A DNA stretch of 41,663 nucleotides from Betaproteobacteria bacterium (lineage in GTDB: Bacteria > Pseudomonadota > Gammaproteobacteria > Burkholderiales > SG8-41), in the NCBI GenBank assembly GCA_947486575.1, contig CANKUB010000028.1:1-41663 (forward strand). The letters are read 5' to 3'. A program made the position numbers and the translations under genes. The notes under the pieces are model-generated. The model saw nothing but the letters and a program-made list of their open reading frames with translations, ran no database searches and had not been told where the DNA came from. Shown here piece by piece: positions 1-41,663 of this stretch (the stretch's first letter is position 1; each line of letters begins with the position of its first letter).

Positions 1-1
1 G

Positions 2-130
2 CAACCTCACCGGCTACGCAAACATCCGCGCGGACCCAAGGCCCGTGTCAAAAAGGGATACGTGTCTCACCGCGCGGCTCAACGACACGTCGCAACCGCT
101 CGCGTCATCAAGGATGGGAAAATTATTTGA
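2..130 (+). CDS. C-terminal end of a transposase, IS4-type (partial, cut by window edge)
   Basis: An open frame runs in from the left edge and ends at TGA 128-130, giving 42 residues. The tail is very basic, with an RKHPRGPK stretch near residues 6-13 and HVATARV near residues 29-35. From memory, many IS4-family DDE transposases end with a PRGPK segment followed by a HVST/HVATAR segment, so this is probably the last part of such a transposase. The catalytic region is outside the window and no terminal inverted repeat could be identified in the 102 bp before the next gene. Similarity to a family tail is the only evidence, so the call is tentative. Confidence 0.4.
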   Translation, partial: QPHRLRKHPRGPKARVKKGYVSHRAAQRHVATARVIKDGKII

Positions 131-232
131 CCTTGAAAGGGCTGGGCTTTAACCGGTGTTTGAAATAACTGGCAGCAATGCGGTAAATTCGGGGTTCTAC
201 AAAAATTTCCGCTTCACCGCAAGGAACCCTGT

Positions 233-1030
233 ATGTCCATTGTAATAACCGCTCCGTCTACAGGCCGCGAGTCTGTCGCCGGTGTCGAGCTGGAAGTCCT
301 GCGCCGGGGCTCCGGCCAACCGCTGCTTGTGTTGCATGGCTTTCAGCATATCGATGCCCGGCTGCCCATCGTGGATTTGCTGGCGCGTGATGCCGAACTG
401 ATTGCGCCCTCCCATCCCGGGTTCGGCGGGTCCAAACGCCCGCCAGATATCGGCACGATGTACGATCTGGTTAATTTGTATCTGGCGTTTTTGGATACCT
501 TGCCCAAGGGGCCGGTGACGTTGATGGGGCTGTCTTTCGGTGGCTGGCTGGCTGCCGAGATCGCGTTAAAGGCTGGCCGGCGCATTGACCGTTTGATTCT
601 CGTTGATGCGCTGGGCATCAAGATCAGCGACCGTGAAACGCCGGATATCCTGGACGTATTCAATGCGCATCCGCAGGATGTCACGCGCAAGAGCTGGCAT
701 GATCCTGACACGCATGCGCCGCGCTACGATGACATGGAAGACGAAGAGCTCGTTACCCGTGCGCGCAACTGGGAGGCGCTGTGCCGCTACGGCTTTCACC
801 CATACATGCATAATCCGCAGTTGAAGCGCTGGCTGGGCAGCATCAAAGCGCGCACGCTGGTGCTGTGGGGCGAATCGGATGGTGTGGTCAAGCCCGCCTA
901 TGGCGAGGCTTATGCCAAGCTGATTCCCGGCGCGCGTTTCGAAACCATCGCCGCAGCCGGGCATCACCCGGAAATTGAACAGCCCGCCGCACTCGCTGCG
1001 CGCATGCAGGCATTTCTGCAACAACCATAG
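233..1030 (+). CDS. Alpha/beta hydrolase
   Basis: A 265-residue single-domain alpha/beta hydrolase fold enzyme. The HG oxyanion-hole motif is at residues 35-36. The nucleophile elbow is GLSFG, with Ser101 as nucleophile. Asp216 (GESDG) and His244 (AGHHP) complete the expected triad. No signal peptide or membrane segment is visible, so it is probably cytoplasmic. The ATG is preceded by an AAGGA ribosome-binding site about 7 bases upstream. It is followed after 29 bp by a luciferase-like monooxygenase gene and then another hydrolase on the same strand, so the three probably form a catabolic operon. The fold and triad are clear; the substrate (ester, lactone, epoxide or C-C bond) cannot be read from the sequence. 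Confidence 0.9.
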   Translation: MSIVITAPSTGRESVAGVELEVLRRGSGQPLLVLHGFQHIDARLPIVDLLARDAELIAPSHPGFGGSKRPPDIGTMYDLVNLYLAFLDTLPKGPVTLMGLSFGGWLAAEIALKAGRRIDRLILVDALGIKISDRETPDILDVFNAHPQDVTRKSWHDPDTHAPRYDDMEDEELVTRARNWEALCRYGFHPYMHNPQLKRWLGSIKARTLVLWGESDGVVKPAYGEAYAKLIPGARFETIAAAGHHPEIEQPAALAARMQAFLQQP

Positions 1031-1059
1031 TCTGAATCTTAGTCAGGACGAACAACACC

Positions 1060-2277
1060 ATGGATGTCTGGTATCAGTGTGAAATTCCCTATCCCCATGT
1101 CGCGCAGGATGTGCTTGATAAAGCGCCTTCCGTGCGTGCGAGTCTGCCCAACCGCTATTGCGATCCGAAGGTAGCGGCGGATTTGTTCGAGGAATGCATC
1201 GATGAATTCCTGCTGTGCGATGAACGCGGGCTGAACGTTGTGGCCATCGAGCATCATGCGGGGATCAATTCGCTGCTTTCAGCCAATCCCATGCTGGTGG
1301 CAATACTGGCGCGGCAGACGCGCAAGGCGCGCATCCTGAGTCTGGGTACGCTGGTGACGTTGCGACCCGACCCGGTGCGCCTCGCCGAAGAATATGCCAC
1401 CGCTGATGTGATCAGCCGTGGGCGGCTGGAAATCGGCTTTGTGAAATCCGGCGGCAGCGAGATGGCGTCGAGCAACATGAATGCGCTGGACAATGGCGAG
1501 CGGTATTGGGAGGCGATTGATCTCATCACCAAATCGCTTACCCAGCACGACGGCCCTTTCAGTTGGGAGGGCAAGCATTTCACCCACCGCCATGTGAATG
1601 TGTGGCCACCGGCTTTTCAGCAACCGTTGCCGCGCATGTGGTCGGCCACTGGCGACGCATCCACCTCTGCCGATGTGGGTCGACGCGGCATGGTGCATGC
1701 GCTGGTGCTGCGCGGTCCGGACGGAACCAAAGCCTCGTACGCGGCCAACCGGCGCGCGCGTGTCGACGCCGGGTTGCCGCCTTCTTCGACTGAGAAATTT
1801 GCGTATGCAGCGATGGTAGCCGTGGGCGACACTGAAGAGGAAGGCATGCGGCTGGGTGGCAAGCTGCTGTGGTTTCTAAACACCAGCATGAAATCTGCGC
1901 CGCAGTTTGGCAAGTTTCTCGCAGGCGGTGCGCCGCCGGAGGCAGCGCCGATGATTTATCGCACGCGTCCCAAGGCGAGCAGTACTCCGCCACCGGGTAA
2001 TATGAAACCGTCAATGGGCGGTGCGCTGATAGGTACCTCACCCGAGCAGGCCAAGGCTCAGGGTATTTTGTTCGCAGGCACGCCGGATTCTGTGTATCAG
2101 CAGATCATGGATTTCTACAATTTCGTGGGCGGCTTTGGGCATCTGGTGATGATTGGCCGGTCGGGTTTCATGAATCACGAAGAAACTGAGAAAAGCATCA
2201 ATCTATTTGCGCGGGAAGTGTTGCCGCGGCTGAAAGCTATTGCGCCAGTGACGGCGGGTTTCAATCAGGCGTCCTGA
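1060..2277 (+). CDS. LLM-class flavin-dependent oxidoreductase (luciferase-like monooxygenase)
   Basis: A 405-residue protein of the bacterial luciferase-like (TIM barrel, FMN/F420-using) monooxygenase family. An EHH motif follows the first strands at residues 64-66. A conserved SRGRLEIG segment around residue 125 is typical of flavin-binding LLM enzymes. The length is in the upper part of the family range. An AGGA lies about 14 bases before the ATG, further away than ideal. It sits between two alpha/beta hydrolase genes with short gaps (29 and 34 bp), so it probably shares a transcript with them. A monooxygenase flanked by hydrolases suggests oxidation to an ester or related product followed by hydrolysis; that is inference, and the substrate is unknown. 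Confidence 0.85.
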   Translation: MDVWYQCEIPYPHVAQDVLDKAPSVRASLPNRYCDPKVAADLFEECIDEFLLCDERGLNVVAIEHHAGINSLLSANPMLVAILARQTRKARILSLGTLVTLRPDPVRLAEEYATADVISRGRLEIGFVKSGGSEMASSNMNALDNGERYWEAIDLITKSLTQHDGPFSWEGKHFTHRHVNVWPPAFQQPLPRMWSATGDASTSADVGRRGMVHALVLRGPDGTKASYAANRRARVDAGLPPSSTEKFAYAAMVAVGDTEEEGMRLGGKLLWFLNTSMKSAPQFGKFLAGGAPPEAAPMIYRTRPKASSTPPPGNMKPSMGGALIGTSPEQAKAQGILFAGTPDSVYQQIMDFYNFVGGFGHLVMIGRSGFMNHEETEKSINLFAREVLPRLKAIAPVTAGFNQAS

Positions 2278-2311
2278 AGCCAGCGCGAAATGTGGCACGG
2301 GTGATGCCGAT

Positions 2312-3250
2312 ATGAAGCTCGATAGCGGTTTGGCAGCGCAGGCAGAGGCATTGAAGGCACGCGGGCTGCGTCCGTTGAATCTGACGAGCGCGCCGCTCGC
2401 GGATTGTCGCGCGATGACGGCACGTATCGGTGTGGTGCTCAACGAAGGCTCGGTGCCGCTGCAACGGGAGCGCGATCTCGCCATTCCCGGTGCCCAAGGT
2501 CACCAGGTGCCATGCAGGCTCTATCTGCCTGACGGCGCGGCACGACCGCCACTCATGGTGTATGCCCATGGCGGAAGTTTTGCGCTGGGCGCGCTCGCCT
2601 CGTGGGATGGCATGCTGCGTGAACTGGTGCGTGCAAGCGGGGTTGCCGTGTTATCCGTCGGTTATCGATTGGTGCCTGAGCATCGGTTTCCGGCGGCCTT
2701 CGACGACATGTTGAGCGTGGTGCGTCATGCTGCCCGAGAAGGAGAGGCGCTGGGTGTTGATTCATCGCGACTGGCGGTTGGCGGTGACTCGGCTGGCGGC
2801 AATCTTGCGCTGAGTGCGGCGCAGGCATTGCGCGATGCCGGTGCATCGTCACTCTCGTTCATGCTGTTGATTTACGGTGTGTACTCAACAGACAACACCA
2901 CACCGTCTTGGGCTGAACTCGGTACCGGCGCCGGGCTTTCAGCCGCGCAGATGGAGTGGATCTGGGCCAACTACCTCGAAACGCCGTCTCTGCGTGCCGA
3001 TGTTCGCGTGGCACCGCTTACCGCATCAATGGGGGGGCTGCCGCCGGCTCACCTCATTGTAGGCAATCTCGATCCGTTGATCGACGACAGCCGCGCACTC
3101 GCACAGAAACTCACTGCTGCAAACATTCCTCAAACACTAAAGGTCTATGAGGGGCTGCCGCACGGCTTTATTCGCTCGGGGCCTTACTCGGAAACGGTGC
3201 GGCGCGCACTTGCGGAATGTGCCGCTGCACTTGCTGCCGCTCTCCAGTAA
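2312..3250 (+). CDS. Alpha/beta hydrolase of the hormone-sensitive-lipase (HSL) type, esterase
   Basis: 312 residues with the hallmark features of the HSL (Abhydrolase_3) family. The HGG oxyanion motif is at residues 86-88 and GDSAGG contains the nucleophile Ser160. Asp254 (NLDPL) and His284 (LPHGF) complete the triad. There is no signal peptide, so it should be cytoplasmic. These enzymes hydrolyse short or medium acyl esters. The gene starts 34 bp after the flavin monooxygenase and is the third gene of the presumed operon; no strong ribosome-binding site is visible before the ATG. Family assignment is firm; the natural ester is not known. Confidence 0.9.
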   Translation: MKLDSGLAAQAEALKARGLRPLNLTSAPLADCRAMTARIGVVLNEGSVPLQRERDLAIPGAQGHQVPCRLYLPDGAARPPLMVYAHGGSFALGALASWDGMLRELVRASGVAVLSVGYRLVPEHRFPAAFDDMLSVVRHAAREGEALGVDSSRLAVGGDSAGGNLALSAAQALRDAGASSLSFMLLIYGVYSTDNTTPSWAELGTGAGLSAAQMEWIWANYLETPSLRADVRVAPLTASMGGLPPAHLIVGNLDPLIDDSRALAQKLTAANIPQTLKVYEGLPHGFIRSGPYSETVRRALAECAAALAAALQ

Positions 3251-3345
3251 CTGAATTCGCGCCGAAGTTGGGTGGATTGAGCGCGCATCGGCTGCGCGCA
3301 CGGCCTGTGATAAACTAGTGCTTGATTTCATTAAGGTTTTTCATC

Positions 3346-4497
3346 ATGTCCGGCAGCACACTCGGCACCCTTTTTTGTGTAACTTCCTTCGGCGAATCTC
3401 ATGGCCCGGCTATCGGTTGCGTAGTGGACGGCTGCCCGCCGGGCATGGCGTTGACTGAAGCCGACCTGCAGATTGATCTGGATCGCCGCAAGCCGGGAAC
3501 CTCGCGTCACGTTACGCAGCGCAAGGAAGAAGACAAGGTTGAGATTCTTTCCGGCGTCTTCGACGGCAAGACCACGGGCACGCCTATTGGCCTGCTGATT
3601 CGCAACACCGATGCAAAGAGTAAAGACTATTCCAAGATCGCAGAGAAATTCCGTCCCGGTCACGCTGACTACACGTATTGGCAGAAGTATGGCATTCGCG
3701 ACTATCGCGGGGGTGGGCGTCAATCTGCACGCGAAACGGCGGTGCGTGTGGCGGCGGGCGCGATTGCGCGCAAGTGGCTGCGCGAAAGATTCGGCATCGA
3801 AATTCGCGGCTACATGTCGCAACTCGGACCTATTAAAATTTCTTTTAAAACATGGGCTTGCGTTCACGACAATCCATTCTTCTCGCCGGATGAAAGTATT
3901 GTGCCGCAGTTGGAAGAATTCATGGATAAGCTGCGCAAATCCGGCGATTCCGTCGGCGCGCAGATCACCACCATTGCCTCTGGCGTGCCGGTGGGCTGGG
4001 GCGAGCCGGTGTACGACAAGCTCGATGCAGATCTTGCCTATAACATGATGAACATCAACGCTGTCAAAGGCGTTGAAATAGGCGCGGGTTTCGCGGCGGT
4101 GTCACAGCGCGGCACCGAGCATTCCGATGAAATGGCGCCCGAAGGTTTTTTATCGAACAACGCTGGCGGAATATTGGGCGGCATTTCCACCGGGCAGAAT
4201 ATTGTAGTGAATGTCGCGGTGAAGCCGACGTCAAGCATCCGCCTCACACGCCAAACCATCGATCAGCAGGGTAACGCCGCCACCATCGAAACCCACGGGC
4301 GACATGACCCGTGCGTAGGCATACGGGCCACACCGATTTGTGAAGCCATGATGGCGCTGACGCTGATGGATCACGCGTTACGGCATCGGGCGCAGAATGG
4401 GGATGTGGTGACGGGTACGCCAAAAGTGGCGGCGCAGGCGCCGGCGGAAGTTGTGGCGCAGTTGCGGGCAGCAGCGGCAAATAACAACGAAGCCTGA
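3346..4497 (+). CDS. aroC: Chorismate synthase
   Basis: A 383-residue chorismate synthase, which makes chorismate from 5-enolpyruvylshikimate-3-phosphate using reduced FMN, the last common step of aromatic biosynthesis. The family signatures are present: GESHG at residues 16-20, a conserved RPGHADYTY segment near residue 103, and the [14 protein letters not shown] region near residue 118. The ATG at 3346 was preferred over an in-frame start 24 bases upstream because it gives the standard family N-terminus (MSG.TLG..F) and has an AAGG about 9 bases before it. It lies 95 bp after the hydrolase gene and converges with the ABC ATPase gene, leaving only 10 bp between the stop codons. Confidence 0.97.
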
Positions 4498-4507
4498 ACC
4501 GCTTTGC

Positions 4508-5554
4508 CTACTGGCGCACAAACGTCACCAGGTGATCAATCTCCAGGCGTATGCCGATCTTTTCGCCGATGGCGTGATTGTGGTGGCTCGGCACGAGTGA
4601 CATCACGCGTCCGCCGCCGGGTAGTTCCAGCGTATAAATAAACTGCGCGCCGCGAAAGGCCTTGGTTACGACTTTCGCCTGCATGGGGCTGGCATCATCG
4701 TGCTGGATATCGTCGGGGCGTAGCAGGACGTCAACCGTAGCGCCAGGCGGCGCTTGTATCGGTGTGTCGCCGGGTAATTCGCCCAGTTCGAGTTTGACGC
4801 GATTGCCTTCCAGCACGATGCCAGGCAGGAATACGCCGCGGCCGATGAACTCGGCGATCTCACGGTTGGCAGGTTCGTGATACAGCGCATAGGGCGTCGC
4901 CCACTGAGCGATGCGGCCTTCAAGCATGATGCCGATCTCATCAGCGAAGGTGAAGGCCTCATTTTGATCGTGGGTAACGAGAATGGTGGTGGTGTTCTGG
5001 CTTTTGAGAATGTCGCGAACTTCAATGGACAACCGCTCGCGCATTTCCACGTCGAGATTGGAAAACGGTTCATCCAGCAGCATCAATGCCGGGCGCGGTG
5101 CGAGGGCGCGGGCGAGGGCAACGCGCTGTTGTTGTCCTCCCGATAATTCTTGGGGGTAGCGATTTGCTGCGCCGTTGAGGCCAACGATTTCCAGCAATTC
5201 GGTTACGCGTGCACTGCGTGCAGCGCTGTCTGCGCCGTGCAGGCCGAAAGCGATATTGCGGGCCACCGTAAGGTGTGGAAACAGGGCGTAGTCCTGAAAC
5301 ACCATGCCGATGCGTCGCGCTTCTGGCGGAAGACGGTAACCCGCGCGGCTGGCTACCTGACCGTTGATGACGATTTCACCGGCGACGATACGCTCAAACC
5401 CTGCGATGCAGCGCAGCGCCGTAGTTTTGCCGCAACCACTGGCGCCGAGCAGGCAGGCGATGGTGCCGCTGCCCAGACGGAAATTGATGTCACTGAGCAC
5501 GGCGCGTGCGCCGTACGATTGCGTGACGTGGTTGATCTCAAGCGTGCCAGACAT
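4508..5554 (-). CDS. Iron(III)-type ABC transporter ATP-binding protein (FbpC/PotA-like)
   Basis: A 348-residue ABC ATPase. Walker A GASGCGKTT is at residues 37-45, the Q-loop Gln near 87, the LSGGQ signature at 137-141, Walker B LMLLDE at 157-162, the D-loop SNLD at 165-168 and the H-loop His195. About 110 further residues form a TOBE-like regulatory domain. Length and domain order match the FbpC/CysA/PotA group that powers periplasmic-binding-protein importers. It is divergent from a fused double permease gene, and the shared 155-bp spacer holds Fur-box-like sequences, so iron(III) is the likeliest substrate. No binding-protein gene is next to it. It could instead serve another oxyanion or polyamine; the Fur-like sites are what tip the balance. 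Confidence 0.85.
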   Translation of the reverse strand: MSGTLEINHVTQSYGARAVLSDINFRLGSGTIACLLGASGCGKTTALRCIAGFERIVAGEIVINGQVASRAGYRLPPEARRIGMVFQDYALFPHLTVARNIAFGLHGADSAARSARVTELLEIVGLNGAANRYPQELSGGQQQRVALARALAPRPALMLLDEPFSNLDVEMRERLSIEVRDILKSQNTTTILVTHDQNEAFTFADEIGIMLEGRIAQWATPYALYHEPANREIAEFIGRGVFLPGIVLEGNRVKLELGELPGDTPIQAPPGATVDVLLRPDDIQHDDASPMQAKVVTKAFRGAQFIYTLELPGGGRVMSLVPSHHNHAIGEKIGIRLEIDHLVTFVRQ

Positions 5555-5573
5555 GTGGCAATTATAATGGATT

Positions 5574-5592
5574 GATGATGATAATGATTCTT
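5574..5592 (-). promoter_or_regulatory. Candidate Fur box upstream of the ABC ATPase gene
   Basis: The 19 bases match the classical Fur box consensus (three GATAAT-type hexamer units) at 15 of 19 positions by eye. The site lies 20 bp before the start codon of the minus-strand ATPase gene, where a bound repressor would block transcription. Not tested against a betaproteobacterial Fur matrix. Confidence 0.55.
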
Positions 5593-5681
5593 GTTACAAT
5601 AAATTGTTGTTTTTTTTCTGATACTTAGCTCGGCAATGTATTGTAGGGGTTTGACTTGTGCTTGGCATTACTTCATTACCC

Positions 5682-5692
5682 ATGATTATCAT
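5682..5692 (+). promoter_or_regulatory. Candidate Fur box core upstream of the permease gene
   Basis: The bases ATGATTATCAT form a perfect 11-bp palindrome identical to the centre of the Fur box consensus, although the outer bases do not match (about 12 of 19 overall). It ends 17 bp before the permease start codon. Together with the site at 5574 it puts one Fur-like sequence in front of each divergent gene. Confidence 0.5.
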
Positions 5693-5709
5693 AGTGGTAT
5701 TCTCCTGAC

Positions 5710-7410
5710 GTGACCAGCACTCCTGTTTCTTTCGTTGCGGCGCCGCATTCCGGGGCTAGCGCGCTGCCAAGGCCGTCGCCACTGGCCGTGGTAGCGATGC
5801 TCGTCGCCGCAGCGATAGCCTTGCCGGTACTGGTTGTGCTGCAGAACGTTTTCACGCCGTCACAGGGTACCTGGAGCCATCTCGCGCAAACCGTGCTTGG
5901 CGACTACGTGCTTAACTCGCTGCTGCTGATGGCGGGCGTGGCGGTTGGCGTGATATTTGGCGGCGTGCTGACGGCGTGGATTACCACCATGTGCCGTTTT
6001 CCGGGACGACGCATATTCGAATGGGCGCTGCTGCTGCCGATGGCCATGCCGGCTTACGTCATGGCCTATGCCTATACCGATTTGCTGCAATTTTCTGGAC
6101 CGCTGCAAACGGCGTTACGCGAATTCATGGGGTGGCAAGGCTTGGGGGGGCAACACCGGTTGCCCGATGTGCGTTCGCTGGGTGGCGCGGTACTGATGTT
6201 TTCGCTGGTGCTGTATCCCTACGTTTACCTGCTGGCTCGCGCGGCGTTTCTGGAACAGTCCGACAGCATGCTCGAAATGGCGCGGGTGTCAGGCTACAGT
6301 CCGTGGGGCACGTTTTTGCATGTGGCGCTTCCGCTGGCGCGGCCTGGCATCGTTGCGGGCACGTCATTGGCGCTGATGGAAACGCTGGCGGATTTCGGCA
6401 CGGTGTCGTATTTCGGCGTGCAGACTTTTACCACGGGCATCTACCGCGCGTGGTTCTCCCTCGGCGACCACACGGCAGCGGCGCAGTTGTCGGCAGCGCT
6501 ATTGGGCTTTGTGTTTCTGGTGCTGCTGATCGAACGCGTTACCCGCGCACGTGCCAGTTTTTACTCGAACTCGCAGCGTAAGCAATTGCGTAATGTTTAT
6601 CAATTGCGTGGCGTGTGGATGCCGCTGGCTGTTGTGTTTTGTGCGATTCCGGTAGTGTTTGGATTCTTGTTGCCCGCGGGCATCATGCTGCACATGGCAC
6701 TGACGACAGGCGATGCGCAGTTTGGCGCACGCTATGTGCAACTGACGTTTAATACCGTTACGCTTGCAGCGTTGACGGCGACGCTGGCCGTGTTCCTTGC
6801 ACTGGCCGTGGGTTATGCCGCGCGTTCCGGTAGTGCGGTGGTGCGCGCGGCCAATCGTGTCGCAGGGCTGGGCTACGCCGTGCCGGGCGCGGTGATTGCC
6901 GTGGGCGTGTTGATACCCATCACTCGGCTCGATCACGCGCTGGCAGCAGTCATCACATCCATAACGGGTTCTCATCCGGGCTTGCTGCTGACCGGCGGTG
7001 TGGCTGCGCTGGTGTATGCGTATCTGGTGCGGTTTTTTGCTGTGTCATTGCAGGCTGTGGATGCGGGCTTGTCGAAGATCACGCCCAATATGGACAGCGC
7101 CGCCCGTTCGTTGGGCTTGGGGCCTGCGGCGACTTTGGCGCGTGTGCACGCGCCGATGTTGTGGCGTAGCGCGTTGGCCGCAGGGTTGCTGGTGTTTGTT
7201 GATGTGATGAAAGAGCTGCCCGCGACATTTGTCATGCGTCCGTTCAACTTCGATACGCTGGCGGTGCAGGCCTATAACCTGGCCTCGGATGAGAGGCTGG
7301 CCGAGGCATCTACCGCGGCATTGACTATTGTGGCTGTGGGACTGGTACCGCTGATTGCGCTGGCGCGGATGATATTGGATCCGCACCGCGTGTCGGGCAA
7401 GAGCCGCTGA
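5710..7410 (+). CDS. Iron(III)-type ABC transporter permease, two fused membrane domains (FbpB-like)
   Basis: A 566-residue inner-membrane protein with about a dozen hydrophobic segments. It is two binding-protein-dependent permease domains in one chain, as in FbpB/SfuB iron transporters. Each half carries an EAA-loop-like segment that would contact the ATPase: one near residues 215-240 (LPLARPG..AGTSLALMETLADFG) and one near 475-505 (HAPMLWRSALAAGLLVF). The reading frame starts with GTG at 5710. The ribosome-binding site is weak, so the exact start is uncertain; a downstream ATG at codon 31 would fall inside the first membrane helix. Its partner ATPase is the divergent gene. The stop codon abuts the stop of the convergent small membrane protein gene. 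Confidence 0.88.
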   Translation: MTSTPVSFVAAPHSGASALPRPSPLAVVAMLVAAAIALPVLVVLQNVFTPSQGTWSHLAQTVLGDYVLNSLLLMAGVAVGVIFGGVLTAWITTMCRFPGRRIFEWALLLPMAMPAYVMAYAYTDLLQFSGPLQTALREFMGWQGLGGQHRLPDVRSLGGAVLMFSLVLYPYVYLLARAAFLEQSDSMLEMARVSGYSPWGTFLHVALPLARPGIVAGTSLALMETLADFGTVSYFGVQTFTTGIYRAWFSLGDHTAAAQLSAALLGFVFLVLLIERVTRARASFYSNSQRKQLRNVYQLRGVWMPLAVVFCAIPVVFGFLLPAGIMLHMALTTGDAQFGARYVQLTFNTVTLAALTATLAVFLALAVGYAARSGSAVVRAANRVAGLGYAVPGAVIAVGVLIPITRLDHALAAVITSITGSHPGLLLTGGVAALVYAYLVRFFAVSLQAVDAGLSKITPNMDSAARSLGLGPAATLARVHAPMLWRSALAAGLLVFVDVMKELPATFVMRPFNFDTLAVQAYNLASDERLAEASTAALTIVAVGLVPLIALARMILDPHRVSGKSR

Positions 7411-7761
7411 TTAATCTTTCTCTTTGCCCAGAATAACTGCGCTGGCCGCCCAACTGATCACGCTATAGGCAATCGCGCCAAACACCGCGGGCCAGAACCC
7501 TGCAATGGTGAAGCCTTTGACGAACGAAGCGACAAACCACAGCAGCAGCCCATTCAACACCAGAATGAACAGGCCCAGCGTCACAACCGTGATGGGCAAG
7601 GTGAGTACCAGCAGAATCGGTCGTATGACCGTATTGATGATGCTCAGTATCAAAGCCACGATGAGTGCGGTGTAAAAGGTGTCCACGCGGATCGAATCGA
7701 ATAGATAGGGCAGCGCGAACAGGGCGGCTGCGTTGATCAGCCATACGAGCAGAATTTTCAT
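7411..7761 (-). CDS. Small four-helix membrane protein, phage-holin superfamily IV (YvlD-like)
   Basis: A 116-residue, very hydrophobic protein with four predicted membrane helices and a short charged tail (KEKD). The pattern, including an internal NTVIRPILLVLTLPITVV segment in helix 2-3, is that of the family annotated as phage holin family protein or DUF360/YvlD. These are chromosomal membrane proteins of unknown role, not true lysis holins. The ATG overlaps the hemH stop codon by one base (TGATG), so translation is probably coupled to hemH. It is the last gene of the hrcA-hemH operon. Nothing here indicates a prophage. Confidence 0.8.
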   Translation of the reverse strand: MKILLVWLINAAALFALPYLFDSIRVDTFYTALIVALILSIINTVIRPILLVLTLPITVVTLGLFILVLNGLLLWFVASFVKGFTIAGFWPAVFGAIAYSVISWAASAVILGKEKD

Positions 7762-8741
7762 CAGGATTTGTCCAGCGCTTCAAGTGCCATGCCGGTGAGT
7801 GTTTCGAGCCAGTCGTGGCGTTCATTCAGACACGCTATGTAGTTGTATTCGCCGCCACCGGCGCTGTGGAATATTTCTTTGCCTTCAACCGCAATTTCTT
7901 CGAGGGTTTCCAGGCAGTCACCGGCAAACCCGGGGCAGATCAGGTCGATACGCCCAGTTTTTTGTTTGCCCAGTTCGGTCAGCACGTCTGTGGTGTAGGG
8001 CTGAATCCACTTGGCGCGGCCGAACCGGGACTGAAAACAAATCTGGTACTGATGTTCAGCGAGATTCAGCGCTGCGGCCAGCAGCTTGCCGGTTTGCAGG
8101 CAGTGCGCCTGATAGGGCTCACCCCGGTCTATGGTGTATTGCGGGACGCCATGAAAGCTCATCACCAGTTTGTCGGGACGGCCTGCCGTGCGTTGGCGGA
8201 ATTCGCGCACACTGTTGGCGAGTGCCTCGATGTAGCCGGGGTGATCAAAATAGTGCTCGATAGTGCGCACATCCGGGTGGTAATCGAGTGTCTTGAACGC
8301 GGCGGTAGCGGTGTCGATAGCGGTGGCCGTGCTGCTGCGCGCGTATTGCGGATAAAGCGGCAGCAGTAACACACGCGCTATTTTTTTCTCTTTAAAAACA
8401 GCTAGTTGCGATTTTATCGATGGCTCGCCGTAACGCATGGCGTAATCAACCAGAATGTCGCTGCGTTTGCGCTCACCGAGATAGCCGCGCACAAACTTCA
8501 TTTGTTTTTCCGTGTGAAAGCGCAGCGGTGAGCCTTCTTTGGTCCAGATGGACGCGTAGCGCGCTGCTGCGTCTTTGCTACGTTTGGGCAGGATGAAGCA
8601 GTTGAGGATAATCCACCAGACCGGACGTGGAATTTCCACCACGTAAGGGTCGGATAGAAATTCCTTCAGATACTTGCGAACCGCTTCAGGCGTAGGTTCG
8701 GTGGGTGTGCCGAGGTTGATCAGGAGTACGGCGGAAGTCAA
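7761..8741 (-). CDS. hemH: Ferrochelatase
   Basis: A 326-residue ferrochelatase, which inserts Fe2+ into protoporphyrin IX to give protoheme. It aligns along its length with the E. coli enzyme as remembered: LINLGTP near the N-terminus, SFHGVP with the catalytic His197, and CPGFAGDCLETLEEI with Glu278. There is no membrane anchor extension. The only plausible start is a TTG at 8741, because an in-frame stop lies 9 bases further upstream and the next ATG would remove conserved sequence. This weak start and the 19-bp gap to hrcA suggest translation coupled to hrcA. Downstream it overlaps the small membrane protein gene by one base. Confidence 0.95.
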   Translation of the reverse strand: MTSAVLLINLGTPTEPTPEAVRKYLKEFLSDPYVVEIPRPVWWIILNCFILPKRSKDAAARYASIWTKEGSPLRFHTEKQMKFVRGYLGERKRSDILVDYAMRYGEPSIKSQLAVFKEKKIARVLLLPLYPQYARSSTATAIDTATAAFKTLDYHPDVRTIEHYFDHPGYIEALANSVREFRQRTAGRPDKLVMSFHGVPQYTIDRGEPYQAHCLQTGKLLAAALNLAEHQYQICFQSRFGRAKWIQPYTTDVLTELGKQKTGRIDLICPGFAGDCLETLEEIAVEGKEIFHSAGGGEYNYIACLNERHDWLETLTGMALEALDKS

Positions 8742-8760
8742 CGGGTGTCAGTGGTTTGCG

Positions 8761-9786
8761 TCAATGTTGGGAAAGTGCGCTCGACAGCAGCTTTGCGGTG
8801 ATGTCAACAATCGGAATCACGCGCTCGTAAGCCATGCGTGTAGGGCCGATAACGCCGACCGTGCCGACGATCTTGCCATCCACTTCATACGGTGCAGTGA
8901 CCACGCTGCATTCATCCAGCGGCGACAAGCCTGCCTCACCGCCGATGAATAATTGCACGCCTTGTGCACGGTTTGAAATTTCCAGCAGTTGCAGCAGGCC
9001 GGTTTTGCGTTCGAACAAATCAAACAGGTTACGCAGCCGCGACATATTTGACGACAGGTCGTCAATGTTGAGCAGCTTATTTTCACCGGAAATCACGACT
9101 TCGGTTTCGTTCTCGGTTGCAACCTGACTGCCGGCATCAAGTGCGACAGTCATCAGCCGCGTCATGTCTTCACGCAAATCGCGCAGCTCTTGTTGTACGC
9201 GCATGCGAATTTCGACAAACGTTAATCCGGCGTAATGCTGGTTCAGAAAATTGGCGGCTTCGACCAGCTCCGATGGCGAATAGGCTTTTTCGGTGATGAT
9301 GATGCGGTTTTGCACGTCACCTTCGGGGGTGACAATAATCAGCAGAATGCGCTTTTCCGAAAGGCGCAAGAATTCGATATGCCGGAACCCGGCACTGCGC
9401 CGGGGCGTCACCACCACGCCCGCAAAGCGCGTCAGTTCCGACAGCATCTGCGACGCCGACGACACCAGCTTGTGCGTGTTGTCGGAATGCAATTGACCTT
9501 CGAGCTGATTGATTTCAATGCGATCCAGCGGCTTGATGGTGAGCAGCGTATCGACAAAAAAACGATAACCGCGCGCCGTGGGTACACGTCCGGCGGACGT
9601 GTGCGGGCTGGCGATAAATCCCATGTCTTCGAGATCGGCCATCACATTGCGTATGCTGGCGGGCGATAGATCCAGTCCGGCGATTTTCGACAGCGCGCGC
9701 GAGCCAACCGGTTGGCCATCGGCGATGTAGCGCTCGACCAGCGTCTTCAGCAGGAGTTGCGCGCGATCATTCATGGGGCTGGACAT
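8761..9786 (-). CDS. hrcA: Heat-inducible transcription repressor HrcA
   Basis: A 341-residue HrcA repressor, which binds CIRCE operators in front of heat-shock genes and is kept active by GroEL. The N-terminal winged helix (residues about 5-80) includes [13 protein letters not shown], a hallmark recognition region, followed by the HTSAGRVPT segment. The rest is the GAF-like/dimerisation part. The length matches the family. A second ATG four codons in is equally possible. No CIRCE inverted repeat was found in this window, so its targets are elsewhere. It heads the minus-strand hrcA-hemH unit and is divergent from nadK across 102 bp, a common betaproteobacterial arrangement. Confidence 0.96.
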
Positions 9787-9888
9787 GAGGCTATTTTACT
9801 CAGTTGGCGGAGGAATGGTGAATCATGTATGCGCCACTGCTATTCCCCCATCGTTCACCATCGTCGCCGGTTGTGGTTAAATGCGGAC

Positions 9889-10758
9889 ATGGAAAAAACC
9901 TTTAAAACCATAGCGCTGATCGGTAAATATAACAGCCCGGAGATCGCCGCGCCGCTGTTGAAGCTGGCGGATTTTCTCAAGCAGCGTGGCATCACGGTAT
10001 TGATTGACGCGCTCACGGGCGCGCATATCCGCAATTCTCCGTATCCCATACACGATCTGGAGAATTTGGGGCGTGAGGCTGAGCTGGCCATTGTGCTCGG
10101 CGGCGATGGCACCATGCTCAACATCGCACGCACACTCGCACCGTACGATGTGGCGCTGGTGGGGGTGAATCAGGGGCGGCTGGGCTTTTTGACCGATATA
10201 TCGCTCGACACCATGTACGAAACGATTTCTGCGATTCTCGATGGACAGTGCGTCACCGAAGATCGCATGCTGTTGCAGGGTGAAATCGTCAGAGGTGGCA
10301 CGCAGACAACGGATGTGCTGGCGTTCAACGACGTGGTGGTGAGCAAGGGTATCGAAGGCAACATGGTTGAGATGGAAGTGCGCATCGACGGCGAATTCAT
10401 CTATCACCAGCGTTCGGACGGATTGATCATTGCCACGCCCACCGGTTCGACGGCTTATGCATTGTCGGCGGGCGGGCCGATTGTGCATCCCAGTCTGCGC
10501 GTGATATCGCTGGTGCCGGTGTCGCCGCACACGTTGTCAAACCGCCCCATTGTGATCAACAGCGACAGCGTGGTGGAAATCATCATGCGTAGCGACAACG
10601 ACGCGCGCGCGCATTTCGATAGTCATTCACATTACGCGTTGCATGAAGGGGATCGCATCATCGTCAAACGTTACCCGCATACGATCAGCCTGCTGCATCC
10701 GGTGGGTCACAGCTATTACCGGATGTTGCGGGAGAAACTGAACTGGAACAGAGAGTAG
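9889..10758 (+). CDS. nadK: NAD kinase
   Basis: A 289-residue NAD kinase, making NADP+ from NAD+ with ATP or polyphosphate in the cytoplasm. Key motifs are GGDG at residues 71-74, the ND pair at 147-148 and the glycine-rich TPTGSTAYALSAGGP region from residue 183. The frame is open further upstream, but the ATG at 9889 gives the usual family length and N-terminus, and the upstream part would overlap the opposite-strand hrcA gene. recN follows 12 bp later on the same strand, so the two are probably co-transcribed. Confidence 0.96.
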   Translation: MEKTFKTIALIGKYNSPEIAAPLLKLADFLKQRGITVLIDALTGAHIRNSPYPIHDLENLGREAELAIVLGGDGTMLNIARTLAPYDVALVGVNQGRLGFLTDISLDTMYETISAILDGQCVTEDRMLLQGEIVRGGTQTTDVLAFNDVVVSKGIEGNMVEMEVRIDGEFIYHQRSDGLIIATPTGSTAYALSAGGPIVHPSLRVISLVPVSPHTLSNRPIVINSDSVVEIIMRSDNDARAHFDSHSHYALHEGDRIIVKRYPHTISLLHPVGHSYYRMLREKLNWNRE

Positions 10759-10770
10759 TTTTCAGCCCGT

Positions 10771-12435
10771 ATGCTGCGCAGCCTGTCCATCCGCGATTTT
10801 GTAATCGTTGAAAAAATGGCGTTGGAGTTCGACGCCGGCTTTACCGTACTCACTGGCGAAACCGGCGCGGGCAAATCCATTTTGATCGATGCGCTGGCGC
10901 TGGTGCTGGGGGCGCGCGCCGATGCGCTGGTCGTTCGCCAGGGCGCTGAACGTGCCGAGGTCAGCGCAGAGTTTGATATCGCTGCGCTAAGGCCGGTAAA
11001 AAAATATCTTGAAAAACAAGAGCTTACAGATGAGGGCGGCACGTGCTTAATACGCCGCGTGATCGACGCCAGTGGCCGTTCGCGCGCCTTCATTAACGGC
11101 ACGGCAGTTACAGCGACACAGTTGCGCGAGTTAGGCGAATTTTTGGTGGATATTCACGGTCAGCATCAGCATCAGTCGCTGGCGCGGGCACCGGCGCAAC
11201 GCGAGTTGGTGGACGCGTACGGCAAACTCGAAGTGCACTCTGAAAGAGTTGCCGTGCTGCATCGTGATTGGCGCGCCAAGGCCGAGCGCTGTCGCGCGTT
11301 TGAATCGAATGCGGCAGCGTATGTGGCCGAGCGTGAGCGGCTGGAGTGGCAGGTCAACGATCTCGCGCAACTCGATTTCAAGGCCGAAGAATGGCCGACG
11401 TTGACGGCGGAACACTCGCGCCTCGCGCATGCAGCCAGTTTGATCGAAGCCGCCGAGTTTGGCATGGAAACCTTATCCGAAGGCGAGGGGGCCAGTCTTG
11501 CGCAGGTAAACGGTGTTATTTCGCGCTTGAAAAATCTGCTCGATTACGATCCCAAACTGAAAGAAGTTTTAGACGTACTCGAACCCGCGCAAGTGCAGTT
11601 GCAAGAGGCGGTTTACAGCCTGCGCCACTATCAGCAAAAACTTGACCTCGACCCCAAGCGTCTGCGTGAAGCCGAGCAGCGTATGGATGCCATTCATTCT
11701 GCTTCGCGCAAATATCGCACCGAGCCGGAGCAGTTGCCCGATATGCTTGCGAAAGCGCGCGCGCGTCTTGATGAGCTTTCCATTGCAGGTGACGCCGTTG
11801 CGCTGCGCAAACTGGAAACAGCCGCGCTTGAAGCGTGTGTGATCGAAGCGAAAAAACTGTCTGTTGGAAGACGCAAGGCTGCGAAAGCGCTGGCAGAAAA
11901 AGTCACCGATGCCATGCAAACGCTGGCGATGAATGGCGGCGTATTTGAAGTGGCGCTCAACTCGCTGGAGCAACCCGCTGTGCACGGGTTGGAGAACATT
12001 GAGTTTCAGGTGTCAGCGCACAAAGGTATGACACCGCAGCCGCTGGGCAGAGTAGCTTCCGGTGGCGAGCTATCACGCATCAGCCTGGCAATACAAACCA
12101 TCACCAGTCAAGTGGCGCAAGTGCCCACACTGATTTTTGACGAAGTGGATGCGGGCATCGGCGGCCGCGTGGCGGAAATCGTCGGCAAGCTGATCAAAGA
12201 CCTCGGCAAAAAACATCAGGTGATGTGCATCACGCATTTGCCCCAAGTGGCGGCCTGCGGCGATCAGCAGTGGCAGGTAGCCAAGAGCGCGGGCAATGGC
12301 ACCAATGGCAAGGTTTCAAGCAAAGTGACCGTGCTGGATAAAACGCAGCGTGTGGAGGAAATCGCACGCATGCTGGGTGGGGTGAAAATTACCGATACCA
12401 CGCGCAAGCATGCGGCGGAGATGTTGAAGGGGTAG
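10771..12435 (+). CDS. recN: DNA repair protein RecN
   Basis: A 554-residue SMC-like ATPase of double-strand-break repair. Walker A GETGAGKS is at residues 29-36. A long helical middle region follows, then an ASGGELSR signature and the Walker B segment LIFDEVDAGIGG in the C-terminal half. The length equals E. coli RecN (about 553). It begins 12 bp after nadK and converges with the gamma-glutamyltransferase gene, with 10 bp between stops. In many bacteria recN is LexA-controlled, but no clear SOS box was seen before nadK. Confidence 0.96.
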   Translation: MLRSLSIRDFVIVEKMALEFDAGFTVLTGETGAGKSILIDALALVLGARADALVVRQGAERAEVSAEFDIAALRPVKKYLEKQELTDEGGTCLIRRVIDASGRSRAFINGTAVTATQLRELGEFLVDIHGQHQHQSLARAPAQRELVDAYGKLEVHSERVAVLHRDWRAKAERCRAFESNAAAYVAERERLEWQVNDLAQLDFKAEEWPTLTAEHSRLAHAASLIEAAEFGMETLSEGEGASLAQVNGVISRLKNLLDYDPKLKEVLDVLEPAQVQLQEAVYSLRHYQQKLDLDPKRLREAEQRMDAIHSASRKYRTEPEQLPDMLAKARARLDELSIAGDAVALRKLETAALEACVIEAKKLSVGRRKAAKALAEKVTDAMQTLAMNGGVFEVALNSLEQPAVHGLENIEFQVSAHKGMTPQPLGRVASGGELSRISLAIQTITSQVAQVPTLIFDEVDAGIGGRVAEIVGKLIKDLGKKHQVMCITHLPQVAACGDQQWQVAKSAGNGTNGKVSSKVTVLDKTQRVEEIARMLGGVKITDTTRKHAAEMLKG

Positions 12436-12445
12436 TCGCGTTGCG

Positions 12446-14035
12446 TTAGAACCCCACAGCCTGCCCATCGGTACGCCGCTCCGACGCAGCAAAATAACCA
12501 TCTTCCATTTTGTAAATCAGTTGCGCGCGGCCGAAATCGGTGCTCCAGCGATCGGCCTGCGGCATGTCGTGACCACGCGCCTTTAATGCGGCGATGGTTT
12601 CGGCAGGCACGCCGTATTCGATGCCGACCTTGACGCCACTGTCGATGCGCCAGCGCGGTGCGTCGCTCGCAGCTTGCGGGTTCTGGTGGTAATCGACCAT
12701 GCGCGACACCACCTGCATATGGCCTTGCGCCTGCATTGAGCCACCCATCACGCCAAAGCTCATCACCGGTTGGCCGCCCTTGGTGAGAAAACCGGGGATG
12801 ATGGTGTGAAACGGACGTTTGCGCGGCGCCACGATGTTGGCATGGCCGGGTTTCAAACTAAAACCCGTGCCACGATTTTGCAGCGCGATGCCGGTGTCGG
12901 GCACCACCACACCAGAGCCGAAACCGGAGTAATTCGACTGGATGTAAGACACCATCATGCCGGATTCGTCGGCAGCGGTTAAGTAAACCGTGCCGCCTGT
13001 CGCCGGATTGCCGTGCGTGGGCGCGGCGGCTTTTTTCATGTCGATCAGTTTGGCGCGCGATTTCAGATAACTTTTGTCGAGCATTTGCGCGGGTGTCACG
13101 CGCATGGTGGAAATATCCGATACGTATTCGTTGATGTCGGTGAAGGCGAGTTTCATCGCCTCGATTTGCAGGTGGATGCTGTCGGGCGAATCGACTGGCA
13201 GCGATGCTACATCAAAATTTTCCAGCATACCCAGTGCCATTAACGCTGCGATGCCTTGGCCATTCGGCGGAATTTCATGCAGGGTATAGCCGCGATAGTC
13301 GAGGCCGATGGGCTCTACCCAATCCAGCGTGTGTGCAGCAAGATCGGCCATCGTAATGTCGCCGCCGGTTTGCTTGGCCCACGCTGCAATTTTTTCGGCG
13401 AGATCGCCAGTGTAAAAGGCCTGGCCTTTGGTTTCAGCAATGCGTTGCAAGGTTTTGGCGTGCGCCAGTGAAACAAATTTTTCGCCTGCCGCAACTGCAC
13501 GGCCATGCGGCATAAAGGCCTGGGCAAAGCCCGGTTGATCTTTGAGATCGGGCGCCTGATTCGCCCATAGTCGTGCGATGGTTGGCGACACCATATAGCC
13601 GTCAGTGGCGTATTTGATCGCAGGCTCAAACAAATCGGCAAATGGCAGCTTGCCATATTTTGCCGACATCTCCACCCACGCGGATACTGCGCCTGGCACG
13701 GTTACCGAATCCCAGCCACGCTTTGCCATTTCGGTGCGGCCCTTGAAACGCTCTGGCGTCCAGTTTGCAGTTGAGCGGCCTGATGCGTTCAGCCCTTTGA
13801 GTTCCTTGCCGTCCCACATGATGCAGAACGCATCGGCGCCGATGCCGTTGCTGGTGGGTTCCAGCACAGTCAGCGATATTGCCGTGGCGAGAATGGCGTC
13901 TACTGCGTTGCCGCCTTTTAACATCATGCGCAGACCGGCTTGTGCGGCGAGCGGTTGCGAGGTGGCGACGCAATTGCGTGCGAGCACCGGCATGCGTTGC
14001 GAAGGGTAGGGGAATTGATAGTCGAAGAGATTCAT
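12446..14035 (-). CDS. Gamma-glutamyltransferase family protein (Ntn-hydrolase), first copy
   Basis: 529 residues of the gamma-glutamyltranspeptidase family, made as a proenzyme that cleaves itself before a threonine that becomes the catalytic N-terminus. The expected threonine is Thr349 (GGTVY), which would give an alpha subunit of about 348 residues and a beta subunit of about 181. Other family features are AGGNAVDA-like residues 40-46 and the GVMGGSMQAQGH segment at 428-439. No signal peptide is visible, unlike classical periplasmic GGT, so a cytoplasmic YwrD-like or acylase-like enzyme is likely. It is the first gene of a region rich in Bug receptors. A second, only distantly similar family member lies at 17001. 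Confidence 0.88.
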   Translation of the reverse strand: MNLFDYQFPYPSQRMPVLARNCVATSQPLAAQAGLRMMLKGGNAVDAILATAISLTVLEPTSNGIGADAFCIMWDGKELKGLNASGRSTANWTPERFKGRTEMAKRGWDSVTVPGAVSAWVEMSAKYGKLPFADLFEPAIKYATDGYMVSPTIARLWANQAPDLKDQPGFAQAFMPHGRAVAAGEKFVSLAHAKTLQRIAETKGQAFYTGDLAEKIAAWAKQTGGDITMADLAAHTLDWVEPIGLDYRGYTLHEIPPNGQGIAALMALGMLENFDVASLPVDSPDSIHLQIEAMKLAFTDINEYVSDISTMRVTPAQMLDKSYLKSRAKLIDMKKAAAPTHGNPATGGTVYLTAADESGMMVSYIQSNYSGFGSGVVVPDTGIALQNRGTGFSLKPGHANIVAPRKRPFHTIIPGFLTKGGQPVMSFGVMGGSMQAQGHMQVVSRMVDYHQNPQAASDAPRWRIDSGVKVGIEYGVPAETIAALKARGHDMPQADRWSTDFGRAQLIYKMEDGYFAASERRTDGQAVGF

Positions 14036-14138
14036 GATTTGCCTTTAAAATCAAATTGTACAGCGTGAGTAGATGCGGGCGCCAGTAACCGTTTTAACTA
14101 CGCGAGATCGAATAGACATGCGGGACGCTGCGTCCGCG

Positions 14139-14846
14139 TCACGGCACCCGCGTCAAGATTTCAATCACAGGGTCGCGTTCATGCAGATTGTGGAACACCA
14201 CCAGCGTATCGTCGGGACGCAGCACAAAGGTGTAGAGGCGTCCGCGGCACGCTGCCTCAAACATCGGCACAGGCGGCTTGGCCAGCAGCGTGTAATAGGG
14301 TTCCGCTGCCGGATTGTTATAAAAAATGTCTTCAGTGGCGTAGCGAAAGCGGAAGTAGGCGGGCTCACTGCCGCACGTTAGCGGACTTAGCGTCTCTGGT
14401 TTTGCCGATGTCTCGATAGTCAGCGCGTCGCGTCTTATGGTGTAGCGTCGTGCGCCTGATTTCCAGGCGCCTGCCAAATGCGATTCAATTTCTTGCGCGA
14501 TGCCGTGGATTTGGCTGGTGCCCAGCAAGGAAGCCACGCCGCCACTGCCTTGCGCCCAATCCGACGATTTTTCCGTCAGGGGGATGCCGGTGGCCATAAA
14601 GTAGATCAACATCGTAGCAGCGAGAATCACGGGTCTGGGAAACTGTCTGCTGGATCGCCAGTTTGTCATCAGCACCCACAGTGCGCCCACCGTAACTACA
14701 AACGCGATCCACTGCAGGTCGAAATACAGCGCCTCGAAACTGGCCACATCAATGGGCGGCTTGGGGCCATCTAGCATCCAGCGGCTGGTCAGCACTGCGA
14801 GCAGTAGTGCGGCTAGCAACAGGTAAAGGGCTTTGCTGTTGCTCAT
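14139..14846 (-). CDS. Membrane protein of unknown function
   Basis: I do not recognise this 235-residue protein. Three hydrophobic segments occupy roughly residues 6-21, 44-60 and 72-90. A soluble domain of about 140 residues follows, with one Cys near residue 158, another near 197, and a Tyr/Phe-rich stretch. The ATG at 14846 is preferred over an in-frame TTG four codons upstream; neither has a good ribosome-binding site. It lies between a GGT-family gene and two Bug receptor genes, all on minus, with gaps of about 100 and 60 bp, so a shared transcript is possible but not shown. Confidence 0.65.
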   Translation of the reverse strand: MSNSKALYLLLAALLLAVLTSRWMLDGPKPPIDVASFEALYFDLQWIAFVVTVGALWVLMTNWRSSRQFPRPVILAATMLIYFMATGIPLTEKSSDWAQGSGGVASLLGTSQIHGIAQEIESHLAGAWKSGARRYTIRRDALTIETSAKPETLSPLTCGSEPAYFRFRYATEDIFYNNPAAEPYYTLLAKPPVPMFEAACRGRLYTFVLRPDDTLVVFHNLHERDPVIEILTRVP

Positions 14847-14909
14847 GTCAAATAACAAAGGCTTTCACATAGTGCGTTGCGACCGGTGTGCCCGTGTATG
14901 GCGCTCACG

Positions 14910-15872
14910 CTATTCCGCCGCTACTCTGGCATCTCGCGCTACCTTGAACCAGCGCGCGACTTCGGTGCGGTTGTACTGCTCATAAGCGTCAGGGGAATTG
15001 CCGACGGGATCGGCACCCTGACTCGACAGGTCTTTGTTGACGTCGGGGTGCGCGAGCGATTTGCGCACGGCGGCGTTGACTCTATCGACAATCGGGCGCG
15101 GTGTGTTGGCTGGTGCCAGCATGCCAAAGCCGCTGGACACCACAAAATCGGGCATGCCGGCTTCGGCCATTATCGGTACCTCAGGCGCGGCGGGCGAGCG
15201 CCTGGCACCCGATTGCGCCACCATGCGCAGGCGGCCATCACGCACGAACTGAATCGCTGAGGGCATGCCGGAAAACTGCATATGCACATGCCCGGCAACC
15301 AGATCAACGGTGGCAGGGCCGACACCCTTGTACGGTACATGCACCAGCTTCAGGCCCGAACGGGAAGCCATCATTTCGGTGGCCAGATGGGTGGACGTGC
15401 CGCGCCCGGGCGTGGCGTAGGTCATTTCACCAGGGCGTGATTTCGCCAGCGCAATCAGTTCCTTCAGCGTGCGTGCGGGCACGGAGGGATGTATCACCAG
15501 TGCGTTGGGTACATCGGCTACCAATGCCACGGCGGCGAAATCCTTTATCGAATCGTACGGCAGCTTTTTGATCACCGCCGGGTTGATCACATGCGCGGTG
15601 GACACCATCAGCAGCGTGTAACCATCGGGCGGCGCTTTGGATGCGATGTCGGTGCCGATGGTGCTGCTGGCACCGCCGCGATTGTCGATGATGATTTGCT
15701 GGCCGAGGTCTTCTCCCATCTTTGGCGCAATGAAGCGCGCGATGATGTCGGTGTTACCGCCGGGTGCGAACGGTACGACCATGCGAATTACTTTGCTGGG
15801 GTAGGCTTGAGCGGATGCACCAGCACTCAATGCAAGCAGCCATAAAATATGTAAATATTTGTTTTTAAACAT
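14910..15872 (-). CDS. Bug/TctC-family periplasmic substrate-binding protein, copy A
   Basis: A 320-residue receptor of the tripartite tricarboxylate transporter family. An N-terminal signal peptide of about 21 residues ends ASA-QA. The mature protein begins with the family signature YPSKVIRMVVPFAPGGNTD, where PGG..D contributes to carboxylate binding. The ATG at 15872 was chosen because it places the signal peptide at the N-terminus and follows a GGAA site that overlaps the upstream gene's last codons. It starts 4 bp after copy B and resembles it closely (for example YDSIKDF and GADPVG), which points to tandem duplication. No TctA/TctB membrane genes are nearby; orphan Bug proteins of this kind are typical of Betaproteobacteria. 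Ligand unknown. Confidence 0.92.
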   Translation of the reverse strand: MFKNKYLHILWLLALSAGASAQAYPSKVIRMVVPFAPGGNTDIIARFIAPKMGEDLGQQIIIDNRGGASSTIGTDIASKAPPDGYTLLMVSTAHVINPAVIKKLPYDSIKDFAAVALVADVPNALVIHPSVPARTLKELIALAKSRPGEMTYATPGRGTSTHLATEMMASRSGLKLVHVPYKGVGPATVDLVAGHVHMQFSGMPSAIQFVRDGRLRMVAQSGARRSPAAPEVPIMAEAGMPDFVVSSGFGMLAPANTPRPIVDRVNAAVRKSLAHPDVNKDLSSQGADPVGNSPDAYEQYNRTEVARWFKVARDARVAAE

Positions 15873-15876
15873 TATA

Positions 15877-16845
15877 TTATTCCGGTTGTATGCCCGAATC
15901 GCGCGCAACTTTGATCCACTTGGCGATTTCGTTGCGCATGAATGCGGCGAACTCCTCGGGCGTGCTGCCGACAGGATCGGCGCCCTGTTCCGCCAGCGCG
16001 TTGCGCACACTGCTGTTGCCGATGGCAGCAACGAGCGTGGTGTGAACGCGGTCGATTACCGGGCGCGGCGTAGCGGCGGGTGCGAACATGCCAAAGCCGC
16101 TGGAGACCACAAAGCCGGGTACGCCAGCCTCAACCATGGTGGGAATATCCTTCACCGCAGGCGAACGTTTAGCGCCGGTTTGCGCCAGCATGCGCAGTTT
16201 GTTCATGCGCACGTGATTGATCACCACAGGCAGACTGGAAAATTGCGATTGCACATGGCCGGCCAAAAGATCAATCACCGAGATGCCACTGCTTTTGTAG
16301 GCGACGTGGATGAGCTTTACATGTTCCATTGAACTGAATAATTCGCCGGCAAGATGGCCGACGGTGCCGCGACCGGCCGTGGAATAAGTGATTTGCCCCG
16401 GACGCGCGCGCGCGAGTGTGGCGAATTCTTTGGCGGTTCTCACCGGCATCGAGGGATGCACCACCAGTGCTGTCGGCACGTCGGCAATCATGGTGATGGC
16501 TGAAAAATCCTTGATCGAATCGTAGGGCAGTTTCTTTACCATTGCCGGGTTGATGGCGTGCGCGGCTGAAACGGTAATCAGCGTATAGCCATCGGGTGGC
16601 GACTTGGCTGCAATCTCAGTGCCGATGATGCTGCCCGCACCGCCGCGATTGTCGATGACAATTTGCTGGCCAAACAGTTTGGACATTTCGGGCGCGACAA
16701 TGCGCGCGATAATGTCGGTGTTGCCGCCCGCCGCGAACGGCACAATCATGCGTACGGTTTTGGTGGGGTAGGCCTGTGCGAACACTGCACTACCAGCACT
16801 GAGCGCTACCGCGCTGCTGATCAGCATTGATGGTATTTTTTGCAT
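15877..16845 (-). CDS. Bug/TctC-family periplasmic substrate-binding protein, copy B
   Basis: A 322-residue paralogue of the neighbouring copy A. It has a signal peptide of about 24 residues ending VFA-QA, then the YPTKTVRMIVPFAAGGNTD signature. The ATG at 16845 is preceded by an excellent AGGAAGGA ribosome-binding site about 5 bases upstream, which rules out the longer in-frame starts. It is the first gene of the minus-strand pair and is divergent from the second GGT-family gene across 155 bp, so the two promoters share this region. Bug proteins bind carboxylates, amides or amino-acid-like ligands in the periplasm; the ligand cannot be read here. Confidence 0.93.
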   Translation of the reverse strand: MQKIPSMLISSAVALSAGSAVFAQAYPTKTVRMIVPFAAGGNTDIIARIVAPEMSKLFGQQIVIDNRGGAGSIIGTEIAAKSPPDGYTLITVSAAHAINPAMVKKLPYDSIKDFSAITMIADVPTALVVHPSMPVRTAKEFATLARARPGQITYSTAGRGTVGHLAGELFSSMEHVKLIHVAYKSSGISVIDLLAGHVQSQFSSLPVVINHVRMNKLRMLAQTGAKRSPAVKDIPTMVEAGVPGFVVSSGFGMFAPAATPRPVIDRVHTTLVAAIGNSSVRNALAEQGADPVGSTPEEFAAFMRNEIAKWIKVARDSGIQPE

Positions 16846-17000
16846 GATTTCCTTCCTCGTGGAAACTGCGCGAATGATACACCGGCACTCCGGCGCCGCT
16901 GCGTTCTGATTTCTGACGATTGCGGATAAAACGGTTAAAATCATTGACGCAGCGATATTTCCCTTTGTCCGCGACGTTCCGTTTAATTGGAGCCACACGC

Positions 17001-18725
17001 ATGAAAGCTTCCCCTCGTTTAACCATCATGGGCACGCGCCACGTCGCGGCTGCCGGACATTATCTGGCGGCGCACGCGGCGTTTGAAATTCTCGAAGCCG
17101 GCGGCAATGCCATTGATGCCGGTGTTGCTGCCGGCATCACCATTAACGTGGTGCAAACGGATAAGGTTAACTTTGGCGGTGTGGCGCCGCAGATTATCTA
17201 CACCGCCAAAGACAAAAAGGTGCATTGCATCGACGGTCTGGGTGTGTGGCCCAAGGGCATCACGCCCGATTATTTTCAAAAGCGCCATGGCGGCAAAATT
17301 CCACCGGGCGTCGAGCGCTGTGTGGTGCCTGCGGCCCCTGATGCGTGGCTGACCGCGCTATCGAATTACGGCACCATGAGTTTTGGGGAAGTGGCGTCGG
17401 CGGCCATTCGTTTTGCCAGCAAGGGCTTTCCGATGTATGGCCTGCTGTCGCAATTCATCGAAACCCATCGCAAGGATTACGAGCGCTGGCCGTCGAGCGC
17501 GAAAGTGTTTTTGCCCAAAGGGCGCGTGCCGCAAGTGGGTGAGGTATTTGTCCAGTCTGAACTCGGGGCCACGCTGCAATTTCTGGCCGACGAAGAACGC
17601 AAGGTGGCACGCAAGAAGGGCCGCAAGGCCGGGTTGAAAGCCGCGCGCGATGCCTTTTACAAAGGCGACATCGCGCGGGAGGTAACGAAGTTCATTGAAA
17701 AGCAGGGCGGGCCGATGCGTTTTGAGGATTTCGCCGACTTCAGCGTGAATATCGAACCCACAGTTAAAACACGCTTCGAAGGTATTGAATTGCATGCTTG
17801 CGGCCCGTGGTCGCAAGGCCCGTCCTTGCCGATGACGCTGAACATTCTCAAAGGCTACGACCTGCGCGCGATGGGCCATAACTCGGCGGATTACATACAT
17901 TTGCTGACCGAGGCGACCAAACTCGCCATGTCCGACCGCCATAATTATTTTGGCGACCCGCGCTTTGTGAAAGTGCCGATCGCAGGCCTGATGTCGGATA
18001 AATACGCCGCATGGCAACGCACACGCATCCGCATGGATGCCGCCTGCCCGGAAATGCCGCGCGGTGGCGATCCGAAAACGCTGACTGAAATTGAGAATCG
18101 CTCGATGTCGCCAGCGCTGGGCGCGGGCGAGCCAGGCCCCGGCGATACTTCGTATCTGTGTGTGATAGACCGTCACGGTAATGCCATGTCGTGCACGCCG
18201 AGTGATGGTTCCGATCAAACGCCGATTATTCCCGGCGTCGGCATTCTGTGTTCGGGGCGCGGCACGCAGTCGTGGTCTGACCCTTCGCATCCGTCGAGCG
18301 TTGCGCCGGGTAAACGGCCGCGGCTCACGCCAAATCCGGCACTCGCGTTCAAGAACGGCAAGGTTTATATGCCCTTTGGCACGCCGGGCGGTGATGTGCA
18401 AACGCAGGCGATGCTGCAAGTGTTTCTCAACGTTAACGTGTTTGGCATGTCCGCGCAGGATGCGATTGAAGCGCCACGCTTCGCCACCTACAGTTATCCG
18501 GGCTCGTTCGAGCCGCACAAATATTTTCCGGGGCGGCTCTATATGGAGTCACGCATCGAAAAATCGGTGTCGGATGCGCTGGCATCACGCGGTCACGACA
18601 TGCGCGAGTGGCCCGCGTTCACGTGGCTTGCTGGCGCGGTGTGCACCATTGTCAATGACCACAAGAATGGCGTGATGCATGGCGGGGCGGATTTGCGGCG
18701 GCCCGCGTACGTGCTGGGTTGGTAG
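17001..18725 (+). CDS. Gamma-glutamyltransferase family protein (Ntn-hydrolase), second copy
   Basis: 574 residues, longer than and only loosely similar to the first family member at 12446. The autocatalytic threonine is probably Thr383 (GDTSY). The N-terminal AGGNAIDAG segment (33-41) and the FGTPGGDVQTQ segment (459-469) are family hallmarks. A lysine/arginine-rich insert (KVARKKGRK, residues 201-209) is unusual. No signal peptide is seen, so a cytoplasmic location is likely. The ATG at 17001 has a GGAG about 8 bases upstream and gives the normal family start. It is followed by two Bug receptor genes on the same strand. An enzyme cleaving a gamma-glutamyl or other amide compound delivered through a Bug-linked transporter is a reasonable inference. 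Confidence 0.88.
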   Translation: MKASPRLTIMGTRHVAAAGHYLAAHAAFEILEAGGNAIDAGVAAGITINVVQTDKVNFGGVAPQIIYTAKDKKVHCIDGLGVWPKGITPDYFQKRHGGKIPPGVERCVVPAAPDAWLTALSNYGTMSFGEVASAAIRFASKGFPMYGLLSQFIETHRKDYERWPSSAKVFLPKGRVPQVGEVFVQSELGATLQFLADEERKVARKKGRKAGLKAARDAFYKGDIAREVTKFIEKQGGPMRFEDFADFSVNIEPTVKTRFEGIELHACGPWSQGPSLPMTLNILKGYDLRAMGHNSADYIHLLTEATKLAMSDRHNYFGDPRFVKVPIAGLMSDKYAAWQRTRIRMDAACPEMPRGGDPKTLTEIENRSMSPALGAGEPGPGDTSYLCVIDRHGNAMSCTPSDGSDQTPIIPGVGILCSGRGTQSWSDPSHPSSVAPGKRPRLTPNPALAFKNGKVYMPFGTPGGDVQTQAMLQVFLNVNVFGMSAQDAIEAPRFATYSYPGSFEPHKYFPGRLYMESRIEKSVSDALASRGHDMREWPAFTWLAGAVCTIVNDHKNGVMHGGADLRRPAYVLGW

Positions 18726-18794
18726 CTGCTTCCGGGCTACAGCTATTATTGTAAGCCTTTGTTTTTAAATAATATTTTCTATCCGCGCATCAGT

Positions 18795-19787
18795 ATGCCT
18801 TGGGCGATTTATAAGCACTTACAATTTTCTGCGTTTGCAGGGGCAGCCATCGCTGCGTGCATGAGCGCCAGCGCGCAAACCGCAGCCAACTATCCCAACC
18901 GCCCCATGCGCTGGATGGTGGGCTACACGCCGGGCGGTATGGCGGACATGCTGGCACGCGCGGTAGGCGCAAAGTTCAATGAAACCTGGGGTCATGCGGT
19001 CATTGTCGAGAACCGTCCCGGCGGCGCAACCAATATCGCGACAGAAATGGTGGCTAGAAGCGCGCCGGATGGCTACACGCTGCTGCTGAGCACGGTAGCC
19101 AACGTCATCAATCCTTCGCTGTACTCAAAAATGCCTTTTGATTTTCAGAAAGACTTTGTGCATGTGACCAATATGGCGAGCACGCCCGGTATTCTGGTGG
19201 TGCATCCGTCGGTGCCGGTAAAAAATGCCAAGGACCTGGTGGCGCTGGCCAAGGCACGTCCCGGACAACTGCGGCATGGCTCCACCGGCATCGGCAGTCC
19301 GCACCATCTGGCGGGTGAGCTTTTCAAATACATGGCTGGCGTGAAAATGATCCACGTGCCGTATAAGGGCGCGACACCGGCGATCACCGATGTCGTGGCA
19401 GGCCATATTGAGATTTATTTTGGTGCGATGGTTTCCACTATCCCGCAGGTGAAAAATGGCCGCTTGCGCGCGCTGGCGATGACCAGTGCCAAGCGCTCAT
19501 CCGCCGCGCCGGATATTCCGACGTTGCAGGAGCAGGGTTTCAGGGATTTTGAAACGGGTTCGTGGTTCGGCCTGCAGGTGCCTGCCGCCACGCCGCGCGA
19601 CATCGTCGCCAAGCTGCATGCGGAAACCATTCGAGCGATTGGCTTGCCGGAAATCCGCAAGCGCATGCAACCTGAGGGCGCGGAATTTATTGGTGACACA
19701 CCAGAGCAATTCGCGGCGTACATACGCGTGGAAATCGAGAAATGGGGCAGAGCAGTGAAAGCGTCCGGTGCGAGGGCCGACGGGTGA
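18795..19787 (+). CDS. Bug/TctC-family periplasmic substrate-binding protein, copy C
   Basis: A 330-residue receptor with a signal peptide of about 28 residues (hydrophobic FSAFAGAAIAACMSASA, cut near ASA-Q). The mature start is YPNRPMRWMVGYTPGGMAD; the GYTPGG variant differs from the F.PGG of the other three copies. The ATG at 18795 is preferred because the only longer in-frame start is a TTG at 18759 in AT-rich, non-coding-looking DNA. Its last four bases overlap the start of copy D (GTGA), so the two are translationally coupled. It lies 69 bp after the second GGT-family gene, probably in one operon. Confidence 0.9.
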   Translation: MPWAIYKHLQFSAFAGAAIAACMSASAQTAANYPNRPMRWMVGYTPGGMADMLARAVGAKFNETWGHAVIVENRPGGATNIATEMVARSAPDGYTLLLSTVANVINPSLYSKMPFDFQKDFVHVTNMASTPGILVVHPSVPVKNAKDLVALAKARPGQLRHGSTGIGSPHHLAGELFKYMAGVKMIHVPYKGATPAITDVVAGHIEIYFGAMVSTIPQVKNGRLRALAMTSAKRSSAAPDIPTLQEQGFRDFETGSWFGLQVPAATPRDIVAKLHAETIRAIGLPEIRKRMQPEGAEFIGDTPEQFAAYIRVEIEKWGRAVKASGARADG

Positions 19788-20755
19788 GCTTGTTGAAGCG
19801 TCGTCGTTTCGTTGCAATGCTTGCGCTGGCCAGTATCAGTACTGCATTTGCGTGGTCGGCGGACTACCCGGCACGCCCGGTGCGCATGGTTGTCGGATTC
19901 CCGCCCGGTGGCGCAGCGGATATTCTGGGGCGCGTGGCAGCGCAGCAGTTGACCGAGCGTCTGGGGCAACAGGTGGTTGTCGACAATCGTGGCGGCGCAG
20001 GCGGACTGGTCGCCACGGAAATTACCGTGCGTGGCACGCCCGATGGTTACACGTTGCTGTTTACCTCGATACCGCACGTGATCAATCCGCACCTCTACAA
20101 AAAGGTGCACTACGACGCGATAAAAGATTTCACGCCGATTGTGCATTTTGTCAATGTGCCGCTGATGATGGCGGCCAATCCGTCGTTGCCAGCCAAAACG
20201 GTGAAAGAGTTGATCGCTTATGCAAAATCGCGGCCGGGTCAGGTGAATTACGCCTCCGGCGGCAGTGGTGCATCGAGTCATCTGGCGATGGAATTGTTCA
20301 AGTCGATGGCGGGCGTCGATCTCAACCACATTCCATACAAAGGCACGGGCTTGTTGATTACGGATCTGATTGCGGGGCAGGTGGCATTGACCATTGCCAG
20401 TGCCGTGCCGCTGGCGCCGCATGTCAGAGCCGGAAAACTGCGTGGCATGGCAGTGACGGGCGGCAAACGGTCGCCTTCATTTCCCGATTTACCGGCCATT
20501 GCGGAAACCGTGCCTGGTTACGATGTGGTGAACTGGTTTGGCGTGGTTGCTCCGGCAGGCACGCCCGCAGCTGTGGTTACGCGTGTGAATAAGGAACTGA
20601 ACAGTGCGTTGAACGAGCCGCGCATCCGGGATAGTTTGCGTGCGCAAGGTGCGGATGCAGTGGGCGGCAGCGCGGAAGAATTCGCGCTTATTATCCGTGC
20701 TGATTTTGCCAAATGGGCTCGCGTTGTGCGCGAATCCGGCGCGCGGGTGGATTGA
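19784..20755 (+). CDS. Bug/TctC-family periplasmic substrate-binding protein, copy D
   Basis: A 323-residue receptor with a Lys/Arg-rich N-region (KRRR), a hydrophobic core and a cleavage site near AWS-AD. It then carries the YPARPVRMVVGFPPGGAAD signature. The GTG at 19784 was chosen because it gives a normal signal peptide and overlaps the copy C stop codon as GTGA; an in-frame ATG at 19742 would add a non-signal extension inside copy C. It is followed 2 bp later by an unrecognised 371-residue protein gene, so three or more genes appear co-translated. Ligand unknown. Confidence 0.92.
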   Translation: MSLLKRRRFVAMLALASISTAFAWSADYPARPVRMVVGFPPGGAADILGRVAAQQLTERLGQQVVVDNRGGAGGLVATEITVRGTPDGYTLLFTSIPHVINPHLYKKVHYDAIKDFTPIVHFVNVPLMMAANPSLPAKTVKELIAYAKSRPGQVNYASGGSGASSHLAMELFKSMAGVDLNHIPYKGTGLLITDLIAGQVALTIASAVPLAPHVRAGKLRGMAVTGGKRSPSFPDLPAIAETVPGYDVVNWFGVVAPAGTPAAVVTRVNKELNSALNEPRIRDSLRAQGADAVGGSAEEFALIIRADFAKWARVVRESGARVD

Positions 20756-20757
20756 GG

Positions 20758-21873
20758 ATGTTGCCTGATCCCCGTGCATGGCGCACGCCAGATGCTGACT
20801 CGCACCTGCACAAGCTGGCGGCGGCCAGTCTCAATGGCGATGTTGCTGCGCGCGCCTCGCTCAAACTCGAACTGGATGCACTGCTCGAAAGCGCGTCCAG
20901 TGATGCAGTGCGCGTTTTGCTGCGCGACGCGCCTTCGGCAGATTGCTACCGTCACCTGCAGCAGGCAATAGCCAAACTCGTCAACAAGCCAGAGCGCGGT
21001 GAAGCGCTGATCGCGCGCCTGTTTGCCATACCATTGGTGATTGTGGCGGGCACCAAAAAGCAAACGGTAATAGCGGATGCATTACCGGATATTGCGGCGG
21101 TCAGTGCGCTGCTGGAGCAGCATGGCGTGCTGGGCGCAGGTCGTAATTTTGGCTTGGGCAATGCACTGTGTTCGATGGAAACGCTGGATTGTCTTGCGCC
21201 GCGCCTGCTACGGCAGTGGGCCGCGCAATTGCGCACGGGCGGTGCACCGTTGGAATTGGCGGGCAGTGCGTTTGACGTTGCGCCGGGCCGCGAGCAGGTG
21301 GTGCTGCGGTTTCTGGTGGGCGCCTCGGTGGTGCCGGCGCATGTGCCTTCGGTGATCGAATCGGGCCCCAACATCGGCAATGTGGGTAAATGGGGCATAC
21401 CAATGACCCAGTTGCTGGCGCAACAACTGGCGCAACCGGGCCTGGATATTCTGCCGATTCCGCGTGCGCCCGTATCGATTTATCTGGCTGCCGATGTAGG
21501 GCGCTCGGCGCAAGTGGAGCTGGCGTTCAGCTTGTTTCTGAGCAATGCCGTGCGGCAGTTTCGGCTGGCGGTGGGTGATCCGGCGGTGGTGTTGTCAGCG
21601 CACCGGGGAAACGAAGGCGAAGGCGGCGCTGAATACCGCGTAAGCCTGAGTTCTGTGTTTGACGAATCGATGCTGGAAGGCTTTCGCTGGCCCTTGTATC
21701 CTGGCGATGATCATATTGAAATAATTAATAAAATCAATAGCTTACTCGATGAGTGTCGCCTCAACGACCGCCGTGCACTGGCGCTAGTTGCAGCTGATCT
21801 GAACGTACGGGGTGGCCGCTTTTTGTCGGGGCGTGATTTTGATCAACTGGAAGCTGCGCCGCGCACGCATTGA
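20758..21873 (+). CDS. Uncharacterised protein encoded in the Bug-receptor operon
   Basis: I do not recognise this 371-residue protein. It has no signal peptide and no clear membrane helix, so it is probably cytoplasmic. The N-terminal third is helical and Ala/Leu-rich. The middle contains a LVIVAGTKKQTVIAD segment near residue 95 and a GAGRNFGLGNALCS segment near 130. The C-terminal part has NVRGGRFLSGRDFDQ near residue 355. The ATG sits 2 bp after the stop of copy D, with GAGG running into it, so translation is probably coupled. It converges with the MmgE/PrpD gene 37 bp away. A role with the substrate of the neighbouring receptors is only a guess from position. Confidence 0.75.
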   Translation: MLPDPRAWRTPDADSHLHKLAAASLNGDVAARASLKLELDALLESASSDAVRVLLRDAPSADCYRHLQQAIAKLVNKPERGEALIARLFAIPLVIVAGTKKQTVIADALPDIAAVSALLEQHGVLGAGRNFGLGNALCSMETLDCLAPRLLRQWAAQLRTGGAPLELAGSAFDVAPGREQVVLRFLVGASVVPAHVPSVIESGPNIGNVGKWGIPMTQLLAQQLAQPGLDILPIPRAPVSIYLAADVGRSAQVELAFSLFLSNAVRQFRLAVGDPAVVLSAHRGNEGEGGAEYRVSLSSVFDESMLEGFRWPLYPGDDHIEIINKINSLLDECRLNDRRALALVAADLNVRGGRFLSGRDFDQLEAAPRTH

Positions 21874-21910
21874 ATGCGGCGGGCCAAGGCCAAGGCGTTC
21901 AACGCACGGG

Positions 21911-23254
21911 TTAAGTAGTTCGCGTAACCATAGCCATAACCTTTGCCAGTGTGCCTGGCGTCTCAAATCGGCGCAGCGCCTCAAACAGTGGCCGCGTCTC
22001 GTCGCCCAGCACGGGTTCGACCAGTCCGGCGAACTTGGCTTCCATGCCAGTCCAGCTCATCGGATTGCCAGGATTGCCCAGCGCTAACGGCACGTCGGCA
22101 CGCAGGGTCTTACCATCGGTGAGATGCACTTCGACGAATCCTTCCGTCAGCTCCGTACCCGGTTGCACGGCGATTTCGGATTTGGCGATCAGCGCGCGTA
22201 CATCAGGATCGCGCAGGCGGGTGTCGGAAAAATCGCCTTCGACTGCGGCATAGCCTGAGAGGCCGAGGGCGGCGCAGTAGGCGACGCTGAATTTTCCTTC
22301 GAGCGGTGTCTGCGGATTCGGTTTTGCCGCCACAGCCAGCGTCATCGGTGATGCGCCGAGCACGATACGCTGAATCAGGCCCGGCGTTACGCGGGCACTG
22401 AGCTTGCGGGCGGCATCGACGCAGGCGTGGGTTGCCTTGCAACAGGCATACGGTTTGTAGGCGTTGCGCAGCAGCGCAAGTCCGTCGGTGAAAGGTTCGG
22501 GTGCGAGCTTGACTGAGCCGTCCTGAACGAGTGTGCCGGAGAGTCCGTTTTCGGCATCGAGCAGATGGGTGGCTGACTCGAATCCCGCGCGGGCAAGATC
22601 GGCAGCCAGCAGCCCATCCATGGCGGCCTTGCCAAGGTGGAATGGCTTGCTCATGGTACCGAAGGAGCCATTGAGTCCACCTACCGTGGTGCCTGCCACG
22701 CCCAGCGCATAGGCGATTTGCGTTCGATCCAAACCCAGGAGTACGGCAGCAGTGGCCGCTGCCGAAAATCGTCCGAAGATCGAACTCGGGTGAAAACCGT
22801 TGTACTGGAGCTTGCGCCCGAATCCTCCAGCGCCAAGCCGCGCGGAAATTTCAAATCCGGTGATGAATGCGGCCAGGGCTTCTTGTTCGGTCTTGCCGTG
22901 TTCCTCCGCCAGTGCCAGCGCGACAGCCCAGGTGGGCCCGCTGATGTGCCCTGCGCCGTCGAGGTGGGTGTCGTCGTAATCCATGCAGTGCGCCATGGTG
23001 CCGTTGGCGAGTGCCGCAGCGGCGGGCGTTACTGCCGGGCCGAACAGCATGTGTGCCTTGCCCGTCGGTCCCCAGCTTAGCGCGACGCGGCGTACCGCCT
23101 GGGCCGCGGGCGCGTTGACGGCACCGAGGGCCACGCCAAACCAGTCCACCAGGCACATCTTGGCAGCGTCGAGCACTTCGGGCGTATGTTTGCGCGCAGG
23201 TGTCGTTGCAATGAAGTTTACGGCGGCATCGCCTATGGGTGTAGCTTGTTTCAT
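21911..23254 (-). CDS. MmgE/PrpD family protein
   Basis: A 447-residue protein of the MmgE/PrpD family, which includes 2-methylcitrate dehydratase, cis-aconitate decarboxylase and iminodisuccinate epimerase-like enzymes. The signature HCMDYDDTHLDGAGH, with its acidic/His cluster, is at about residues 89-103, and the GFEISARLG motif is near 138. The ATG at 23254 is preceded by a perfect AAGGAG ribosome-binding site 6 bases upstream, so the longer in-frame start is rejected. The length is normal. In Betaproteobacteria such genes often lie with Bug receptors, suggesting metabolism of a di- or tricarboxylate. The exact reaction cannot be assigned, and it is not in a prp operon. Confidence 0.9.
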   Translation of the reverse strand: MKQATPIGDAAVNFIATTPARKHTPEVLDAAKMCLVDWFGVALGAVNAPAAQAVRRVALSWGPTGKAHMLFGPAVTPAAAALANGTMAHCMDYDDTHLDGAGHISGPTWAVALALAEEHGKTEQEALAAFITGFEISARLGAGGFGRKLQYNGFHPSSIFGRFSAAATAAVLLGLDRTQIAYALGVAGTTVGGLNGSFGTMSKPFHLGKAAMDGLLAADLARAGFESATHLLDAENGLSGTLVQDGSVKLAPEPFTDGLALLRNAYKPYACCKATHACVDAARKLSARVTPGLIQRIVLGASPMTLAVAAKPNPQTPLEGKFSVAYCAALGLSGYAAVEGDFSDTRLRDPDVRALIAKSEIAVQPGTELTEGFVEVHLTDGKTLRADVPLALGNPGNPMSWTGMEAKFAGLVEPVLGDETRPLFEALRRFETPGTLAKVMAMVTRTT

Positions 23255-23291
23255 CGGATTCTCCTTAGATAATATTTGCGAGGTGTCGAAC

Positions 23292-24248
23292 TTACAGCCA
23301 GCCTCTGTGCCGTAAATAAAGTATGGGGCCGAGGGCAACCATGATCATCATCACAATCGCCATCGGGTAGCCCCACAACCAGTCCAGCTCCGGCATGTGC
23401 TTGAAATTCATGCCGTAAATACTGGCGATCAGCGTCGGTGGCATTAGCACAACCGACAGCACGGTGAATACGTTGAGCCGCTTGTTGTGCGCAATATTAA
23501 TCATGCCCATTGCGGCATCCATTAAAAACTTGGTGCGGTCGGCGAGAAAGTCCGAAAAATTCATCAGTGATTCCACGTCACGCAGCACTTCGTTCATGGT
23601 TTCCATGCTGACAGCGATGTCGGTATTGCGTGAAAGGTTGGAATACGCGCGTTTGTTTTCCATCAGGCCCAGACGTGCTTTGCCATTGACATCTTCAACG
23701 CGAGCCAGTGCTTCCAGTGCGTTGGTCATGCCCAGCGAGTTGGTTCTGAATATGCTGCCGCTGACGGTATCCAGATCTTTTTGCAGTTTTTCGTACACGT
23801 CCGCCATCATGCCGATGCGCGTGGCCACCAGACCCAGCAGCATGCTGGCGGGCGTGGGATATTCATTGGCGTTTTTTGAGGCGTAGGCAAAAAACGTGCG
23901 GATTTCCGGCAGCTCGTCGGTGCGCAGGGTAAACAGCCGGTTGTTGTTGATGGTGAATGCGACATTGACGTTGCGCGCGAGGCCGTTTTCCTGCGCCAGA
24001 AAATACAGATTGATGTGCAGTCCTGTTTCATCGCGGTAGTAGCGCGAACTGGCTTCAATCTCGCCGAGTTCTTCTATGAATTGCAATTCCTGGTTGTATT
24101 GCTCGCGGACCCAGTTGCGTTCCTGATCAGTCGGGTCATTCAGGTCGAGCCACACTGCGTCGGGCGGTAGATCGGCGCGCAGATTGACCAGTTTTTTTGA
24201 GAGCCCGTTCGTGGGAGACTCGCCGCTGCGGGTGTACGCTGTTAGCAT
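23292..24248 (-). CDS. corA: CorA-family magnesium/cobalt transporter
   Basis: A 318-residue CorA-type divalent cation channel (a homopentamer in known members). It has a large cytoplasmic N-terminal domain and two C-terminal membrane helices. The selectivity-filter motif GMN is at residues 279-281, in the family context YGMNFKHMPEL, between the helices. The chain ends with a short basic tail (RHRGWL). It starts 65 bp from the divergent srkA gene and ends 37 bp before the MmgE/PrpD gene on the same strand. Whether Mg2+, Co2+ or Ni2+ is the main substrate cannot be told from sequence. Confidence 0.93.
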   Translation of the reverse strand: MLTAYTRSGESPTNGLSKKLVNLRADLPPDAVWLDLNDPTDQERNWVREQYNQELQFIEELGEIEASSRYYRDETGLHINLYFLAQENGLARNVNVAFTINNNRLFTLRTDELPEIRTFFAYASKNANEYPTPASMLLGLVATRIGMMADVYEKLQKDLDTVSGSIFRTNSLGMTNALEALARVEDVNGKARLGLMENKRAYSNLSRNTDIAVSMETMNEVLRDVESLMNFSDFLADRTKFLMDAAMGMINIAHNKRLNVFTVLSVVLMPPTLIASIYGMNFKHMPELDWLWGYPMAIVMMIMVALGPILYLRHRGWL

Positions 24249-24313
24249 CGCTTCTCTCGATTATTCGTGATTCATCGTTCGTAACCGCGCGATTCTATCC
24301 CCAGTCTTCCCGG

Positions 24314-25360
24314 ATGCCCAAGAAAAATAACAAACCTGTTACAGCGCCTGTTGCAGCACCGGTTGCAGCACCTTATGCGGGTCTCACGCCTGAGTGCCTG
24401 CTCGATGCAATAGAGACCACCGGCCAGCGTTGCGATGGCCGCCTCGCGGCGCTCAACAGCTATGAGAATCGTGTGTACCAGGTGTGGCTCGAATCAGGTG
24501 AGAGCGTGATTGCCAAGTTTTACCGCCCGCAGCGCTGGAGCCGTGCGGCGATTCTGGAAGAGCATGCGTTTGCACTTGAACTGGCGCAGGCGGAATTGCC
24601 GGTGGTGGCGCCGCTGGCGTTCAATGGCCGCACCCTGCATGAGCACGGCGGGTTCATGCTGGCGCTCTATCCGCGTCAAGGTGGCCGAACGCCGGAGTTC
24701 GAGGATGATGAGACGCTGCGCTGGCTTGGGCGCTTTATTGCACGTATTCATGCGATAGGCGCACTGACGGATTTCGAGCACCGGTCTGAAATCAGCATCG
24801 AAGAATTTGGCGCCGCGCCAGTGCGCTACGTGCTGGAGAACGATTTTGTGCCAGCCGACCTGCGCGTGGCCTACGAAAGCACGGCGCTGGATGTTTTGGC
24901 GCGGGTGAAAAACCGCTGGCAGCAGTGTTATGAAGGGGGCAACGTCTACCCGCTGCGGTTGCATGGCGATTGTCACGCGGGGAATATTTTGTGGACGGAT
25001 GGGAGTCCGGGTGGGCCGCATTTCGTCGATCTGGACGACGCCCGCATGGGCCCTGCGGTGCAGGATTTGTGGATGTGGCTCGGCGGAGGACGTGATGCGC
25101 AGCAACAGCAACTGGCGGCCATAATCGATGGTTATCGGGAGTTTTTCGACTTTGATCCGCGTGAGCTGGCTTTGATCGAACCGTTGCGTACCCTGCGCAT
25201 GCTGCATTACGCAGGCTGGCTGGCGCGGCGCTGGGATGATCCGACGTTTCCGCAGAACTTTCCGTTTTTTAATACGCAGCGCTACTGGCAGGATCACATC
25301 CTTGCGTTGCGGGAGCAGGCGGCAGCACTGGATGAGCCGCCTCTGGCGCTGGAGCGTTGA
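24314..25360 (+). CDS. srkA: Stress response serine/threonine kinase SrkA (YihE)
   Basis: A 348-residue kinase of the APH/choline-kinase-like fold. The catalytic loop HGDCHAGN has His217, Asp219 and Asn224, and the metal-binding DLDD segment begins at Asp239. The conserved NSYENRVYQV and VIAKFYRPQRW blocks near the N-terminus match E. coli SrkA/YihE, which protects against stress-induced death and links to Cpx regulation. The ATG at 24314 was chosen over an upstream in-frame start that would overlap the divergent corA gene. A short extra N-terminal stretch repeats PVAAPVAAP and is probably disordered. Confidence 0.92.
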   Translation: MPKKNNKPVTAPVAAPVAAPYAGLTPECLLDAIETTGQRCDGRLAALNSYENRVYQVWLESGESVIAKFYRPQRWSRAAILEEHAFALELAQAELPVVAPLAFNGRTLHEHGGFMLALYPRQGGRTPEFEDDETLRWLGRFIARIHAIGALTDFEHRSEISIEEFGAAPVRYVLENDFVPADLRVAYESTALDVLARVKNRWQQCYEGGNVYPLRLHGDCHAGNILWTDGSPGGPHFVDLDDARMGPAVQDLWMWLGGGRDAQQQQLAAIIDGYREFFDFDPRELALIEPLRTLRMLHYAGWLARRWDDPTFPQNFPFFNTQRYWQDHILALREQAAALDEPPLALER

Positions 25361-25621
25361 GCGGTATTGCGCCATCCCGCTCGCGTCCAGAGTGCGAGAA
25401 AAACCGCCACCGATTTGCGGATTTATCACTTGCCGGGGAATGCCTTGTCAGACGCTAACCGCAAACCCCGTTCCCACTCGCTACCGTGCCCGCAAATGCG
25501 CAAAATCAGGTGAGATTTTTGCTTGTCCGCATGGTAAAGTTTGGGGACTTGTAACTTGTATTTTCAGTAGCGCGAAAATGCGTCATTTTGAGACGAAAAA
25601 GCGGATGTTGGCCAGGAGAAA
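25361..25621. promoter_or_regulatory. Leader region of the two-partner secretion locus
   Basis: 261 bp without a gene between srkA and tpsA. I could not place convincing -35/-10 boxes. A perfect 6-bp-armed palindrome (AAAATG-CGT-CATTTT, 25575-25589) lies about 33 bp before the tpsA start and could be an operator or a small hairpin in the leader. An AGGAG ribosome-binding site is at about 25614-25618. Confidence 0.35.
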
Positions 25622-28600
25622 ATGATGCGAAATAGTAAACTTTCCAACGGTGCTCAGAAGCGACGCCATCATCATTCCCACGCGCTACGTGATTCGCGCG
25701 AACTGCGCTCCGTTCAATCCACGCAATACAAAGCCGCAGCCCTGGCCGTAGCCGCGTGCTTCAGCGCCAGCGTGCTCAACCCGGCCCACGCCGGCCCGAC
25801 CAACCCGGTCGTCGTTAACGGCGCCGCTCAGTTCACCACCGTCGGCAACCTGCTGAGCATCACCAACACCCCCAACGCCATCATCAACTGGGGCAGCTTC
25901 TCCATCGGCGCGAATGAGATTACCCGATTCATTCAGCAATCCGCATCCAGTGCCGTGCTCAATCGCGTGGTCGGGCAAAACCCCTCATCAATACTTGGCG
26001 CACTGCAATCCAATGGCCGCGTATTCCTGATTAACCCGAATGGCATCGTGTTTGGTGCAGGCAGCCAGATCAACGTCGGTGGCCTCGTAGCCAGCACCCT
26101 GAACCTGAGCAACGAAGACTTTCTGGCAGGCCGCATGCGCTTTACGGGAGGCTCACTGGCGAATACTGGAAAAAGTGTTATAAATCAAGGGGATATAACA
26201 ACTTCCAGTGGTGGCAACGTCTACCTCATCGGCAATGCCGTCACCAACAACGGCATCATCACCAGCCCCAAGGGCGAAGTCATTCTTGCGGCGGGGACTA
26301 GCGTAGAACTGGTCAACCCCGGCACACCGGATTTACGAGTAGAAATCGTTGCCCCCGATAACCAGGCAATCAACCTCGGCAGCATCGTTGCCGAGAGCGG
26401 CAGAATCGGCATCTACGCCGGGCTGATCAACCAGGCCAACACCCTCAACGCCAATAGCGTCGTGGTGGGCGAGAACGGGCGCATCACCTTAAAAGCCACT
26501 AAAAACATCGACTTAGGTAAGGACAGCATCACCACAGCCAACGGCCCCAACGGCGGCAAGATCGAAATCCAGTCAGGCGATACCACGCTGGTGTCAGGTG
26601 TGGTTGAAGCGAAAGGACAGCAGCTATCCCTGCCGTTTGGCGGCGAGGCTGAAGCTACCGGCAAGGGCGGCGAAATCAAGCTGCTCGGCAATCTGGTGGG
26701 TCTGGATGGCAAGGCAGCGATTGATGCCAGCGGCGAAAACGGCGGCGGCACGGTGCTGGTGGGCGGCGATTTTCAGGGCAAAAACGCCAATGTGCAGAAT
26801 GCCTTCCGTACGTTTGTAGGTTCCGATGTAAACATCAAGGCCGATGCGATCACCAGCGGTAATGGGGGTAAAGTTATTGTGTGGTCTGATGACTACACCG
26901 TTTTCGGCGGTACGCTGTCGGCTCAAGGCGGAGCGTTGTCGGGTAACGGCGGATTTGCCGAGGTTTCAGGTCATGCCTCACTGACATTCAGTCCCAAGGC
27001 AGTGCGGCTTGATGCGTTCAATGGCGATCTGGGAACGCTGTTGCTGGATCCGTTAAACATTATTGTGGCAACAGGCGGCGGTGCTGCCATCGGCAACGTC
27101 AGCACGTTCGCAGCGAATGCTGGCACCACACAAACCATCGATCCGCTAACGCTTAATGCCGTTGCTGCAACCGTGAACTTGCAGGCGACCAATGACATTA
27201 CCGTTAACAGCGCAATCAATCTCACCACAGCTGCTGCGGGCTTGGTTGCGAAAGCCGGTAACAACATCACGATTAATGCTGGCGTAACAACCAATAACGG
27301 GGTTATTACGCTTAGCGCGCGCGACCCTGGAACTACGCCGACCGTCGGTGGAATCGTGAACATTCTTGCGCCCTTGAATTCAACCGGTGGTGCGATCACC
27401 ATCACCAACAATAACGGCACTTCGGCAGGTACTGTGGGGGCCAATATCAATGCCGGTACAGGTAGTGTGGCGATTAACACGGCGAACACGACCAATGTCA
27501 GCGCCAGTGTGAGTGGCGGCGCTATTACGGCTGGCACGGTCAATTTTGTGGCGGCATCGACTGAAACGGTCACTGGCACGTCTTTCACTGCGTCCGCTAT
27601 CAATGCGGTTGCTGGCAGCAATGTCACGCTGAGCGCACCAACAACAGTTGGCAGTTTTGCGGTCAACAGCGCCACATTAACGTTGAACAGCAATCTGAAT
27701 GCCACGAATACCTCCAGTCTGTCCGGCACAGGTTCAATCCTCGGCGCGGGCAATCTGGACATTAACTCTGGCGGCTTGGCAGCGCAGTTCAACTGGAACG
27801 GCGGCACGCTGGGCGGCACCGGCACGCTCACCACATCCACCAATATCACGCCCAGCCTGGGCGGCGGCGCCGTAACGCTGGGGCGTAACTGGACGATGAA
27901 TAGCGCGTCGGCCATCATGTCCGGCGGCCCATTGACCATAAATGCGGGTTCGACCTGGTTCATTCCCGTGGGCAGCTCGTTCACCTTGAACAGTGGCGCA
28001 GCAGCACCGCAAATCGCTGGTGGCGGGACTCTGCAAAACAAGGGCACGATTAACGTTACCGTGGCATCGACCATCGGCGATGGCACCACCCTGTTCGACA
28101 ATCTCGGTGCGGTGAGCACCATCGCCGCGCCGATCACCATCAACGCCAGCAACAGCGGCGGCACCAAAGATACTGGCTCCTACAACATGAATAATACCGG
28201 CGCGGCGCAACTTACGTTTGCCGGTGGCACACGCACCATAGCCAGCACGGGTTCGTTGAATAACGGTGGCCTGAATGCTTCGGTGGTGTTTAGTGGCGGT
28301 AACTTCACGATGGACGCGGGCGCGGCTTACTCCATTAACTTTCTGGGTACGACGATCAATGGCGCTACCGTAACGTTCGACAATGTCATCTTTTTTAATA
28401 ACCTGCTGAATTTAAGCAGCGGCATACTTCAAGGAGCCGGGAATTTGGTAGGGAACGCCGGGCTTGCATGGTCGGGCGGTACCTTGCAAGGTAGCGGGCA
28501 GTTAGTTACGGGAGGTGGCGTAGCGAGTACCGTCAATCCTGCTGGCACCGTAACGCTGGGCCGCCCTTTGAATGCTAACCGGGGTATTAACCTTACCAGT

Positions 28601-31600
28601 GGGAATATCAATATTAATAATGATGGTGTTACCAGCTTTGGCGCGCTCACGTTAGGTGATACTGGTACGGGTAATTCGTTGTTTTCAACCACGAGCAGCT
28701 CACCGGTAACTGGTACGGGCATCCTGAAGGTCAATAGCCTTCACTCGTTAGGAATTATTGGCCCTGCGCTTTCTGATTACACCGTCACGAATTTTTCCAA
28801 TAAAGGGACAGTGATCGTCAATAGTGGCACCGTGCGCCTGGTTGGCACGGGTACCGATGCTGATACAGGCGATTACGTTAACAATGGGGTGAATCTGGTC
28901 TTTGGCGCAGGCACGCGATCTATCGCCGGTAACATCAGCGGTAGTGGTGGCGTTACGTTCAATGGTGCAGTGATGACGTTGACAGGCGCCTACACGCCTG
29001 CTGGTACAACAACGGTCTCTACGGCGCTAAACCCCGCGAGCAGCGTAACGTTTAACCAGGTCGGCGGTGTAAACATTACGAACCTGCAGATGCAGGGGGG
29101 CGTCATTGATGGCACAGCCAATCTGACGGTTCCCACGCTCAACTGGACTGGCGGTTCAATCAACACTACGGGCGCTGGCACGTTAAGCACCAGTACTTCA
29201 GCAACCGTGGGCGGGGCGGTCAATCTGGGCCGAAACTGGACCATGAACAGCAACTCAACGATTGCTGCTGGTGGAGTGGTGACCATTGCAGACAACAAAA
29301 CGCTCACTATTGGCGTAAGTCAAACATTAACCCTTGCGGCCAACGCCGCTGCCACAACGCCGTTTGTGGGGTCCGGTTCAGCCACTACCGGTGTGGTGCA
29401 AGTAAGCGGATCAGCCGTACTGGACGAATTGCGCACTGGCGACGTAACGATGTCCACGGTTAATTTCCAAAATGGCGGCACGGTTAACAGCACGTCAGGC
29501 AACTTGATTTTGGGTGGCAATACTTCCGAGGGAGGCACCTACGCGCTGGGCGGTTCCACGCCGGGCACGGGCGGCACGGTTTCGATCGTTACAGATACGC
29601 GCACGGGGTCTTCTACCCAGGTAACGGGTTTCGGCACCGTGCAAACCAACGGCGGCAACTGGTTCTTTGGCAATATGGGGCCGGGTAATATCTCGGCAGG
29701 ATCACGGCTAAAGGCCAACAGCGGCACGATCACCATTAACGACACGGGCGTCGGCGGCACGTCCACGGTAGACACCATCGAGGTTCACGCTGGCGGCACA
29801 ATAACCAGCACCAGTGGCGTGGGCATGAGCCTGTTGACGAACAACCTGATCTGGGACGGCGGCACGATTTCAGCCACAGGCACAGCCACGCTGGCCACAC
29901 AAACCAACCCTGCGGCGTTGAGCGGTTCGAATACCATGACGCTGGGCCGCAGCTGGACGGCGAACTCGGGTATCAATTACACCAGCACGTCCAATCTGAA
30001 TATTTTGGCTGGCAAGACATTGACCAACGCGGTAGGCAGCACGATGGATATCGCATCTTCAGTAGTGCTCGGCGGAAGCGGCACCTTGGCTAATAACGGA
30101 ACGCTGATTAGGTCAACAGCCGGACCCGCAACCATTGGAACTATTTTTGACAATACCGGTACCGTCAATATAAACGCCGGTACGCTGTTTGTCGGAAATG
30201 GCACGGAAACAGGTAATTACAATGTGGCGGCCGGCGCCCAGCTGGGCCGTTTTGGCGGCACGCGCACGTTTACCGCCGGTGGTATTAGCGGCGCTGGCGA
30301 TGTGGCGTTTAGCGGTGCCGCTCAAGTAACCACCTTTGCGCCAGGTGTAACGTATGCCCCGACTGGGCAAACGTTCATGTCGTTCGGCACGACGACCTAT
30401 AACAATACACCTGCATTTGCCACCTATACTCAGTCGGGCGGCGTCACCAATCTCAATGCTGGCGCTACCGCTACTTCGTTCAGCCTGAACGCACCGGGCG
30501 GCACGTTGAATCTGGGTGGCGGCACGCTGACCACAGGTGCGTTTACCCTGAATGCAGGTACGGTCGCCGGTACGGGGGCGATCGCATCGACAGGCGCACT
30601 TATCTGGGGCGGTGGCACTTTCGACAATACCAATATTCCGCTGTCGGTGACCGGCGCCACGACCGTCAATATTGGTGCCGCTCCGGTCACGCTTAACAAC
30701 GCCGGCAACGACTTCACCGGCACGGTGACAGTGACCAATAGCGGCGCCTTCAACGTGGATATTAGTGACATCAATACGTTGAAGCTGGGCGTAACCACCG
30801 TCGGCAATAATCTGAACGTTACCGCACCGGCAGGTATCACCCTCAGCAAAAACGTCACCTCGGGCGGCTCGCAGACCTATAACAACCCAGTGACGCTGAG
30901 TGCAAGTATTACTACCACCGGCGTTGGCACAACCTTCGTCAGCACCATCAACGGTGCCAAATCGCTTACGGTGAATGACGTCGCGGTCACAACTTTTGGC
31001 GGCATCGTGGGCGCGATCACTCCACTTACCAGTTTGACCACCAACGCGCTTGGAACGACCGTGATCAACGGCGGCGCGATCAGCACCACCGGAGCGCAAA
31101 CCTACAACGACTCGGTCACAATCGGTAATAATACTGTGCTCAGCGGCGCTGGCGTCACCTTCGCCAATACCGTAAATGGCGCCAAGACCCTGCTGGTCAA
31201 CGACAGCGGCGCCACGGTATTCGGCGCGCTGGTGGGCGGCACAACGCCACTCGCGAGCCTGACCACGGACGCGGCAGGAACTTCAAGTTCCGTAGGGGCA
31301 ATTGCCAGCGGAGCAATCACCTTCAACGACAACACCACGTTGTCCAGCTTTTACGGCGGTAGTTCCTTTTTCGCGGGCGGCACAACGACATTGGCTGGAG
31401 GCACTACCGTAAGTCCCGCCGGTGGTGGCGCAGCTACCTTCAACGGCGCTGTCAACGGTGCGCAGAGCCTGACCGTCAACACCACCGGCGCGACCACCTT
31501 TAGCAGTGCCGTGGGTGGCATTACCCCGTTGACGTTCCTGCTAACGGACGCAGGCGGCACCTCAAGCTCCGTCGGCGTCACAACCACGGCATTGACCACG

Positions 31601-34600
31601 TTCAACGACAACACGACGCTGAACGGTACCTACAACAACGCGGGCTTCACCGCTGGTGGAACCGCCACACTCGCTGGTACGGTGACCACCATCAACGGCG
31701 GCGGGGGTAACGTTACCTTCAGCGGCTTCATCGACGGCACTCTGGCCGGCGCTCAAAGTCTTGACGTTAACAGCACGGGTGCCAGCCATTTTCTTTCGGG
31801 CATAGGTGGCGGCAAGGCGCTGGCGAGCTTGAACACAGATGCCGGAGGCACATCCAAGTCCTTTGGGGCGACCACCACCGGCGTCACCCGGTTCCTGGAA
31901 AATACAACATTATCAGGCACTTACAGCAATGCCGGATTGACGGCTGGCGGCACCACCACCCTGGCCGGCACGGCCACCACCGTCAATGCCGGTGCTGGGG
32001 CCATCATCTTTACCAGTACGGTGGATGGCACGGCCGCGGGTATTCAAAGCCTCACGTCCAACAGCAATGGCGCCACCACTTTTGGCGGCGTCGTCGGCGG
32101 CACTACCGCGCTATCGACACTCACCACCAACGCTGGCGGTACCCTGACGCTGACCGGCGTATCCACCACCGGTTTACAGACCTACGGCGAAACCACTGCC
32201 GTCAGTTTGGCTGGTGCCTTCAATACCAATGGCACACCCTTCGTCATAAACGCCCCCACGACCCTGCTTGGCGACACTACCGTCAACTCGGGCGCCGGGA
32301 ATGTCACCTTCAACAACTTTATAGACGCCACGGCAGCCGGCGCGCAAAGCCTCACGGTGAACAGCAGCGGCGCCACCAACTTCGTTGCTGGCATAGGCGG
32401 CGGCAAAGCCCTAGCGAACCTCACCACTGACGCGGGCGGCACCTCAAGCTCGGTGGGCGCGACCACTACCGGTACCACCACCTTTAACGACAACACCACG
32501 TTAAATGGTACCTACGCCAACGCTGGCTTCATTGCGGGTGGCAACGTCACACTGGCGGGCGCCACTACCACAGTCAATGCTGGCGCAGGCAACATCACCT
32601 TTACTGGCTTCATCGACGGCACAGCGGCGGGCGTGCAAAGTCTGGTTGCCAATAGCAGTGGTGCCACCAACTTCAACTCGGGTGTGGGCGGCGGCAAGGC
32701 TTTGTTTAGTTTGACCACCGACGCGGCGGGCAACTCAACGTCTGCTGGCATAACCACCACCGGCGCGACCATAATCAACGACACCACCACCCTGAGCGGC
32801 ACCTACTCCAACTCAGGCTTCACCGCAGGCGGCGCGGCAACTTTGGCCGGCGCGACAACGATCAACGCGGGCGGAAGCGCGATCGCCTTCGCGGGCACCG
32901 TAAACGGCGCCAACCCACTGACCGCCAACAGCACTGGCGCTACGACCTTCAGCGGCATCGTGGGTGGAGCTACGCCATTGGCGAGCCTGACCACCAACGC
33001 AGGCGGCACCTCAAGCTCCGTCGGCGTTACGACCACCGGCGCGACCACCTTCAACGACAACGCCACGCTGAACGGCACCTACAACAACACCGGCTTCACT
33101 GCAGGCGGCACCACCACGCTGGCAGGCACGGTGACCACCATTAACGCCGGAGCAGGCAACATCTCATTCAATAGCTTCATCGATGGCACTGCGGCAGGCG
33201 TGCAAACCCTTACCGCTAACAGCAGCGGGGCGACCAACTTCCTTGCTGGCATAGGTGGCGGCAAGGCCCTGCTGGGCCTAAACACCGACGCAGGTGGTAC
33301 AACTGCCATAGCAGCTGGCGCGGTCAATACCACAGGGGCCATAACACTCAACGATGTAGTGAATGGCGCCAACGTCACTTTTAACGCAGGCGCTGGTGCA
33401 ATCACCGCAACCAATCCCGCCAATGATTTCAGCGGCGTTACCACTTTAACCGGCAGCACAATACAAGTTGTTGATTTTAATGCGCTTACTGCGGTGCTGA
33501 ACGCTACCGGTGCATCTAGCCTCACAGCGGGTGGTAATCTTGTCGTGTCGGGCGTTACGGTAGGGCTGACGACTACCACTGTAGGCACCGGCACCACCAA
33601 CTTCGGCATAACCACAGTAGCAGGCAACCTCGCCAGCACCAGCGCGGGCGCAGTCACACAAAGTGGCGCGCTGATTGTAGGCGGCACCACCAACATCAAC
33701 GCCGGGGCCAACCCGATCACCCTGACCAACGCGGGCAACGACTTTACCGGCGCTGCTACGTTTACCGGTGGTATAGTGCAAGTAACTGATTCTAATGCAC
33801 TTTCCGCCATACTCGCAGCGAGCGGCGCAAGCACCCTTAGCGCAGGTGGCAACCTCAGTATCGCGGGCAGCACAGCCGCATTGACCACCACCAGCGGTGG
33901 CGCAGTCAGCCAAACCGGCGCATTAATCGTAACCGGCAACACCAACATCAACGCCGGTGCCAACGCGATTACATTGAACAATACAGGCAACGACTTCCAG
34001 GGCCCCCTGTCATTGACCAACAGCGGCGCAAACAACATCGCCATCACCGATGCCAACGCCTTAATCCTTGGCGCATGGAACATAGGCACCGGCACACTCG
34101 ATGTAACCACCAACGGCGCCATTACCCAATCAGGCACCATCACACAGGCAGCCGGTGCAGGCCCTGCAACCATCGACGCCGGCAGTGGCACCATCACCCT
34201 GAACGCCTCGAACAACGACTTCACCGGCCCATTGAGACTGAATGGCGGCGTAACCCAGATCACCGACAAAAACGCCCTGACGCTGAGCACACTGAACACC
34301 GGCGCACTGACCGTAACCTCTACCGGCGCACTAAATCTTGGACAAGGCGCAGTAGGTGGCGCACTCACCGCCAAGAGCAACAACAACGCCATAACCCAGA
34401 GCGGCGCACTAACCGTAGCGGGCACATCCGACATCAATGCCGGCAGCAACACCATCACCCTGAACAACGCCAGCAATGACTTCACAGGCGCATTGAGCGC
34501 CAGTGGCGGAACCGTTCAGATAACCGACATGAATACCCTGCTACTCGGCTCACTGAACGCAACAACACTGACACTGGCATCGGTCAACACCAACCTGCAG

Positions 34601-35389
34601 GGCACATTAAGCACCCTCAGCAACTTCAACCTGCCCAGCGGCATATTCACCATCAATCCCGGCGGCGCACTCACCACAGGTGCTGCCAGCATAGCGGCGG
34701 GCGCCACACTGGCGACAGGCGGCTCATTCACCGCCACCGGGCCAATAACCGTCGGCGGCATACTGCAAGGCTCACCCACTGGGCCGATCACAGCCACAGG
34801 GCAGACCGTCACCGTAACCTCGGGCGGCCTGCTAAACCTGAACGGTGGATCGATCACCGCCACCACCCTTGCCAATCAAGGCTTGCTCAAAGGCATAGGC
34901 ACCATCAACGCCAACGTAAACAACGACGGCACGATGTCGCCGGGGGCGTCACCTGGGCTGATGAATATTGCGGGTAATTTCGTGCAGGGGCCTACGGGGT
35001 TGCTGAATATCGAGATCGGTGGAGTTATACCGGGCACGGGCTTTGATAAAGTAGCTGTTACCGGCAATGCGACATTGAACGGTGTGCTGGCGATAGCCCA
35101 GTTTGGGAATTTCGTGCCAGCATCGACGGATGGATTCCGCTTCCTGACGACGGGTGGCACGATCAACGGCACGTTCTCTACAATTCTGGTGCCCGCTGCT
35201 TTTGCGGGCATGAGTTTTAGCTACCAGTCTCAGTTTACCGATGCGCTGGCGTCTGCGCAGATTTCTTCTGCGCCGCAGTCTTCAACGAACATGTTGATAG
35301 CAGCAACGCAGCCCATCGTAATTTACGAAGAGAAAGAAGCCTTTACCGAAGAGCAGAAGAAGGCTATTTTGGATCAAACGTGCAAGTAA
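25622..35389 (+). CDS. Giant two-partner secretion exoprotein (TpsA), filamentous haemagglutinin-like adhesin
   Basis: 3255 residues. An extended signal peptide of about 57 residues has a long basic, His-rich n-region (RRHHHSH) and cleavage near AHA-G. The TPS (haemagglutination activity) domain follows at about residues 57-300, with its NPNG motif at 138-141. The rest is Gly/Thr/Asn/Ala-rich repetitive beta-helix sequence in at least three repeat classes (listed separately). A module typical of beta-helix exoproteins (MSPGASPGLMNIAGNF) lies near the end. There is no C-terminal barrel, so export needs the TpsB partner encoded downstream. The only cysteines I see are in the signal peptide and at the second-last residue. 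The tail is charged (YEEKEAFTEEQKK). An AGGAG site precedes the ATG; a second ATG follows directly. Likely role: surface adhesion, aggregation or biofilm. Confidence 0.93.
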   Translation: MMRNSKLSNGAQKRRHHHSHALRDSRELRSVQSTQYKAAALAVAACFSASVLNPAHAGPTNPVVVNGAAQFTTVGNLLSITNTPNAIINWGSFSIGANEITRFIQQSASSAVLNRVVGQNPSSILGALQSNGRVFLINPNGIVFGAGSQINVGGLVASTLNLSNEDFLAGRMRFTGGSLANTGKSVINQGDITTSSGGNVYLIGNAVTNNGIITSPKGEVILAAGTSVELVNPGTPDLRVEIVAPDNQAINLGSIVAESGRIGIYAGLINQANTLNANSVVVGENGRITLKATKNIDLGKDSITTANGPNGGKIEIQSGDTTLVSGVVEAKGQQLSLPFGGEAEATGKGGEIKLLGNLVGLDGKAAIDASGENGGGTVLVGGDFQGKNANVQNAFRTFVGSDVNIKADAITSGNGGKVIVWSDDYTVFGGTLSAQGGALSGNGGFAEVSGHASLTFSPKAVRLDAFNGDLGTLLLDPLNIIVATGGGAAIGNVSTFAANAGTTQTIDPLTLNAVAATVNLQATNDITVNSAINLTTAAAGLVAKAGNNITINAGVTTNNGVITLSARDPGTTPTVGGIVNILAPLNSTGGAITITNNNGTSAGTVGANINAGTGSVAINTANTTNVSASVSGGAITAGTVNFVAASTETVTGTSFTASAINAVAGSNVTLSAPTTVGSFAVNSATLTLNSNLNATNTSSLSGTGSILGAGNLDINSGGLAAQFNWNGGTLGGTGTLTTSTNITPSLGGGAVTLGRNWTMNSASAIMSGGPLTINAGSTWFIPVGSSFTLNSGAAAPQIAGGGTLQNKGTINVTVASTIGDGTTLFDNLGAVSTIAAPITINASNSGGTKDTGSYNMNNTGAAQLTFAGGTRTIASTGSLNNGGLNASVVFSGGNFTMDAGAAYSINFLGTTINGATVTFDNVIFFNNLLNLSSGILQGAGNLVGNAGLAWSGGTLQGSGQLVTGGGVASTVNPAGTVTLGRPLNANRGINLTSGNININNDGVTSFGALTLGDTGTGNSLFSTTSSSPVTGTGILKVNSLHSLGIIGPALSDYTVTNFSNKGTVIVNSGTVRLVGTGTDADTGDYVNNGVNLVFGAGTRSIAGNISGSGGVTFNGAVMTLTGAYTPAGTTTVSTALNPASSVTFNQVGGVNITNLQMQGGVIDGTANLTVPTLNWTGGSINTTGAGTLSTSTSATVGGAVNLGRNWTMNSNSTIAAGGVVTIADNKTLTIGVSQTLTLAANAAATTPFVGSGSATTGVVQVSGSAVLDELRTGDVTMSTVNFQNGGTVNSTSGNLILGGNTSEGGTYALGGSTPGTGGTVSIVTDTRTGSSTQVTGFGTVQTNGGNWFFGNMGPGNISAGSRLKANSGTITINDTGVGGTSTVDTIEVHAGGTITSTSGVGMSLLTNNLIWDGGTISATGTATLATQTNPAALSGSNTMTLGRSWTANSGINYTSTSNLNILAGKTLTNAVGSTMDIASSVVLGGSGTLANNGTLIRSTAGPATIGTIFDNTGTVNINAGTLFVGNGTETGNYNVAAGAQLGRFGGTRTFTAGGISGAGDVAFSGAAQVTTFAPGVTYAPTGQTFMSFGTTTYNNTPAFATYTQSGGVTNLNAGATATSFSLNAPGGTLNLGGGTLTTGAFTLNAGTVAGTGAIASTGALIWGGGTFDNTNIPLSVTGATTVNIGAAPVTLNNAGNDFTGTVTVTNSGAFNVDISDINTLKLGVTTVGNNLNVTAPAGITLSKNVTSGGSQTYNNPVTLSASITTTGVGTTFVSTINGAKSLTVNDVAVTTFGGIVGAITPLTSLTTNALGTTVINGGAISTTGAQTYNDSVTIGNNTVLSGAGVTFANTVNGAKTLLVNDSGATVFGALVGGTTPLASLTTDAAGTSSSVGAIASGAITFNDNTTLSSFYGGSSFFAGGTTTLAGGTTVSPAGGGAATFNGAVNGAQSLTVNTTGATTFSSAVGGITPLTFLLTDAGGTSSSVGVTTTALTTFNDNTTLNGTYNNAGFTAGGTATLAGTVTTINGGGGNVTFSGFIDGTLAGAQSLDVNSTGASHFLSGIGGGKALASLNTDAGGTSKSFGATTTGVTRFLENTTLSGTYSNAGLTAGGTTTLAGTATTVNAGAGAIIFTSTVDGTAAGIQSLTSNSNGATTFGGVVGGTTALSTLTTNAGGTLTLTGVSTTGLQTYGETTAVSLAGAFNTNGTPFVINAPTTLLGDTTVNSGAGNVTFNNFIDATAAGAQSLTVNSSGATNFVAGIGGGKALANLTTDAGGTSSSVGATTTGTTTFNDNTTLNGTYANAGFIAGGNVTLAGATTTVNAGAGNITFTGFIDGTAAGVQSLVANSSGATNFNSGVGGGKALFSLTTDAAGNSTSAGITTTGATIINDTTTLSGTYSNSGFTAGGAATLAGATTINAGGSAIAFAGTVNGANPLTANSTGATTFSGIVGGATPLASLTTNAGGTSSSVGVTTTGATTFNDNATLNGTYNNTGFTAGGTTTLAGTVTTINAGAGNISFNSFIDGTAAGVQTLTANSSGATNFLAGIGGGKALLGLNTDAGGTTAIAAGAVNTTGAITLNDVVNGANVTFNAGAGAITATNPANDFSGVTTLTGSTIQVVDFNALTAVLNATGASSLTAGGNLVVSGVTVGLTTTTVGTGTTNFGITTVAGNLASTSAGAVTQSGALIVGGTTNINAGANPITLTNAGNDFTGAATFTGGIVQVTDSNALSAILAASGASTLSAGGNLSIAGSTAALTTTSGGAVSQTGALIVTGNTNINAGANAITLNNTGNDFQGPLSLTNSGANNIAITDANALILGAWNIGTGTLDVTTNGAITQSGTITQAAGAGPATIDAGSGTITLNASNNDFTGPLRLNGGVTQITDKNALTLSTLNTGALTVTSTGALNLGQGAVGGALTAKSNNNAITQSGALTVAGTSDINAGSNTITLNNASNDFTGALSASGGTVQITDMNTLLLGSLNATTLTLASVNTNLQGTLSTLSNFNLPSGIFTINPGGALTTGAASIAAGATLATGGSFTATGPITVGGILQGSPTGPITATGQTVTVTSGGLLNLNGGSITATTLANQGLLKGIGTINANVNNDGTMSPGASPGLMNIAGNFVQGPTGLLNIEIGGVIPGTGFDKVAVTGNATLNGVLAIAQFGNFVPASTDGFRFLTTGGTINGTFSTILVPAAFAGMSFSYQSQFTDALASAQISSAPQSSTNMLIAATQPIVIYEEKEAFTEEQKKAILDQTCK
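27788..30620 (+). repeat. TpsA repeat class 1: five modules of about 225-250 codons
   Basis: A W.GGT-type motif (NWNGG, AWSGG, NWTGG, IWDGG, IWGGG) recurs at TpsA residues 723, 948, 1173, 1409 and 1660, so the period is 225, 225, 236 and 251 residues. In the first four copies it is followed after about 25 residues by an LGR.W-like segment (LGRNWTMNS, LGRPLNANR, LGRNWTMNS, LGRSWTANS). The first two spacings are identical, which suggests recent duplication. Confidence 0.8.
31340..33340 (+). repeat. TpsA repeat class 2: seven modules of about 96 codons
   Basis: An L(N/S)GTY.N.GFTAGG motif, or a degenerate form, recurs at residues 1907, 2000, 2097, 2196, 2294, 2391 and 2483, giving spacings of 93, 97, 99, 98, 97 and 92. 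Each unit also carries TTLAG, an N(A/G)G.G..(T/S)F block, a GG..AL..L block and a SSVG.TTTG segment. Several copies are near-identical at the DNA level, so unequal recombination could change copy number. The first and fourth copies are the most degenerate. Confidence 0.85.
33422..34580 (+). repeat. TpsA repeat class 3: five modules of about 75-105 codons
   Basis: An NDF(T/S/Q)G motif recurs at residues 2601, 2706, 2790, 2865 and 2952, and once earlier at 1696. It is followed by a VQ(V/I)TD.N(A/T)L segment and preceded in most copies by a TNINAG(A/S)N.ITL segment. Spacing is 105, 84, 75 and 87 residues. The unit is distinct from class 2, which ends just before it. Confidence 0.75.
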
Positions 35390-35392
35390 CTC

Positions 35393-35422
35393 ATACAACA
35401 GGCAGCGCAGTGTCTGTTGTAT
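35393..35422 (+). terminator. Hairpin between tpsA and tpsB (terminator or attenuator)
   Basis: A 12-bp stem with a 6-base loop: the left arm ATACAACAGGCA pairs with TGTCTGTTGTAT with a single G-T wobble. It begins 3 bp after the tpsA stop and is followed by a short T run (35422-35425). The weak T tract means it could terminate only part of the transcripts, giving less TpsB than TpsA, or it could protect the tpsA mRNA end. Confidence 0.6.
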
Positions 35423-35503
35423 TTTGGGATTGAGCAGTAACCCATGAGTGTGCGGTGAGGTTTAAAAAGTTTTTAAAAACTAATAACTTACGATATATTT
35501 CTC

Positions 35504-37171
35504 ATGGTCTACTTGATAGTTTGGCGTGGCGTGCAACAAAAAAATATAAATAAAAACAACAGGTTATGTAAAGCCCGGCTTTGCCTCAGCGCTTTGTCGC
35601 TTTCGGTAACGTTGGCGTACGCCCAGCAGCCCACCGCACAGAGTAATTTGACTGGTGCATCACAAAGCGCGTCCGGCCCTGTATTTGATATTAAACGCTA
35701 TGAATTGACGGGTAACACGCTGCTGACTACCGAGCGTATTCAGGCACTTATTGCGCCGCACGTAGGCGCGCAACGCTCGTTGGCCGACGTGCAGCGCGCA
35801 CAAGCAGCGGTTGAAGACGGATATCGTAGCCTGGGCTACGGCACGGTTCAGGTAACTTTGCCAGAACAAGACATCACATCGGGCGTTATTCAGTTTCGCG
35901 TATTGCAGCCCAAAGTGGGTAAGGTTGTGCTCGATGGCAATCTTAATTTCGACAGTACTAACGTTCGGGCAAGCCTTCCTACCATACGAGAAGGGCAGAT
36001 TCCCAATTCACACGATATTGCACGGAATCTTCAAATAACCGGCGAGCATCCCGTTAAAAAAACCACCGTGCTGTTGCGCACCTCGGATAACCCTGAGATT
36101 GTTGACGTGAACGTCAAGGTTGAGGACGACCGGCCCTGGCGGTTTGTGTTTACCCTCGATAACACTGGCAATAGCGATACGGGCTACTTGAGATCGGGCA
36201 TCGGCCTTCAGCACACCAATTTATTTAATCGCGATCATACGGGGTCGTTTCAATACGTTACGTCACCGTCAAATCCGAGCAAAGTGAACATTTTTGGTTT
36301 GGGCTACCACATTCCGCTCTACGGCCTGAATAGTTCCATCGATATTGTCGGTGGCTATTCAAACGTGAATTCTGGTGTGGTGCAGGGCCTGTTCAATGTG
36401 GCGGGTAGTGGCACAATTTTTGGCGCAAAGTGGAATTATGTCCTGCCCAAATTTGCCAGCATAGATCATAAACTTTCGCTGGGTATGGACTACCGTGCGT
36501 TTCACAACAACGTTACCTTGGCCGGCGTGGGGTTGGTGCCCGATATCACTATTCGTCCCGTAACGCTGGGGTATAGCGGAAACTATCGCGGCGCGTCGTC
36601 TGATATCAGTTTCAATATGAGCGTTTCGGCGAATGTTCCCGGCGGCAACGACGGCGGCTCGGCTGATTTTGCGCGCTCACGGGCCAGTGCAACGGATCAC
36701 TACCTTATCTATCGCGCTGGCGTAAGTTATCAAACCACATTTGCGAAAGACTGGCAGGCTCGTGCATCGGTTACCGGGCAATATACGCGTGATGCCTTGG
36801 TTTCTGGTGAGCAATTTGGTTTGGGTGGCCCTGATAGCTTGCGTGGTTTCCTGGTGCGCGAACTCAATAATGATAGAGGTGTAGGCAGCCAAGTTGAGTT
36901 GTATACCCCCGAACTTGCACCCAAAATTGGCCTCCCGGACAAATTTCGCATACGTCTGATCGGCTTCTACGAGAATGGGCAAGTGTGGCGCAATAAAGCG
37001 CTGCCAGGCGAAGTTACGAATAAGTTCGTAGCGGATGCCGGCTTGGGAATGCGGCTGAACTACGGTAAGGCTTTAAGCCTGCGCTTCGATGTGGCCAACA
37101 TACTTAATCCTGTTGGAACACGCCAACGCGGTGAAAACCGCATCGCCGCAGGCATGGCGCTAGTGTTTTAA
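35504..37171 (+). CDS. Two-partner secretion outer-membrane transporter TpsB (ShlB/FhaC/HecB family)
   Basis: A 555-residue Omp85-superfamily transporter that would export the TpsA protein encoded upstream. A signal peptide ends near AYA-Q (residue 40). POTRA domains follow at roughly 61-135 (beginning [14 protein letters not shown]) and 136-208. The 16-stranded barrel carries the conserved LRGF motif at 446-449 (VRGF in the family), needed for secretion, in an RELNND context. The chain ends with a terminal Phe (MALVF), the outer-membrane assembly signal. The ATG at 35504 lacks a clear ribosome-binding site and the n-region is long, so a GTG at codon 10 is possible. It lies 114 bp after tpsA, behind the hairpin and an AT-rich stretch that could hold its own promoter. 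Confidence 0.93.
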
Positions 37172-37221
37172 CGCGCAGGCGCGGACAGTTGTCCAGTACT
37201 GCGGTGGTATAATAGGCACTT

Positions 37222-37298
<77 letters not shown>

Positions 37299-37324
37299 TA
37301 AAATCAATGACTTAGCGAGTTTTA

Positions 37325-37367
37325 GAGTTTGAAAATTCTGCTAGTTTTCAAACGAGTTTGAAAATTC
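37325..37367. repeat. Direct and inverted repeats between tRNA-Pro and the integrase
   Basis: The 14-mer GAGTTTGAAAATTC occurs twice (37325-37338 and 37354-37367). Between the copies lies the inverse of its core (TTTTCAAAC, 37345-37353). A further short palindrome, GACCGT-A-ACGGTC, is at 37378-37390, running into the integrase stop. Such arrays beside an attachment site are often integrase arm-type or excisionase sites. The first copy and the inverse could also fold into a 9-bp hairpin ending the tRNA transcript. Confidence 0.55.
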
Positions 37368-37388
37368 CTCGGTTTTCGACCGTAACGG

Positions 37389-38570
37389 TCACACTGCTTT
37401 CTTCGCCGAGACCCTGGGCAGCGGAATCACTTCATCCGGTTTGCGGCCGTAGACGCGGCGGGTAGTGCGCGGCTCTACGTGGTCCCCACGCTTCATCGCA
37501 TTTTCCAGATCCGGACTATCGGACAAGGCCTTGGCTTTGATGTCGTGAAAGTGGATGGCGTGCGCATCCTTGAATCCGGCCGCTTGCCTGGCGCGTTGCC
37601 ACATGCTGTTAAATGCCGTTTCCGAGATAGGTTTTCCCAATCGGGTGAGAAACAGCAGAGCACTGTCGAGGTCGGCAACTTCCTTATGGGCGCCACGCAC
37701 CTTATTGCGAACTTCCATCGTCGAGGCAATCACATCCCGAAGATCATCCGTCCATGGTACAAGTTTGCGCCGGGCGCGAGATCCAGCACGCCGCTTGTTC
37801 GGGGTGAACCAAACTCCCGCGTCAGTGATGTCCGCCAGCGTAAGACGTAGAATCATACCGCGCCGTGCCCCGGTCATTTGCGCGATGTCCATCATGCACT
37901 GGAGAACTGGTCCCGCCTTCGCATAGATGTCCTTAAACATCTGATCGGTGACATACAGATCTCGCGGGGCTTCCGCGTTGTATTCAATCTGCAAGCACGG
38001 GTTGTACTCTGTGTAACCCCACAGCGTTTTTGCGAGGCGGAAGATCCGCGATAGGCACTGAATTTCCTTGTTCGACGCGACGGGACGTCCGTTAGCGATC
38101 AGAGTTTTATTTTCCCCTACAGTGCGAAACACCTGGCGCACAGCCTCCGCGCGCAAGTATTGCGTAATGTCCAGCGAACGAAGGAAGGGACCTGCCGACG
38201 CCTCAGCCTCACTCTTAGCGTATCGGCGGGTTCCAAATGCTTCCCGGAGATTCCTGCAGTAGCGCGTGTGTTCAGGTTTTGTTTTCGGATGAAGTGTAGG
38301 CAGGATGTCGCGTTCATACCGCGCAATCAACTCACTGAGAGTCCCGACTGTCGTTTCCTCTTGGGGCACGTTGATCACGAACACCTTGACCCACTGCTTG
38401 CGGGCCTCGGCCTTATCCGCGCCCAAGGCCACACAGTTTTTGTCGGGGAACGCGGTCTTGAATATGCGCCTCATCTCTTCGTTCACAGGACGCATGTAAT
38501 AGCGCCCCTTGACTTGGTAAACGCCAAGCGGGAGGTCCTTCGCTTTTTCTCTGGGTCTGCCCACGAGCAT
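37389..38570 (-). CDS. Tyrosine recombinase (phage/island-type integrase)
   Basis: A 393-residue integrase. The N-terminal arm-binding region has the LP.GVY..KGRYYMRP pattern of phage-type integrases. Then come a core-binding domain and the catalytic domain. Active-site residues visible are Arg236 (MTGARRG), His342 (HDIK), His364 and the nucleophile Tyr374 (TRRVYGRKP). The His-to-Tyr spacing of 10 is normal. The residue three after His342 is Lys345, where the usual box II has Arg, which is unusual. It reads toward the tRNA. Its ATG overlaps the stop of the upstream zinc-ribbon gene (TAATG), so the two are coupled. It would catalyse integration into and excision from the tRNA-Pro gene. Confidence 0.92.
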   Translation of the reverse strand: MLVGRPREKAKDLPLGVYQVKGRYYMRPVNEEMRRIFKTAFPDKNCVALGADKAEARKQWVKVFVINVPQEETTVGTLSELIARYERDILPTLHPKTKPEHTRYCRNLREAFGTRRYAKSEAEASAGPFLRSLDITQYLRAEAVRQVFRTVGENKTLIANGRPVASNKEIQCLSRIFRLAKTLWGYTEYNPCLQIEYNAEAPRDLYVTDQMFKDIYAKAGPVLQCMMDIAQMTGARRGMILRLTLADITDAGVWFTPNKRRAGSRARRKLVPWTDDLRDVIASTMEVRNKVRGAHKEVADLDSALLFLTRLGKPISETAFNSMWQRARQAAGFKDAHAIHFHDIKAKALSDSPDLENAMKRGDHVEPRTTRRVYGRKPDEVIPLPRVSAKKAV

Positions 38571-38776
38571 TATCGTACTCCCTTATTTACCAGTTCTGCA
38601 ACCTTTGAAACAGCGAGCCGGAGTTGAGCAAGCGCTTCGATCGCGTCAGCCATGCTTTCGAAAGTGTTCCATCGGTGGCCGCATCGTGAACACTGGCGGC
38701 GCCTCTGAATTGCGTGCTCCGTGGCGTCAGTTTTCAGAACCGTGTGCTCACCGTTTTGGCATATCGGGCAATGCAT
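38570..38776 (-). CDS. NrdR-like zinc-ribbon protein coupled to the integrase
   Basis: A 68-residue protein starting MHCPIC. Two Cys pairs (Cys3/Cys6 and Cys33/Cys36, C..C and C..CG) form a zinc ribbon, with a basic RRRQ stretch and a RWNTFE segment that resembles the N-terminal domain of NrdR. The ATP-cone domain of true NrdR is missing and is replaced by a short helix, so this is not the ribonucleotide reductase regulator itself. It may be a DNA-binding accessory or excisionase-like factor. The frame is open up to 38863, but the ATG at 38776 gives the standard NrdR-type start. Its stop overlaps the integrase ATG, which suggests joint control of integration. Confidence 0.75.
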   Translation of the reverse strand: MHCPICQNGEHTVLKTDATEHAIQRRRQCSRCGHRWNTFESMADAIEALAQLRLAVSKVAELVNKGVR

Positions 38777-39093
38777 GCTCGTCTCAGGCTCGCCGAGGTT
38801 CGTCCACACACACCGGTTGCTGCTCAGCGTGAAAAAGTAGGGGTTGCGTAAGGATTCGTGCACGCGAGTTTTCGTGTTGCGATCCCATTCATTCGCCTTT
38901 CAATTGCGTGTAACTCTGTAACGTTCGTCAATGTTTACTGCTCAATACTTTGGTCGGTGCCGCGTTGCCGCTTCGTCTGAGCGGCTTACCAAGTTTCTTC
39001 ATCTTGCCTTGTCTCGAATGATAGAGGTGCTTGTAACCCTCACAAAAATAGGGGGGGTTGGGGGAAAAAAGGCCCCATTCACCCCCGCGTCGA
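38777..39093. other. Gene-free stretch between the zinc-ribbon gene and the flhC-like gene
   Basis: 317 bp with no convincing gene. The right end carries G-, A- and C-homopolymer runs that form the hairpin listed at 39044-39086. The rest should contain the promoter of the zinc-ribbon/integrase operon; I could not place -35/-10 boxes with confidence. If the FlhDC-like pair is an activator, its binding site for this operon would be expected here. Confidence 0.4.
39044..39086 (-). terminator. Probable terminator after the flhC-like gene
   Basis: On the minus strand, 7 bases past the flhC-like stop, GGGGGT...GGGG pairs with CCCC...ACCCCC around a T-rich loop and is followed by TATTTTT. The stem is interrupted but G/C-only in its arms, so a Rho-independent terminator for the flhD/flhC-like operon is likely. 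The homopolymers could alternatively be part of an activator site. Confidence 0.45.
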
Positions 39094-39711
39094 CTAAAAA
39101 TCCCGATTAGGCTTCATGCCTTGGCCTGAAAGGCGCTGCAGATTTGCATTCATGGTGCACGCTGGACATACCTGCGAATCCAGTGGCTTGCTGAGCGTGG
39201 TGGGGAATTTGAGCAAGCATGCGGGACATCGTCTGAGCTTCACTGCCGCCCCTGGCGTTTGCGTGAGGAAGGCAGTATGGGCGAGCAGGGCATACGCTTG
39301 ATTGATGTCCAGCCGCTTGGTCGCTGTTGCCTCAGTGAGTTTTTGCGTGATGCTTAAATATGCCTTGAATGCGGCGAGCAGCCGCCATCCTCGGTGCAGG
39401 GGTGTCTTGGTAATCAGCTGCATACGCTCATAGCATTCCAGAAATATGCCGCATTGAAGGGCCCACGCCGCCGAAGTATGGTTGGTGCGCAGGGCAAAGT
39501 AATCGGCCCGTCCCTGCATCAGCGGCCCCGCAGGTGGTACCACGCCACGCAGCGCCTTGTATAGTTCATGGATACGGCGATGGGGCAGGTGCGTATGCCG
39601 TTCAATCAGCTTTGCCTTGGCGCCGGCCAGGACCATGCCGTGGGCCAATTCCAGATAGGCGATAGACCACCGTGGATCGCGCGGATCTGCATCCTCCGGG
39701 AGCGGCGTCAC
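39094..39711 (-). CDS. FlhC-like transcriptional activator (mobile-element type)
   Basis: A 205-residue protein resembling FlhC. The N-terminal half carries a LELAHGMVLAGAKAKL..RHTHLPHRRIHELYKALRG pattern that matches FlhC's conserved helix pair, followed by VPPAGPL (PPKGMLP in flagellar FlhC). Four cysteines near the C-terminus (162, 165, 182, 185) in CPAC...CPAC reproduce the FlhC zinc site. The start is GTG, overlapping the flhD-like stop as GTGA, so the subunits are co-translated. Flagellar FlhC works as FlhD4C2. Element-borne relatives (SetC of SXT/R391, AcaC of IncA/C plasmids, SgaC of SGI1) activate transfer genes. No flagellar gene is near, and the pair lies behind an integrase, so an element activator is the better reading. 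Confidence 0.78.
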   Translation of the reverse strand: MTPLPEDADPRDPRWSIAYLELAHGMVLAGAKAKLIERHTHLPHRRIHELYKALRGVVPPAGPLMQGRADYFALRTNHTSAAWALQCGIFLECYERMQLITKTPLHRGWRLLAAFKAYLSITQKLTEATATKRLDINQAYALLAHTAFLTQTPGAAVKLRRCPACLLKFPTTLSKPLDSQVCPACTMNANLQRLSGQGMKPNRDF

Positions 39712-40184
39712 GCCCGTCCACTGGATTTTGTGGAGGTGCGTGTCATGATCAACGCAGTCGCGTGGTGCTGGCCGGCGAGTGATTGCATGCCTGCACCCCT
39801 GCTAAACGCGGTGGTGGAAAAGCGCACGATGGGTCCTCTCAGGGTCAACGCCAGCAGCGCGATATCCTCGTCGGACAGCTTGCCGAGCCATTCAACCAGC
39901 TCCATCGTAATACCTAGTCGAATCAGCATTTCCGGATTGCCTGCGCTGACGTCCATGGCGGCCAGGCGCGCAATAGTCAAAAACCGGCGATTGAGCTCCA
40001 TCACATGCAAGGCGTTGTCGCGGGCCTGCCTCGCGGATTGCAGGGTAATTGCAAGGTCGTTGGCATCGTAGGCAATCTGGCCCAGACAGGCCGTTGCATA
40101 TTCGAGATACGCCTGCTGATCCGCGTTGAGGGGCCCCAGCCAGTGCTCGGCAATGCAGCGATTCAGTGCTGTGAAGTCATCCAT
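39708..40184 (-). CDS. FlhD-like transcriptional activator partner (mobile-element type)
   Basis: 158 residues from the ATG at 40184; an in-frame ATG at 40277 would add 31 residues, and neither start has a good ribosome-binding site. The FlhD-like part lies at about residues 57-128: ELNRRFLTIARLAAMD, then RLGITMELVEWLGKLS, then a VRFS segment. These match the LN..YLLLA.RL...D, RLGI..E...L..L and FRF blocks of FlhD. A preceding helical stretch of about 55 residues and a Ser/Thr-rich basic tail are not part of classical FlhD. It overlaps the flhC-like gene by four bases. Its promoter should be in the AT-rich region shared with the divergent repressor gene. Confidence 0.72.
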   Translation of the reverse strand: MDDFTALNRCIAEHWLGPLNADQQAYLEYATACLGQIAYDANDLAITLQSARQARDNALHVMELNRRFLTIARLAAMDVSAGNPEMLIRLGITMELVEWLGKLSDEDIALLALTLRGPIVRFSTTAFSRGAGMQSLAGQHHATALIMTRTSTKSSGRA

Positions 40185-40381
40185 GTGGCAACTGACTATG
40201 CGTTGGATTGATTCGCTTGTTTGCCACAAGTCGCATCGCGGTTGGGTGCCAGATTGATGGCGCAGGCTGGCAGCCATCCACAGGCGTCGTTTGTGCCCGC
40301 AGGGTATGAAATCGACCCAAAGCCTGCGGTGGTTGCCTGTGAAGACATACAGATTATAGAGATCGATTAAGAAATAATGTA

Positions 40382-40472
40382 TATACTTATATTAATTATC
40401 TATACTTATGTAAATACAGTCAACAAAAAAGTGCCATACAATTATGTAAAATGTCTAAAAAATAGATATAAT
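40382..40472. promoter_or_regulatory. AT-rich divergent promoter/operator region with short repeats
   Basis: Between the flhD-like gene and the divergent repressor lies a strikingly AT-rich stretch. TATACTTAT occurs at 40382-40390 and 40401-40409 (19 bases apart, about two helical turns), and TTATGTAAA at 40406-40414 and 40442-40450. A consensus -10 box TATAAT for the plus strand is at 40467-40472. The spacing and position fit operators for a CI-type repressor controlling both promoters. Confidence 0.5.
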
Positions 40473-40539
40473 CGCTATATGTTTACTTTCAGACCGGTTG
40501 CCCATGAATTGGGCCTCACCGGTCGCTCAAGGTGACGAT

Positions 40540-41325
40540 ATGGCTGCCGCGCAAAGAAAGCCGGTAATTCACGAAGAGATCCCTGCTGACCCCGGCAGAA
40601 AACCTCGCACTGACCCGCAGCGCCTGAAAGCATTTGCTCAGCAACTCAACGTAATGCTGGGTGAACTGGGCTTGCCAGAGCGCGGGCGTGCGCGCGTGAT
40701 CAAGGACCGCGTTGGCGTGAGCGGTGCAACTGCCGCGAACTGGCTGCGCGGGGACAGCTATCCCAGCTTCGAAGAACTGGGCCGGATCGGGCGCCTGGGC
40801 GTGGATCCCTTGCGCCTGCTATCCAAGGAAACGGATATCGCGCCATCTGCCGCCAAATCCAGCGTAGCTACCTCGGCGGATTCCAAGCGGCTGGCTAAAC
40901 TCATCGAATCCAAACAGCTAACGCCATTGATAAGTCTGCATTCCAGCGATGGCGAATGGGATCATACGGCGCTGCCCAATCGCGTCTGGCAGCAACTGCT
41001 CGGCCATGACGTCAGTGGGTTCGTGCTGCTGTTCATGAAGGGCGAGGCGATGGGGGATCGGATCAAGGATGGCACGCCGCTGCTGATTGACACAAACGCC
41101 ACGCAGATCACTGAAGATAACGGACTTTACGCGCTTCTGCTCGGGGAGTCGGTCATGGTGCGTCGCGTGCAGCGGCGGTTGCAGGGTGGTTATCTTATTA
41201 CCAGTGACAATCCCTCGATCGCTCCTGAAACCATTAGTCAACTGGGATCGCACCTAGATGCATCGGCGAAAGCCGGTGAAGTTTTGGTGCTGGGGCGCGT
41301 TGCAATGGCGATACTGAAGCTATAG
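40540..41325 (+). CDS. CI/LexA-type repressor with a degenerate (non-peptidase) S24 domain
   Basis: 261 residues. An N-terminal helix-turn-helix domain (about 25-95) has VSGATAANWLRGDSYP as the recognition region. A linker follows, then a C-terminal LexA/CI-like fold (about 140-261) with KDGTPLLID and LYALLLGES blocks. The catalytic serine of the G-(D/E)-S-M motif is Ala170 (GEAM), and the lysine expected in VK(R) is Arg208 (VRR), so autocleavage should be impossible. The ATG at 40540 has an AAGGTG site 5 bases upstream; in-frame ATG 40504 and TTG 40498 are less likely. It is divergent from the FlhD/FlhC-like operon, as setR is from its operon in SXT. It is probably the element's main repressor. 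Confidence 0.85.
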   Translation: MAAAQRKPVIHEEIPADPGRKPRTDPQRLKAFAQQLNVMLGELGLPERGRARVIKDRVGVSGATAANWLRGDSYPSFEELGRIGRLGVDPLRLLSKETDIAPSAAKSSVATSADSKRLAKLIESKQLTPLISLHSSDGEWDHTALPNRVWQQLLGHDVSGFVLLFMKGEAMGDRIKDGTPLLIDTNATQITEDNGLYALLLGESVMVRRVQRRLQGGYLITSDNPSIAPETISQLGSHLDASAKAGEVLVLGRVAMAILKL

Positions 41326-41663
41326 GCGAGCTTCGTGTTGGTAGCCGCCGCTACATATTGTAAAGAAGGATTACTGGTCCAATTTCTATTTTGGTGAAGT
41401 GTCTGCTCGATGGGTAAGGATTGGTGAAGCCAGAGCCAGGGGAGTTGTCGCGCAGAGCGTCCGGTCCGCCCCTCGACAGCCGCCATTCATTAACGAATAC
41501 GCTATGGCGGTTAATCGGCCTTTCCGGTCGTTGACGTTCCGCGCTGCCACCGGCTGCAATGCGCAGGTCAGCGGACATAGGTGAAAAAATCGGATCGAAC
41601 GGCCGCTTGCTACGTAAGCCTATGGCAGCATCCGACCCAATGGCGAAGTTCGCAAAATGGGAA
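41326..41663. other. Gene-free end of the window, with a possible gene start at the edge
   Basis: 338 bp after the repressor in which I see no complete gene. Two frames are open to the right edge: one from GTG 41581 and one from ATG 41622 (with another in-frame ATG at 41640). Either could be the beginning of the next gene, but too few codons are present to choose. No copy of the tRNA-Pro 3' end was found here, so the right end of the element lies beyond the window. Confidence 0.3.

Follow-up and report, generated by a model that had tools for sequence, protein, structure and literature searches.

A putative excision switch with an FlhDC-like pair and a CI-type repressor predicted to lack the S24 catalytic pair in a betaproteobacterial integrative island

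The literature cited here describes FlhDC-type control of conjugation for elements of enterobacteria and Vibrio, and in the form of BisDC for ICEclc. In the SXT/R391 ICEs, int, xis and the transfer genes are described as being activated by SetCD, a pair of the FlhDC family, with SetR as the repressor (PMC4344509, PMC4207636). AcaCD of IncC plasmids is described as binding, upstream of xis, sites whose core is GCCCAAAATGGGC, SGI1 as an island that is mobilised and encodes an FlhDC itself, and IncA/C plasmids, as far as these descriptions go, as having no setR homologue (PMC4207636, PMC4605294, PMC5058578). SGI1-type islands are reported to occupy the 3' end of trmE (PMC8409611), and FlhC homologues to precede traI of GGI-like T4SSs (PMC4207684). 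For Rts1, SetC/SetD are described as an FlhC-domain activator and a 174-aa partner, together with a repressor that is not homologous to SetR (PMC10838148). The BisDC activator in the ICEclc control cascade is described as having an FlhC-like (DUF2857) subunit, BisD being a ParB protein (PMC7423338).

Here, we analysed the window, i.e. a stretch of 41,663 nucleotides in a betaproteobacterial draft genome of 282 contigs (G000). At the right end of the contig, a tRNA-Pro gene is followed by genes for a tyrosine integrase, a zinc-ribbon protein, an FlhC-like and an FlhD-like protein and a divergent CI-type S24 repressor. An earlier note had proposed a tRNA-Pro integrase followed by an FlhDC-like pair that faces a CI-type repressor, and the present analysis finds these components at the stated place. 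The features are:

37222..37298, + strand: tRNA-Pro (ggg), probable integration site (ARAGORN)
37253..37317, + strand: candidate att repeat, the 46-bp 3' part of tRNA-Pro (37253-37298) plus TAAAATCAATGACTTAGCG (repeat search)
37389..38570, - strand: tyrosine recombinase (integrase), 393 aa (PF00589, E 1e-13, 52 bits, cut-off 27; PHROG integrase, 113 bits)
38570..38863, - strand: zinc-ribbon protein, 97 aa (PF22811, 50 bits, cut-off 27)
39045-39018, - strand: promoter-like site, -35-like hexamer within the box below (9 of 12, consensus match)
39034..39072, - strand: inverted repeat AACCC...GGGTT (candidate operator box), located just behind flhC and ahead of the zinc-ribbon and int genes
39094..39711, - strand: FlhC-like activator subunit, 205 aa (PF05280, 43 bits, cut-off 27, E 4e-11)
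39708..40184, - strand: FlhD-like activator subunit, 158 aa, with ~60 additional N-terminal residues (profile and AF2 model)
40382..40450, no strand: three TATACTTATGTAAA repeats (40382, 40401, 40437), candidate repressor operators surrounding the next site
40395..40423, - strand: promoter-like site for flhD-flhC, TTGACT-17-GATAAT (identified by consensus match alone, 10 of 12)
40540..41325, + strand: CI-type HTH and S24 repressor (PF00717, 38 bits, cut-off 23); ATG 40540 likely start, TTG 40498 alternative

The FlhC-like protein matches FlhC in the PDB (E 1e-7) and scores 48 bits (E 1e-12) against the NCBIfam FlhC model, the cut-off of which (216) is not reached. FlhC binds Zn through four C-terminal Cys residues, and these are invariant across the seven rows of our alignment. 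The gene overlaps by 4 nt (39708-39711) with that of the FlhD-fold partner directly upstream, for which comparison with relatives favours ATG 40184 over 40277 as the start. A Pfam search with the partner gave no match, and its assignment as FlhD rests on a seven-row profile, with FlhD as the top PDB match (8j56_A, E 0.0018), and on an AF2 model (pLDDT 84.5), for which the ten best PDB matches are all FlhD chains (probability 0.99-1.00, E 0.019 or worse; match 11, probability 0.08). The comparison with FlhC and FlhD that had been proposed as a check returned both subunits, and with an FlhC domain containing the four Cys and an FlhD-fold partner, the pair would belong to the FlhDC-family activators. 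In a 15-row FlhC tree, the 12 rows from mobile elements and the remaining three (G164, E. coli FlhC and the flagellar-type FlhC of the window's genome) are separated at 100/100 support.

The repressor scores 67 bits against a PHROG repressor family. In its S24 domain, the catalytic Ser is replaced by Ala and the catalytic Lys by Arg, and the alignment has Ala/Arg in 5/5 element repressors, while LexA and four aligned phage relatives (eight records were found) retain Ser/Lys. Because hhalign comparisons with LexA and CI were too weak, pairwise and multiple alignments were used instead; the AF2 model was poor (pLDDT 44.6) and was not used. Against the PDB, the single sequence gave no matches and the profile weak HTH and repeat-protein matches only. 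Judged from the alignments, the catalytic pair appears to be lost, and because none of the five element repressors has it, in contrast to the four aligned phage relatives, self-cleavage in the manner of SetR is unlikely. On this point, the SetR-like working suggested in the earlier note is not supported.

Outside the window, the repressor-FlhD-FlhC unit is present at four loci in three related draft genomes (G005:C141, G045:C31, G045:C13 and G019:C28+C32); a search for the same neighbourhood had been proposed as a check. The three proteins are 46-71% identical between these genomes, and their frames are open. That they recur together argues for more than chance, and the four loci in three genomes argue for a mobile control module. 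The unit recurs alongside other integrases; when the other compared loci over 4 kb were searched by tblastn at E 1e-3, none matched the window integrase. Wherever a tRNA is in view, the FlhC loci adjoin tRNA-Pro, -Cys, -Arg or -Ser. A scan of genome contigs with a single sequence found nothing, and an alignment of seven sequences as query found six loci. In G007, flhC was matched in its C-terminal part only; the match lies in an open frame of 79 aa, and an integrase is nearby. No FlhC relatives were found in 50,697 phage records at E 0.01, and no relatives of the FlhC or repressor rows in viral contigs.

The idea of a control module of betaproteobacterial elements is borne out in the form of a recurring module that is well diverged from SetCD and AcaCD. 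As in SetCD/SetR, an FlhDC-family pair and a repressor come together, here in a probable integrative element, but SetR is described as autoproteolytic and the window's repressor is predicted to lack the catalytic pair. Profiles for MOBH and TraH, markers of the MOBH relaxase and F-type T4SS of SXT/R391, had no match in the 282-contig draft genome of the window; SGI1-like elements carry TraN, TraG and TraH genes of their own, of which TraH was the one searched for. With AcaCD, the locus shares an FlhDC-family pair and an inverted-repeat site, its box; IncA/C plasmids are described without a setR homologue, whereas this element has a repressor. The FlhD-like rows gave a weak profile match (E 0.005, probability 7) to presumed AcaD, a 202-aa pSN254 protein chosen by size and place in PMC4207636, and neither the FlhC profile against this protein nor the FlhD profile against a 90-aa pSN254 protein gave a match. 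In tblastn at E 1e-5, the window FlhC matched 2 of 72,556 plasmid records, neither of them IncC. The nearest plasmid relatives, examples of the FlhC homologues of GGI-like T4SSs, are on pSTJ1 and pAZI09 (36% and 35%), with an FlhD-like gene in front; there, the pair precedes mobH and is divergent from a response regulator rather than an S24 repressor. Rts1 likewise has an FlhC-domain activator, a partner and a non-SetR repressor, set beside ours by description, but is a conjugative plasmid. BisDC shares an FlhC-like subunit, and sister elements in G064 and G009 have DUF2857 genes besides the FlhDC-like pair; the window pair, however, is PF05280 with an FlhD-fold partner and not ParB/DUF2857.

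The 10-mer GCCAACCCCC of the box occurs with at most one mismatch in 5/5 regions and in 0/100 shuffles; in pairwise comparison, the matches of the window and G005 copies do not exceed the length seen in shuffles (not significant), and four of the loci in which the box is strong are closely related. A distance of ~170 bp separates the box from the next gene; the AcaCD site is nearer to xis. As an RNA structure the box was rejected, the z-scores across five loci being inconsistent (0.5, -2.4, 0.1, 0.3, -2.1). With six boxes for training (raw scores 19.9-27.2), the best raw scores on the scanned transfer-gene contigs were 12.8 (G157), 12.0 (G009) and 15.7 and 14.9 (G064), none at training level; that the window scores high is in part built in, its box being in the training set. 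Promoter-like sites in the scanned stretch are at chance level (3 versus 2.3 in shuffles). For the TATACTTATGTAAA repeats, 0/400 shuffles reached the observed value in each of two stretches, in the window only and by a statistic picked after the repeats had been seen.

The right part of the window would hold the left end of a genomic island integrated at tRNA-Pro, neither in prfC, the site of SXT/R391 ICEs, nor in the trmE 3' end of SGI1. The integrase lies 90 bases from tRNA-Pro (ggg), and the 46-bp repeat is present on the window's contig and on contig C96 of the same genome (6530-6575), which is not joined to it. The tail of the second copy is identical plus one additional A; a search with the full tail returned the window copy alone, and the shorter tRNA 3' end as query led to C96. 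C96 may thus carry the opposite end of the element. With the right flank of C96 as query, some match was obtained in 14/14 same-genus genomes, G000 included, the best outside G000 being G011 (98-99% over ~2 kb); an empty site was not recovered, as 0/6 fetched matching regions had a tRNA or tRNA-Pro 3' end. The contig stops 338 bases past the repressor, leaving 4.4 kb of island in the window, and its last 200 bases, used as query for a joining contig, gave six short matches (77-81%). The zinc-ribbon gene between the integrase and FlhC genes, absent from the earlier list, encodes a protein scoring 18.5 bits, under the cut-off, against Ogr/Delta-like proteins. At this position, a small gene of the HTH_17 or AlpA-like (Xis-like) type is found in some related elements, and the zinc-ribbon protein could be a directionality factor or regulator; a role as Xis is only a guess because it and the window integrase are without match in the compared relatives.

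Profiles for MOBH, PFL_4706-type VirB4 and TraH had 0 matches in G000, G005, G019 and G045. This absence is weak evidence because the window holds 4.4 kb of island and most of the relatives are fragmented drafts, which often miss mobile DNA. On the 30.5-kb contig C28 of G019, behind the switch, no transfer gene was recognised (profile scans of 13 proteins, of which two matched nothing; the remaining proteins were read by eye); G019 also has a Wadjet defence system. DUF3577/STY4534 had no match in the 282-contig G000, and a repressor rather than ParA lies opposite flhD. Core genes of the ParA-ParB-DUF2857-STY4534 type, as in ICEclc/PFGI-1-type ICEs, are present in G064, G157 and G009, the last from the window's genus, and an FlhDC-like pair of the same clade lies beside such ICE-core genes in all three, with TraH on contigs different from those of the pair. 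Self-transmission of the island is probably lacking.

These neighbours, and the pair immediately ahead of mobH-traD on pSTJ1 and pAZI09, would fit a complete ICE with a MOBH relaxase and F-type secretion under the switch, with transfer genes that the draft lacks through loss or incomplete assembly. With none of the three markers in the 4 genomes with the repressor-type switch, and no transfer gene recognised along the G019 contig, we regard this as unlikely, if still of some weight. Alternatively, the locus could be a decayed island end in which the switch is a relic controlling nothing; the lost catalytic pair and the partial flhC match in G007 point that way. However, the frames of FlhC, FlhD and the repressor are open and conserved across species, and the Ala/Arg pair, conserved in 5/5 repressors, resembles a functional state rather than decay, so that this alternative appears improbable.

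A switch of the SetR/SetCD type, induced by DNA damage, would have the same types of genes, SetR being described as repressing setCD until autoproteolysis frees it (PMC4344509, PMC4207636), but a repressor without the catalytic Ser/Lys makes this very improbable. The family match to FlhC could also indicate an ordinary chromosomal flagellar regulator. Yet the genome encodes its flagellar-type FlhC, a far closer match (265 bits), elsewhere, on contig C11, no flagellar gene was recognised among the ORFs from 34000 to the contig end, as the earlier note had it, and the unit occurs at several different tRNAs; we give this reading next to no credence.

We consider it rather likely that the locus is the excision switch of an integrative island that is probably not self-transmissible, an island that would work like SetCD/AcaCD systems without being SXT/R391 or SGI1. 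In this model, the FlhD-like and FlhC-like proteins would form a heteromeric activator, as in FlhDC, SetCD and AcaCD, that turns on excision, the likeliest target being the inverted-repeat box behind flhC and upstream of xis-like/int. The divergent CI-type repressor, bound to the three repeats around the flhDC promoter, would keep the activator off. Because the S24 domain is without catalytic Ser and Lys, release would come about otherwise than by RecA-triggered self-cleavage, for instance through a ligand, a protease, an antirepressor or the activator of a related element. The island itself would probably not transfer. More tentatively, and as a possibility that we doubt more than we favour, these elements may form a family of betaproteobacterial satellite islands with defence and metal-resistance cargo, in which a CI-like repressor that can never be cleaved holds down a private FlhDC-type activator. 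Genomes G064, G157 and G009 suggest that a related ICE of the MOBH/F type would free them through its cognate activator and also carry them; they would be a counterpart of SGI1 plus a lock. That the family is undescribed is plausible, as judged from a literature search only.

With a compact repressor/activator unit, varied integrases and tRNA sites, and an SOS trigger that is apparently disabled, this type of control would be a portable module. The question of what frees an S24 repressor unable to cleave itself becomes testable, and the unit may provide a handle on the movement of defence islands, such as that with Wadjet in G019, and of metal-resistance islands.

Based on the comparisons reported here, we suggest a working model in which the FlhDC-like pair of the window would act as an excision activator held by an uncleavable repressor. 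The model is put forward because of the layout of the region and because of what the literature describes for SetCD, AcaCD, SGI1 and Rts1 (PMC4344509, PMC4207636, PMC4605294, PMC5058578, PMC10838148). The betaproteobacterial host draft genome (G000) comprises 5.35 Mb in 282 contigs, of which the window is one complete contig (C28), and the right end of the window is arranged as follows:

25622-37171, two genes: an adhesin-like gene of the filamentous haemagglutinin type (3255 aa, named by eye) and, after it, an FhaC/ShlB-type transporter gene
37222-37298, tRNA-Pro(ggg)
37389-38570, minus strand, tyrosine integrase
38570-38863, minus strand, zinc-ribbon gene (97 aa)
39094-39711, minus strand, FlhC-like gene
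39708-40184, minus strand, FlhD-like gene
ending at 41325, plus strand, CI-type repressor

The contig stops 338 bases beyond the repressor; six short repeats elsewhere in the genome are similar to its last stretch, 41464-41663 (77-81%). The adhesin-like and transporter genes immediately left of tRNA-Pro look like a resident two-partner secretion system. Tyrosine recombinases usually have HxxR at the position where the window integrase carries HDIK; the integrase of G045:C13 (contig 13 of genome G045; other loci are named likewise) has HDLK.

The identity of the switch parts is solid, and the FlhC/FlhD match proposed in the earlier note is borne out by PF05280 for FlhC and by PDB profile and AF2/Foldseek searches for FlhD. 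The FlhC identity is clear: the protein scores 43 bits against PF05280 (cut-off 27) and 48 bits against the NCBIfam FlhC model, below its equivalog cut-off of 216, its profile matches PDB entries 8j56 and 2avu at E 1e-7, hhalign pairs it with E. coli FlhC at probability 96, and four C-terminal cysteines are invariant across seven aligned rows. The FlhD-like protein, which has ~60 extra N-terminal residues, matched neither Pfam nor PHROG. FlhD took first place in a PDB search with its seven-row profile (E 0.0018), and hhalign against E. coli FlhD gave E 1e-4 and probability 57. With an AF2 model of pLDDT 84.5, the ten best Foldseek matches in the PDB were FlhD chains at probability 0.99-1.00, the eleventh falling to 0.08, with E-values for the FlhD chains of 0.019 or worse. 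A second, much closer FlhC match of the flagellar type lies elsewhere in the window's genome, and in a 15-row FlhC tree the 12 mobile-element rows stand apart from E. coli FlhC, this flagellar-type FlhC and that of genome G164 (support 100/100).

In all five element repressors, Ala occupies the position of LexA Ser119 and Arg that of Lys156; Ser and Lys are kept in LexA and in 4/4 aligned phage relatives (eight records were found, four aligned). Because these catalytic residues are replaced here and SetR acts through autoproteolysis (PMC4207636), the trigger of the window repressor should differ from that of SetR. Three 14-nt repeats, at 40382, 40401 and 40437 within the 355-bp gap between flhD and the repressor gene, flank the sole promoter-like site found there, which is oriented to flhD. 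These repeats were reached in 0/400 dinucleotide shuffles for each of two stretches, by a statistic picked after the repeats had been noticed.

Behind flhC, G000:C192, G045:C13 and G019 have a box in which GCATTTTCTCGCCAACCCC is followed, 8-12 bases on, by a G-rich arm and ATTA. Two close relatives of the G045:C13 and G019 copies, in G450 and G045:C31, show it as well, and weaker forms occur in the window, G005 and G157. G000:C192 has 19 bases in common with G045:C13 and likewise with G019 (0/100 shuffles each), and one 10-mer recurs within one mismatch in 5/5 regions (window and loci L005, L030, L031, L032; 0/100 shuffles). In pairwise comparison, however, the strings that the window shares with the other regions, and likewise those of L031 (from G005), were no longer than in shuffles. 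Because RNA folding of the region was not consistent between loci, we prefer to regard the box as a candidate DNA site rather than an RNA structure. The window has a promoter-like site at 39045-39018 (9/12 match; the number of such sites is at chance level) whose -35-like hexamer lies within the box; SetCD boxes overlap or adjoin the -35 (PMC4344509). The box ends ~170 bp before the zinc-ribbon gene, whereas the AcaCD site is given as 61-98 bp before SGI1 xis (PMC5058578). At the zinc-ribbon place, relatives L005, L035 and L062 have small HTH_17 or AlpA-like genes and L030 a match below cut-off; two further small-gene candidates there, from L029 and L031, had no match.

Searches at E <= 1e-12 found FlhC relatives in 9/399 genomes of the order and 7/74 of the family, in overlapping sets that both include G000 and with at most seven candidates per genome scored in the order search; two of the nine (G164, G351) are distant relatives. 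They were found in 2/72,556 plasmids and in 0/50,697 phage records (E 0.01). The pair has three settings. Opposite an S24 repressor, it occurs in the window, G005:C141, G045:C31, G045:C13 and G019:C28, the FlhC gene of G019 being divided between C32 and C28. Of the repressor-flhDC-int neighbourhood that the earlier note proposed to seek elsewhere, the repressor-FlhDC part is found in G005, G045 (two loci) and G019. Two more copies, on G000:C192 (tRNA-Cys) and G450:C229 (tRNA-Pro), are cut off within or at flhD by the contig end, short of the opposite side. Opposite ParA, the pair occurs in G064, G157 (tRNA-Ser) and G196, with ParA named by eye in G157 and G196. G064 has two copies, one on C18 at tRNA-Ser, from which the setting was read, and the other on C17 at tRNA-Cys. 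Beyond ParA, G064 has an ICE_PFGI_1-family ParB (173 bits, cut-off 144) and DUF2857 (62 bits, cut-off 37). In G157 the genes there are a ParB-like one, named by eye, STY4534 (at 156 bits slightly below its cut-off of 160) and RadC. One contig of G009, of the window's genus, combines the pair with STY4534 (146, below cut-off), ICE_PFL4669 (133 over 111) and DUF2857 (62). On plasmids pSTJ1 and pAZI09, the pair stands before mobH-traD, opposite a response regulator. The window integrase had no match in the other loci over 4 kb (tblastn, E 1e-3); within the compared set, the integrases of G045:C13, G450, G019 and G007 are akin to one another. That the switch recurs as a mobile module is solid.

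The 3' part of tRNA-Pro is found again, as a 46-bp copy, at G000:C96:6530, where the tail that follows differs by one extra A. The genes on its left, named by eye, are two amidase-like ones, one transposase-like one and a GNAT/DUF1778-like pair; we infer that the window's island has its right end on C96. A search with the C96 right flank in 14 same-genus genomes (G000 included) did not find the empty site in the six matching regions retrieved. Three partial tRNA-Pro 3' copies in G045 (C18, C32, C21; L057, L058, L073) and a partial tRNA-Arg copy, also in C21, suggest boundaries of several tandem islands. As to cargo, the G019:C28 island with the same switch carries a complete-looking Wadjet set JetA-JetD with a PD-T7-1-like gene (L043:884-10052) and two HipA proteins, one HipA being common to G045:C31, G045:C13 and G019:C28 at 90-93%. 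In G045, the region behind the repressor seems to encode metal resistance, with mercuric reductase-like and CadA-like genes named by eye, and G019 has ChrB_N.

The MOBH profile PF07514 matched in 2/7 genomes (G064, G079; none in G000, G005, G009, G019, G045), the TraH profile PF06122 in 4/11 (G009, G064, G157, G079; none in G000, G005, G007, G019, G045, G450, G196) and PF12101 in 3/10 (G157, G009, G064). The VirB4 profile TIGR03744 matched in 3/13, all below cut-off (G064, G079 and G196, 463 bits vs 521), and nowhere within the window's family. Genomes with the repressor-type switch (G000, G005, G019, G045), mostly fragmented drafts, thus gave no MOBH, TraH, TIGR03744 or PF12101 match; those with the pair beside ICE-core genes (G064, G157, G009) had TraH in 3/3, on contigs other than the pair's, and G196, with the ParA setting, had the VirB4-like match without TraH. 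The numbers behind this split are small and come mostly from fragmented drafts, and taxonomy is a partial confounder, but G009 is of the window's genus. G064:C19, which we infer to continue C17 or C18, holds an F-type set (TraG_N, TraH, TraU, TraC, TrbI, TraK, TraD), the MOBH match and DUF3577 at the contig start. Both G064 (C18 and C19) and G009 (C88 and C142) carry, within one genome, a separate FlhDC-like pair in addition to F-type transfer genes and ICEclc/PFGI-1-type core genes, among them DUF2857 (BisC-like); one element may contain two FlhDC-type regulators.

In the literature searched, no FlhDC-type pair opposite an S24 repressor was found described for such islands. In GGI-like systems, homologues of FlhC precede traI (PMC4207684), and the SetC/SetD pair of Rts1 comes with a repressor that has no homology to SetR (PMC10838148). 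The window switch differs from SXT/R391 in repressor type and integration site and from SGI1 in integration site; despite these differences, it may work like the SXT/R391 and SGI1 systems.
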